Below, in pieces: positions 1-64,000 of a DNA stretch of 64,000 nt. Position 1 is the stretch's first letter, and each line of letters starts with the position of its first letter. The position numbers and the translations under genes were made by a program. The DNA is from Scleroderma bovista (taxonomy: Eukaryota; Basidiomycota; Agaricomycetes; Boletales; Sclerodermataceae): the NCBI GenBank assembly GCA_037178675.1, contig JAYMGJ010000499.1, positions 1 through 64,000 on the forward strand, given 5' to 3'. Under the pieces are notes generated by a model. That model saw only the letters and a list, made by a program, of their open reading frames with translations. It did not search any database and had not been told where the DNA came from.

Positions 1-520
1 ATATACTCACCCTAGTTCTCATTTACTATATAAACTACTATACTCCGGCCTAGTAGTTTCCTTAGATCAAATCTCGACTAAGATACTCCCCACTCTGTAC
101 TACCCACCATGCTCTCCTAATCCCATCTTGTTCTCCTGAACTCCGGCCAACTCCGGCCTCCATCCTATCTCGTCCCCTTGGTCCTATGTCCGATCCTAGC
201 AAGTCTCCTACTTGCACAAGGGCAAAAGCCACCTTTGTCCCAGACTCGACACTAGACCTCTCAGGACTTATCCCACCTGGATGTCCTTCGCTCCGGACAA
301 GCTGCGCTCAACTCCGGACCACTTTCCCGCGGTCCGGACTTACTCCGCAAAAACCTGGACTTACTCCCTGTGCTTCTCTAGTGCCCGGACTTCGTTCGTT
401 TGACCCGGACTTGACTCTCCACACTAACTAGCACCTACTAGTGTCTGGACTTACCTCCTCATTAGTTCCCTGCACCTCTGGACCTCCTAGTAAGATTGCT
501 GAGGAGAACCGGTCTTGACA
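1..520 (+). repeat. LTR-A copy, 3' part, cut by window edge
   Basis: Right-hand part of a long terminal repeat of the family called LTR-A here. It has a TATA-like ACTATATAAACTA near its left end, several CCGGACTT / ACTCCGG motifs, and the family 3' end GAGAACCGGTCTTGACA at 504-520. The same sequence recurs in full at 3414-6779 and, on the other strand, at 13562-14885. The left end and left target duplication lie outside the window, so solo LTR versus element end cannot be decided. The short open frames inside it recur in every LTR copy and are not genes. Confidence 0.85.
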
Positions 521-712
521 CAAAGCTTGTTAGGAATTGGGTCTGATACACTCTCAAATGCTTGATTTCTCGGTTGTAGGTAGGTGATAGGTCTCATGAC
601 ATGTTTCTCATTGAGATCAGAAGCAGAGATCGTTGTTCTCTCGTGTTTGGCTCTGCAGTGGTGTGTGACATGTAGATCATCAGCAAGGTGACAATTTCTC
701 TGACAGCACTTA
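521..712. other. Unassigned spacer
   Basis: Short stretch between the LTR-A copy and the fold-back MITE. I see no recognisable gene. Its last three bases (TTA, 710-712) form the left target duplication of the MITE. Confidence 0.5.
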
Positions 713-1434
713 CACTGCAAGCATTTCTCAATGTTTCATCACAAAACATTGTAAAAAAATAGAGGAAAGAGATACTCTTTTATTTACAATTTTGTTTAAT
801 ACAAAAGACAAATATCATACAGCATCATTTTTGTCATTTTTTCTGTCAAGACATGATTTGAGATCATGTATTATGTTAGGACTATAAAAAATTTAACCTT
901 TTTCTTCTGCTTGTTCCTTGCAAAACAAATAAAGAAAAGACAATGTAACTTTCTCATAGCAAGCATTTTGGCATGTTTTATTAGAAATAATATACTATAT
1001 TATTCTTCAGAACATGTTGAAAGAAAACAACAAATTTTTCTTCAAGAAACATGGTTGTTCCTGGATGCTGATTGGCTGGCTAGAGTGTTATAACCAAAAA
1101 TATATAGCATGTTTCCTAAACATTTATTTTTATACAATAGAATATCTTTTGATTCAATTTTTCACTCCAGAAATTGAAAATGCTTGCTGTGAGAAAAGTT
1201 ACATTGTCATTTCTTTATTTGTTTTGCAAGGAACAGGCAGAAGAAAAAGGTTAAATTCTTTATATTCCCAACATAAGAAATAATCTCAAATCATGTTTTG
1301 ACACAAAAATGACAAAAATGATGCTGTATGATATTTGTCTTTTTTGTTAAACAAAATTGTAAATAAAAGAGTATCTCTTTCTTCTATTTTTTTTACAATG
1401 TTTTGTCATGAAACATTGAAAAATGCTTGCAGTG
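713..1434. mobile_element. Fold-back MITE (CACTG ends, TTA duplication), copy 1
   Basis: Non-coding AT-rich element whose two halves are near-perfect inverted repeats. The left arm starts CACTGCAAGCATTTCTCAAT and its reverse complement ends the element (GCTTGCAGTG at 1425-1434). The arms pair over roughly 290-310 bp around a spacer of about 130 bp. It is flanked by TTA at 710-712 and 1435-1437. CACTG ends with a 3-bp duplication suit the CACTA/CMC group of DNA transposons (inference). A second copy of almost identical length lies at 62338-63060. Open frames inside are not conserved. Confidence 0.85.
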
Positions 1435-1567
1435 TTAGGTCCCTTCACAGTCTAGGAGCATCTGGCATCAGACTGGGAGTTCTGGAATCAGACATTTAAG
1501 ACCACTCCAGACCAGTCAGACCAGTCAGACCCCTCAGACAGTAAGTCAGTCAGACACTTAAGACAAC

Positions 1568-2192
1568 TGTCACGACCATGACATCCAATCACCCTGTACC
1601 CTATTGTCCAATCACGTCCATGTGTTCGCTGTCCGTTTTATTGTATGTACTCCCTTTTCCATTTTTCTCTATCTGTCCTGTATCGCCACCGATCGGTGAG
1701 CACGTTGTCCATTCTGTCTCTCCATACAATTACCTAATATGTTTCCTTTCTTGTTTCCAGTTACTATACGTTCCCGTCCCATTGCATTACTAATATGTTA
1801 CCTATTGGTAATCCAGTTATCACACTTACCATACTTACTCAGCATGCAGTGCAACTGCGCTTGTCATTCGTTGGTAATCCCAACTTCCCGTACATCGCCT
1901 CTTCCATTCCACTCAGTATAAATACCTAGATACTCAGTCTGTTGTAGTTTCAGTTCGAATATCGAATAAGATACTTCTCATCCGCTCTCCCTTCATACCC
2001 TCCGTCTCTGCCCTCATGCAAGCACTTGGTCATTGACCATTTACCCTTGGACTCTCTGTCAGACCCTCGGTTGGCCTTCCTAATACTCAGGAAGCACGAC
2101 TATGCTACGTAGCATCTCGGTCTTACTGCTAGACCAACCCCTGACCCCAGACCCCTCATAGAGATCAGATCGGTGAAGAACCGGTCTTGACA
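1568..2192 (+). repeat. Gypsy-2 5' LTR
   Basis: 625-bp LTR, TGTCACGACC...GGTCTTGACA, matching 9457-10083 and 40786-41411 along its whole length. A TATA-type box (TATAAATA, about 1917-1924) is the likely promoter. The five bases before it are ACAAC; the partner cannot be checked because the 3' LTR is missing. Confidence 0.9.
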
Positions 2193-3413
2193 GTATATTT
2201 GAACTCTAGTCTTGTACAAGTTCACAATCACCTATGTCCAGGACAATCCAAACTTGCTCACACAAACAACCCAGAACCCTCAGCATCCGACACTTGTCGG
2301 GCTGCTGCTTTGAGCGCTCTGACTAGCCTCAGGCACTCACCTGACTCTGTCTCCCAATTCCAAGGCTTCTCCACTCGGAGAGCCTCCTCCCCTGCTCAGC
2401 ATCGCCCACCTGGGGCCTTTGTTGAAGATCTCGGCAATGACCTAGGTGATGACCATCCCAATGACAATGGCCCCAGTGACAGTGGTCCCAGCGGTGATGG
2501 TCCTGACGACCCCAATGACCCAAACCCTGATGATGGCGGTGAAGACCCCATTGAGGGCATCCCCAACCAAGAAGAGGCTGGTCTAGTCATTTTCAACAAC
2601 CTCTCCATCGCTATCAACAGACTCGTGCAATCTTCGCACTCATCTGAGTCTTCGTCTTGCACCAAGGTGCATGAACCCGACACCTTCAACGGGACTGATC
2701 CAAAGAAGTTGTGCACATTTTTAGTTCAGTGTGAGCTCAACTTCCAGGACCAACCAAAGGTGTTTTGTACTGACTGAACCAAGGTCACACTCGCACAATT
2801 GTACCTCAAAGGAATGGCTCTCGAATGGTTCGAGCCAGACCTACTCAGTGCAGGAGACCCCCACAATTGTCCGATCTGGATGACCAACTGGGAGGAGTTT
2901 GTTATTGAACTCCAAACAACCTTTGGTCCCCACGACCCTGTTGCCGACACCAAGCATCAGCTCGACCACCTCCGCATAAGGAAAACCATTGTGCCAACAG
3001 ATACGTGGTTGACTTCAACCGCATTGCATCCCAGGTTCAGGGCTATGGTGATGGCACCCTGCATCATCACTTCTATACAGGTCTCCCCGACCAAATCAAA
3101 GATGAGATAAGCCACGTCGGTAAACCGCACACTCTGAATGGTCTTCGCATCCTCACCCAGGAGATCGATGCCCCATATTGGGAACGCAAGGAAGAGGTCA
3201 CTCATCAGAACAAGACCTCTACCAGCACTAGTACCAACACCCCCAACACCAAGTCGGGTAAGACCGACAAGGGTAAATCCTCAGGCAACGCTGCCCAGTC
3301 CTCTTCGTCGTCAACCCCGACTCAGAAAACTAACAAGTCGGGCAAGACTGCTGAACTGTCGGACAAACTCAGCAAGGATGGCAAGCTGACTGCAAGCGCA
3401 GGTTCGACATGAA
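2193..3413 (+). pseudogene. Gypsy-2 gag (5' part)
   Basis: Gag nucleocapsid precursor of a Ty3/gypsy element. It has an acidic Asp/Pro/Asn-rich N-terminal part, then the retrotransposon gag domain (around DTFNGTDPKKL, WFEPDLL, FGPHDPVADTKHQLDHL), then a Ser/Thr/Lys-rich linker. No convincing ATG is seen; the frame is open from the LTR end, so the start is uncertain. TGA at 2775-2777 stops it. The codon at 2751-2753 is CAA where Gypsy-1 has TGA, both derivable from CGA. A one-base deletion near 2972 moves the rest to another frame. The C-terminal zinc knuckle continues at 6780 beyond the inserted LTR-A. Confidence 0.85.
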
Positions 3414-4517
3414 TGTCATATCCATACTTTTCCCAGTCACAACTCCAGTCTAACCCTGGCCTGCCTGACCTCTCCTTAGGCATAGATGCAACTCCGGATC
3501 TAGTCCAGCCATCTCCAGCCCCATAGCTGCACTCCAGCTCAACTCCGGTCACTACGTCCATCTTCACCTCAGGACTAACCCCTGTCTTCCTACAGACAGA
3601 TCCGCAGTCTAACTCCTCCATGTTGGACCTGTACCTACCATTAGTTGCTACTCCAGTTTCAATCTGGCCACTCCCCTTGTCTGGTCTGCGACCTAGCCCA
3701 ACTCCGGCTGGTACATCCAACTCTGGCTCAGGTCTGCTCCTGTTCCACTCCACTCCCTCTGTCAGGTCCACCAATGGCCTTGGACATTTCCATGTCCAAC
3801 TCCGGACCTTCCTCCAGCTACTCCACCCTTCCTCCAGCTGTGCACTCCCTCCGCTCTTGCACTTCCTCCGGTCCCACTTCCTCAGGTCCTGGACATCACT
3901 CCAGACTTAACATTAGTTAAGTCCACCTCCAACCCTTACTTGTCCCTGCATCTGCTCTGTCGTCCCTGTAATCCTAGTTTCCCATGTCTGCTCCCGCTCC
4001 GGTTTATTTTCCTGTACCTGCTTTATTTTCCTGTCCGTTTCTGCTCCATCCCTTGTCCCAACTAAGGTGTTTACTTGTCACCGTATATACTCACCCTAGT
4101 TCTCATTACTATATAAACTACCATACTCCGGCCTAGTAGATCCTTAGATCAAATCTCGACTAAGATACTCCCCACTCTGTACTACCCACTATGCTCTCCT
4201 AATCCCATCTTGTTCTCCTGAACTCCAGCCAACTCCAGCCTCCATCCTATCTTGTCCCCTTGGTCCTATGTCCAATCCTAGCAAGTCTCCTACTCACATG
4301 AGGGCAAAAGCCACCTCTGTCCCAGACTCAATGCTAGACCCCTCAGGACTTATCCCACCTCTGGGATGTCCTTCTCTCCAGACAAGCTGCGCTCAACTCC
4401 AGACCACTTTCCCGCAGTCTGGACTTACTCTGCAAAATCCCGGACTTACTCCCTGTGCTTCTCTAGTGCCCGGACTTCGTTCGTTTGACCCAGACTTGAC
4501 TCTCCACACTAACTAGC

Positions 4518-4719
4518 TGTTAGAATTCGCGGGCTGGGGCGATCGGGGTGACCACGATGGGTGGATGGGTGCAAACCAGGTCCAAACGCGATGAGTATAC
4601 AGGGTACAACTACGAGCTATTTATCTTGTAGGTAGAGCAGTTAATATATCTATATCAAAACTAATAACTATAAATCATAGTCTTGTGAGTTTGCCACGTA
4701 GCGGCCATATATTCTGACA
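4518..4719 (-). repeat. mini-Copia 3' LTR
   Basis: 202-bp LTR, TGTTAGAATTC...ATTCTGACA as read on the plus strand. It differs from the partner LTR at 6491-6686 by a few substitutions and a 6-bp TATCTA insertion. The purine tract follows at 4720. Confidence 0.9.
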
Positions 4720-4802
4720 CTCTCCCGCAAACAAAACAAGACAGTAAGTACGAAAGAAACAGGGAGACACAAGAACAAAAAAGGAGAAAATATCCCGCGA
4801 CT

Positions 4803-6241
4803 TCACCAAGACTGTTCATCTTCTTTGAAGATGGCGGCGGCAGTGCCCTTCTCTTCCACTTTCCGTTTCAGGCAATTGATCTGGCAGTGACCTTTTTCTC
4901 CGCAGTGGAAACAGGTGATCTGCTCGAGCGGGCGGCGCGGCTTCGGAGCAATAGTGGTGACAGCAAGGGCGACAGGGTCAGGGCTCGTTACTGGATGAGT
5001 GGCCCGCTGACGTGATTCTTCATTTAGTAAGTGTGCCTTGACTACCTCAAGTGAGATGGAGGCATTATCAGCAGTAGTACCATTAGCAATGGCAGCATCG
5101 AGGGAGATAATGAATGGATCATAGGATGGGGGGAGGCCTTGAGTAAGGACAATGTTACGACCATGCCCAACTCCAGGCCTTATCCGGTCACTCCGGTCGC
5201 ATCGCAGCTCTACAGCTCTACTCCGGTCGCTCGTCTCCTACTCCGGTCGCGCTCACGCAGATAACCTTCTGTTAAGCACGACCCTTGGTCTATGCTCCAT
5301 TCGCTCGTTACCACACTTCGCCGTTTACCCTGTCTTGACGTGAGTTCTCCGTGAACTCGATATATCCTATACCTTGTAGCATTTTCACCGGACCTGATTT
5401 ATTTTACCCGGACCTGACTTTATTTTCATCGGACCTGACCTAGTACTTTCTCTGGTTGTCCCTTGTCCGCCTTTCAGGCTGTTTACTTGTCACCGTATAT
5501 ACTCGACCCTAGTTTCTACTTAGTATAAGTACCCTCTAGTTTATCCTGTACTCCTCAGTCTGAAATCAACTTAGTCACTACTCCAGTCTCTGCCTGTCTC
5601 CGTCTCCGTCTCCGTCTCTATCACCTTGACAGGAACCTACGCAAGGGATCAACGCACGTCGTCCTTGTCGTTGAATCCAAGCGGTCACCAACTCCGGCCG
5701 GACTAATCCCTCGTCCAGCCCTCTGCCCTCTTCCTTCGTCCACGCTCATCCGGACTTGACTGGACCCCCTACCGGAGTAGACCCGGACTTGACAGACAAG
5801 TATCTTGTCCTCATCCGTAGCAATATATCCGACTTCTTTCAAGCGGAACACGGCTTGCTGGACATCAGCTATCCAACTGCCCATCGATTGGTCAGCACGC
5901 TTAGTCATGGTGTTAAACCTTCGACAGAATGTCATGCGCGTGGCGAAGCCCTGGGCACGATGCATGCACTGGAGCTCTTCCCAGAGGACATGGGGGTCAG
6001 TGGAGTGTGCGTGTGGCAGCTGCGATGGTTCGAGGTGGAGGACGATCTCAGCATGAGCTTCGGCTTGGCGGCGCTCAAATGCTTTGACAGCTTTCGAATT
6101 GGGGGAGCCGAGTGGGCGAGTCTCTGATCCCTCAACAACTTTCCATAAACCTTTCTTAATCAAGGTAGATCGCATGTACAATGACCATTCAGCGTAGTTC
6201 GATTCATTTAAGTTCGCGAAATGCAGCGATGAGTTTGGCAT
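4803..6241 (-). pseudogene. mini-Copia gag, split by LTR-C
   Basis: Copia-type gag of the UBN2 family, which packages element RNA into virus-like particles. The likely start is the ATG at 6241-6239 (MPNSSLHFANLNESNYAEW). It shows the family pattern of FANLNESNYAEWSLYMRSTL, a central helical part and CRRFNTMTKR. The frame runs to 5800, is cut by LTR-C, and resumes at 5147 in the same frame (ILV/LTQGLPPSYDPFI). Near its C-terminus is a zinc knuckle CFHCGEKGHCQINC (CX2CX4HX4C), then Lys/Glu-rich residues and a natural TGA at 4805-4803. Without the insertion the gag would be intact, so it may have been functional when LTR-C entered. Confidence 0.88.
5153..5794 (+). mobile_element. Solo LTR-C inside mini-Copia gag
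   Basis: 642-bp solo LTR, TGTTACGACC...GGACTTGACA, with a perfect GACAA duplication (5148-5152, 5795-5799). It has several ACTCCGGTCGC-like motifs and a TATA-like AGTATAAGTA near 5522. The same family occurs reversed at 24388-25010, 56681-57469 and 58451-60266. No internal region of this family is in the window. Confidence 0.9.
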
Positions 6242-6490
6242 GGCGCGAGATCTGTGGCTGTGACGTGTGACACGTGACAATAGCGGTGATTTGGCTGCAA
6301 CAGATAACAGCGGGGGTTTGACAGGGGAAACGGTACGGCGGAGACGACAACGATTTGGCTTTGGCCCCAAATGGCAGTTACGACAGCAAGAGAACAATGG
6401 TACGACAACGATACGACAGCGAGAACGGTCAACAACAGGGGGTCAACAGCTGCAAAGCAACACGCACAACGATGAAGAATATCGCGTTTG

Positions 6491-6686
6491 TGTTAGAATT
6501 CATGGGCTGGGGCGATCGGGGTGACCACGATGGGTGGATGGGTCCAAACCAGGTCCAAACGCGATGAGTATACAGGGTACAACTACGAGCTATTTATCTT
6601 GTAGGTAGAGCAGTTAATATATCAAAACTAATAACTATAAATCATAGTCTTGTGAGTTTGCCACGTAGCAGCCATATATTCTGACA
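6491..6686 (-). repeat. mini-Copia 5' LTR
   Basis: 196-bp LTR partner of 4518-4719. Its outer end (6686) is followed by the CTAGC duplication. Inward of it on the minus strand lies the short leader before gag; I see no clear tRNA-primer site. Confidence 0.88.
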
Positions 6687-6785
6687 CTAGCACCTACTAG
6701 TGTCTGGACTTACCTCCCCATTAGTTCCCTGCACCCCTGGACCTCCTAGTAAGATCGTTGAGGAGAACTGGTCTTGACACATGAA

Positions 6786-7673
6786 TCTGTACATGTTCTG
6801 TGGTGGAACTGGCCACAAGGCCAAGGACTGCCCCAAGTCTGGCTCTCGAGCAGCCAAGGCTAGGGCTGCTACTGCTGCTACCATGAACATGTCAGAAGCC
6901 AAACCAATGGCCTCCACCGAGGCAAAAAAATAGATAGCAACTCCCGAGACTCTGCACAGAGTGGGAGTTGCGTTGTTCCTGACTGTGCACCTATGGAGGC
7001 CTGACTCAACACAGCCACTCTTTCCAATCTGAATTCTCTCCGACCCTCTGTAACAATTGTTGACCATACTATGCCTTCCTTTCCTGTGTTAGTAGATTTG
7101 TGTTCTACCCATTGTTTCATAGATCCGTCATTTGCCAATATGAACACTCTTTCATGCTACTCGGTATCCCCGATCATTCTACGTCTATTTGACGGTACCA
7201 CCACCACCACCATAATTACCAAAGCAACCAATCTACCCTTCCAATTTCCCTCTGGTGACGTCACCCCAATGACATTTTATGTCACCCTGTTGGACTCTGA
7301 CTGTAAGATTGTTCTCAGACACAACTGGCTCACCCGATACAATCTGTTGATTGACTGGGTACTGAGCAGTATCAAGTTCAGAACATCCATGCAGCAAGTG
7401 CCAACCCCGAGCTCACTCCCCGACCCTGCAGCGCACTCACTGAGCGCGCTGAGACTCAATGCTATGTCAGTCTCGTCTCCTTCCCTGACCAACTTGCCTC
7501 AGGCTCCTGGTCTTCGGGCACCCCTTATCACTCTCATAAAAACTGCAGCCTTTCTGAAGGCTTGCCAGCTTGATGGCTCTCAACAGTTCTCTATCCAGCT
7601 GAAGCCTGACAGCAGCCTTCGCGCTGTGTCGGTCGATGCTGCTCCCAACCTCTCCTCTGTCCCTGAGGCATAC
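6786..7673 (+). pseudogene. Gypsy-2 gag zinc knuckle and protease
   Basis: Continuation of Gypsy-2 beyond the LTR-A. The zinc knuckle reads YMFCGGTGHKAKDC: its first cysteine has become Tyr, while the Gypsy-1 copy (29782-29823) keeps CMFC. The codon after Ser is still CGA (6847-6849) where Gypsy-1 has TGA. In-frame stops follow near 6932 and 7031. From about 7071 comes a retropepsin-like domain: VDLCSTHCF in place of the family DSG motif, then VTLLDSDCKIVLRHNW. The frame is open to the LTR-D insertion at 7674 and only the linker returns at 8347-8412. Confidence 0.8.
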
Positions 7674-8341
7674 TGTCAGAACCGGTTCTTCTGATGAACT
7701 CCAACGTCAGCTGAGATAAGTCCGAAGGGATGTCAACGACAGGCGGAGGTGATGTGGAGGTGTTGAGGACTTGGCTTCAGCATATGTGCTGCACCCTTGC
7801 AATACCTGCGTCCTCGTATTTCGGAGGACAGAGGGACAGATAGACAGAGGTCCGACAAAGGTCGGAGTTGCCAGAAGGCAGAGGAGACAGAGGTGAGTTC
7901 GTGGAAAGTATTCAAGATGATATTTGAACTGAGGGACAATCCCCTCAGCATTTGGAGTACTTATACTTTACATCGGATATGTACAGTAACCGAGAAGCAG
8001 AGAGAGACATAGCGGAGACATAGCTAAGAGTCTGCGGATGACAAACGGATGAGTAATATATACGGAACGGAGATCAGTGATAAGCGTAATGGATCAAAAG
8101 GTTAATGGGACACAACTATGAGCAATCAGATCTAATCTAAAACGGGAACAAGGCAAGCAGGAATGGAAGCATACAATAACCGGAGGCATAAGCATGGAAC
8201 TGTTTACTAAAAGGAGACGGAGCATCAATTATTGGAGCGGAAATGGATACGTAGCATCGGAGGTGTCCAATGGCAATCAGACTTGAGTTTACAACAGACT
8301 AAAGGCCTCGCGGAGTCTGGTGGTGTTATGTGGTCGTGACA
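7674..8341 (-). mobile_element. Solo LTR-D
   Basis: 668-bp solo LTR with a perfect CATAC duplication (7669-7673, 8342-8346) in the Gypsy-2 protease-RT linker. On the plus strand it begins TGTCAGAACCGGTTCTTCTG and ends GGTCGTGACA. Read on the minus strand its end (AGAACCGGTTCTGACA) resembles the 3' ends of LTR-A and of the gypsy LTRs, and a TATA-like AAGTATAAGTA near 7960-7970 supports that orientation. A truncated second copy is at 49386-49826. Confidence 0.88.
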
Positions 8342-8412
8342 CATACCACGACTTTGCCGATGTCTTTAGCAAGGCGAAAGCATCGGTACTCACACCTCAT
8401 CGGGAATATGTG

Positions 8413-9104
8413 TACCAGACAGTACACAGGAGCTCAGGGAGAGGCTGTCCCAAGAGCAGGACATAGCTGAGGTCTACTGCAATAGCAGAGAAACGTTCCA
8501 GGGAAAATGCGGACTCCATAGTGAGTGATGAAGCAGGTGTCTGGATTGCGGGTGGAATATCTCCGTGGGAAATAAACAGATTTATGTCGGAACTTGACAG
8601 GCAGATAGACCACGGTCTAGGCTCTATGATGGTATAGTCACATGATTGATAGCTTCAAAAACGGCGGAGCTATTGAAAATATTGGAATGCTGGCACTGGG
8701 CGCCTAAATTTGACATTTGGGCACTAAAAATGATTCTTCCTTTTCTCCTTTGTTTCTCTATTGTTTCTTCTGCTTCTTTGGTTGTTCTGGTATGGGAGTT
8801 GGACTGCAGTAGGTTGCATTCCTCTCTCATATGAAATGATCATCATTCCTTGGATTCTTCTGCTTCTTGGCGGTTCTCGTGCGATAGATGACTGTCAGCA
8901 TTGGCATTCACCTCTCACATCAGGATAGTCATTCTCGTGTGATAGATGGCTACAACGAGCTTGTATTCATTCTTCACATAAGGATAGTCTTGACTTTGCA
9001 TGATATGGATAGCGAGGGCTGTCTGTATCCCTCAAGTCGGGACAATCTTTCAACAGATTTTGGGTGTGTTCTTTGCATTAATTTCATCAGCTAACTTTCT
9101 CCAT
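8413..9104. other. Unassigned sequence between Gypsy-2 breakpoint and recombinase
   Basis: Gypsy-2 homology stops at 8412 and about 700 bp of unassigned DNA follows. It contains imperfect copies of TCTCGTGxGATAGATG (about 8876 and 8933) and CATCAGGATAGTC-like repeats. No protein domain or RNA gene is recognisable. Confidence 0.5.
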
Positions 9105-9456
9105 GTCCACAGTACCAAACACATTTGGTGCGTGACAGCGGGATCTCAATCAGTGCAAGCAATACAAAACTATACATATGGTGTCCATGCATGGCACACA
9201 CTAAACAGCCTCCCTTGGACCCTGAATGAGGATCAAATCAGCACAATGCTGAAAGGGACTGCAAGGCTTTCCCCCTCAATGACTAAGCAGGACAAACGCC
9301 AAGCAATCACCACCATCATGATATGTACCATAAAAAAGAAGCTTGTGGCTGAGGACCCTTTAGACACAGCCTTTTTCGTGTGTCAACAACTCTATTCTAT
9401 TCAGCTTCTTGAGTTGGTGAGTTCATGATCAAACATCTCAATGCTTTCAACCCAGC
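9105..9456 (+). pseudogene. Tyrosine recombinase, N-terminal half
   Basis: N-terminal part of a basidiomycete tyrosine-recombinase (phage-integrase-like) protein, which cuts and rejoins DNA through a catalytic Tyr. Seen here: the SAM-like core-binding pattern YTYGVHAWHTLNSLPW, then LTPSxTKQDKR-like residues. A frameshift follows at about 9383. In the shifted frame comes TLFYSAS*VGEFMIKHLNAFNPA, in which TGA (9410-9412) replaces the Arg of the family motif RxGEF, the first catalytic residue. The frame is then cut by Gypsy-1 at 9457 and resumes at 41412. Whether it belonged to a Crypton-like element, a DIRS-like element or a domesticated gene is not visible. Confidence 0.72.
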
Positions 9457-10083
9457 TGTCATGACCATGACACCCGATCACCCTGTACCCTATTTTCCGA
9501 TCGCGTCCATGCGTTCACCGTCTGTTCTATTGTATGTACTCCCTTTTCTGTTTCTCTCTATCTGTCCTGTATCGCCACCGATCAGTGAGTGTGTCGTCCA
9601 TTCTGTCTCTCTGTACAATTACCTAATATGTTTCCTTTCTTGTTTCCAGTTACCATATGTTCCCGTCGTGTCTCATTACTAATACGATACTCATCGGTAA
9701 TCTGGTTATCGCACTTACCGTACTTACTCAGCACCCAGTGCTTCTGTGCTCGTCGTTCGTTGGTAATCCTGACTTCCCGTACATCGCCTCATCCGTTCCA
9801 CTCAGTATAAATACTTAGATACTTGGTCTGTTTGTAGTTTCAGTTTGAATATCGAATAAGATACTTCTCATCTGTTCTCTCTTTGTGCTCTCTGCCTCTG
9901 CCCTTGTACAAGTACTCGGTTGTTGACTGTTTACCCTTGGACTCTCCGTATAATCCTTGGTCAGCCTTCCTAATACTCGGGAAGCGCAACTACGCTACGT
10001 AGCATCTCAGTCTTACCACTAGGCCAACCTCTGACCCCCAGACCCCTCATAGAGATCAGATCGGTGAAGAACCGGTCTTGACA
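9457..10083 (+). repeat. Gypsy-1 5' LTR
   Basis: 627-bp LTR, TGTCATGACC...GGTCTTGACA, with TATAAATA near 9805. It is near-identical in layout to 40786-41411; most visible differences are C/T or G/A at former CpGs. No canonical initiator-Met primer site directly follows it; the internal part begins GTATATTTGAAC. Confidence 0.92.
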
Positions 10084-10740
10084 GTATATTTGAACTCTAG
10101 TCTTGTATGAGTTCACAATCATCTATGTCCAGGACAATCCAAACTTGCTCGCACAAACAACCCAGAACCCTCAGCATCCGACACTTGTCGGGCTGCTGCC
10201 TTGAGCGCTCTGACTAACCTCAGGCGCTCACCTGACTCTGTCTCCCAATTCCAAGGCTTCTCCACTCGGAGAGCCTCCTCCCCCACTCAGTGTCGCCCAC
10301 CTGGGGCTTTCGTCAAAGATCTCGGCAATGACCTAGGTGATGACCATCCCAATGACAATGGCCCCAGTGATGGTGGTCCCGGCAGTGATGGTCCCAACGA
10401 CCCCAATGACCCAAACCCTGATGATGGCAGTGAAGACCCCATTGAGGGCATCCCCAACCAAGAAGAGGCTGGTCTAGTCATTTTCAACAACCTCTCCATC
10501 ACTATCAACAGACTCACGCGATCTTCACGCTCATCTGAGTCCTTGTCTCACACCAAGGTGCGCGAACCCGACACCTTCGATGGGACCGATCCAAAGAAGT
10601 TGCGCACATTCCTAGTCCAGTGTGAGCTCAACTTCCAGGACTGACCAAAGGCGTTTCGCACTGACTGAACCAAGGTCACTTTCGTGCAGTCCTATCTGAA
10701 GGGAATGGCTCTCGCATGGTTCGAGCCAGACCTACTCGGT
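10084..10740 (+). pseudogene. Gypsy-1 gag (5' part), cut by Plavaka element
   Basis: Same protein as Gypsy-2 gag: an acidic Asn/Asp/Pro-rich N-terminal part, then the gag domain (REPDTFDGTDPKKLRTF, SYLKGMALAWFEPDLL). Three TGA codons interrupt it, near 10108, at 10642-10644 and at 10666-10668. The CAA at the homologous Gypsy-2 codon shows that the second came from CGA. The frame is cut at 10740 by the Plavaka element and resumes at 29201. Confidence 0.87.
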
Positions 10741-11100
10741 CATCAGCAAAAGAGGCGAAACCTAGCTAGACCTAGCTAGGCCATACTAGACCAAACAAGG
10801 CCCCTCAGACCTAGTACACCTTGCGAGGAACCATAAATTCTTGCAACCCGCCACTATACCTTGCAAGGACTGCACTGATCTTGCCAAGTCCTACTAGGTC
10901 TGCACACCTTGCTAGGCCTTGCTAGGCCATCCAAGACCTTGTATGTGTCACTCATGCTCACCCACAGCTCGTGCCTTGCTAGGCCTAGTTAGGCCTAGCA
11001 AGGGCATCCAAGACCTTGCACACATCAAATATGCTCGCCGGTAGCTCATGCCTTGCTAGGCCTAGCTAGTTCTTGCCAGATCATGCCATTGCTAGCACAA
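10741..11100. repeat. Plavaka left end: TIR and subterminal repeats
   Basis: A ~20-bp TIR followed by many copies of CCTAGCTAGG, CTTGCTAGGC and CTTGCAAGG-like palindromic units within about 330 bp (10765-11090). Clustered subterminal repeats are the usual transposase-binding sites of CACTA-type elements (family knowledge). A matching cluster is at the right end. Confidence 0.8.
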
Positions 11101-11789
11101 TAAAAATCACATCTATTCATTTATTAATACCACATAACAATAGACCATCTGACCGGCAACAAAAGCATTCCAAACAACAACACATGAACAACAGACAACA
11201 TTAAAGCATTTGAAACAGAATAAAAGGTCCAAATACCACAATTGAAAGCGAAAGCACAACAGCCAAGAGCAAAGGCGCGACAACCGAAAGCATTTGAAAG
11301 TGAAAAGGCATCTAGGGGCTGTAGCAACAAAACTGGGGCAACAGCAATGGGGTAGCGCAAGCGTACCTTTGATAGCTAGTAGCTGGTTCTTGAAGTTGAG
11401 TTGTTTGTGAAGTAGCGAGTAATGAGAGAACAGTTGAACTGTATTGAACTAAGAAACTACAGGGAATCCTACAGGGTATATATACCTGTGGTACATGGTC
11501 TGTGCATAGATAAGTATTGTTCTCGCCTATTTCACCATATTCCCATATGTAGTCGGTGCAGTTTCCATAAACATAGTTATCTGGAAACGTGCCTGTAACG
11601 TGCATCAGCATGTGTTATACACGTGCCTTGCATGTGATAGTTCCGGCTATCTTGTGGAGCTGGTCATGTGATCTACCGGTAATCCGGTTGACACTACTCC
11701 GAATCACATGTAACTGTGATCTCTGGAAATCTCCAAGATTAGATTAAGATAAGATATAATTCATACTTTCTTGTCAACAGGGGCTGGGG
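11101..11789. other. Untranslated part of Plavaka element
   Basis: Sequence between the left subterminal repeats and the 3' end of the minus-strand gene. No conserved frame; probably 3' flank of the DUF6698-like gene. Confidence 0.45.
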
Positions 11790-13504
11790 TCAGAAACCAT
11801 TTGTCTTCTTGGTAGTACGGCAATGAAGTTTCTTGGTAGGAGTGGCGGCCTGCTTGGGATTGACGGAGCCACTGGGAGGTGCAGTGGACGATGCTGCCAA
11901 CTGCGTCGTGTTAGCAACACTCTTACGCATGTGAGACTCATCGAGTTCATTGTCCGAGGGCACTGAGGATAGGTTGGAGTTGTTCCCTGCCTGACCAGTA
12001 GCAGCAGACATGAAGATGCTTGATGCGGATGTGGTTACATCCGAACCTGAGGCATTGGCTTCGGTGGCTTCAGACTCTGTGGGTGGGGGAGTCTCAAACA
12101 CTGGACGCTCCACTGTGTGACGTTTCACGAGTGTTGTGTCTTTCCCTGCACGCTTGGCATGGATCGCTGCCATATTGTTCTTGCATTTGGCTCCATTATG
12201 GACGGCTTGGCTCTTTGGGAAAGCTTGCCTAATAATATCCTCAGATTACGAGTAGAATAATTAGTGATGACGTATGAGTTCCACCATGCGAGGGTCTCGC
12301 GTGTCCATGGATCCATCTCCTTACCGCCGAGTAGCTCAATGATGTTCCATGCCATTTTGCACAAGTCCATGTCACCGATGTTAGCGCCCCAGCATGGTGC
12401 TGTACTCATGGTAAAATACATCTGCCAAGTGTGATCAATTAATGGGCTTGAGGTATCCAATACACATACCACAACATGGACATATGCAATAATAGCCGGC
12501 GTGATCCACATAAGTCCCCAAGCGCGTTCTTCGAGGGTTTCGACGTGTTGCTCGTGACAGCACCTGATGCTGCAGCGGAGGGACTAATGAAGAGGTGAGT
12601 GTAGAACTTTGAAAAGGGGCAGGTTAGTACAACATCGAAGTACTGATGGCAATGCACTCAGAAAGCAGCTTTGCTGTGGAACAACCCCTTCTCCAGGTTC
12701 TCTGGGTCATATACACCATCTTCATAGAAACATGTTGGCCAGTTGTCTGCACAGACATCGATCTGACCACCCTGGAGATCACTCATGGTTCTAAAACAAA
12801 TAAGCGGAGGGCATAATGTGGAGCTAGACCTTACTTATCAGGAGCTTTGTCAAATGACTTAACCTTCTGGGCAGGACAGACCATCCATGTGAGTTGTGGA
12901 TGATTGAAGCCACAGTTTGATTTGTCTTCTGATTTCGGGATCGGCGGGTTGAATGCGCTGCCATCGGGCAGCAGATACGGAAGACCATCATGCTTCACCA
13001 ACCCAAGGTCAGTAGATTTCTGTTCACCCATACCCTTGACTATCTAGATAAATGTAGTTAGTTACCATAGCATATATACATATATAGACTTACCCAACCG
13101 CATATTTCTTTTAACTCCTTCACCTCCATTGTCTCCAATGCCTCTTCGAGACCTAGCATGTGAGTAAGAATGGTCTCATAGACAAGGAGCTGCTGGGAGC
13201 TCTCCTCGCTGTCCCTGTTGGATTAGTTGTGTCAGTACATTGACAATCACCTCTTCGATGTAATTGTACATGTCGATTTCTGCACCACGGCCAGAATAAT
13301 GCTTCAGGCCAACACTGAGAGCAACTCACGGCAACGCGAATGGATGTCCAAGGCACACAAGCTTGCGACCAACGAGTTCATACTTTGCCTTGTCAAATTC
13401 AGCCTGCGATACTCTAATCCTCGACGAATATGTTAGTAGATACATGGTAGTCAATGGGCTTACTTGGGCAGAATGGGTGTGTTTGGCTTTCCTCTCTTGG
13501 GCAT
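11790..13504 (-). pseudogene. DUF6698-like second gene of the Plavaka element
   Basis: Minus-strand, intron-containing gene. Likely start ATG 13504-13502 (MPKRGKPNTPILPK). Exons join over short GT-AG introns, for example about 12786-12834 and 13034-13092. Visible segments: QAEFDKAKYELVGRKLVCLG, then GLPYLLPDGSAFNPP, GFNHPQLTWMVCP, ADNWPTCFYEDGVYDPEN, TPAIIAYVHVVV and the Trp-rich stretch HTWQMYFTM...LAWWNSYV. The C-terminus is Ser/Thr-rich and basic, ending at TGA 11792-11790. TGA at 12660-12658 and frameshifts near 12520 and 12240 break it. I associate this pattern with the basidiomycete DUF6698 group, from memory and without a search. Function is unknown; being inside the TIRs and divergent from the transposase suggests an element-encoded accessory protein. 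Confidence 0.6.
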
Positions 13505-13561
13505 TGCTAAGATTTCATCAGCTAGTTCGGTAGCCTTATGTTTATTTTGATGCATGGATTG

Positions 13562-14885
13562 TGTCAAGACCGGTTCTCCTCGACGATCTTACTAGGAGGT
13601 CCAGAGGTGCAGGGAACTAATGAGGAGGTAAGTCCAGACACTAGTAGGTGCTAGTTAGTGTGGAGAGTCAAGTCCGGGTCAAACGAACGAAGTCCGGGCA
13701 CTAGAGAAGCACAGGGAGTAAGTCCAGGTTTTTGCGGAGTAAGTCCGGACCGCGGGAAAGTGGTCCGGAGTTGAGCGCAGCTTGTCCGGAGCGAAGGACA
13801 TCCAGGTGGGATAAGTCCTGAGAGGTCTAGTGTCGAGTCTGGGACAGAGGTGGCTTTTGCCCTTGTGCAAGTAGGAGACTTGCTAGGATCGGACATAGGA
13901 CCAAGGGGACGAGATAGGATGGAGGCCGGAGTTGGCCGGAGTTCAGGAGAACAAGATGGGATTAGGAGAGCATGGTGGGTAGTACAGAGTGGGGAGTATC
14001 TTAGTCGAGATTTGATCTAAGGAAACTACTAGGCCGGAGTATAGTAGTTTATATAGTAAATGAGAACTAGGGTGAGTATATATGGTGACAAGTAAACACC
14101 TTAGTTGGGACAAGGGATGGAGCAGAAACGGACAGGAAAATAAAGCAGGTACAGGAAAATAAACTGGAGCGGGAGCAGACACGGGGAACTAGAGATACAG
14201 GGACAACAGAGGAAAAGCAGGGACAGTGAAGTAAAGGGAACTAGGTCGGAAGAGGACAGGTAAGGGTTGGAGGTGGACTTAACTAATGTTAAGTCCGGAG
14301 CGATGTCCAGGACCAGAGGAAGTGGGACCAGAGGAAGTGGGACCAGAGGAAGTGCACGACCGGAGGAAGTGCACGACCGGAGGAAGTGCAAGAGTGGAGG
14401 GAGTGCACGAGCAGAGGGAGTGCACGAGCAGAGGGAGTGCACGAGCAGAGGGAGTGCACAGGTGGAGGAAGGGCAGAGTAGCCGGAGGAAGGTCCGGAGT
14501 TGGACATGGAAATGTCCAAGGCCATTGATGGACCTATCAGAGGGAGTGGAGCGGAACAGGAGCAGACATGAGCCGGAGTTGGATGTACCAGCCGGAGTTG
14601 GGCTAGGTCACAGACTAGACAAAGGGAGTGGCCGGACTGAAACCAGAGTAGCGACTAATGGTAGGTACAGGTCCGACATGGAGGAGTTAGACTGTGGATG
14701 TGTCTAGAGGAAGACAGGGGTTAGTCCTGAGGTGGAGATGGATGTAGTGACTGGAGTTAAGCTGGAGTGCAGCTATGAGGCTGGAGATGGCCGGACTAGC
14801 TCCGGAGTTGCGTCAATGCCTAAGGAGAGGGCGGGCGGGCCAGGGTTAGACCGGAGTTGCGACTGGGAAAAGTATGGATATGACA
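13562..14885 (-). mobile_element. Solo LTR-A in Plavaka intergenic region
   Basis: 1324-bp LTR-A, on the plus strand TGTCAAGACC...GGATATGACA, with a perfect GATTG duplication (13557-13561, 14886-14890). It lies between the two Plavaka genes, 57 bp upstream of the DUF6698-like start codon. It contains tandem 15-bp units around AGAGGGAGTGCACGAGC (about 14340-14460). CpGs are largely preserved, suggesting a young copy. Confidence 0.9.
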
Positions 14886-14972
14886 GATTGCATGGATGCA
14901 GACAGAGCGAGTAGTTCAGGATTGATGTGCGCATCTGCCATGTCGATGAGAGGGGATGGTGGGGGGAGGAGG

Positions 14973-17439
14973 TGTCAAGACCGGTTCTCCTCAATGATCT
15001 TACTAGGAGGTCCAGAGGTGCAGGGAACTAATGAGGAGGTAAGTCCAGACACTAGTAGGTGCTAGTTAGTGCGGAGAGTCAAGTCCGGGTCAAATGAATG
15101 AAGTCCAGGCACTAGAGGAGCACAGGGAGTAAGTCCAGGTTTTTGTGGAGTAAGTCCGGACCGTGGGAAAGTGGTCCGGAGTTGAGCATAGCTTGTCCGG
15201 AGCGAAGGACATCCCAGAGGTGGGATAAGTCCTGAGAGGTCTAGCGTCGAGTCTGGGACAGAGGTGGCTTTTGCCCTCGTGCAAGTAGGAGACTTGCTAG
15301 GATCAGACATAGGACCAAGGGGACGAGATAGGACAGAGGCCGGAGTTGGCCGGAGTTCAGGAGAACAAGATGGGATTAGGAGAGCATGGTGGGTAGTACA
15401 GAGTGGGGAGTATCTTAGTCGAGATTTGATCTAAGGACTACTAGGCCGGAGTACGGTAGTTTATATAGTAATGAAACTAAGGTGAGTATATACGGTGACA
15501 AGTAAACACCTTAATGTTGAGACAAGGGATGGAGCAGAAGCAGACAGGAAAATAAACCAGGTACAAGAAAATAAAGCAGGGACAGGAAAATAAACCGGAG
15601 TGGAAGCAGAAACAGGGAACTAGGATTACAGGGATGACGGAGCAGATGCTGGGACAAGTAGGTAAAGGGAACTAGGTCGGAAGAGGACAGGTAAGGGTTG
15701 GAGGTGGACTTAACTAATGTTAAGTCCGGAGCGATGTCCAGGACCGGAGGAAGTGGGACCGGAGGAAGTGCACGACCGGAGGAAGTGCAAGAGCAGAGGG
15801 AGTGTACAAGCGGAGGGAGTGTACAGCTGGAGGAAGGGCAGAGTAGCCGGAGGAAGGTCCGGAGTTGGACATGGAAATGTCCAAGGCCATTGGTGAACCT
15901 ATCTGTCATATCCATACTTTTCCAGTCACAACTCCGGTCTAACCATGGCCCGCCTGACCTCTCCTTAGGCATAGATGCAACTCCGGATCTAGTCCGGCCA
16001 TCTCCAGCCCTATAGCTGCACTCCAGCTCAACTCTGGTCACTACATCCATCTCCGCCTCAGGACTAACCCCTGTCTTCCTACAGACAGATCCGCGGTCTA
16101 ACTCCTCCATGTCGGACCTGTACCTACCACTAGTTGCTACTCCGGTTTCAGTCCAGCCACTCCCTTAGCCTTGTCTGCGACGTAGCCCAACTCCGGCTGG
16201 TACATCCAACTCCGGCTCAGTTCTGCTCCTGCTCCTGCTCCACTTCCTCTGTCAGGTCCACCAAAGGCTTAGGACATTTCCATGTCCAACTCCAGACCTT
16301 CCTCCGGCTACTCCACCCTTCCTCCACCTGTGCACTCCCTCCGCTCGTGCACTTCCTCCGGTCCCACTTCCTCCAGTCCCACTTCCTCCGGTCCTGGACA
16401 TCGGTCCGGACTTAACATTAGTTAAGTCCACCTCTGACCCTTACCTGACCTCTTCCGACCTAGTTCCCTTGTCCCTGCTTTATTTTCTTGTACCTGGTTT
16501 ATTTTCCTGTCTGCTTCTGCTCCATCCCTTGTCTCAACATTAAGGTGTTTACTTGTCACCGTATATACTCACCTTAGTTTCATTACTATATAAACTACCA
16601 TACTCCGGCCTAGTAGTCCTTAGATCAAATCTCGACTAAGATACTCCCCACTCTGTACTACCCATTATGCTCTCCTAATCCATCTGTTCATCTGAACTCC
16701 TGAACTCTGGCCAACTCCGGCCTCCGTCCTATCTCGTCCCCTTGGTCCTATGTCCGATCCTAGCAAGTCTCCTACTTGCACGAGGGCAAAAGCCACCTCT
16801 GTCCCAGACTCGACGCTAGACCTCTCAGGACTTATCCCACCTCTGGGATGTCCTTCGCTCTGGACAAGCTGCGCTCAACTCCGGACCACTTTCCCGTGGT
16901 CCGGACTTACTCCGCAAAAACCCGGACTTACTCCCTGTGCTTCTCTAGTGCCCGGACTTCATTCGTTTGACCCAGACTTGACTCTCCGCACTAACTGGCA
17001 CCTACTAGTGTCTGGACTTACCTCCTCATTAGTTCCCTGCACCTCTGGACCTCCTAGTAAGATCGTTGAGGAGAACCGGTCTTGACACTATCAGGGGAAG
17101 CGGAGCGAAACAGGAGCAGACCTGAGCCAGAGTTGGATGTACCAGCCAGAGTTGGGCTATGTTGCAGACAAGACCAAGGGAGTGGCCGGACTGAAACCGG
17201 AGTAGCGACAAGTGGTAGGTACAGGTTCGACATGGCGGAGTTAGACTGCAGATGTGTCTAGAGGAAGACAGGGGTTAGTCCCGAGGTGGAGATGGATGTA
17301 GTGACCAGAGTTGGGCTGGAGTGCAGCTATGGGGCTGGAGATGGCCGGACTAGATCCGGAGTTGTGTCTATGCCTAAGGAGAGGTCAGGCGGGCCAGGGT
17401 TAGACCGGAGTTGTGACTGGGAAAAGTATGGATATGACA
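14973..17439 (-). mobile_element. Solo LTR-A with a nested, inverted LTR-A
   Basis: Second LTR-A in the Plavaka intergenic region, with a perfect GGAGG duplication (14968-14972, 17440-17444). It is interrupted at 15904-17087 by another LTR-A in opposite orientation; net length about 1.28 kb. Only 82 bp of original Plavaka DNA separates it from the LTR at 13562-14885 after its duplication. Confidence 0.9.
15904..17087 (+). mobile_element. Solo LTR-A nested in LTR-A
   Basis: 1184-bp LTR-A, TGTCATATCC...GGTCTTGACA, with a perfect CTATC duplication (15899-15903, 17088-17092). It is inverted relative to its host LTR, so the three neighbouring LTR-A copies form long inverted repeats. Confidence 0.9.
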
Positions 17440-17444
17440 GGAGG

Positions 17445-17649
17445 TAAAGACACATCGTGGCTGAAGTCGGGAGATAAGGCGGAGATTGAATGCCCGGGCC
17501 ATGCCGTCACTCCAGAATTTCGCTAAGTCCCTCCGAGCCTAATACCATATTAGGTTAATTCCTAATAGTACTACTACCCTTCTTGCCCTCCTCATGCATG
17601 CACCTCCAGCATGCACTTGCTGGGTATTCTCACCTTACTTTTCCTTATC
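17445..17649. promoter_or_regulatory. Remaining promoter side of Plavaka transposase
   Basis: About 200 bp of original Plavaka DNA upstream of the transposase start. With 13505-13561 and 14891-14967 it made up the ~350-bp region shared by two divergent genes before the LTR-A insertions. No clear TATA box; assignment is by position. Confidence 0.4.
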
Positions 17650-20336
17650 ATGGCCAACATTGCTTGCCCATCCTGTGGCAAAACTGTGAAGGGAGAATGT
17701 GGGCTATCAGTCCACATCTCGTGCTGGTGTGCTGCAAATCAATCAGATCTTACTGATTTGCTTCAACAGCATCGAGCATACACCCAGACCATAGCAGAAG
17801 AAGAGAGACTGAGGATTCGTATTGAAAAAGAGGAACAAGCAGAGAGGGAGCGGAAAGAGAGGGAGGAGGACGCATTGCGAGCACAACGACTTAGGAAATT
17901 CGAGAGTCTTGCGGTGAGTGATCTGCCTTTCACGACAAGAATTCCAGTGTTGACCATCTACGTTAGTTTGATGGCCCTGATCTGGGTGAGGATGTCGAAT
18001 GCCAGCCATCTGGCCTTCCCGCTCGCAACCGTCACCTTCCATGTCGGTATCACGATGACCCACCTGCATTACTGATCCCTGCACCCGCCCCTGTCGCTGA
18101 AGAACCAGCAGATTTTTATTCTGAGGCTGCGCCATTCATGGATGACATCAACATGGATGACATTGAATCTAAATCAAGCCAATGGTCTCCTACCCCCTAC
18201 GTTCGTACTGAGTCCGACGGCAATGATTTATTCCACCAATATCACAGTCAATTCCTGTCCTATGACCCTGAAATCATGACTTCCATGGACCAGCTCTGTG
18301 ATGGACCCACGTTCCAGCGCGCTGAAAATGATGAACTGCAGCATCCCCTTCCCCATCCATTCGCCGATTCTCTCCGAGAGTCCTACTTCACCCCATTTTT
18401 GAATGCAACAGTTTGGCATTTAATGGGGTGGTTCTACAACAACTCGACACAGAAGTCTCTCGAAGACCTCAATGGCCTGGTGCACGACGTCATCCTGACT
18501 GACGACTTTGATCGTGAGGACCTCTGGGACTTCAGCACACAGCAGGAAACATGTAGACTCGATGCAGCACCTCATGACCCATCGTCATCGCTCTTCACCT
18601 CTGATGGATGGCACACTGCATCCATACCCATCTGATTACCCTGTGAGAAAGTCAAACAGCCAGAAGATGCGGCCCCCAAATTTCGTGTCGAGGGCCTACA
18701 CTATCGCAAGATCACTGAGGTCGTCAAGTCGGCCTTCAAGGAACCTGCTGCCCAAATGTTCCACACCACGCCATACAAACTCTTTTGGCAGCCAGACAAG
18801 TCTCACCCACCTGAACGTGTCATCACTGAGCTGTACACGTCCGACGCCATGCTACAGGAATACGAAAAGATTAAGGGCTCCCCAGTTGTGGGCTGCAACC
18901 TCCAGACGGTCATCGCCACAATCATGTTATGGTCCGACTTGACTCATCTTGCAAGCTTCGGCCATGCCACGCTCTGGCCAATCTACCTATTCCCTGGAAA
19001 TCAATCCAAGTACACATGGGCCAAGCCTACCTCATTTGCTGCCCATCACCTTGCCTACATCCCTAAGGTATGTTATTGCTTGGCTCACATGTGCTTGAAC
19101 TAACATCATCCTAGCTATCTGATACTATACAGGACTTTTACATGAAGACATTCGGTATGAGTGTGACTGTGGCCATGCTGACACACTGCAAGCATGAACT
19201 GATGCAGGCCATCTGGTCGTTTCTGCTTGACTCAGAGTTTATTGAGGCATATGAGAAGGGTATGGTGATCAGATTCCCTGATGGGATCCTTTGCCAGGTT
19301 TTCTTGTGTTTATTCACATATGCAGCTGATTACCCAGAAAAGTAAGTGCTAGGCACATATTACTTCATTGTTCTGATGGACATTACAGGATTCTTCTCGC
19401 CTGCATGAAATTTCTCAGCAACTGTCCCTGCCTGCATTGTTTGGTCACCAAGGACAAGATCTACAAGCTTGGGACAAAGATTGACCAGTGGGTACGTGAC
19501 AAGAAAGCATGCGTCGATGATGGGGCCCGCCACTGTTTAATCGAAGGCGTACGCAAAGCTATATTTGACCTTGGCCGTAGCATTTCCGGCAAGGTTGTTG
19601 AAGGTGCCATCAGAGCAAAGTCTCTGGTGCCCACCCAGGTACGTGCTACTCATATTTACTATACTTTCTGACTTATTCTCTCTAGAATGCATTTTTGGAG
19701 AAGCTCTCAAAGTTCGGCTTCAATTTTTACTCAATGCTCGTGCCAGATTTCATGCACAAGTTCAAGCTTGGTGTATGGAAAGCGACATTAGCCCATCTCA
19801 TCCATATCCTATACGCAGCTGGGGACAATGCTGTGCAGCAATTCAATGCCCGGTAAGTCGCACTGGGCTTTATCCTTATGTTATACTTATCAAACTATTA
19901 GGTTCCGGCTAGTACCAACGTTCGGGTGAGATACCATCTGGAGATTCAGCAGCAATGTCTCAGGGCTCACAAAACTCGCAGCAAGAGACTTTGAAGATAT
20001 TTTACAGGTTCATGACACACCTATGGACATTTTTCCTTCGGATCTCAGGATCAGGATCAGTGCGCTATCCCAGTCTTCGATGGATTACTCCCCAACCTAT
20101 ATGACACCATCATCCTCAACCTCCTCTTCAAGCTTGCCACCTGGCATGCCTTCGGAAAACTTTGCATGCACACTGAGACAACACTTTTCCACTTTGGTAA
20201 TTGCACAATGCGCCTTGGCCAGGCCTCTCACGATTTCTCGTGGAAATGTGGTGCCAAGTTCCAGACGTATGACCTCCCTCGTGAAACCGCAGCTTGTGGA
20301 TGATGCAAGGGTGCCAAAAGTGCCAAAACGGGGACA

Positions 20337-20626
20337 GTGTATAGAAAGGTGGTGGTCTGCACAGGGAAGGTCTAGCCCTGAAGGAAGGGAGAAGGAGAGC
20401 TGTAGGGTAACCTCAGTATGCTGGCAAGCTACTTTATATTAGTATATACCTGTAGGGTAACTACAAGGTATCAGTAAGTATGTGGTGGTTAGTAGATGGT
20501 ACTCACCCTCAGTATGCTGGCAAGCTACTGAGGGAACTATGGTACTAGGAACTCTACTCTAGTGCGATGCATGCTTATGTAAGTAGGTAAATATACCACA
20601 ACAATCTGTTTATAACTCCAACACAG
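20337..20626 (+). other. Unusually long intron or small insertion in transposase
   Basis: 290 bp separating two conserved Plavaka exons. It can be read as a GT-AG intron (GTGTAT...ACACAG) or as a small TG...CA insertion (TGTATAGAAAGG...CTCCAACA) with CAG on both sides. It contains the direct repeat CTCAGTATGCTGGCAAGCTA twice (about 20412 and 20508) and GTAGGGTAAC twice. Other introns of the gene are about 50 bp. Confidence 0.5.
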
Positions 20627-21978
20627 CGGCGGGTGACACTGCAAGTGGAGGACCCAAGGCACATACCTTCAATATGTCGACCTACAAATTACATGCGCTG
20701 GGTGACTACATCAAGTCTATTTGGCAATTTGGAACAACAGACAATTATTCTACCCAGGTGGTAAGTGGGTCTCTGACATTTCTTACTGTTTACCTCAGCC
20801 ACAACCAGGGAGAGTTGGAACATTGTCGAGTCAAGTGCTTCTACTCACGGATGAACAAGATCGGCTTCACGCATGCAATTGCCAAACACCAACAACCCGA
20901 GTGCCTACTGCACAGAATTCGGCAGGAGAATCAAGCCATAGCTGCGGCAGCCAAAGAAAGAGAAATACATCTACCAACTGCAGGCGGCAAACACCCCTCC
21001 CTACACTTTGTCAACCAGGAACCACTGCCTAACTGTGCGCCTGATGCTCACTACCAGATATCACAAGGAAAGAAATTTTATTGGGACCTAGGTGCCTGGT
21101 TGGCGCGCAACAAGGACGACAAAGCACTAGAGGTACGTCCATATAGCCTCGAAGAACTGGAATTGACACTTTTGCAGGGCTTCCTCCAGAAATTAAAAAA
21201 CCATATCCTGGGGTGCATCATACCAGGTAGCAAGGCTGACAATGGAGACGAGGAGTTCACACTCACTCAATGCAATGCACTCCATTTCATCAACAATCAC
21301 ATCTATCGCCACAAGGTCCTATGCATCAACTACACTACATATGACCTTCGCCGGGCGCAGGATTCCCTGAACCCATGGACACATTCAGACGTCATGGTCC
21401 TCTCACACGAAGATATCGAGAATGCCCACCCTTACTGGTATGCACGAATCATTGGTATATTTCACACGGATGTCCAATACTGCGGCCCTGAACTCAGCAA
21501 TCATGCGCCCAGATGGATCAATTTTATCTGGGTGCAATGGTTCGTGTGCAATAGAAGCATCCAGTCTGGCTGGGCTGTGCATCGTCTGCCCTGCATCGGT
21601 TTCTATCCTCAAGGCAAGCCTGAGGCATTCGGATTCATTGACCCAGAGCAAGTTATTCGTGCGGCACACCTCATCCCAGCCTTTTGTTTCGGGCATACTA
21701 CGGCCTTGTTACCACCATCAATCGCACACCGCAAGTCCGAGAAAGATGAAGACTGGGACTGGTACTATGTCAATATGTACGTAACACAAGTTCTTTGATA
21801 GCTCTCTAACTAGCTATTGCAGTTTTGTTGATTGTGACATGTTTATGAGGTACCAGGGCGGGGGAGTTGGGCACAAAGTGACTCGCGAAGCGACACGGTG
21901 CCTTCTAGATGACTGCAACGTTCTCAACAAGCAACCTTTTACCTTTGAACATGACTGCCAACCATTCGAAGAAGAGAT

Positions 21979-22266
21979 TGTTGAAGCAATACCTATATAC
22001 ATAGAGGAACTGCTACTCCAACTCACCTGTTGGGTGGAGTGCACAACCTGAGATGGTAGCGGTAGCTGGTCAAGAGCTGTTATATTATATAAGCGATGAA
22101 CACTGTTTATATACAACAAACATTGTGACACGTGACTGTGACACATGATGTGTGACATGTAACATCTACTCTAAAGAGGACTATTACTAAGTCTACACTA
22201 ATATGGGTCGCAGTCTTGTGCGCACTTCGTCGACGGTTTACGCCGGGTGCACGTGTGACTTCAACA
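21979..22266 (-). repeat. Copia-1 3' LTR
   Basis: 288-bp LTR, on the plus strand TGTTGAAGCA...GACTTCAACA. It closely matches 28234-28521; differences include CACGTG versus TGTGTG near the middle. A CpG-depleted fragment of this LTR lies at 42707-42793. Confidence 0.92.
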
Positions 22267-22312
22267 CTCCCCCTCGCTGTGCTGCACGTAGAGCACTTCA
22301 GTGAATAAGGTG

Positions 22313-25300
22313 CTAGATGCTGCCAGAGGGAAACTGTAAGCCTAGTTGAGCTCTGAACTTCGCGAATTTCTCGCGGGGTAAGTTCTTGGTGAGCAGATTG
22401 GCAGGATTCTCAGCACCATCAATGAAGAATAGCTCCACATTACCTTTCGCGACTGACTCGCGGATTCTGTGGTAGCGGATGTCGATGTGCTTGGAGCGAG
22501 GCTCCATTACAGGGTTGGATGCCATGAATATGGACCCCTGATTATCACTGCAAATCGGGATAGCTTTCAGCTTATAGCCAAGCTCACCAAGCAAACTTCG
22601 AATCCAGGTAACTTGGCGAGCGCAATTGCTCAAAGCCATGTATTCGGCCTCAGTGGACAAGTATGCAATGGTCTTCTGCGCACGAGAAGTCCAACTGATC
22701 AAGCCATCTGCAAGTTTCAGGTAGAAACCTGTCTGTGAGAGGCGAGAGATAGGGTCTGATCCCCAATCTGAGTCCATGCATGCAATCAGGCCAGCACCGG
22801 ATCCACCATTGTACACTAGGGAGTAATTAGGTGTACCAATCAAGTAGCGACAAATATAAAGCACTTTGGACAGGTGGTCCTGGGATGGATTCGCGGCATG
22901 GCGCGAGAGATGGGTGACTGCAAAAGCAATGTCGGGCCTAGTGCCTAACATAAGGTACAGAAGGGACCCAATAACCATCTGGAAACGGGAGCGGAGTTCC
23001 GCATCAACAGGCTCTGTATTCTTGGGGGCATAGTAGCCAGCCGGCAGTGGGGTGCTTGCAGACTTTGCATTGAGCATGCCGCAGCGTTCGATGAACTTTT
23101 GGAGGTACGCGCATTGATCCAGGTGGATAGCGTGACCTTTGTGAGTGATTCGCATTTGGAGGAACTCCTTAGGTTCTCCAAGGTCTCTGCACTCCCATTT
23201 GCGCATGAACTGTGCTTTAATGGCATCAACAACAGCCTTGTTAGGGCCGCAGAATAGTGTGTCGTCAATGTAGATAATACCAATGACGATGTTGGTGCCT
23301 TTCTTCTTATAGAAGAAGATGCCTGCTTCAGATTTAAGGTGCTCAAACCCGAGCTCTTTGAGAGACTCATCAAGTGTGCGCCACCAAGCTAGGCCAGCCT
23401 GTTTGAAGCCATAGAGGGCATGCCAGAGGCGGAGCACTTTGTGCTCTTGCCCGGGAACTGCAAACCCTTTGGGTTGTTCCATGTAGATCTCTTCGTCGAG
23501 CTTGCCATACAAGTAGGCGCTCCGAACGTCAAGTCCAGTGATATACCAGTTTTCAAGTGCGGCAAGCGCAAGCATGAGGCGCACTGTTTCAAAGCGCACA
23601 ACTGGTGAGAAGACCTGGTCGAAATCTAATCCCTCGACCTGGGAGAAGCCTTTCGCTACTAAGCGGGCTTTCTTGCAGCCATCCGACTTCACGTCGAAGA
23701 CCCATCGATTCTTTATGACCTTCCGGTCTCAGGGACGGTCAACTAGCTCAAAGACCTTGCGCTTTCGCAGCACGTCGAGCTCTTCTTGGCAAGCAAGTTG
23801 CCAGAGTTTCTGCTCAGCTTGGGGTAAGCGAGCGATGTCCTTGTAGGACCAGTTGCGGACGCTCTTATATTGAGGCTCATGGGTTTCGAGGGCTTTGCCC
23901 ATCAGGTATCGGACTAGGTTTGCTCCCCCTTCCTCGCACATCTTTTGCACATCTTCCTCACTGGGCGTTGCAGAGGTGTCGGGGAAACCACCAGGGATAT
24001 GGTCTGGTGTGTCCGGTTGTGGGGGCCTAGGGGCCTCACCCACTGTTTCTTGCCATCGAGAGGCACTTTTGATATCCCGGAGTTGCTCGACGGGATGTCG
24101 CCGCTCACCATACACGTTACCGGGGCACAATGGCGCTCTACGTTCATGTTGGAGGCGGGCAGGGATATTCACTGCAGGGGGTCGCGGCGCATTCTGGCGG
24201 CGTTCAGCTTGGCCAGGGCGCTGCGGTGCCGGAGGTGGCGGATTTCTCGCCGGTGAAGGCGTTCTCAGTGCTGGTGGAGGCACTGGAGATGGTGTATGGG
24301 GAGGATTTATTTGGTTAGGCTCTTCCTCAGGAGCCTCAGGTTCCTCGCGCTTTGGATCGTCATCCTGCGCTTGGGGATGTGGGTAGCTGTCAAGTCCGGG
24401 TCTACTCCGGTAGGGGGTCCGGTCAAGTCCGGACAGAAGCGGACGAAGGGGGAGAGCAGAGGGCTGGACAAGAGATTAGTCCGGCCGGAGTTGGTGACCG
24501 CTTGGATTCAACGACTAAGGACAACGAGCGTTGATCCCTTGCGTAGGTTCCGGTCAAGAAGGGGAGACGGAGACAGAGACGGAGACGGGCAAGATCAGGA
24601 GTAGAGACTATGGTTGATTTCAGACTGAGGTATACAGGACGGAGTACAGGGTACTTATACTACGGAGAACTAGGGTCGAGTATTTACGGTGACAAGTAAA
24701 CAGCCCAAAGGGCGGACAAGGAATAACCGGAGTTGGGACTAGGTCAGGTCCGATGAAAATAAGTAAGGTCCGGAGAAAATACTACAAGGTAGAAGATATA
24801 AACAGAGCACAGAGAACTCACGGTACTACAGGGTTGACGGAGAAGTGAAGTAACGACTGGATAGGGATTAATGCAAAGGGTCGCACTTAGCGGAAGAGTA
24901 TGTGCGCGTCCGGGACCGGAGTAACGCGCAGAGGTCCGGAGTTGAACTGTAGTGCTGCGATGCGACCGGAGTAACCGGATAAGAGTCCAGAGTTGGACAT
25001 GGTCGTAACAGTAGCCATGGTCGTGTTCCACATCATCATCACTGTCAGTATCATCAGGGGGATTCCCTGGTCGATCAGTGGCTGGTTTCGGATTTACCCT
25101 TCCAAAAGGGTTCTCGAGAGGTTCATGCCTGTTCTTAGGGCAGCGAGGGAAATGACGCTCGTCAAAGACGTGTGAGCAGCGGTAAACACTGCATTGGTGG
25201 AGCGCATGAACAAAAAGTTGTGCTCATTGCCAGGGGCAACACCGACATAAGTCATAAGCTCTGACTTGGGAGCCATTTTATTCGCTCTAGCCATTGCTGG

Positions 25301-27850
25301 GAGGTATACAAATGCTCCACAGCCAAACACACATAGGTGGTTGATGTTAGGCATCTCCCCCTTAAGCATTTCATGGGGGGTGCGCCATCACAGGCGAGCT
25401 ACCGGAGTATGGTTGTAAATGTGGGTTGCGTGAGCAAACACAAATTCCCACCAGGAGTCAGGAATGCAGGCTTGATGCCGCATAGACTCAGCTTTATCCA
25501 TGAGAGTGCACCCTAAATGCTCGGCGCGGCCATTCTGCATGGGAGTTCTTGTAGCACTTTGATATATTTTAATTCCTTTCTCAAGGAGTGCTCGATCAAA
25601 CAGATTGGATTTATACTCTCCGCCGGCATCGGACATCCATCCAACGACGTGCGTATCATGTTGGACGCGCACCATTTCAAGGAAATCTTTGGCAGCTGTA
25701 ATCGCTGCAGCTTTGGAGCGAAGAGGCATAGTCCAGGCGTGAGAAGTATAGTCGTCGTAGAAGGTGATAACGTATTTAAACTTCCGGTACAACGTAACCG
25801 GGAAGGATTTCAGATCAGAGTGCACCACCTTGAAGGGCTTGGAAGCACGTCTTTCATTCTCTGGGAAAGCTCGATTGGGCATCTTGCCAAGAGCACACCC
25901 AGGGCAAACACAGTCCTCGGTTGGAAAGTGGATCTCCGGGAAGCGCTGCGTATGTTTTTGTGCGCACCGGAGTACTTCCTTTGAGGGGTGCCCAAATCTC
26001 TGGTGCATAATGTCGTAATCGACTTTGCTCACGGAGGCGATATAGTTAGATCTAATTATTGGGATAGATCTAATCCCAAAAATGATGTTGCGATCGTCTT
26101 CTGGGTCTGGCCCAAACCATAGGTGTTCTGCTTTATGGATGAGGCTAATGCCTCACTTATCGCCAGTGACTTTGTAATTACGCTGGAGCATTTCGCCCAT
26201 AAAAATAAGGCGTGCAGTAGCGCCTGGCATATGGAGCACTTGGGTGAGTGTAATGACTTTCTCATCCCCTGAGTTGTGGTCTAGGCACCAGAGTAATACC
26301 GTGCCAATGCCAGCAATTAGTGCTACACCATTAGCTGTTTTGGTGTAGTGCGCTCGCTTTAGTGCATTATAGGAGGCGAAATCGCCTATGTCACTGGTGA
26401 AGTGGTGTGATGCGCCAGAGTCTAGGAGCCAGAAGGCACCAGAAAGTTCACTATCATCAACCATTTTTCCCTTACAGCCAGCACAGTGTGCATCATTCAG
26501 ACACGAACAGATATATGCATTGCTCGAGGGGACACGACACGACATATTGTAGTTACTACTCGCTATATACAGTGACGGCATAAAGCGCACATGTAAAGGG
26601 AGCGTGTCAGTGTCGGTCAGCATGCGTGCAGAAGGTACTTGCCTGAAAAGGCTGGCCTCCGCGCCCATCGCCATCGACGTCGCATTGTAGCGGTCGAGGA
26701 CCATCGCGTCAATCTCGTTGAACTCATCGTCGGCGAAGGGCTCATGAGCGAATGGTTCATCATCCCCAAGAGAGATGGCATCCTCCTCATACATCGTGAT
26801 GCGCTCCTCAAGGCGAGGGCACTTCAGCGAGGAGGGACCGGCCTCGGGCTGGTCCAGGTTCGCACTTGCCATCAACACAACTTGGTCGAGGGTGCGGATG
26901 GTCTGGCAGGAGGGCTCTACCCCCAAGTGGTGTGCCAAGTTGAAGGCCTTAATAGTATTTGTGAATGCGGGGGGGCCGTAGTGGGCAGCACCAGGAGTGT
27001 GAGCCAGGGCGCGAGGGTCGACGGTGGGCTCTGGTCCATCATAGTGGACGTAAGTGGCGAAGGCTGCCTGTTGGGCGTTCTCGCAGCGAGTGCGAGCCTT
27101 CTTGCCGCCACAGCGTGTGCAGCCTCCTTGTCCTTGGGCAGGAGTGTTTCCGCTCACACCGCCGTTGGACCCGCCTTGCTGCTGCTGCTGCTGCTGGGCA
27201 AATTTGGGGTCAGCCGGCTTGCGCTTCACAGCGCTAAGCTTGTTGGCCTGTGGGCCCTTACCACCGGCGCGCGAAGAGGCGCCTTTCTGCTCAAAGGAGA
27301 GCGTGGCGGCCTTGACGATCCCGTCGGGCTTCAGATTTTTGATTTCATCTGGCGACGTCTGGCTGAGTATTTGAGCTACAACCTCCATAGTAGGAGGGAG
27401 CTTGCAGAGGATGATCATTGCCTGCACGGGGGCAGCGAACTCGAAGCCGGTGTCTTTGAGGTACGGGAAGTGGCTAAGCACTTTGGTGATGGCCGGAGCG
27501 GGATGGGAGCCAGCAGGAATGGTGGTTGCCAGGAGCTTGCTAAGCTCAGCATAGGCAGAGCCAATACTGGGGGCGCCGAAGTTCTTCAGGTGGTCCCAGA
27601 CTTCCTTAACGCTGTCGAGATTCGAGACAGCGACCTGGATGGAGGGCGCAAGGCGCAAGGTGATGTTACCAAGCGCTCTCTCAGTGTTGTCGTCCCATTC
27701 CTTTCGGTTGTTGTGACCGTCAGCAGGTTGCATCGTCGAGTAAACGTACCATTGGACTTGTGCCTAAAGGTAGGCCTGCATAGAGGTGTGCCACTGCTGC
27801 CAGTTGGAGCCAGTGAACACGGGAACCATCTTGTCGAGAGCGCTGGACAT
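22313..27850 (-). pseudogene. Copia-1 gag-pol polyprotein
   Basis: Begins MSSALDKMVPVFTGSNWQQW at 27850. Gag shows FGAPSIGSAYAEL and a degenerate knuckle (CTRCGGKKARTRC, no His). Protease has FWLLDSGASHHF (~26430). Integrase has the HHCC start (HQRFGHPSKEV...CPGCALGK), HSDLKSF, SDAGGEYKS and a TxxPMQNGRAEH-like segment. RT has DVRSAYLYGKL and an intact YIDD (~23265). RNase H has SDNQGS and KHIDIRYHRIRE, ending at 22313. Breaks: TAG near 27767, TGA 26155-26153 (the related copy at 63076-63074 has CGA), TGA 25390-25388, the LTR-C insertion at 24388-25010, and TGA 23731-23729 (PRDRK expected). Confidence 0.9.
24388..25010 (-). mobile_element. Solo LTR-C inside Copia-1
   Basis: 623-bp LTR-C, on the plus strand TGTCAAGTCC...GGTCGTAACA, with a perfect GTAGC duplication (24383-24387, 25011-25015). 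It interrupts the Copia-1 integrase-RT linker. Being the innermost layer and rich in CCGG, it is one of the youngest insertions. Confidence 0.92.
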
Positions 27851-28233
27851 GGTGATATTCTGTTGGGAGTCAACAGAGTCAGCAAATGAATGTGACAATG
27901 GACAAGCAAGAAAAGAAGAAACACCTGAGTGCTAGTGAAAGCACTTCTGTCAACAGCTTACTCATGACTAGGTCATGCCAGCACAAGTCGTTGACAATGT
28001 TCGCCATAGTTGGCGCAAGTCATCAACGAACTTTGCCTGGGGCAATACAGGTGCTCAACTAGGAGCTCACTGTCTGGCGCAAGTCGTCGACCAACTTCGC
28101 CTTGTGGCTGTGCAGGGGCTCAGCTAGGAGCTCACTGTGGTCCACAGTGTCAAGCTAGTTAAAGCGACACTCAGGGAGCTGGAGCGCTGCCTGGTGCATT
28201 GCTGCACACAGTGCACTCACAGGGCTCATAACC
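27851..28233 (-). other. Copia-1 leader
   Basis: Untranslated region between the 5' LTR and the gag start. It contains two copies of a ~40-bp repeat around GTCGTTGACAATGTTCGCC / GTCGTCGACCAACTTCGCC (about 27985 and 28085). No gene. Confidence 0.6.
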
Positions 28234-28521
28234 TGTTGAAGCAATACCTATATATGTAGAGGAACTGCTACTCCAACTCACCTGTTGGGTGGAGTGCACA
28301 ACCTGAGATGGTAGCGGTAGCTGGTCAAGAGCTGTTATATTATATAAGCGATGAACACTGTTTATATACAACAAACATTGTGATGTGTGACTGTGACGTG
28401 TGATGTGTGACATGTAACATCTACTCTAAAGAGGACTATTACTAAGTCTACACTAATATGGGTCGCAGTCTTGTGCGCACTTCGTCGACGGTTTACGCCG
28501 GGTGCACGTGCGACTTCCACA
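28234..28521 (-). repeat. Copia-1 5' LTR
   Basis: 288-bp LTR partner of 21979-22266. It ends CTTCCACA at 28521, one base different from CTTCAACA in its partner. It is followed by GAGAT, where the Plavaka C-terminal exon resumes. Confidence 0.92.
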
Positions 28522-29029
28522 GAGATTGACAATGATGTCCCCATGGATGACTCAAGCAGTGACAAGGAAGAAAGCAACAAGGAAAGCAAGGATGATGGGT
28601 CAGAAATGGAAGAGGTCGATGGCGGAGATGATACAAAGCTGATTGACGATGAACTCAACAATGAAATGGGAGAATATGGGTACAGTGGACTGGATCAAAT
28701 ACTGGATGATGACGAAGGTGACGTTGAAGTATCTGGCGATGAAGATGCACTGGGCCTGGAGGATGGGAAGATCCTGATGATGAGGTTGGACATGCTGAGC
28801 TCTGAGCTCGCTTGGTTTTCTTGTTGATGCACACATTTTTTTGCCTGGTACTAGTATGCATTTTGACGAGCATCTCACACAATTCAACTGTTGCAATGTT
28901 GATGTTCTTTACCATGTAAATTTCGTGCCAATGCTGGCTAGGTCTTGCTTGACATGGCATGAGGAACACACTATGTATGTACAGATGAGCTAATCCTAGG
29001 GAGTCCTTGGTCGAGCTGGCACGGCTGTG

Positions 29030-29200
29030 TAACTTTCTTGCTAGGCCTTGCAAGGCCTAGCGAGGTGTGGGTCTGACTCTTGCCAAACTTGACCAGGTCT
29101 AAGATTCCCTTGCAAGGACTAGCTAGACATTGCTAGAATCACTGGGTTTCTCCAAGGCTTGCAAGGTGATGCTAGGTAGGTTTCACCTCTTTTGCTGATG
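29030..29200. repeat. Plavaka right end: subterminal repeats and TIR
   Basis: Mirror of the left end: CTTGCTAGGC, CTTGCAAGGC, ACTAGCTAG and CTTGCAAGG units, then the inverted terminus CCTCTTTTGCTGATG ending at 29200. The 28828-29030 stretch before it is the 3' flank of the transposase. Confidence 0.8.
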
Positions 29201-29841
29201 GTGCTGGAGACCCCCACAACCATCCGATCTGGATGACCGACTGGGAAGAGTTCATTATTGAACTCCAAACAACCTTTGGTCCCCACGACCCTGTTGCTGA
29301 CGCCAAGCATCAGCTCAACCACCTCCACATGAAGGAAAACCATTGTGCTAATCAATACATGGTTGACTTCAACCGCATCACGTCCCAGGTTCAGGGCTAT
29401 GGTGATGGCGCCCTGCGTCATCACTTCTATACAGGTCTCCCCGACCAAATCAAGGATGAGATAAGCTGCATTGGTAAACCGCACACTCTGAATGGTCTTT
29501 GTGTCCTCACCCAGGAGATCGATGCCCGATATTGGGAACGCAAGGAAGAGGTTGCTCTTCAGAACAAGACCTCTACCAGCACTAGTACCAACACCCCCAA
29601 CACCAAGTCGGGTAAGACTGACAAGGGTAAATCCTCAGGCAACGCTGCCCAGTCTTCTTTGTCATCAAGCCCGACTCAGAAAACTAACAAGTCGGGCAAG
29701 ACTGCTGAGCTTTCGGACAAGCTCGGCAAGGACGGCAAGCTGACCTCTGAGGAATGCAAGCACAGGTTCAACATGAATCTGTGCATGTTCTGTGGTGCAA
29801 CTGGCCACAAGGCCAAGGACTGCCCCAAGTCAGGCTCTTGA
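29201..29841 (+). pseudogene. Gypsy-1 gag (3' part) with zinc knuckle
   Basis: Resumes the gag domain after the Plavaka element (GAGDPHN, DWEEFIIELQTTFGPHDPVA, YMVDFNRITSQVQGYGD), then a Ser/Thr/Lys-rich linker and an intact zinc knuckle CMFCGATGHKAKDC (CX2CX4HX4C). TGA at 29839-29841 stands where Gypsy-2 has CGA (6847-6849), a directly observed CGA/TGA pair. Confidence 0.9.
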
Positions 29842-32800
29842 GCAGCCAAGGCTAGGGCAGCTACCACCACCACTATGAACACCACGTCAGAAGCCAAACT
29901 GACAGCCTCCACCGAGGCAAAAAAATAGATAGCAACTCCCAAGACTCCGCACAGAGTGGGAGTTGCGTTGTTCCTGACTGTGCACCTATGGAGGCCCAAC
30001 TCAACACAGCCACTCTTTCCGATCCAAACTCTCTCCGACCCTCTATAACAATCGTTGACCATACTATGCCTTCCTTTCCTGCATTAGTAGATTTGGGTTC
30101 TACCCATTGTTTTGTAGATCCATCTTTTGCCAATATGAACACTCTTTCACGCTACTCAGTATCCCCAATCGTTCTCCGACTATTCGACAGTACCACCACC
30201 ACCATAATCACCGAAGCAACTGATCTACCCATCCAATTTCCCTCTGGCGACATCACCCTGATGACATTTTATGTCACCCCATTGGACTCTGACTGTAAGA
30301 TTGTTCTCGGACACAACTGGCTCACCCAATACAATCCATTGATTGACTGGGTACTGAGCAGTATCAAGTTCAGAACATCTACACAGCAAGTGCCAACCCT
30401 GAGCTCACTCCCCGACCCTGTAGTGCCCTCACCAAGCATGCTGAGACTCAACGCTACGTCAGTCTCGTCTCCTTCCCCGACCGACTCGCCTCAGGCTCCC
30501 AGTCTTCGGGCACCTCCTATCGCTCTCATCAACGCTGCAGCCTTTCTGAAGGCTTGCCAGCTTGATGGCTCTCAACAGTTCTCTATTCAGCTGAAGCCTG
30601 ATGGCAGCCTTCCCGCTGCGTCGGTTGACGCTACTCCTGACCTCTCCTCTGTCCCCGAGGCATACCACAACTTTGCCAACGTCTTTAGCAAGGTGAAAGC
30701 ATCGGTACTCGCACCTCATTGGGAATATGACCTTAAGATAGAACTGGGAGAAGGAGCGCCATTACCGCCCAGTAGACTCTACTCTCTCTCCCCTGTCGAG
30801 CTCAAAACCCTTTGGGCATTCATTGATGAAAACCTTCGCTTTAGTTTCATCCATCCGACCTCATCCTCCCATGCAGCCCCTGTACTCTTCATCAAGAAGA
30901 AGGACGGCTCTCTCCGACTTTGCGTCAACTACTGAGGACTCAACAAAATATCAAAGAAGGATCGGTACCCGCTACCTCTCATCTCCGACCTACTCGACTC
31001 CCCAAGTCAGGCAAAGGTCTATACCAAAATTGATCTTCGACATGCTTACCATCTGGTTCGCATTGCCAAAGGTGATGAGTGGAAAACCGCCTTCAGGACT
31101 CGCTATGGCTTGTATGAGTGGCAGGTGATGCCCTTCGGTCTCACCAACACCCCTGCAGCCTTTCAGCGATTTGTCAACTCGGTCTTCGCGGACATGCTCG
31201 ATGTCTGCGTTGTAGTCTACCTCAACGACATCTTAGTCTACTCGGACAATATGGAGGACCATACTGAACACGTTCGGGAAGTGCTTCAGTGACTCTGCCA
31301 GCACAAGCTTTACGCCAAGCCTGAAAAGTGTGAGTTCCATTCAGACTTGGTGGAGTACCTGAGGTACTTCCTCTCCCCCAACGGTTTGACAATGTTGCAA
31401 GACAAAGTCAAGACAATCTGTGATTGGCCCAAACCTCGCAAGGTGAAGGTCATTCAGTCCTTCCTGGGCTTCATGAACTTTTACTGTCAATTTATTTTCA
31501 ATTACTCTGATATAGTGGTTCCATTAACTCGGTTGACATGGAAAGATGCCCCCTGGGATTTCTCTGACGTCTGCCGATGGTCATTCAACCAACCCAAGAA
31601 GGCCTTCACCACAGCTCCCATCCTCACCCATTTCCAGCCAGGCGCCCAACTAACAGTCGAGACTGACACTTTGGACTACGCGATCGCCAGTATCCTATCC
31701 ATCACAGGTTCAGATGCCGAGATACGACCAATTGCGTTTTACTCTCGCACTCTGACCGTGCCCAAGCTAAATTATGATACACACAACAAGGAGCTCCTCG
31801 CTATTTTCGAGGCCTTCAAGACCTGGCATCATTATCTGGAGGGCCCTGCCTTCCCGATTGACGTTGTGACCGACCACAAGAATTTGGAGTACTTTTCTAC
31901 CTCTAAGGTTCTCACCTGTCGGCAAGCCCGATGGTCAAAATACCTCTCCTTTTTCAACCTGGTCATTCATTTCTGACCTGGTAAACTTGGTACAAAGCCC
32001 GACACCTTGACTAGATGCTGGGACATCTACCCCAAAGAGGGGGATAGGGGCTTCACCCGAGTCAATCCACAGAACCTCCGACTGGTGTTCATGGCTGAAC
32101 AGCTCACCGATTCCCTTCACCCAACATACCTACACACTCCAGTACTCAGAGCAAGTGCACTCATGGATGTCAAGCGTCTCCATGCTGATATCCTAGCCAA
32201 CCTCCTGACTGATCCCATCGCTAAAGCCCACCTCTCAGACACATCAAATCCCCGATGGTCAACTGACGAGACTGGTTACCTACATCTCGATGGCCGCATG
32301 TATGTTTCTGAGGCCGATGACCTATGTCTTCGTGTCCTCAGATACAAGCATGACCATTCCCTATCGGGACACTTCGGTCAGAACCGCACCCTAGAGCTCA
32401 TTCGTTGCAAATACACATGGCCAGGCATTTGTACCTATGTAAAGGACTATGTTAAGTCCTCCACAGCCTGCACCCGAGCTAAGACGCCACGTCACCAACC
32501 CTATGGGATGCTCAAGCAATTACCAGTCCCCAACCAACCTTGGAATTCCATCTCGATGGATTTCATCGAGCAACTCCCATCCTCATCCGGCATCACAGCC
32601 ATACTGGTAGTCATAGACCGACTATCAAAGCAAGCCATATTCATCCCGACTCACGACACAATAACTTCCCCCGAGCTCACACAGCTCTTCCTACTACACG
32701 TCTTTGCTAAGCACGGCGTCCCCGCGCACATAACATCTGACCGAGGCTCAGAGTTCGTCTCCCATTTCTTCCGATCACTCGGTAAGGCCTTAGATATGAA

Positions 32801-33165
32801 ATTACATTTCACTTCAGGCTATCACCCAGAAGGTGACGGACAGACCGAGCGAGCTAATCAAACACTCGAGCAATACCTCAGGATGTACTGCAATTACCAG
32901 CAGGACAATTGGTTGGACTTACTACCTCTTGCCGAGTTCGCCTACAACAATGCCCCTAGCGCTACGACTGGCGTATCACCATTTTTCGCGAACAAAGGAT
33001 ACCACTCGAACCTCGCTGTGCACCCCGAGTGTGATCTCTCATCGGCTTCAGCATGGGAATACGCAGTTGATTGCGACCGATCCCGGACACACATCAGAAC
33101 TTGTGGCCAACTATCATAAGGCCTACCTGACTAAGCCAGGCCCCTTAGAAAGCCTCTCACGCTAA
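29842..33165 (+). pseudogene. Gypsy-1 pol: protease, RT, RNase H, integrase
   Basis: Pol polyprotein making the enzymes of reverse transcription and integration. Protease: VDLGSTHCF (family DSG; Ser to Leu is one CpG transition). [44 protein letters not shown] and YLND at 31218-31229 instead of YxDD, so the first catalytic Asp is lost. RNase H: ETDTLDYAI, HNKELLAI. Integrase: zinc-binding end with SSTACTRAK (first Cys lost), then D (SMDFIEQLP), D (TSDRGSEF) and E (GQTERANQTLEQ). TGA at 30933-30935, 31290-31292 and 31974-31976 each replaces a predicted Arg. At about 33080 the frame jumps from integrase WEYAVD to the very C-terminal segment GHTSELVANYH, so the GPY/F and chromodomain region was deleted. 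Confidence 0.92.
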
Positions 33166-33265
33166 GTCGTCCAAATCACCAAACAAAAATCTATTAACAA
33201 GTGTACAAAACAAAGAAAAAAGAAAAAAGAAAACTAAATACAAGTACATTTTAGTAGCAGTCTGA

Positions 33266-34358
33266 CTACTTGGACTTGCCCTCTCCATCTTCGTCTCCCG
33301 ACTACTCTCCGTCTTCGTCTCCTGACTCCTCACCTTCCCCATCTGTCTCTTCCGACTCCTCCTGCTCCTCACTCTCCTCGGGCTTCGCCTTGCCCTTGCC
33401 CTTCGGGTCCCTCGCATCTACGACCCTCTTCGTTTCCCAGGTGATCCCTTCCACCTTTCGACCAAGCTTCACCAGCTCTCTGGTGTTGCGGTCGATCGCT
33501 GCCACAATTTCCCCGAGTCGGTGGTCTAGGACCAGCACAACTGGGTCCGGGCGATTTGATGGCCCAGCCACCGAGAACCCTCCCATCGCCGCCTCGATCT
33601 CCTCCATACTTGCAGCATCGGCAATCGTCTTCTTCGACTGTTTCCTCTTTTCACCTCCTCTCGGCGACATTTTTGCCTCCACCGTCCTCTTGCTTTGCTT
33701 TCTCTTCTCTCCACTTGCCGACCTCTCCATCGTGGCCGTCGACACACTGAAGGTGCACTTGATCTTGGATTGTTGACACTGACTGCAAGTCGGTGTGTGC
33801 GCACTGTTGGCCAGCTCGCACCTGTCACTGTTGCCACTTTGCCTGCATCGGTCACAAGGGGGCCTGAAGCCCATTATGCCTGTGTTCGAGCAGGCAGTCA
33901 CCTGTCAGGGCTATTCAATAATAAATCAGCAAAAGTCAAATAAAGAAATACCAACGACGCACCTTAGGCTTCGGCCCCAGCCCTAAATGTTCCTGCATCG
34001 CCTCGCCAGCCGCCAGTGACTCGGCCTTCTCTCTCACCCTCACCTCCGCCTCAGCCTTGCGCCTCGCCTCAAAATCCATTCGCGCCTTCACCTCAGCGAC
34101 TCGCTTTGCCTCCTCTTTGGCATTCCGCTTCTCTTCGGTGACAATTCTCGCCTCTTCCTCAGCCTTCTTCCTGGCAGCCTCCTCTGCCAACCTCCTTGCC
34201 TCTTTCTCAGCCGCCTGTTTCATCAATCGCTCCCGTCGCCAATGTGACTGTTCATCGAACTTGGCGATTTGTACTTAGATCGAATTGGTCGGCTTCCCTT
34301 CCAACTCAGGCAAGGGGGTGCGCGTCCAATCAACATTGTCAGTGTTGCTAGCGGACAT
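33266..34358 (-). pseudogene. Antisense cysteine-cluster protein gene in Gypsy-1
   Basis: Minus-strand gene between pol and the 3' LTR of Gypsy-1. It starts at ATG 34358 (MSASNTDNVDWTRTPLPEL) and has a long Glu/Ala/Arg/Lys coiled coil (34226-33960). An intron of about 50-65 bp (GTGCGT...CAG) follows. Then comes a cysteine cluster CDRCRQSGNSDRC...CSQCQQSKIKC, a basic region and an acidic Glu/Asp tail. Breaks: TAA at 34277-34275 and TAG at 33304-33302; the frame otherwise continues to 33266. The CX2CX6C pattern resembles fungal Zn2Cys6 or related DNA-binding clusters, but only some canonical spacings are met. Function is inferred only; it could be an element-encoded regulator or a captured host gene. 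Confidence 0.68.
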
Positions 34359-34420
34359 GTTTAAATTGAGGATGTTATGAAGGAAAGAATTTGTTGGGTT
34401 ACCGTCACTGAAGGCCAGTC

Positions 34421-34430
34421 TTAAATATGC
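34421..34430 (-). promoter_or_regulatory. Possible TATA box of antisense gene
   Basis: GCATATTTAA on the minus strand, about 63 bp upstream of the start codon of the antisense gene and about 23 bp from the Gypsy-3 insertion point. Assigned by motif and position only. Confidence 0.4.
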
Positions 34431-34452
34431 CCTAACCGATTTTCAAACACAG

Positions 34453-34790
34453 TGAGACAACCCTGGGCAAACACCAAGGACCCGACCACATGCTAAGACT
34501 CTGAGAGGGATAGGACACGAGTATCTAGAACAAAGACCCAAGATGAGCTTGAATGAGGAGCCTCTGGGTGCTGGATTGCACTGTATATATACAACTATAT
34601 ACAAGGGCTATGTGAGGCTATCCATGAGGCTACATGGAGCTAAGGCTATGCGTAATGATGTCAAGGGTGGTAGCGTGTACAGCATGAGGCACAGGTCTAG
34701 ACTAGGTAGATAAGATAGAGGCTGTACACTAAGATAAGATAAACACTATCTAATCGCAGATTAGATAAGATAAAAAGTTGGTTTGTAACA
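34453..34790 (-). repeat. Gypsy-3 3' LTR
   Basis: 338-bp LTR, on the plus strand TGAGACAACC...GGTTTGTAACA. It lacks a ~30-bp segment found in the other LTR. It has TATATATAC around 34587 and repeated AGATAAGATA units (34710-34775). Confidence 0.9.
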
Positions 34791-34801
34791 CTACTCCCCC
34801 C

Positions 34802-37800
34802 TCAGGTGCAGGATTCCAGACTGCAGAACTGAGCGTCGCAAACCATGAGGCTTTCGGGGATACGACTAAATAACGAGTTAAAGTCTGCTTGGGCCATACG
34901 AAGCTTCCAAGGAGCAGCGGGATTCTCTTGGTAAAACTGCTCGACTACTAGAGGAGAATTCTTCAAATTAGACAAGAGTTCCCATGTTCTCCCGTGTTCT
35001 TTGTACCCTTTCCAGTGCACCAGGTACTGGAGCTGTCTTTTATAAATACGAGAAGCTACTACATAGTCTACTTCATATTCTTCATCGTGTTCTTCAGAAA
35101 CATGTACCAGACCAGGCCGGGACACGGGTTGACTGGGAAGAGGACCTAAATAAGGCTTAACTCGAGAAACATTCACAACCGGGTGAATCCGAAGAGTTTT
35201 CGGGAGCTTAAGCTCAACTGCATTCGGGGTTACATGAGTGACCTCATAGGGGCCAATCCACTTTTCTGTAAGCTTCTTAGAAGTGCGATTTAGCATGCGA
35301 AGATTGTCCATAGAAAGCCAAACTTGTTGGCCTACAAGATAGTCCAGGCAGGATTTCTATGCTTATCTGCCTGAAGCTTCATATTTCGTTTTGCCTTCTC
35401 AGAAGACTCAACAACTTTATTAAATATAGCAGCAAAGTCCTTAGCCGCTGGGGCTACTGTGTCTACCGGTTCAACACCCATACGAGGGGAATAACTCCGG
35501 GTAATTCCAAATGGGGAATCAGTAGTGACTTCTGAAACCGTGTTGTTCCAGACGAACTGGGCAATCTTGATCCACTTGGCCCATTCATTCTGTCAATCAT
35601 TTATGTAGGTTCGGAGATACTGATTAATTTCGCAGTTCAACCGCTCTGTTTGACCATCGGTTTGAGGGTGAAATGCTGTAGACATTTTCCTTTTTACGCC
35701 TAATAGTTTATACAACTCCCCCAGGAAGTTGCTTGCAAAGACTGATCCATGGTCAGAGATAACAGAAGATGGGAGTCCATGCTGACACCAGAAATGGTCT
35801 CTAAATAACTCAGCGGTTGACAGGGCGGTTTCCTCCTTTGTACAAGGCACAAATATATAATTGTAACCGAGGGATTCCGGCATCTCGGTAAAGTCCATTG
35901 TGACATCAAGCCACGGGCTACTAGGAGTAGGGAGAGGAACAAGACTTCCAGAAGTCTTTTGATTCAATACCTTGGAGTGTTGGCACTTTTGACAGTGCTT
36001 CACATAGGTTTGAATCTGCTCTTTCATCCCTTTCCACGAATAGTGCTTCCTGAGCGCATTATACATAGCTTTTACTCCTTTATGCCCAGCAACAGGAGTG
36101 TCGTGAAAGTTTGTAATGAGCGACTGTCACTCTTCATAAGACTGATCAGTGACATCAATCAGTTTAATAGATACCGGATTTAACAGGACTTGGTCCTTGT
36201 TATTGTCGGAACTTGATACGTAATGGTCCGATCGCCTGCTAAGTGGATCTGCAACGTGCATCTGAGTTCCCTTTTTATAAATTAACGAGTAGTTAAACCA
36301 TGTCATCCACATTTGCCAGCGCGCTTGGTGCTTAGACAGGTTCTGTGACTTGATAAAGTACGTTAAATTATGGTGGTCCATATATATCTCAAAAGCATAA
36401 GGAGTGGCTTTGAGATAATGGTGCCAGGCCTCAGTTGCTTTTATGATGGCCAGCATTTCTTTACCGTGAATAGGATAGTTTCATTCGGGAGGCGTCATGG
36501 AATGTGACATATACACAATGGGTCTGAATTCACTGTCTTCGCACTTCACAGATATCACTCCCCCGACGGTGAACTCAGATGTGTCTGTTTCCAGGCGGAA
36601 TTCACAGTCCTGATCGGGGTATTGAAGTACCAGAGCACGAGTAAAGGCAGCTTTCAAAGCCTCAAATGCAGTGCATTCCTTCTCTCTGAAGTTAAATATG
36701 GTATCTTTACACATAAGGTCCATCATGGGTCTAGCCATGATCGCATAATCTTTAATAAAGTGTCTATAGAAGTTACCGAGACCTAAGAACACGCGAACCT
36801 GCTTTATGTTCATTGGCTCAGGCCACTTCAAGATAGCATTAACTTTTTCAGGGTCCATTTTGATACCATCACGTGAAACAATCATACCGAGGAAGTTGAC
36901 TTCGGTGACTCTGAAGTGACACTTCTCAGGTTTGACATAAAGATCATTATTACGTAAATGTTTCAAAACTTCTAGCACGATTCTATCATGCTTTTCCTGA
37001 TCGTCCGTGTCCGTAAATATCATAAGGTCATTGATATACACCACGCAGACATCCGACATATTGTGGAATATCTCATTCATCATCTTTTGGAATGTTGTGG
37101 GTGAATTACATAGACTGAAACACATTACTAATGGCTCAAAAGCCTCTTTGTGCATTACAAATGCAGCTTTCCATTCATCACCTTCGCAAATCCTCACATT
37201 GTTGTAACCCCAACGAAGATCCATCTTTGTGAAGAGTTTGCAACCCTTAAGCTTGTCTACCAGCTGAGAGATAAGCGGCAGCAGATAATTATTCTTGATC
37301 ATCCAGTCGTTTACATAATGGTAATCCTGTACCATGCACTTCTTGCCGTCCTTTTTTGGGATAAAGAAGACCGGTGACATCTGCTGACTAATAGAAGGCC
37401 AGATGTACCCTTTGGCGAGTTGATCATCCAGGAATGATTTGACCTCTTTTTGTTCATCAACAGAGAGTGGAATAAGCCTTCCCTTTTTGGGCGGGAAGTC
37501 TTCCTTTAGATCAATTCCATGATCCCAAGGTTTCCTTAGCGGCATGTGCTCTGTCGACTTTTTACTAAATATGTCTAAGAATTCCCAGTACTCTTTAGGC
37601 ACCTGCTTCTGAGCTTCTTCTAGGGTTGACTCATCAATAGCGACCTTTGATTCATGAGCTTTCAAAGCTTGCACCCAAGTTTCCTGAGATTTGTTCTCTT
37701 GTAATAACTTAGCAAAGTGTGTTTCCAAGAGCGACTTGCACTCTGGAGGACACTGAGTTAAATTAACTTTGCCGATAACCCAATCTATATCGGGATTATG

Positions 37801-38534
37801 CTTTTGAAGCCAGGTGTGGCCAAGGATAAGTGGTACTTTTTCAAGGCATGTGACGGCACACCACAGCTTTTCAGCGTGTTTCCCAATACCGACTGTTAAC
37901 AATACATAGTGCATGATATTGCCTTCCTGGTTCCTGGTGCCATCTACGTTAAGCACAGGGATGGGCTTTACCAGCTTAGATAACTGAAGGTGTTGGTCAA
38001 GAGCCCAGCTCTTGTCAACAAAACAGCCCATAGTGCCACTGTCTAGCAGGGTGCCTACCTTAATAGAAGGGGTCCGCGGATGCAGACCAGTACCATCACT
38101 TCACATTCCATGGTGAAGGACCTCTGTAAGTCCATAGAAACTTCCAAGTTGCCGGTGGGACTTTCCGGTTTCTTAGATGCCAAAGAAGGATAAAGAACAT
38201 TTTTATTCGATTGGGAATTAAGCATGCTCAATTTTACTTCCGGTGCCAAGCCCTTTGCAGGGACCCCCTTAGAAGGTACAGAACAGTCCGAGTCACAGTC
38301 CATACTACCAACGGATAAAACAGAAAAGCAAGAAGGAGAAACCGAGACAGAAGAAACTACTGAAGACACTTTTTTGTAGGTTTTCACTATTTTTGTACGT
38401 AACAAAGCAATGCAGTATTTAAATATTTCCTGCACAGCAGGAGTAGTAGTATGAGAAAGTCTATAGTCCAGAATACATACAGCTGTGTCCAAAGAAGATT
38501 TGAGAGCGAGGATGCCTGATGTGTCCTCACTCAC
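34802..38534 (-). pseudogene. Gypsy-3 pol with chromodomain
   Basis: Pol runs in a different frame from gag, starting by overlap with the gag stop at 38536-38534, which suits frameshift expression. Protease: TLLDSGTMGCFVDK near 38050 (a frameshift here separates the N-terminal linker). RT: KKDGKKCMVQDY, TKMDLRWGYNNVRI, and YIND (about 37027-37038) instead of YIDD. RNase H: ETDTSEFTVGGV, GKEMLAII, VADPLSR. Integrase: GHKGV...CQKCQHSK, TMDFTEMP, SDHGSVFASNF, GQTERLNCEINQYLR. A C-terminal chromodomain (YEVDYVVASRI, YLVHWKGY) ends at 34802; such domains steer integration to heterochromatin (family knowledge). TGA at 36483-36481, 36129-36127 and 35595-35593 replaces predicted Arg; further stops lie near 35330. 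Confidence 0.9.
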
Positions 38535-39532
38535 TAATCTTTTAAATCTCTGAAGAATGCTTGCATTTCTGCAAATGTCATCCCTCTTACTGCATTTAGC
38601 CAGTCATCCTCTGGCTGGGCTTGCATTGCCTGTGCTTGTTGTTGCCCACGACGAGGGCGACATGGCTTTGTGCACTCACGTGTGATGTGGCCAAATAATT
38701 GGCAATTGTAGCATTGGGGCCCTTTACCCCTTTGCTGGTTTGTCTCAGCGGCACCTATATCCATGGGGGTACCACTCCTGGATGCGGCTGAAGACAAATA
38801 ATTTTGGCCCTGGTAGTAGCGGGCTGACCCCTGACTCTGAACATTGATGAGGAAAAGCTCCTGGGCTCTCCCCATTTCGCGAGACGAAGCTGCTAGTTGG
38901 GCATATGTGTCCTGACGCATGTTCTGCAGGTAGATTTGCTCCAAGGGTTTCTTCTGGAGTGCATGTTCGAGGAGGTCATGAGTGTAATCATCTACGCACC
39001 CACTTTGGTTCTTGAGCGCCTTGAACTGCGCTAAGAAGTTGTCGATCCTCTGCCTAGGGCCCTGCCTCAGGCGGAGAAGTTGGGCATGTGCCCACTCAGC
39101 ATTGTTTCCAGGGAGAAAGAACCTTTCTATCTCTTCCGAGAAGTCATCCCAAGTGGGCCACACTGGCAGAGGCGCAGGTTGGCCTGCTGGTACAGGCAGG
39201 GCATTGGCGAGGGCTTGTGCGGCCGCCATGCAGCTGTCCAAGCAAACTTGAGCCCACCAACCAGCTTTTGGGCCAGTGAGCTGAGAGAGTACTGCCACGG
39301 TGACCTTGGCATCGGTCGCTCCCTCCATTGAGATCTGGAGCCAAATTTTAATTTTTGACCACCACTCATGGAACCTCTGAGGGGAGCCATCATAACTCCC
39401 GGGATCTGCGACCACCTTCTTGCGCGGCAGCGGTGCAGGCTGAGGCTGTGCAGCCACAAGGGCCACAATATGGGCCTGAAGGTTGATCTGTCCCTGGATA
39501 AGCTGTCCAAGGAGCTGGTTGAGATCTGCCAT
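38534..39532 (-). CDS. Gypsy-3 gag
   Basis: 332-residue open frame, apparently intact. MADLNQLLGQLIQGQ opens it, followed by a Pro/Gln-rich part, the gag domain (VADPGSYDGSPQRFHEWWSKI, FSEEIERFF, LLRLRQGPRQRIDNFLAQFK), the PMDIGA motif and a zinc knuckle CYNCQLFGHITREC. It ends with TAG at 38536-38534, where pol overlaps. It coats element RNA in virus-like particles. It is the longest undamaged protein in the window, although its element is dead in pol. Confidence 0.9.
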   Translation of the reverse strand: MADLNQLLGQLIQGQINLQAHIVALVAAQPQPAPLPRKKVVADPGSYDGSPQRFHEWWSKIKIWLQISMEGATDAKVTVAVLSQLTGPKAGWWAQVCLDSCMAAAQALANALPVPAGQPAPLPVWPTWDDFSEEIERFFLPGNNAEWAHAQLLRLRQGPRQRIDNFLAQFKALKNQSGCVDDYTHDLLEHALQKKPLEQIYLQNMRQDTYAQLAASSREMGRAQELFLINVQSQGSARYYQGQNYLSSAASRSGTPMDIGAAETNQQRGKGPQCYNCQLFGHITRECTKPCRPRRGQQQAQAMQAQPEDDWLNAVRGMTFAEMQAFFRDLKD

Positions 39533-40341
39533 AATGAACTAGTAGGGGTGGAGGTGGGAATAGGGGGTAGGTCTTTGTTTAACCGGTTGGAGACGGGAAG
39601 ACCAGAACGTGCGGTGGCGAGCGAGAGGGAGGTCTGGCAGGGGCGGGACAGGAAGGGAACGGTGGAAACCGAGGAGGACTTGAATTTCGAAGTCGCTGAC
39701 AAGGCGACTGTAGGGGGCAACGGCGTTGGTAAACTGGAACTCTTCCTCGATCACCAACTCCCTTTCTTGTACTTTGATAAGGGTGTCAGGATGGGGACCG
39801 TAAATGATTGCCAAGTGCTCCTGTTGTGCTTTGACGAGGTGACGGGAAACTGGTAAGGTATGGTGGTAACGTAAGGGGTGATGTAAAGGTAAAGCTATTT
39901 GGGACTAGATCCCCACAGGTGTTCCACTAAACTAAGTGTAAGACATTGTTCGCCTGTCACGCTCGCCAGGTCAGGGCAGTGGCACAGCTATGCAAAGAAC
40001 AAATGGCTAGTGGCTGCAGATCACAGGTCTACCTCTGCACAGACGCAGGAACTACGAGTATGTATAGCTCAATTGCCTTGAGGCTGCGAACCTCTCTTGA
40101 TCGGGCACCGCTCTTCAGACACCAGGCACGACCCTGGGCTGGTGTACAGTACGTAAAGAGACAGTGCTAAAAACTCCCAATGCTGAAGCACTACGGGAAT
40201 GGCACTAAAGGCTGGCCATGAACAAAATGGAAGGTGTGAAGAGGAAGCTCCTTAACCCTGGAGTCTGGGTATAGTTTCCCTTTACTAGGCTGGGGAACAG
40301 CGTGTGGAAGAACAAGTAGATGGTTTAGATTCGAGCTCAGG
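39533..40341 (-). other. Gypsy-3 leader
   Basis: About 800 bp between the 5' LTR and gag. It includes a frame in phase with gag (39814-39539) ending in TAG nine bases before the gag ATG; this could be a former N-terminal extension or chance. No gene is assigned. Confidence 0.55.
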
Positions 40342-40709
40342 TGAGACACCCCTAGGCAAACACCAAGGACCTGACCACACGCTAAGACTCTGAGAGGGAT
40401 AGGACACAAGTATCTAGAGCAAAGACCCAAGATGAGCTCGAATGGGGAGCCTCTGGGTGCTGGATTGCACTGTATATATACTACTATATATGAGGGCTAC
40501 ACAAGGCTATCCATGAGGCTACATGCAGTAAAGGCTATGTAATGACATCACTGTGGAGCTAAGGCTATGCGTAATGATGTCAAGGGTGGCAGCGTGTACA
40601 GCATGAGGCACAGGTCTAGACTAGATAGATAAGATAGAGGCTGTACACTAAGATAAGATAAACACTATCTAATCACAGATTAGATAAGATAAAAAGTTGG
40701 TTCGTAACA
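40342..40709 (-). repeat. Gypsy-3 5' LTR
   Basis: 368-bp LTR, on the plus strand TGAGACACCC...GGTTCGTAACA. Compared with 34453-34790 it has an extra ~30 bp that looks like a diverged duplication of the GCTAAGGCTATG segment (about 40530-40560). Confidence 0.9.
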
Positions 40710-40785
40710 CCCAGACAATGGCCGCACACATTCGGTGTGGAATACACATTGCAGCCTCGTGGGCTCAGCCCTAAGAGGGGGATAC

Positions 40786-41411
40786 TGTCATGACCATGAC
40801 ACCCGATCACCCTGTACCCTATTGTCCAATCGCATCCACATGTTCACCATCTGTTCTATTGTATGTACTTCCTTTTCCGTTGCTCTCTATCTGTCCTGTA
40901 TCGCCACCAATCGGTGAGCGTGTTGTCTGTTCTGTCTCTCTGTACAATTACCTAATATGTTTCCTTTCTTGTTTCCGGTTACCATATGTTCCCGTCGTGT
41001 CTCATTACTAATATGATACTCATCGGTAATCTGGTTATCGCACTTACCGTACTTACTCAGCATGCAGTGCTACTGCGCTCGTCATTCGTTGGTAATCCTG
41101 ACTTCCCATACATCGCCTCATCCGTTCCACTCAGTATAAATACTTAGATACTCGGTCTGTTGTAGTTTCAGTTTGAATATCGAATAAGATACTTCTCATC
41201 TGTTCTCTCTTTGTGCTCTCTGCCTCTGCCCTCGTACAAGTACTCGGTCGTTGACCGTTTACCCTCAGACTCTCCATATAACCCTTGGTCGGCCTTCCTA
41301 ATACTCGGGAAGCGTGACTATGCTATGTAGCATCTCAGTCTTACCGCTAGGCCAACCTCTGACCCCCAGACCCCTCATAGAGATCAGATTGGTGAAGAAC
41401 TGGTCTTGACA
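40786..41411 (+). repeat. Gypsy-1 3' LTR
   Basis: 626-bp LTR preceded by the purine tract at 40771-40785. It ends GGTCTTGACA and is followed by the CCAGC duplication. Confidence 0.93.
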
Positions 41412-41924
41412 CCAGCAGAACACATTTCTCTTTCCCATGTAACAGACAACACAGACTGCAATGGTTTCCACACCAAAGTCTTTGCAATTCCGTGAACAAA
41501 GTCTAACCCTAAAGAGGAAGATGTAAACTGGGCCAGACAAGATGGACCAACAGACCTGCTCAGTGCTTTCAACAAGCACCTCAAGATAAACAACCCCCCA
41601 CTCAATGGCCCTCTCTTTGCATATAAAAAAGGTCAGACCCATCGGCCACTAACCAGGTATGCTTTCATCACCCAACTCAACAAAACTGCCAAAGCAGCAG
41701 GTCTGGACCCAGTTCATGGACATGGAATTAGAATCGAAGCCACTCTAGAGCACTTACTCAGGGGAGTTCCTTTTGAAGTCATAAAGGTCAAAGGCCACTG
41801 GGAAAGTGATACCTTTCAGCTGTATTTGAGAAAGCACAACCAAATCCTGGCCCCTTATATGCAGGCCATGCTAGCTGAAACAGCTTTTGAGTTTACAAGG
41901 ATCACCACACCCCCCATATGCTGA
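41412..41924 (+). pseudogene. Tyrosine recombinase, C-terminal half
   Basis: Continues the gene cut at 9456 (NPA / EHISLSHV). TGA at 41493-41495 sits where PRTK is expected. Then follow EEDVNWARQDGPTDL, GPLFAYKKG, the catalytic box HGHGIRIEATLEHLLRGVPF (His and Arg) and KVKGHW. The nucleophile Tyr is in LYLRKHNQILAPYMQA. The frame ends at 41922-41924. H, R and Y of the active site are kept; the first Arg is lost in the N-terminal half. Confidence 0.8.
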
Positions 41925-42118
41925 TCGTAAGTTGTCATCCCTCCTATTGCCAGGGATTGGAGCATTAGCCCATCACGTCAGGTCTCTTATTCTTTGGGTA
42001 ATGCAGCTAACACTTGTCTCCTTTAGGTTTGTCTCAATCACAACTGGAAGGCACTGCATGCCTTCACCCACATCCTCTCTGCACACTCTTTACTTGGTCC
42101 CTCACTACTAGCTACATC

Positions 42119-42635
42119 TAGAGTTTAAAAGTCCAGTCCATAGAACTGCAAAATGACCAGAAACTGGACTGGACTGGACTGGTTGCAACTGGACTGCAGT
42201 TGCCAGTTGCCTACTTTTGAGAATGATGAAAAAGACCAGTTGCAACCAGTTGCAACCACATTATGTAAGCAATACATATATGGTATAAAAACCCCTATAT
42301 TACAGGCTAATTTTGGCCTGCAGTGGGTCTTAAGGGGTGTAAAACTGATCTTTTTGGATGAAATATGGCACAAATAAATATATAATGACTTGTATATAAT
42401 TACTACAGTCTATAAATAGTATTTAGATGCTATCTGACACACCTTTGATGTGAAAAACATCAATAAAATGCAAAAAAAAAACTGGTTTTTTAGTGGTTTG
42501 GACCAATTTTTTAGCGGTTTTGGACCAGTCTTTAAGTGGTCCATGAACCATTCCCAGGCTTCCAAAAGTGGTCCAATCCAGTCCTCTTCCAAAAAAAGGC
42601 AAAAAAACCGGACTGGACTGGACTTTAAAACTCTA
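42119..42635. mobile_element. hAT-type MITE, copy 1
   Basis: 517-bp non-coding element with TIRs TAGAGTTTAAAAGTCCAGTC / reverse complement, and a perfect 8-bp duplication GCTACATC (42111-42118, 42636-42643). The interior has tandem GGACT units (ACTGGACTGGACTGGACTGG) and GTTGCAACTGG motifs. An 8-bp duplication and TAGxG ends fit the hAT superfamily. Confidence 0.88.
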
Positions 42636-42706
42636 GCTACATCTCCAGTCACATAAACAACTCACAAAGATATGCATTTCTCACATATTGTCCAGTTGAT
42701 GTTGTC

Positions 42707-42793
42707 CACAAGTCTAAGTCTACACTAATATGGGTTGCAGTTTTGTGTGCACTTCATTGATGGTTTACACTGGGTGCACATGTGACTTCAACA
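42707..42793 (-). repeat. Copia-1 LTR fragment, CpG-depleted
   Basis: About 87 bp matching the outer end of the Copia-1 LTR (AAGTCTACACTAATATGGGT...GTGACTTCAACA). Almost every CpG of the Copia-1 copy is TG or CA here. Confidence 0.85.
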
Positions 42794-42800
42794 TATCATA

Positions 42801-43619
42801 AGATAGGGCCATTTCAGTTTCAACCAAGGTGTGACTGTGTGTGATGGGTGTGATACAGTGCAGTCACATCACATGGATAAGGTGTCTGGTGAAAGCCTAT
42901 TGCAAAGTCCAAAGTAAGATCAGTATCTAGTATCTACAATCAAGAGGTATCAAAACCTCTCTCAACATTAATGTATGGGATAAAATAGGAGGGTCTATCT
43001 TTGTGAGAGAAGGTCCGAGCCTCTGCTGGCCTTCCTGTTCACCATGAATACTGGTCACCCAGGGCCAACCTCAATACCCAAATCAACCCCTGAACATGCA
43101 CCCAAGGTCATTTTCAGTTGCAAGGATGAGTGGGAACACTTCCGCTCAAGGTCACAGTTAAGATCCCAGTTGACTCTGCATACACTGTCCCCAAGTACAA
43201 CCATCACTGCTGACTGGCAGTCAATCAATGGAGTATTAATGATCATGGGCAGTGAATTGCAAACTCACATTCTCCATGCATACGGCCCAAGATTTTTTAT
43301 GCCCGCACTGTGTCCTTTCCTGGACCTAGGCATGGGTTGTGGACTGGCCAGTAGGTCGGAGGTTGCACACTTAGTAAGCAAGGACTTAACTTCATAATTA
43401 TTTCCATGTTAACTTTAATAGCACTAAGGCTTCTTGTTGACGACATTTAAAAAAAATCTATGACTGAAGAAATGTCCAAATAGATCACATCTTTTACTCT
43501 TCAGTCACCGTTTTTCTACTTTTTGTGATGCTAAGATGCCTTAGTATTTACACTGAGTCTGTCACACCTTTAGCTTGACATGCTGAATAAGCTTTGTCGA
43601 AACTGAAATGGCCCTATCT
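42801..43619. mobile_element. TIR element with TA duplication (mariner-type MITE)
   Basis: 819 bp bounded by AGATAGGGCCATTTCAGTTT and its reverse complement, flanked by TA on both sides. A TA duplication fits the Tc1/mariner superfamily. An open frame at 43044-43397 (117 residues, including DWQSINGVLMIMGSELQTHI) does not look like a transposase and I do not recognise it. Confidence 0.75.
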
Positions 43620-46250
43620 TACTGAATAGATCAGAATGATGATTACTATGGATGGCCTTGAGATGCAAGTGAGCCAGTGGGACAGGTGCAGGAGAGCTAT
43701 TTGTTGGGAAAGTATGGTACTAGACAGTGTGCAAAGCAACACCCTTTGCATGTTTTTCAGATAGCAAAATGATGTAAATATATGCTACAAATGCAAAGCA
43801 CACCAGGAGCTTCCATGAGCTACATCATGGCAAGGAAAAGTGATTGTCCTGAGGTTAACCCCACCTTTTTTAAGCATGATATTAAAGTAATATACCACAT
43901 GAATTAATTAGTGAAATACTTACTGGGTTGCTGGGACTGTAGAAGTACAACAATGGTAAATTGGTAGTGAAGGGCAGTGCTTGTTTGGTTTGAATTATGG
44001 CTGATAAAATACCTGACGGATAAGGATAGTTTCATCCTAGGTTTGATTCCTATACAACTTTACTTCATCCACTCCTCTGTCATTCTTGACTCTAATTTAA
44101 ACACTATATCCCATCCTGTGCATTTACTCATACATTCACACTTTTCAGCCCCCTCAGCAAAGCAGCACCCAACCCTCATTTGAATCTGTGGGACCTCCAT
44201 TTACTATCACAAGAATATCCTTCCAGGTGGTTATGTGTGGTCATCCCTGTTATCATTGGACATTGGTAAGTGAACCCACACTCTTCCAATCAAGCATGCA
44301 TTGGACATGCTGAATATGCTATTTACACCAGTGATGTGGTACCTCCTGGCCAATCTGTGAGTTGATTGACTACATCACAGCATCCTGCAGTGCTCAGTAT
44401 TGCTGTTGATTTTTGTAGTGAGCCCATATCCTATTCATCAAATGTCCATCAGAGCTAATGAGTGCATTATTCAGGCAAATGGCACACACCAGCCTACATG
44501 GGAGCATGTGATTACCTTAAGGAGTGTTGTTCAACAAGTTGAAGGTCCATGAATCTATATTGCACCATCCCAACTTTTGTTCACATCCAAGGCTCAATGT
44601 ATAGTAATATCAGTGACATTTTTAAATGCTGTTGTCTTATATCCTTTGAGACCAGAACTTGACTGCCTGGAAGGCAATCTACCCCTCCATTGGATTATGT
44701 AGATTGCAAAGATTGTGATGCCTTACAGGGAAAAGGAAAGAAAGGTGTGATAGACCTGTCTTAAATGTTTGCCTATGTTTGTGTATGGATGCTTATGTTA
44801 TTGTCAACCTCATGCACTGTACATAATTTCTCAGCTCATTGTCTCCAAGTTCTAATACATTTTGTATCATCAAAGACAAAGCAAGTGGGACATTTTAGGA
44901 TCCAATGCTATGTATGGGAAAAATAATGTAAGTCATGTTATAGGCAAATTTGGAATAGCACAAAATATACATGTTCTACAAATACTGGAATGTGCCAGAA
45001 CCAACCATAACCTCAAGGGCCTCCCACCCACATTTGATGGATTCAATGGACCTGAACATAGCACCGCTCACTCCAATAACAAGTGGAGACATGTGCTTCC
45101 TGGATTCAGATAGTAATTAGCAGACAGTGGCACTTAATTGACAAACACCTATCACTTAGCAATGATCCCAACTAACTTGCCTCATGTGATGAGGCAGTAG
45201 GACCTGATGGTGCCCTCACAAGAGAGAATAATGAGGAACAAATTGAAGTTGACCATGTAATGCCTATTCAGGATATTGATGTTTCCAATCCAACAGATAA
45301 CACTGCTAGCAGAGGATGGTGGGGGTGACAGAGGGGGCAAAGCAAGAAATGGAGTAATGGAAGAAGGTCTATTAGAACATACAGTCCTCATATCCTCTGG
45401 TATTTGTGTGTTCACTTTTTTTCTTTTGACTCTATGGATGGGTGAGAATGTATTGGAGCCTAAATTTCTGGGCCAAGGAAGGGTTGGAGAGATGGAAAGG
45501 GTAACCTCAAAGAAAGGGGACCTATTAGGTTTTGGTTTAGCATCAAAAAGAACATTGCTGGTGTTTGCAAGTGTTGATGGAGTATGCCAAAGGCAGCATC
45601 AAGGTCATCATGATGTCCTGTTTGGGAGAAAGAAGGCCTCTGGTGCTGAAATCAGCTACATTGATAGATGTCAGACAAGGCTGATGGAGATCAGAAATAC
45701 TTACATTGCATATCATTGTCATTCTTGGAATGCACAACCATTTGGTGGATAGCAGTGATAAGTTGTTCTGAAGCCATTGGTGTGAGTTTCAACTTGGAGA
45801 TTTGTTGAATGAGTTCTATGTTAAATGCATTTGGGTTGTTTACAGGGATAGGTTGAGTGGATATCTGTACTATCAATGGATGCCTCCATGCTATTCACTG
45901 CATGGTCAGAAGTGTAGAGGAGGTTTTGTTTGGTGGGTGCAGCAGGCATAGAAATATATGTGTATAAAAAGCAGAAGTTGGGGGTTTGGCTTGTTGAGGC
46001 CAGTCTACTTTCTGATCAGTGCAAGAGTGTGATACACAATGCTGTGAAAATAGAATTGAAAGAAGTGTTTGTGTACTGATTATGAGAACTGAGTCAATGA
46101 GAAAATCAGTTTGCAAATTGTAGTGAGTCATGACAATTAGAGTTAAATGGAACTTACATTGTGGGGGTTCAAGCTTGCACTGTGGCATGGTGTCATCCAG
46201 ATTGTATGATAAGGCATAGGGGACCATTGCTGGCCATGGTTGTTGCAATT
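43620..46250. other. Decayed AT-rich, CpG-poor sequence
   Basis: About 2.6 kb with almost no CpG and only short frames. Frames at 44862-45113, 45276-45752 (plus) and 45895-46248 (minus) show no domain I recognise and have no relative elsewhere in the window. Probably remains of old elements. Confidence 0.5.
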
Positions 46251-46258
46251 GCTACATC

Positions 46259-47340
46259 ATGGACCTTGAAGTGCAACAAGTACAGGACATCTGCTGCCAT
46301 TGCCTCATTTCCTTAATGGTCCTCATTGTTTCACAAGTAGTGTACTATTATAACTTGATTTTTCTCACCTCAAATGCACTGATTCCATACTATACATTGA
46401 TGCTAACCAGTGAAGGGTGGATGCTAGAGTTGCTGAATGGCCATCCCAATAGGATCTGGACATGCCTTGGAGTCACACACAATGTATTTGATAAACTAGT
46501 GTGTTTATTGATGTGTCATAGGATGTCCTCCTTGTGAACCTCCATTGAAGAGCAACTCAGCATATTCCTATATATGTGTATCACTATCCTTTTGTCTTGA
46601 CATGTAGCAGAGAGATTTCAACATTCACTGCACACAATCACAAAGTTAGTAATGTACCATTGTCCACACTTCTTATTTGACATTTTTTCTCTCAAGATAC
46701 TTCAAAAAGATGCTGGTTTTTCCTTTGACCCATTGTTCTACAGATCTCAGGTCCAGTTCCCAACAGAAAACACACCAATCTCACCTATGATCACTGATGA
46801 CCCACACTTTCATTTTTTTGTGATTGTATTGGTGTGGTTGATGGCACACACACCTGAGCCTTCACAGCTCTTGAGGACCAACCTCACATGCACAACCAGA
46901 AGGGATACCTCTCACAGAACTGTCTGTTGCTTACTGGATGGGACAGCTCCACTGTGGATGCAAATTTATGGAATGAACACATATGTAGGACTTGTGGATG
47001 TCATGGGGGAAGTATCTACTAGCTGATGCAGGGTTTGGGACCTCAGATGCCCTTCTAGTGCCATACTGTGGGGTTTGGTATCATCTGAAGGAGTGGTGTC
47101 AGGCAAGTCAAAGGTATGTTTGATTCTAGTAGTGACACTGAGTACTCACATTTATAACCAGACCTTGAGATTGAGAGGAACTATTCAACTTGTGGCATGC
47201 ATCACTCTGGAATGTGATTGAACACATATTCAGCATTTTAAAGCACCAATTCCACATCCTTCAGATTTCATTTGAGTATGATATGGTCATTCAAGTCCAA
47301 CTTCCTGTTGCACTGTGTGCAATTCACAATTGACCTGGAG
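46259..47340 (+). pseudogene. PIF/Harbinger-like DDE transposase
   Basis: Decayed transposase with the order and motifs of the PIF/Harbinger (DDE_Tnp_4) family. Segments, in shifting frames: MLELLNGHPNRIWTCLGV, then SIEEQLSIFLYMCI and the first acidic site IGVVDGTH (about 46821-46850). The second site is LADAGFGTSDALLVPY (about 47020-47065). The third is NVIEHIFSILKHQFHIL (about 47210-47260), followed by LPVALCAIHN. Stops and frameshifts are numerous, and CpG is nearly absent. No TIRs were identified around it. Confidence 0.78.
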
Positions 47341-47723
47341 TTCATAAAGGGGGATCTCTCCAGAGCCTGGAGGAAATGCACTTCAAGTAATCACTTTTGA
47401 TAAGAATTTAGCCTAAATAGTTTAGTATCACAATTCAGCCAAATAGCCTATAAACCATGGTCATCCCATCCCAGGGCTGGTCCATGCCATATATTGTTGT
47501 ACTTTGGTATCTATGTTTTCTCTTCATTCAGGTTCACATGTATAGGTGCTCAAGTATATTGACTTATTATCCATTAGAATCAGGAGATGCTGCATCATCC
47601 ACAGTTGGTGGATCAGTGGTCTTTATCACCTTGTTCAGGAAAACAATTTGCTTGTTCTGACATCCCTGTTGAATTGGAACACAATCATTGTTGGTACATT
47701 GATATTTATTATTACAGTGCATA
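47341..47723. other. Unassigned sequence
   Basis: No recognisable gene or repeat; AT-rich and CpG-poor. Confidence 0.45.
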
Positions 47724-47790
47724 TGTCAGGATTTGTTCTCCTCAATGGTCTTACTAAAAAAAGGTCCAGTGTTGCAGGGGACTAATGTCA
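47724..47790 (-). repeat. LTR-A fragment
   Basis: First ~67 bp of a reversed LTR-A (TGTCAGGATTTGTTCTCCTC...CAGGGGACTAATG), badly decayed and truncated. Confidence 0.75.
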
Positions 47791-47879
47791 TCAGGAAAAC
47801 ATGTTTGGCTTGATAGCATTATATGGGCATATCCCACAAATGGCATGCTAGGATAGCTGAGATAGTGCTATTGGAAATA

Positions 47880-48470
47880 TCAGTTGCTATTTGCTGCTAT
47901 TTACACACATTGTAGTACACTGACTATGGTACTTAACCTAATCTACTACACTTTTGCTACACTTTTAATACACTTTTTAATGCACTTTGACTACACTTTT
48001 CTGGTACACTTTTACTACACCTTAACTATATTTTTTGATACACTTTGACTAGACTGTTCAGTACACCTTTGGTACACTTGGATTACCATTTCTGGTACAA
48101 TTTGTGTTGCACTTTGATCACACTTTCTATAATATTTTTCATTACACTTTATTAGTTTGTACTGCAGTGTACTACTAAATGTCTATCAAAAAGTGTACCA
48201 AAAGAGTGTAGTCAAAGTATAGAAAAATGTGTGGCCAAAGTGTACCAAAAATGTAGTAAAAGTGTACCAAAAATGTTTAGTGAAAAGTGTAGTAAAAATG
48301 TACCAAAATGTGTAGTAAAAAGTGTAGTCAAAGTGTACCAAAAATGTGTACTAGTAAAAGTGTAGTAACAACATACCAAAAATGTGTACTAAAAGTGTAG
48401 TCAAAAGTGTAGTGAAAGTGTACTAAAGGTGTACCAAAAATGTGTAGTATCAATTAGAATGTATGGTGTT
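47880..48470. repeat. Inverted minisatellite of TACACTTTT units
   Basis: The left arm (about 47905-48150) is a run of imperfect units such as GGTACACTTTTACTACACTT. The right arm (about 48170-48460) is a run of the reverse complement, such as AAAAGTGTAGTCAAAGTGTACC. The switch lies near 48160 at TTTGTACTGCAGTGTACTAC, itself partly palindromic. It is pyrimidine-rich on one side and purine-rich on the other. No coding potential; it may be the core of a fold-back or MITE element. Confidence 0.85.
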
Positions 48471-48791
48471 GTATTTGTAGTATAGTGTTGATTACCAAAA
48501 ATGCGGAGTAGTGTGTTGTGTTTGTCTGCATATCTTACATGAACAATGGTTCTGGTACACCACAGTTTCATCAACTGTGGCCCCATCATTTCTGCATCTT
48601 TTTCACAAAGTGCTGCAAAGACAGTCATTCCAACCCAGATGTACTTTGGAGAGCAGTAAGTTCAACCAATTTTATTCATATCACTTATATAACATGCCTT
48701 TAGTGGATATCATATTACCCATTGATATTGCTCAGACATGTTTGCATTCCATTCCATTCACAAATACCTTCAAAGCAGTGGTGCATCATTC
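48471..48791. other. Unassigned sequence
   Basis: No gene recognised. The right end includes CATTC (48787-48791), the left target bases of the next LTR-A. Confidence 0.45.
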
Positions 48792-50309
48792 TGTGAAGAT
48801 TGGTTCTCCTCGACAATCTTATTAGGAGGTCCAGAGTTGCAGGGGACTAATGAGGAGGTAAGTCCAGACACTAGTAGGTGCTAGTTAGTGCAGAGAGTCA
48901 AGTCTGGGTCATACAGAGTAAGTCTGGGCACTAGAGAGGACAGGGAGTGAAGTCCAGGTCATGTGGAGTAAGTCCAGGCTGCAGGAAAGTAGTCCAGAGT
49001 TGAGCACAGCTTGTCCAGAGCAAGGACATCCCAAAGGTGGGATAAGTCCTAAGAGGTCTAGCATCGAGTCTAGGACAGAGTTGGCTTTTGCCCTTGTGCA
49101 AGTAGGAGACTTGCTAGGATCAGACATAGGACCAAGGGGACAAGATAGGATGGAGGCTGGAGTTGGCCGGAGTTCAGAAGAACAAGATGGGATTAGGGGA
49201 GCATAGTGGGTAGTACAGAGGGAGGAGTATCTTAGTCAAGATTTGATCTAAGGACTACTAGGCTGGAGTATGGTAGTTTATATAGTAATGAAACTAAGGT
49301 GAGTATATATGGTAACAAGTAAACACCTTAATGTCGAGACAAGGGATAGAGCAGAAGCAGACAGGAAAATAAACCAGGTACATGTCATGACTGCGTGATA
49401 CCTCATGACTCCGCAAGGCCTCTAGACTGTTGTAGACTCAAGTCTGATCACAATTGGACACCTCCAACGCTACGTATCCATCTCTGCTCTGACAATTGAC
49501 GCTCCGTCTCCTTTTAGTAAACAGTTCCGTGCTTACGCCTCCGGTTATTGTATGCTTCCGTTCCGCTTCTGTTCCTGTTTCCCTTGTTCCCATTTTAGAT
49601 TAAGATCTGATTACTCATAGTTGTGTCCCGTTAACCTTTTGATCCGTTACGCTTATCACTGATCTCCGTTCCGTGTACGTTATTCATCCGTTTGTCATCC
49701 GCAGACTCTTAGCTATGTCTCCGCTATGTCTCTCTCCGCTTCTCGGTTACTGTACATATCTGATGTAAAGTATAAGTACTCCAATCGCTGAGGGGATTGT
49801 CCCTCAGTTCGAATATCATCTTGAATCCAGAGCAATGTCCAGGACTGGAGGAAGTGGAACTGGAGGAAGTGGGACCAGAGGAAGTGTGCAGGTGGAGGAA
49901 GGGTGGAGTAGCCAGAGGAAGGTCTGGAGTTTGACATGGAAATGTCCTAGGCAATTGGTGAACCTGACAGCGGAGCAGAACAGGAGCAGACCTGACCCAG
50001 AGTTGGATGTACCATCCGGAGTTGGGTTAGGTTGCGGACAAGGCTAAGGGAGTGGTCAGACTGAGACCAGAGTAGTGACTAGTGGTAGGTACAGGTTTGA
50101 CATGGTGGAGTTAGACTGCAGATCTGTCTAGAGCAAGACAGGGGTTAGTCCTGAGGTGGAGATGGACATAGTGACCAGAGTTGAGCTGGAGTGCAGCTAT
50201 GGGGCTGGAGATGGCTGGACTAGATCCGGAGTTGTGTCTATGCCTAAGGAGAGGTCAGGCAGGCCAGGGTTAGACCAGAGTTGTGACTGGGAAAAGTATG
50301 GATATGACA
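48792..50309 (-). mobile_element. Decayed solo LTR-A with LTR-D insertion
   Basis: Reversed LTR-A starting TGTGAAGATTGG and ending GGATATGACA, flanked by CATTC and CATCC (one mismatch). Its middle is replaced by an LTR-D fragment (49386-49826) and about 300 bp of LTR-A is missing. Many CCGG motifs have become CCAG or CTGG, showing an older copy than those inside the Plavaka element. Confidence 0.83.
49386..49826 (+). repeat. LTR-D fragment
   Basis: Matches the reverse complement of about 7912-8341 of the LTR-D, starting TGTCATGACTGCG. The other end is missing, as is the neighbouring LTR-A part, so a deletion spans the junction. Confidence 0.83.
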
Positions 50310-52135
50310 CATCCAATGCAAGCATTGTTCAGTATTTTCCTAGAAAATATGAAGAAAAAAAAGAGTAAAGAGATACTATATTTTGTTGCATTTTTTGAGT
50401 TAGAACTGAAATATTATATATTATGTTTTTTGTCTAATCCATCAGAGATCAGAGTTCAACAACACTCTCATTTTGTTTAGCATAAACATTCAATCTTTTC
50501 TTTTATGCTTGTGATATATTTTTAATATAAGGATTAATTGTTCAGGCCTAGAACATAGTGAGGAATAAAACAAATGTATTTTGAGAAATCTTGAATGATT
50601 ATGTCATATCCATCCTTTTCCCAGTTGCAACTCTGGTCTAACCCTGGCCCGCCTGACCTCTCCTTAGGCATAGACACAACTCCGGATCTAGTCCAGCCAT
50701 CTCCAGCCCCATAGCTGCACTCCAGCTCAACTCTGGTCTCTATGTCCATCTCCACCTCAGGACTAACCCCTGTCTTGCTCTAGACAGATCTGCAGTCTAA
50801 CTCCACCATGTCAAACCTGTACCTACCACTAGTCACTACTCTGGTCTCAGTCTGACCACTCCCTTAGCCTTGTCCGCAACCTAACCCAACTCCGGATGGT
50901 ACATCCAACTCTGGGTCAGGTCTGCTCCTGTTCTGCTCCGCTGTCAGGTTCACCAATTGCCTAGGACATTTCCATGTCAAACTCCAGACCTTCCTCTGGC
51001 TACTCCACCCTTCCTCCACCTGCACACTTCCTCTGGTCGTGCACTTCCTCTGGTCGTGCACTTCCTCTGGTCGTGCACTTCCTCTGGTCCCACTTCCTCC
51101 GGTCCTGGACATCGCTCTGGACTTAACATTAGTTAAGTCCACCTCTGACCCTTACCTGTCCTCTTCTGACCTAGTTCCCTTTACTGCACTTGTCCCTGCA
51201 TCTGCTCCATTGTCCCTGTAATCCTAGTTCCCCATGTCTGCTCCCACTCCAGTTTATTTTCCTGTACCTGCTTTATTTTCCTGTCTGTTTCTGCTCCATC
51301 CCTTGTCCCGACTAAGGTGTTTACTTGTCACTGTATATACTCACCTCTAGTCTTGTTACTATATAAACTACTATACTCCGGCCTAGTAGTTTCCTTAGAT
51401 CAAATCTCGACTAAGATACTCCCCACTCTGTACTACCCACTATGCTCTCCTAATCCATTTGTTCACCTGAACTCTGGCCAACTCCAGCACCTGTCCTATC
51501 TCGTCCCCTTGGTCCTATGTCCGATCCTAGCAAGTCTCCTACTTGCATGAGGGCAAAAGCCACCTCTGTCCCGGACTCAACACTAGACCTCTTAGGACTT
51601 ACCCCACCTCTGGGATGTCCTTCGCTCTGGACAAGCTGTGCTCAACTCTGGACCACTTTCCCGCAGTCCAGACTTACTCCGCAAAAACCCGGACTTACTC
51701 CCTGTGCTTCTCTAGTGCCCAGACTTCATTCGTTTGACCTGGACTTGACTCTCTGCACTAACTAGCACCTACTAGTGTCTGGACTTACCTCCTCATTAGT
51801 TCCCTGCACCTCTGGACCTCCTAATAAGATCATTGAGGAGAACCAGTCTTGACAGATTAGAATAGCTGGCTTCCCAGAAATATTCCAAATAAAATTGCAT
51901 CACTTCATAACAAAACATACATAATATAATAAAATGTTCTTGATCATAGCACATAAAACTGCAAGAAACATGGAAATGTATGATAAGGCAACATGGAAAT
52001 TTTCTCTAGCAAAGATACTTGATATGATTCTACCATGATTTCTGCTAAGATATTTAAAATGTTTTCTACACAGATATTTAGTATATTTTCCACATATATT
52101 TAAATGACTTATGAGAATTGTTGGCAAGCTCAATT
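50310..52135 (-). repeat. AT-rich repeat, copy split by LTR-A
   Basis: 50310-50601 plus 51855-52135 together form the reverse complement of 57649-58255. The two halves rejoin exactly when the LTR-A at 50602-51854 and one GATTA duplication are removed. AT-rich, non-coding; one end has the CAAGCATTGTTCAGTATTTT sequence related to the fold-back MITE terminus. Confidence 0.82.
50602..51854 (+). mobile_element. Solo LTR-A in AT-rich repeat
   Basis: 1253-bp LTR-A, TGTCATATCC...AGTCTTGACA, with a perfect GATTA duplication (50597-50601, 51855-51859). It is partly CpG-depleted. Confidence 0.9.
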
Positions 52136-52948
52136 TGACTACTGGTCAATAGAGTCAAGTTAATAGGGAGTAAAGTTTGGATGACCCATCATTGACTGGT
52201 CACTGGCTGGTTAAGCAAAATGCCAGTCTTTTTTGCAATGGACTTGGAAAGTGTAATGAAGCAACTGAGTGACAGCCATGTCTCCTAATTTGGGTGCATG
52301 TTACATCACATTATTTCATTTCTGGCCATTATGTTTGTTTGCTCATTTGTTTGTTGACTATAGGTTAATAACCCTGACCAGTTATATATTGACTGGGTGA
52401 TTTTATTAACCTTTCAGGTCTGATGGGTCTGACCATAGTCTATGACAACACTGTCTGCTACTGTGAACCTTTCTTCCAAGGCAGTATTGAAATTGGACCA
52501 GTTACCTGATTTTGTAAATGTTGTTATGTGTCTAGGGCACCACACAGTAACACTGCAGTTTTCTGTAGATGGTTTTATTGATGATGACATCATTCCCACC
52601 TGCCTTCGCAATGACTCCCTGGTCAGCTGCAGGAGGGATTCCAGGTCAGTAGGCTTATCTAGTAATTGTATTTGCTGTATTTAGTACATATACACCCTTT
52701 GGCAACCCTCTAATGGACCTTGCCAGGAGGCTCACTATAAGTAGATTGGGGCACTCTATCTACATCAGGAAATAAGTGAGACCATCACAGAGGGAAGTGG
52801 TCTCTGAAACCTATTCAGTCGTGCAAAGAAACTAGATCTTGAACCTCAAAAAAGTGGTACCAAGAATGTCCAGTTCCATGAGAACACACTCAGGTATGTT
52901 TACTTTTTTTATTTTGTTTACTAACTATTTCTACAGGCCCTCTGTACA
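52136..52948 (+). pseudogene. Unrecognised gene fragment with a good intron
   Basis: Includes a frame from 52442 (SSKAVLKLDQLPDFVNVV, FSVDGFIDDDIIPTCL). Near 52860 the stretch TKNVQFHENTL joins, over a canonical intron (52894-52936, GTATGT...CTAACTATTTCTACAG), to PSVHLHICTSAECNCICCSK. That second exon is itself cut by the LTR-A at 52949-54198 and resumes at 54199. The cysteine-rich end is suggestive but I cannot name the family. Confidence 0.45.
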
Positions 52949-54198
52949 TGTCAAGACCGGTTCTCCTCAACAATCTTACTAGGAGGTCCAGAGGTGCAGG
53001 GAACTAATTAGGAGGTAAGTCCAGACACTAGTAGGTGCTAGTTAGTGTGGAGAGTCAAGTCTGGGTCAAATGAACGAAGTCCGGGCACTAGAGGAGCACG
53101 GGGAGTAAGTCCGGGTTTTTGCGGAGTAAGTCCGGACTGCGGGAAAGTGGTCCGGAGTTGAGCACAGCTTGTCCGGAGCGAAGGACATCCCAGAGGTGGG
53201 ATAAGTCCTGAGAGGTCTAGCGTTGAGTCTGGGACAGAGGTGGCTTTTGCCCTCGTGCAAGTAGGAGACTTGCTAGGATTGGACATAGGACCAAGGGGAC
53301 GAGATAGGATGGAGGCCGGAGTTGGCTGGAGTTCAGGAGTTCAGATGAACAGATGGATTAGGAGAGCATAGTGGGTAGTACAGAGTGGGGAGTATCTTAG
53401 TCAAGATTTGATCTAAGGAAACTACTAGGCCGGAGTATAGTAGTTTATATAGTAAATGAGAACTAGGGTGAGTATATACGGTGACAAGTAAACACCTTAG
53501 TCAGGACAAGGGATGGAGCAGAAACGGACAGGAAAATAAAGCAGGTACAGGAAAATAAACCAGAGCGGGAGCAGACATGGGGAACTAGAGATACAGGGAC
53601 GACAGAGGAAAAGCAGGGACAGTGAAGTAAAGGGAACTAGGTCAGAAGAGGACAGGTAAGGGTTGGAGGTGGACTTAACTAATGTTAAGTCCGGAGCGAT
53701 GTCCAGGACCGGAGGAAGTGGGACCGGAGGAAGTGCACAACCAGAGGAAGTGCACGAGCGGAGGGAGTGCACAGGTGGAGGAAGGGCGGAGTAGCCGGAG
53801 GAAGGTCCGGAGTTGGACATGGAAATGTCCAAGGCCATTGGTGGACCTATCAGAGGGAGTGGAGCGGAACAGGAGCAGACCTGAGCCGGAGTTGGATGTA
53901 ACAGCCGGAGTTGGGCTATGTTGCAGACAAGACCAAGGGAGTGGCCGGACTGAAACCGGAGTAGCGACAAGTGGTAGGTACAGGCTCAACATGGCGGAGT
54001 TAGACCGCAGATGTGTCTAGAGGAAGACAGGGGTTAGTCCTGAGGTGGAGATGGACGTAGTGACCGGAGTTGAGCTGGAGTGCAGCTATGAGGCTGGAGA
54101 TGGCCGGACTAGCTCCAGAGTTGCGTCAATGCCTAAGGAGAGGTCAGGCGGGCCAGGGTTAGACCGGAGTTGCGACTGGGAAAAGTATGGATATGACA
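52949..54198 (-). mobile_element. Solo LTR-A, CpG-rich
   Basis: 1250-bp LTR-A, on the plus strand TGTCAAGACC...GGATATGACA, with a perfect GTACA duplication (52944-52948, 54199-54203). CCGG motifs are well kept, in sharp contrast to the CpG-poor surroundings. Confidence 0.9.
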
Positions 54199-55870
54199 GT
54201 ACACCTGCATATATGTACATCTGCAGAGTGCAATTGCATCTGCTGCTCCAAGGTACATTTCTTTTTTCATTTCATCACCTTGCTTGACAAGGTCTTAGGT
54301 TTTCTGTTTACACACATGCACCTGCACACCACCACCAAGTCCAACACAACACTGACCACCACCACCACAAACCAGACAACCATCACCAATGCTGTTGACA
54401 ACAACCACACCACCACTGATGACAACACTGCAGCCACCAATGCAACACCAACCACCACCATGACCCTCTCCACTGCCCCAAACAATAGTGATGACAGCCA
54501 TCACTGCACCCAACAGCGACAACCATGACCCTTTCCACAATGCAATGGTGACGATGCCATCACTACCACAACACCAACCACCATCACCAATGCCATTGAC
54601 AACAACAACATCCCACCACCATGATTCTCTCCACCACTAGGGAACAGCATGGGTATGGGTAACCCATGTGGGTTGTGGGTATGGGTACCATGTGGGTATG
54701 GATATGGGTAGAGGTTTTGGACACCCACATGGTGGGTATTCAGGGGTAATGTGGGTATGGATGTGGGTATTTATAGGTAAACCTCTGGGATTGTAGTGTG
54801 TACTAATGTTGCCATGTATTGATTTTGACATAGGCTGACATGACCATATGGCCATCAGCAAGACTACAAGTAATCCTACTTGACTCTGACTTATTTACTG
54901 GATCATTTCCATCAAGTCATTGGCATAACCAGTGGTGAGGTTTATTGTTGTTGTGATCCTGGTCATTATCAATATTAGTGTTGGTGGCTGCCATAGTGGT
55001 TTATTGTCATCATTGTTAATGCACATTGGTTGTTGTTATAATTGGTGGTGGTGATGACAGAGGTAGAGGTCATTCTTATTGTCACCAACAATGTTATCTA
55101 TATAGGGGTGGCAGTAGGGACATACAGGGTGATACATCCATGGTCACTATTGTTGTTGTTGTCATGAGTGGTGGTGATTTTCTGACCAGTATCATTGATT
55201 GTGATGATAACCAGCCTGGTGATCTCCCTAGTACCTGTGGCTGGTGGGTGGTATGTCAGGCTATGCATGATGATAGCAACCACCTGCACCCACTAGTACC
55301 AGCAGCATGATCATGCATAACAGATCATACAGTAACATGGTGGCCACTTGTACCTGCAGCCAGTCACTGGCATCACAATGATAGTCACACCTACCAACCA
55401 CCTTACCACCAGTGTGTGATATGGTCACCATCTCCCCATGTGATACCCACCTATTACAGGGTAAATACCCATGGGTATACCCACACTGATCCCTATCTAC
55501 CACACCAAATGGCAGCAAAGATGGCCACCACTGTATGGCTTGTCAACAGCCACCACCTCACCAGTGTCAATGTTGATGGACTCAGCCCCACAGCCAGTGC
55601 TGCTGCAGGGACAGATGTTGATGATGGTGGTGATGGCAATCTGGGAAGCTGGTGGGATGGACAGTGACAATAACAACAACAACAATCTGGGCAGTTGGCA
55701 CAGGGACAGATGGTAATTACAATGATGACCTGGGCAGCTACAGGGTCAGACAGCAATGAACAATGTCCACTTTATTGGCAAGACCTGCACATTCTTGTTG
55801 TTTTCTGCTTTGCCCCATCTGGTACTGTGAACCTTTCTTCCAAGGCAGTTGATCAGTAACCACCCAAGTG
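54199..55870. other. Low-complexity ACC/GGT region with G-rich core
   Basis: 54300-54640 is rich in ACCACC/ACAACC (Thr/Asn-like on the plus strand). 54651-54770 is a run of GGGTAT-like units. About 54930-55200 is rich in GGT/GTT, and mixed CCACC/GGTGG follows to 55720. No convincing gene. A 27-bp segment at about 55827-55853 (TACTGTGAACCTTTCTTCCA...) repeats one at about 52459-52485. Confidence 0.6.
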
Positions 55871-56660
55871 TATGGTGCCTACTTGCTCTGATGCATCTCC
55901 CACTTTCTCTGATTGGCATCTCCTCTTTACTCCAATGTATCTCCTACCAACTCTGATGTATCTCCTATTTTCTCCAATGCACCTCCTACCAACTCTGATG
56001 TTTCTCCTTCAAACTCCTACTCCTACTCTGCTCCTCTGGTTGATCTGGCCCACTTCTGTCATACCTCCAGGTACATACCCTGTTTCCTTCCTGTCACTTG
56101 TCACCCTGTTGCTACTTACTCCTCCCATGTGTTTAGCCCTTTCGTGTGTTTCCTCCTCTCATGTGTTTCTCCTACTCTGCCTTTCACATGTCTTGTGTTT
56201 ATCACAAGGATACTGTCCTTTCAGTGAGTATATAAGTCTCTGTGTATTTCCTGGTACCTTAGTCCAAATATCAACAAAGCCCCATCCCCATCTTGCTTCT
56301 GCCTGACTCTAAGTTCCTCCTCTGACTCAACTCCTACTCCTACTCCTCCATCCTCCGTCCTCTGCCCTCTGTTGTAACTCTGCTCCTCTGAAATATGAGG
56401 GCTGAGCCTGTCCAAGGGCACAGCACATAAGCTGAAGCCAATGCTCTCACCCCCTATGTCTTCCTTCCCCTTCCTTCAGGTGCTGAACTCCTCCCGACTT
56501 GTCCTTCTTCATGTCAGACTTGCATCTCCTCCTTTTGGAGTTGTATCTCCTCCTGTTGGACTTGTCCTCCTTTTTATTGGAGTAGCACCCAGAAGCAAGG
56601 CAGAGATTGTAGGCACTTGACAACTAGGTACATTGTTGTTCATGTTTTCAATGCACTGAT
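55871..56660 (+). repeat. CT-rich imperfect tandem repeats, LTR-like
   Basis: 55890-56030 holds imperfect ~30-bp units around CTCTGATGTATCTCCTACCAA. A TATA-like AGTATATAAGT follows near 56226, then CTCCTACTCCTACTCCTCC. The layout (pyrimidine-rich, TATA box, ACTCC motifs, TTGACA near 56618) resembles the LTR families of this window, so it may be a decayed LTR; I could not define its ends. Confidence 0.45.
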
Positions 56661-56680
56661 GGTCTTCTTTATAGGGTAGA

Positions 56681-57469
56681 TGTCAAGTCTGGGTCTACTC
56701 CAGTAGGTGGTCTGGTCAAGTCCAGATGAAAGTGGACAAAGGAGGAGGGCAGAGGCTGGACAAGAGATTAATCCAGCTGGAGTTGGTGACTGATTGGATT
56801 CAATGACTAAGGACAACAAGCATTGATCCCTTGCATAGGTTCCAGTCAGATGGTGACAGAGACAGAGACAGACAGGAGCAGGAGTAAAGACTAAGTTAAT
56901 TTCAGACTGGAGAGTACAGGATAAGCTACAGAGTACTTATACTAACTGAGAACTAGGGATGAGTATATATGGTGACAAGTAAACAGCCTGAAAGGTGGAC
57001 AAGGAATAACTAGTGTTTAAAAATTTGCTCTTAGGACCACAAAAAGACTGACAACCAAACTGGACTTTTATCAGTTGCAACTGGACTGTGGTTGCCAGTC
57101 CGATTTCACTCTGGGGTGGTATGTGATTGGTCTTTGTAAAAAAAAAACTGGTTGTGGTCCAGTTGCACCCAAAAGAGGTGAAAAAACCAGATCACACCAG
57201 ACTTTAAAACACTAGGAATAACCAGAGAAGAGACTAGTCAGGTCCAGTGAAAATGATACAAAGCACAAGATATAATGAGACATATGAGGCAGGGTTGATG
57301 GAGAAGTGTAGTAAGGATTGAATAGGGATTAGACCAAGGGTCATACTTAATGGGGGTGTATCTGCACAACCATGACCAGAGTAAGTTGCAAGTGACCAGA
57401 GTTGAGCTAGAGAGCTGCGATGCAACTGGAGTAACCAGATAAGACCCAGAGTTGGACATGGTCATAACA
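56681..57469 (-). mobile_element. Solo LTR-C with hAT-type MITE inside
   Basis: LTR-C, on the plus strand TGTCAAGTCT...GGTCATAACA, with a perfect GTAGA duplication (56676-56680, 57470-57474). It is CpG-depleted relative to 24388-25010. A MITE occupies 57011-57214. Confidence 0.9.
57011..57214. mobile_element. hAT-type MITE, copy 2
   Basis: 204-bp element with TIRs TAGTGTTTAAA / TTTAAAACACTA and a perfect 8-bp duplication GGAATAAC (57003-57010, 57215-57222). It shares the GTTGCAACTGGACTG core with the element at 42119-42635. Confidence 0.88.
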
Positions 57470-57648
57470 GTAGATTAGTTTGTTGGAGCTGTGATTCACC
57501 ATCATGCTCTGTTTTGTCACCCTTGCCAATTTCACTGGCAATCTCTACTGGTTCTCTGCCTCATGCAGCTATTTCATACATTCACATGGCTTGCCCTTAG
57601 TCAGCAGCCTCCATGGCATAGGGTGCTAAGCATACACTTAACTCATTT

Positions 57649-58255
57649 ACATTCTCATAAGTCATTTAAATATCTATGTAGAAAACATGTTAAATGTCTG
57701 GGTGGAAAACATTTTAAATATCTTAGCAGAAATCATGGTATAATCACATCAAATATCTTTGCTATAGAAGATTTCCATGTTGATTTATCATACATTTCAA
57801 TGTTTCTTGTAGAAAATGTTTGTGTGTTTTTTATGTGCTATGATCAAGAACATGTTATTATATTCTGTATGTTCTTGTCATGAAGTGATGCAATTTTATT
57901 TGAAAGATTTCTGCAAAGTCAACTATTCTAATCATTCAATGTTTTCTCAAAATACATTTGTTTTATTCCTCACTATGTTCTAGGCCTGAACAATTAATCC
58001 TTATATTAAAAAATATATAACAAGAATAAAAGACAGAATATTGCACTTTGCTCACCTGTTTCATGAGAGATTAGGTCAAAAAAAAAGATTGGATATTTAT
58101 GCTGAACAAAATGAGAGTGTTGTTGAACTATGATATCTGATGGATTAGACAACAAACATAATATATAATATTTCAGTTCTAACTTAAAAAATATAGTATT
58201 TCTTTACTCTTTTTTTTGTTCATATTCTGGGAAAATACTGAACAATGCTTGCAGT
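57649..58255 (+). repeat. AT-rich repeat with ~24-bp subrepeats, uninterrupted copy
   Basis: Undivided version of the repeat found reversed at 50310-52135. The left part has three to four imperfect 24-bp units (AAATATCTATGTAGAAAACA). It ends AATGCTTGCAGTG, sharing the terminal motif of the fold-back MITEs. Frames inside (57491-57883) are not conserved. Confidence 0.75.
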
Positions 58256-58450
58256 GATCTCTCTTCCCAATTAATTAACTCTCAGCATGTCTGAACAGAT
58301 GTCTGAAGTACTAAAATTTATGCACAACTATTGGTATGCTTGCAGCAAAGATCTCCTTGTCAACATTCCCAGTGAACATTATCACAGCATCCTTGGTGGT
58401 TCTATGAACCCCTTTTCTGAGATATGTGATTACATCAAGACAGCCATAGA

Positions 58451-60266
58451 TGTCAAGTCTGGGTCTACTTTGGTAGGGGGTCTGGTCAAGTCCAGATGAA
58501 AGCAGATGAAGGAGGAGGGCAAAAGCTAGACAAGAGATTAGTCTGGCCAGAGTTGGTGACCAATTGGATTCAATGACTAAGGACAATGAGCATTGATCCC
58601 TTGTGTAGATTCTGGTCAAGCGGAGTTGGAGACAGAGATGGACAGGAACAGGAGTAGTAACATTGGCTGATTTCATATTGAGGAGTACTGTCAAGACCGG
58701 TTCTCCTCGACGATCTTACTAGGAGGTCCAGAGGTGCAGGGAACTAATGAGGAGGTAAGTCCAGACACTAGTAGGTGCTAGTTAGTGCAGAGAGTCAAGT
58801 CCGGGTCAAACGAACGAAGTCCAGGCACTAGAGAAGCACAGGGAGTAAGTCCGGGTTTTTGTGGAGTAAGTCCGGACCGCGGGAAAGTGGTCCGGAGTTG
58901 AGCGCAGCTTGTCCGGAGCGAAGGACATCCCAGAGGTGGGATAAGTCCTGAGAGGTCTAGCATTGAGTCTGGGACAGAGGTGGCTTTTGCCCTTGTGCAA
59001 GTAGGAGACTTGCTAGGATCGGACATAGGACCAAGGGGACGAGATAGGACGGAGGCCGGAGTTGGCCGGAGTTCAGGAGAACAAGATGGGATTAGGAGAG
59101 CATGGTGGGTAATACAGAGTGGGGAGTATCTTAGTCGAGATTTGATCTAAGGACTACTAGGCCGGAGTACGGTAGTTTATATAGTAATGAAACTAAGGTG
59201 AGTATATACGGTGACAAGTAAACACCTTAATGTCGAGACAAGGGATGGAGCAGAAGCAGACAGGAAAATAAACCGGAGCGGAAGCAGACACGGGGAACTA
59301 GAGTTACAGGGACGACGGAGGAAAAGCAGGGACAAGGGAACTAGGTCGGAGGAGGACAGGTAAGGGTCAGAGGTGGACTTAACTAATGTTAAGTCCGGAG
59401 CGATGTCCAGGACCAGAGGAAGTGGGACCGGAGGAAGTGCAAGAGCGGAGGGAGTGCACAGGTGGAGGAAGGGCGGAGTAGCCGGAGGAAGGTCCGGAGT
59501 TGGACATGGAAATGTCCTAAGCCTTTGGTGGACCTGACAGAGGAAGTGGAGCAGGAGCAGGAGCAGAACTGAGCCGGAGTTGGATGTACCAGCCGGAGTT
59601 GGGCTACGTTGCAGACAACGCTAAGGGAGTAGCCGGACTGAAACCAGAGTAGCGACTAGTGGTAGGTACAGGTCCGACATGGAGGAGTTAGACCGCGGAT
59701 CTGTCTGTAGGAAGACAGGGGTTAGTCCTGAGGCGGAGATGGATGTAGTGACTGGAGTTGAGCTGGAGTGCAGCTATAGGGCTGGAGATGGCCGGACTAG
59801 ATCCGGAGTTGCATCTATGCCTAAGGAGAGGTCAGGCGGGCCATGGTTAGACCGGAGTTGCGACTGGAAAAGTATGGATATGACAAGTACAGGATAATCT
59901 ACAGAGTACTTATACTTAGTGAGAACTAGGGATAAGTATATATGGTGACAAATAAACACCCCAAAGGGCGGACAAGGAATAACTGGAGTTGGGACTAGGT
60001 CACATCTGACAAAAATAAATAAGGTCTGGAGAAAATACTACAAGGTAGAAGATATAAATGGAATATGGGGAACTCACAGTATTACAGGGTGGACAGAGAG
60101 ATGCAGTAACAACTGAATAGAGACTAATGCAAAGGGTCACACTTAGCAGAAAGGTATGTGCACATCTGGGACCAGAGTGATGCATGGAGGTCCAGAGTTG
60201 AGCTATGGAGCTGCAATGTGACCAGAGTAACTGGATCAGAGTCTGGAGTTGGACATGGTCTTGACA
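58451..60266 (-). mobile_element. LTR-C split by LTR-A
   Basis: LTR-C, on the plus strand TGTCAAGTCT...GGTCTTGACA, CpG-poor, net length about 0.61 kb once the LTR-A (58689-59885) is removed. The flanking five bases (ATAGA, GATCA) do not match, so no target duplication is visible. Confidence 0.82.
58689..59885 (-). mobile_element. Solo LTR-A nested in LTR-C, CpG-rich
   Basis: 1197-bp LTR-A, on the plus strand TGTCAAGACC...GGATATGACA, with a perfect AGTAC duplication (58684-58688, 59886-59890). CCGG motifs are preserved while the host LTR-C is CpG-depleted: a recent insertion in an old one. Confidence 0.92.
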
Positions 60267-61502
60267 GATCACCAATGTGAATTTAATCTATTTCATATTC
60301 TGCATGTTGAACAAGACAATATTCATGTAAGTTGCACTAAAATTCTTTGTCTTGCTTTCTCAGTATAATTGAGATCTCCTGGTTTGAGAACCAGTTGGTG
60401 AAAAAACATATGCAAGCTAACTTTGATCCAAAGTGTAGTGGATGGTTTAGTATGCAAATGTATGTTCAGGATTTCAATGGCTTCAGCTGTTGCATGACAG
60501 TTTCTCAACTGAACCTGGATCTCACATCCTGGATTTTGGCAAGGGTAGACCACTTGATTTCTCATCTTACTATTGCTCCTTAGACTTTCTACTAATTCAT
60601 TGTAGATCTATCTGAAGATATTTGGAGGACCATTCATGGGACATCACCCATATGTTGAAAGTTAACCACTATGTGTTACTGGTACTTCAGCAAATGATCA
60701 CACAACACTTATATAAGCATTTTGAGCACACTATACACAGTAGCTATTTTCATTAGTCCCTCAGTAACTTGAATATCTACTGAGGTTACTACAGGGTTAC
60801 CAACTTTTTCCTACAGCTCTTCTGTCCTCTAGGTCCACTGCAGCAGCCCCCACACACTTTTTTCAAGAGGTTATGAGCCCTGCTCTTGCCTAGTAGAAGA
60901 AGCAGCTTGTGGAAGACAGGAATTTTCCTTACCTCAAAATGATCAAGTGAAATGATCCTCAAAATCTCTGAACTCACATAAGAAAATCAAAACTGGAAAA
61001 TTTACTGCACACATATCCTTGATAGCACAGCCGCAGAAGGTGTAGTCAGCCACCTTACAGGTGCAGCACTGAAACCAGTAATTCCTGTGAACTCAAAGCA
61101 TAGAACTTGTCCAATGCAGTGGCTAAGGATATTATACTGGAAGTAATCACAGATTCTCTTCTTGCGTGACTCATGCACCATGAGCTTGCCCACACTCTTT
61201 TCAGCCACCTTGCAGCTATCTTTGGTGACAATGAACCCATAGCCATTGAACTGCCAGCAGAACAGAGCAACCAAGATGAGCTTCTCCAAGAGGACTTGCA
61301 CTCAAAGTTGGATGGCACTGAGTTAGTGCACATCACAGATATAGTCAAAGGAAAAGATGTTGAAAGAGCCAGCACAGCCACAGAAAACCCAGAGAAACCA
61401 CCATATGCACCAGATGGACTGTCAAGGCCAGACAGGAACCAGGAGAAGGAGCAGAGTGGATGGGAACAGATTGTGATGAGGGCTATAGTAATCTATTATC
61501 TG
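60267..61502. other. Unassigned CpG-poor sequence with short frames
   Basis: Frames at 60347-60583 (ISWFENQLVKKHMQANFDPK) and 61173-61508 (IELPAEQSNQDELLQEDLHS) are open, but I recognise no domain. The latter runs into a Gypsy-3 LTR fragment, so it may be element debris. Confidence 0.4.
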
Positions 61503-61648
61503 AGCTAAGGCTATGTGGATGACATCAAGGGAGGCAACACATACAGCATGAGGTGCAGGTCTAGACTATGGTAGATAAGATACAGCTGTGCACTATGATA
61601 AGATAAGGAGCTATCTAATCACAGATTAGATAAGATAAAAAGTTAGAC
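61503..61648 (-). repeat. Gypsy-3 LTR fragment
   Basis: About 145 bp matching the right part of the Gypsy-3 LTR (GCTAAGGCTATG, TCTAGACTATGGTAGATAAG, TATCTAATCACAGATTAGAT, AAAAAGTTA), CpG-depleted and truncated. Confidence 0.85.
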
Positions 61649-61804
61649 CAAGACTGCCTAGGTCTATTGTCAGTGCACCTTCAGGATTACCCCTTGTTGG
61701 TTATCAGTGTGTCTTCACCCTCTTTGTTGATTGTTGGTCATTCAGCACCCTATCCAGTGTAATATGGCAGTGTACATATCAAATATCCAGCATTAATAAC
61801 ATCT

Positions 61805-62337
61805 TTGTTGTGACAGATGAATGCTTTGATCTTTGAGAATGCTTCCTCAATTGGGTTCAAGTTGGGGAAGTGAGGCAGAAGATACTCAAGGTGAACACCT
61901 AAAACTGACTCAGTATGAATATGAAGCTACCTGATGTAACACTTACTGGCATTCTGGACAAGTTCTTTGACTTCCTCATGGTGGTGAATCTATGCATTAT
62001 CCATAGGACAAGGGGACAGAGTATGGGGAACATAGTGACAGCTAACAAATATGTCATCAACAAAACTGGGAAAGGAGGAGAGGACTTGCCATATTGTGCT
62101 CCAGAAAATGGATGAACTTCTCCATGGTAAAGAAACCTTCAATGACATTGGAAGCTGCCATGTCATCCAGTGTGAGTAGACTGAGTGTAGAAAGACAATG
62201 ACCCCAAACAAAGATGCCCTTTCTGGTGTGACTGTTCCACCTGAACATGGTCCTCTCATCCTTGAAAGTCTCATCAATAAACCCAATTTCTTCTGAACTG
62301 TACTGGGACATCCACTGCACAAACTCTGCCCACTTAT
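61805..62337 (-). pseudogene. Tc1/mariner-like DDE transposase, C-terminal part
   Basis: Decayed minus-strand transposase with DDE_3-type motifs. The first acidic site is in EEIGFIDETFKDERT (about 62270), followed by LSLLTLDDMAASNVIEGFF and FIHFLEHN. The second is in PMDNAxIHHHEEVKE (about 62000), the third in LNPIEEAFSKIKAFI (about 61850-61815). Frameshifts and stops are present, and it lacks the N-terminal helix-turn-helix part because the fold-back MITE abuts it at 62338. Confidence 0.78.
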
Positions 62338-63060
62338 CACTGCAAGCATTTCTCAATGTTTCATGACAAAACATTGTAAAAAAAATAGAAGAAAGAGATA
62401 CTCTTTTATTCACAATTTTGTTACACGAAAAAGACAAGAATCATACAAAATCTTTTCTGTCTTTCTTTTGCCAAGACATGATTTGAGATCATTTCTTATG
62501 TTAGGACTATAAAAAATTTAACATTTTTCTTCTGCCTGTTCCTTGCAAAACAAATAAAGAAAAGACAATGTAACTTTTCTCATAGCAAGTATTTCAGTAT
62601 GTTTTATTAGAAATAAAGCATCATATTATTGTTGAAAACATGTTAAGAGAAAACAATAAATTTTTCTTCAAGAAACATGATTGGTCCTGGATACTGATTG
62701 GCTGGCTAGAGTGTTATAACCAAAAATATATAGCACATTTTCTAAACATTTATTCTTGTGGAAAAGAGTATCTTTTGATTCAAATTTTCACTGCAGGAAA
62801 TTGAAAATGTCTACTGTGAGAAAAGTTACATTGTCTTTTCTTTGTTTGTTTTGCAAGAAACAGGCAGAAGAAAAATGTTAAATTTTTTATAGTGCTAACA
62901 TAAGAAATGATCTCAAATCATGTCTTTGCAAAAGAAAGACAAAAAAGATTCTGTATGATATTTGTCTTTTTTGTGTAACAAAATTGTAAATAAAAGAGTA
63001 TCTCTTTCTTCTATTTTTTTACAATGTTTTGTCATGAAACATTGAGAAATGCTTGCAGTG
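62338..63060. mobile_element. Fold-back MITE, copy 2
   Basis: 723-bp near-duplicate of the MITE at 713-1434, with the same CACTGCAAGC ends and ~300-bp inverted arms. Its flanks do not match (TAT left, TGA right), and different sequences lie on its two sides (a mariner pseudogene and a copia fragment), so it marks a rearrangement junction. Confidence 0.86.
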
Positions 63061-64000
63061 TGAGGCTAATGCCTCGCTTATCACCAGTGACCTTGTAGTT
63101 ACACTGGAGCATTTCGCCCATAGAAATAAGGTGTGCAGTAGCGCCTGGCATATGGAGCACTTGGGTGAGTGTAATAACTTTCTCATCCCCAGAGTTGTGG
63201 TCTAGGCACCAGAGTAATACTGTGCCAATACCAGCAATCAGTGCTACACCATTTGCGGTTTTGGCATAGTACGCTCGCTTTAGCGCATTGTAGGAGGCGA
63301 AATTGCCTATGTCACCAGTGAAGTGGTGTGATGTGCCAGAGTCTAGGAGCCAGAAGGCACCAGAAAGTTCACTATCGTTGACCATTTTTCCCTTACAGCC
63401 AGCACAGTGTGCACCATTCGAACAGGAACAGATATATGCATTGCTCAAGGGGACACAACACGACATATTGTAGTTACTACTCGCTATATACAGTGACAGC
63501 ATGAAGCGCACATGTAAAGGGAGCGTGTCAGTGTCGGTCAGCATGTGTGCAGAAGGTACTTGCCTGAAAAGGCTGGCCTCCATGCCCATCGCCATTGACG
63601 TCACATTGTAGCGGTTGAGGACCATCACATCGATCTTGTTGAACTCATCATCAGCGAACAGTTCATGGGCGAAGGGTTCATCATCCCCGAGGGAGATGGC
63701 ATCCTCCTCATACATCATGATGTGCTCCTCAAGACGAGGGCACTTCAGCAGGGACCAGCCTCGGGCTGGTCCAGGTTCGCACTCGCAAATGACACAACTT
63801 GGTTGAGGGTGCGGATGGTCTGGCAGGAGGGCTCTACCCCCAGATGGTGTGCCAAATTAAAGGCTTTGATAGTATTTTCGAATGCAGGGGCCGTAGTTGG
63901 TAGCACCGGGGGTGTGAGCCAGGGCGCGAGGGTCAATGGTGGGCTCTGGTCCATCATAGTGGACGTAAGTGGCGAAGGCTGCCTGTTGGGCGTTCTCGCA
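63061..64000 (-). pseudogene. Copia-1-like gag-protease fragment, cut by window edge
   Basis: Reversed copia fragment co-linear with about 26146-27090 of Copia-1. It has the protease motif FWLLDSGTSHHF (about 63340), CxGCKGKMVNDSELSG-like residues, and the gag C-terminal part to the edge. It keeps CGA at 63076-63074 where Copia-1 has TGA. A ~5-bp deletion near 63750 and an indel near 63890 break the frame. It continues beyond the window. Confidence 0.87.

Follow-up and report, generated by a model that had tools for sequence, protein, structure and literature searches.

Accessory genes accompany the transposase in DNA transposons such as MuDR, with mudrA and mudrB, and Hiun, with VANC. Their role there lies in activity or in anti-silencing, and the plant proteins VANC and MURB are factors of the latter type. 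In the maize CACTA element Spm/En, repeated subterminal motifs are found just inside the ends. Its transposition needs two proteins, TNPA and TNPD, one of them the DDE transposase, which are splice products of a single transcription unit, and TNPD stabilises the binding of TNPA (PMC1636069). The closest fungal description is that of PlavakaB (Kojima 2025, PMC12730594), defined in section 3.2.2 of that paper by the termini CATCA..TGATG and a TSD of 2 or 3 bp, with a Plavaka transposase and, in some members, an accessory gene encoding a TET/JBP dioxygenase. PlavakaB transposases are also characterised by DDE residues with C(2)C and H(3-4)H motifs and by their place in the published transposase tree. 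Kyakuja with TET, like further TET+ elements of fungi described in the same source, is likewise a DNA transposon with a second gene, and the main text of that paper names no DUF family.

The window, that is, the whole stretch of 64,000 nucleotides of Scleroderma bovista DNA analysed here, contains at positions 10741–29200 a PlavakaB-type DNA transposon in which a transposase gene is accompanied by DUF6698, a divergent gene rich in introns. Its left TIR (10741..10769, plus strand, 29 nt) begins CATCAGCAAAAGAGG and is 93% complementary to the right TIR (29172..29200, minus strand, 29 nt), which ends CCTCTTTTGCTGATG, and the pair is flanked by the TSD GT (left copy 10739..10740, right copy 29201–29202), adjoining Gypsy frames. 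The earlier note had claimed that TIRs enclose both a transposase and a DUF6698-like gene, and this is borne out: a frame at 18636..19103 (plus strand) matches Plavaka PF18759 (E 2.1e-14, 53.9 bits against a cut-off of 26.3), and a frame at 12125–12583 (minus strand) matches PF20414 (E 3.6e-13, 50.1 bits against a cut-off of 23.7). The assignment to PlavakaB rests on the termini, the TSD and the PF18759 match of an element whose transposase core is broken. The ends (CATCA..TGATG), the 2-bp TSD, the Plavaka transposase and the presence of an accessory gene are as in the published PlavakaB elements; the accessory gene there encodes a dioxygenase, whereas here it is DUF6698, divergent and apparently old.

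The window element is a relic in which both genes are dead: stops and a frameshift disrupt DUF6698, whose start codon is occupied by an LTR block, and a Copia element and a short repeat break the transposase. The transposase gene (17650..28827, plus strand), which lies in broken frames, comprises a finger-like N-terminus (CPSCGK..H..C), the Plavaka core and an acidic C-terminal tail. It is interrupted by a dispersed repeat of about 286 bp (20338..20624) and by a Copia element on the minus strand (21979..28521) with LTRs at 21979–22266 and 28234–28521 that are 97% alike, beyond which the gene ends near 28827. The DUF6698 gene (11790..13555, minus strand) has about eight exons in a pattern common to two further copies described below (C42 and C305), with seven exon starts placed by script from anchors chosen by eye and the last exon placed by eye. 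Two in-frame TGA codons lie at 13328–13326 and 12660–12658, and, read by eye, exon 6 is frameshifted relative to C42 and C305 and the donor of the last intron is ATACGT, where C42 has GTATGT. At the start codon stands a block of tandem and inverted LTR-A copies (13560..17428), bordered by TGGAT at 13555–13559 and 17429–17433, and behind the stop codon lies a dispersed repeat of about 460 bp (11320..11780) with at least 40 other matches at 96–97%. The latter repeat and the one of about 286 bp bring to at least two the insertions beyond those listed in the earlier note.

Elsewhere in the genome, two more elements, C42 at 32469–38224 (TSD AC) and C305 at 24395–33319 (TSD TG), enclose a transposase/DUF6698 pair between TIRs and a TSD; both have the CATCA..TGATG ends of the window element. 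One of these two carries an open DUF6698 frame of 513 aa, and all three elements have the finger-like transposase N-terminus, CPSCGK/CPACND. The start codons of the two genes, previously put about 350 bp apart, are about 220 bp apart in the window once the LTR-A block sitting at the DUF6698 start codon is removed, 236 bp in C42 and 223 bp in C305; the remaining intergenic region of the window, a putative divergent promoter, spans 17434..17649. Because these spacings fall within 220–236 bp in three TIR-bounded elements, the suggestion that the head-to-head genes share a short promoter region is supported, as far as sequence can support it. In other clades, the gaps between transposase and DUF6698 are longer (5–28 kb).

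Both ends of the window element also contain dense arrays of the palindrome CTNGCNAG, with 11 sites at 10762..11079 on the left (11 in 350 bp against a shuffle mean of 0.34) and seven at 28934..29165 on the right (7 in 350 bp against a shuffle mean of 0.15). The window element, C42 and C305 have 18, 10 and 19 sites, respectively, per 700 terminal bp, and 0.20–0.34 per kb in the middle, so that all three have short-motif arrays near both ends of the kind found in Spm/En.

Across the genome, 86 related transposase loci were found with the transposase pieces of the window itself, while the DUF6698 counts rest on the best 150 of 210 matches. Among the matches listed, DUF6698 is present on the same contig in 46 of the 86 loci and absent from the contig in the other 40. 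The nearest DUF6698 gene is head-to-head with the transposase in 40 of the 46 testable loci, which involve 38 distinct DUF6698 genes. Within 30 kb, the head-to-head fraction is 40/44, against 1/11 for a control list of other Plavaka transposases (the PF18759 loci, at least 123) and 2/8 for Tet_JBP. PF18759 alone misses the transposase group of the window, as none of its 123 loci among the matches listed is shared with the 86. A broad group of related transposases in the genome thus typically shows the divergent arrangement. Tet_JBP was considered as a third gene between transposase and DUF6698 and set aside, none of the 40 head-to-head gaps containing it among the matches listed; nor was Tet_JBP (PF12851) found in the three TIR-bounded elements among the 150 matches listed, in contrast to TET+ elements.

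The two genes have also diverged together. Transposase and DUF6698 distances are correlated with a Mantel r of 0.84 over 22 loci and 0.81 over 20 loci (0/20,000 permutations each), and the same four groups appear in both trees. The agreement is strong between these four clades and weak within them (r 0.31, 145/20,000 permutations), and between C568 and C59 the two genes disagree in dS (0.67 against 0.20); exchange or mispairing therefore occurs. In measurable pairs, purifying selection mostly acts on DUF6698, about as strongly as on the transposase: dN/dS is 0.14–0.16 for DUF6698 of C178 against C277, C300 and C63, and likewise 0.14–0.16 for the transposase of C178 against C277 and C300. In the decayed pair C42/C491 the DUF6698 ratio is 0.45, and among very close pairs a few reach about 1 or exceed it, on few changes. 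Because of the TIR-bounded pairs, the orientation bias, the co-divergence and the purifying selection, DUF6698 is best read as the second gene of this group of transposons, old and under selection. The earlier view of the second gene as a part of the transposon that moves together with its transposase accordingly holds, with 40 of 46 loci head-to-head and distances that track. Copies without the gene, combined with a gene tree that does not follow the transposase tree, had been named as what would overturn it, and this combination is found only in part: the trees track each other, but neither DUF6698 nor a left TIR was found for a related transposase at C210, C438 has DUF6698 without a transposase among the matches listed, 40 of 86 loci have no listed DUF6698, and tracking within clades is weak.

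Searches by sequence and fold pointed to no function for the protein. Six homologues from Boletales score 67.4–197.8 bits to PF20414 and match no other Pfam family above its cut-off. AlphaFold gives a confident all-helical model of DUF6698, with which, as with the sequence, searches of the PDB returned no significant match and no DNA-binding fold. A basic DNA-binding protein had been expected, but the median pI over 98 long sequences is 6.57. The literature search returned no paper naming DUF6698 and no function in print.

We consider the element a two-gene, PlavakaB-type, CACTA-like transposon in which DUF6698 is a TnpA-like co-factor of transposition, a reading to which we assign a probability of about 0.5. 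Its complete form would consist of a DDE-type transposase and DUF6698, transcribed in opposite directions out of the 220–240 bp or so of intergenic DNA that they share. The dense subterminal palindromes suggest the co-factor role: by analogy with TnpA of Spm/En, DUF6698 may help to gather both ends into a complex with the transposase, the CTNGCNAG arrays would be where the ends are gathered, and the protein may also regulate the common promoter; that it binds DNA is a guess. The likeness to Spm/En has its bounds, as the two proteins there share one transcription unit whereas here the genes are divergent, the termini are CACTA there and CATCA in the window, and DUF6698, compared with Pfam and the PDB, matches only its own Pfam family. 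Against the co-factor reading also stand the missing DNA-binding match, the non-basic pI, the weak tracking within clades, the dS mismatch of C568 and C59, the higher dN/dS of C42/C491 and of a few very close pairs and the 40 of 86 loci without a listed DUF6698, and the transposase's own N-terminal finger could bind the CTNGCNAG arrays.

Such a finger, present in the window, C42 and C305, might recognise the ends by itself and leave DUF6698 as a copy-number regulator or repressor, for instance a transposase inhibitor. C42, which has lost the catalytic core of its transposase and kept most of DUF6698, and C438 would suit this role, which we nonetheless consider improbable, as the retained gene of C42 is itself frameshifted and shows little, and a self-limiting factor accounts less readily for the purifying selection seen across copies. 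Somewhat more plausible, though still unlikely, is an anti-silencing or epigenetic factor, comparable to TET/JBP in other fungal transposons or to VANC and MURB, that keeps the promoter active and is dispensable for the cut-and-paste reaction. The common divergent promoter would be its obvious target, and DUF6698 could fill the place of the Tet_JBP gene absent, among the matches listed, from all 40 head-to-head gaps. However, searches by sequence and fold found no similarity of DUF6698 to dioxygenases or other chromatin enzymes, a pairing that is old and spans four clades is rather what a core function would lead one to expect than an optional one, and TET genes have moved between lineages of transposons on several occasions (PMC12730594), whereas at the level of clades DUF6698 stays with its transposase. 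That DUF6698 is a captured host passenger gene, or a chance neighbour of Plavaka in repeat-rich regions, is very improbable: 29 of 74 DUF6698 loci have no window-type transposase on the contig among the matches listed, but the head-to-head excess over both controls, the similar promoter spacing in three TIR-bounded elements and the identical groups in both trees all speak against it. C359, which would suit the passenger or chance reading, has DUF6698 4.4 kb from a Plavaka transposase of a different kind, both genes pointing the same way; examined as a candidate element, the pair showed no sign of a common one.

If the co-factor reading is extended, DUF6698 would be an obligate co-factor of transposition of a new class, with a so far unseen fold, common to a wide CACTA-like group in Agaricomycetes with both CATCA-ended (PlavakaB) and CACCAC-ended members, and the many fungal 'hypothetical proteins' of the family would be transposon genes rather than host genes; we hold this wider proposal tentatively, at somewhat less than even chances. 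As DUF6698 appears to have long been kept and inherited with the transposase, the data do suggest that many of these proteins are transposon parts. A large family without a function in print thereby gains a biological home, and its role becomes a testable question. If true, many genes annotated in mushrooms, ectomycorrhizal ones among them, belong to transposons, and fungi share with the CACTA elements of plants a plan of two proteins, here with an apparently unrelated one.

For CACCAC-ended copies that carry DUF6698, a search for a left end sharing their 17-base terminus found none. At C244, two CACCAC-type ends face each other, with no DUF6698 among the matches listed. Upstream of DUF6698 in L001 lies a short open frame that matches no Pfam family. 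Three copies 98–99% identical to L001 retain DUF6698 as far as one shared end, beyond which their flanks differ, a sign of recent mobility that we count in favour of the two-gene reading.

The PlavakaB-type transposon of the window (10741-29200) is bounded by terminal inverted repeats (TIRs) of 29 nt that are 93% complementary, ends in CATCA..TGATG and is flanked by a GT duplication. As the earlier note had proposed, the TIRs enclose both a transposase gene (17650 to about 28827, plus strand) and a divergent gene of the DUF6698 family (PF20414; 13555-11790, minus strand). The element has been lengthened to a total of 18,460 bp by several insertions, including a repeat of about 460 bp (11320-11780), the block of tandem and inverted LTR-A copies at the DUF6698 start codon (13560-17428), a repeat of about 286 bp within the transposase (20338-20624) and a Copia element. 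Among the matches listed, the first repeat has 40 other copies at 96-97% and may represent a solo LTR from a young family, and the second, possibly a SINE or MITE, has roughly 40 copies, most at 89-97%. The DUF6698 gene carries two in-frame TGA codons and, in a by-eye comparison with its relatives, a frameshift and an altered splice donor; the window copy is a fossil. Parts of a Gypsy element flank the transposon on both sides, with a gag-like frame on the left (10111-10740) and gag, protease, reverse transcriptase and integrase-like frames on the right (29201-33119), all read by eye.

When the genome (51.8 Mb in 850 contigs, the window belonging to contig C498) was scanned for the TIR pattern with three mismatches allowed, 21 places were found, against one with a control pattern. 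They include three complete TIR pairs: that of the window and those on contigs C42 (32469-38224) and C305 (24395-33319), whose elements harbour the same gene pair, head to head, with target site duplications of AC and TG, respectively. The start codons are 236 bp (C42), 223 bp (C305) and, with the LTR-A block left out, 220 bp (window) apart, the last value replacing an earlier estimate of about 350 bp after LTR-A removal. On C305, DUF6698 is open: its eight exons code for a protein of 513 aa, and one of the donors is of the GC-AG type. C42 has lost its transposase core and has a frameshifted DUF6698 (by-eye reading). A related transposase (71% at the DNA level) with its right end is present on contig C210, with no DUF6698 found within positions 30001-50000 of that contig, nor a left TIR.

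The head-to-head arrangement is widespread in this genome. Two pieces of the window transposase used as queries gave 86 merged loci, and the best 150 of 210 matches in a PF20414 search gave 73 merged DUF6698 loci, or 74 with that of the window. Among the matches listed, a DUF6698 gene shares the contig with 46 of the 86 transposase loci; the nearest one lies head to head in 40 cases (38 distinct DUF6698 genes), in tandem in four and tail to tail in two. With a chance expectation of one quarter for head-to-head pairs, the binomial value is 1.4e-18, a figure that overstates the significance, since near-identical copies occur among the loci; the 36 transposase core sequences fetched form 21 clusters at 90% identity. 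Within 30 kb and with the same DUF6698 list, head-to-head pairs make up 40/44 for the window-type transposase, compared with 1/11 for a different Plavaka set (the 123 best loci of the Plavaka domain PF18759) and 2/8 for the 150 listed matches to the dioxygenase family Tet_JBP (PF12851), an accessory gene of other fungal transposons. The gap between matched pieces is at most 2.5 kb in nine of the 40 pairs (C305, C42, C290, C482, C481, C737, C193 and two on C1) and 5-28 kb in the remainder. Among these longer gaps are those of the window (6.1 kb, LTR-A block counted), of its clade member C491 (18.6 kb) and of C774 (5.4 kb), which is related to C737. Because of contig ends and the restriction to the best 150 of 210 DUF6698 matches, the 40/86 transposase loci without a listed DUF6698 on their contig and the 29/74 DUF6698 loci without a window-type transposase are upper bounds on true absence. 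DUF6698 copies on C359, C22, C690 and C7 are not head to head with a window-type transposase, and those on C22, C359 and C690 score equally in the PF20414 search and may be copies of one another. Tet_JBP, with at least 150 matches, many of them open and of equal score, is strongly expanded in this genome and has no link to the DUF6698 genes.

Fragments of DUF6698 and of the transposase core from 22 loci, part of the 40 pairs, were used to follow their co-divergence. The Mantel r was 0.84, and 0.81 for the 20 loci left after removal of near-identical ones; none of 20,000 permutations was as high in either case (largest 0.40 and 0.38). The gene-tree comparison put forward in the earlier note bears out a common history at the deeper level: both FastTree trees, taken as unrooted, split the loci into the same four groups, namely window/C305/C491, C290/C481/C1/C737 (support only 0.71 in the DUF6698 tree), C568/C59/C423/C546/C131/C140/C626 and C281/C333/C385/C178/C277/C68. 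The nearest neighbour is identical for both genes in 14 of 20 loci. Inside the groups the two genes agree weakly (r 0.31, a value reached by 145 of 20,000 permutations). For C568/C59, synonymous divergence differs threefold (DUF6698 0.67 vs transposase 0.20), which suggests that one of the genes was exchanged or that genes 20-26 kb apart were wrongly paired. Together, these patterns show that the association of transposase and DUF6698 is old and that a degree of exchange or mispairing affects the tips. By Nei-Gojobori counting, dN/dS is 0.14-0.16 between C178 and C277, C300 and C63 for DUF6698 and between C178 and C277 and C300 for the transposase; for C568/C59 it is 0.11 (DUF6698) and 0.22 (transposase), and for DUF6698 of the decayed copies C42/C491 it is 0.45. 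Between very similar copies the ratio is in some cases high or unstable, with few changes behind it, such as 1.22 on five differences (DUF6698, C120b/C300) and 1.71 on 14 (transposase, C274/C546).

Recent movement is traced by near-identical DUF6698-bearing copies, of which L002 and L003 match L001 at 98-99% across about 3.26 kb and L004 at 99% across 2.58 kb. The similarity breaks off at one point, within one base, in ...GTTAAACCTGTGGTG, beyond which the flanks differ, and an end resembling ...GTTAAACCTGTGGTG with two mismatches follows the DUF6698 genes of C178 and C532; in the L001 clade, DUF6698 thus lies immediately within a precisely defined mobile end, of the CAC..GTG type. A search for a matching left end in this clade found none. 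At C244:6341-13076, two CACCAC-type ends face each other 6.7 kb apart, with no DUF6698 or transposase among the matches listed; this is perhaps a non-autonomous relative.

As to the role of DUF6698, the three TIR-bounded elements carry 18, 10 and 19 CTNGCNAG palindromes in their terminal 350 bp, both sides summed, with shuffle means of 0.10-0.34 per end and densities of 0.34, 0.20 and 0.24 per kb in the element middles. CACTA elements have the same layout. In the maize Spm system (PMC1636069), transposition requires both TNPA and TNPD, the latter stabilising the binding of TNPA to DNA. On this model, DUF6698 may act as an end-gathering co-factor. Against this reading, DUF6698 is not basic (median pI 6.57 in 98 sequences, each of at least 340 aa), the transposase itself carries a finger, and a confident, helical AlphaFold model of P0047, a homologue from another clade than the window's (pLDDT 87.6, pTM 0.82), has no significant match among solved structures. 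DUF6698 may alternatively have an anti-silencing function; PlavakaB is the lineage in which TET-bearing Plavaka elements occur (PMC12730594). The main text of that paper names no DUF family. A text search of the literature gave no mention of DUF6698, and descriptions under another name are possible.

Three protein searches returned 8, 30 and 269 DUF6698 relatives (8, 30 and the best 120 of 269 listed); the organisms named, some entries being without a name, are Agaricomycetes, mostly Boletales, plus Athelia and Piloderma. Judged by its closest protein relatives, the genome itself is that of a member of the Boletales, perhaps near Scleroderma. The ...NGF end is found in 11 of 151 DUF6698 sequences, and the Boletus edulis homologues P0002 and P0006 have a different, acidic tail in its place.
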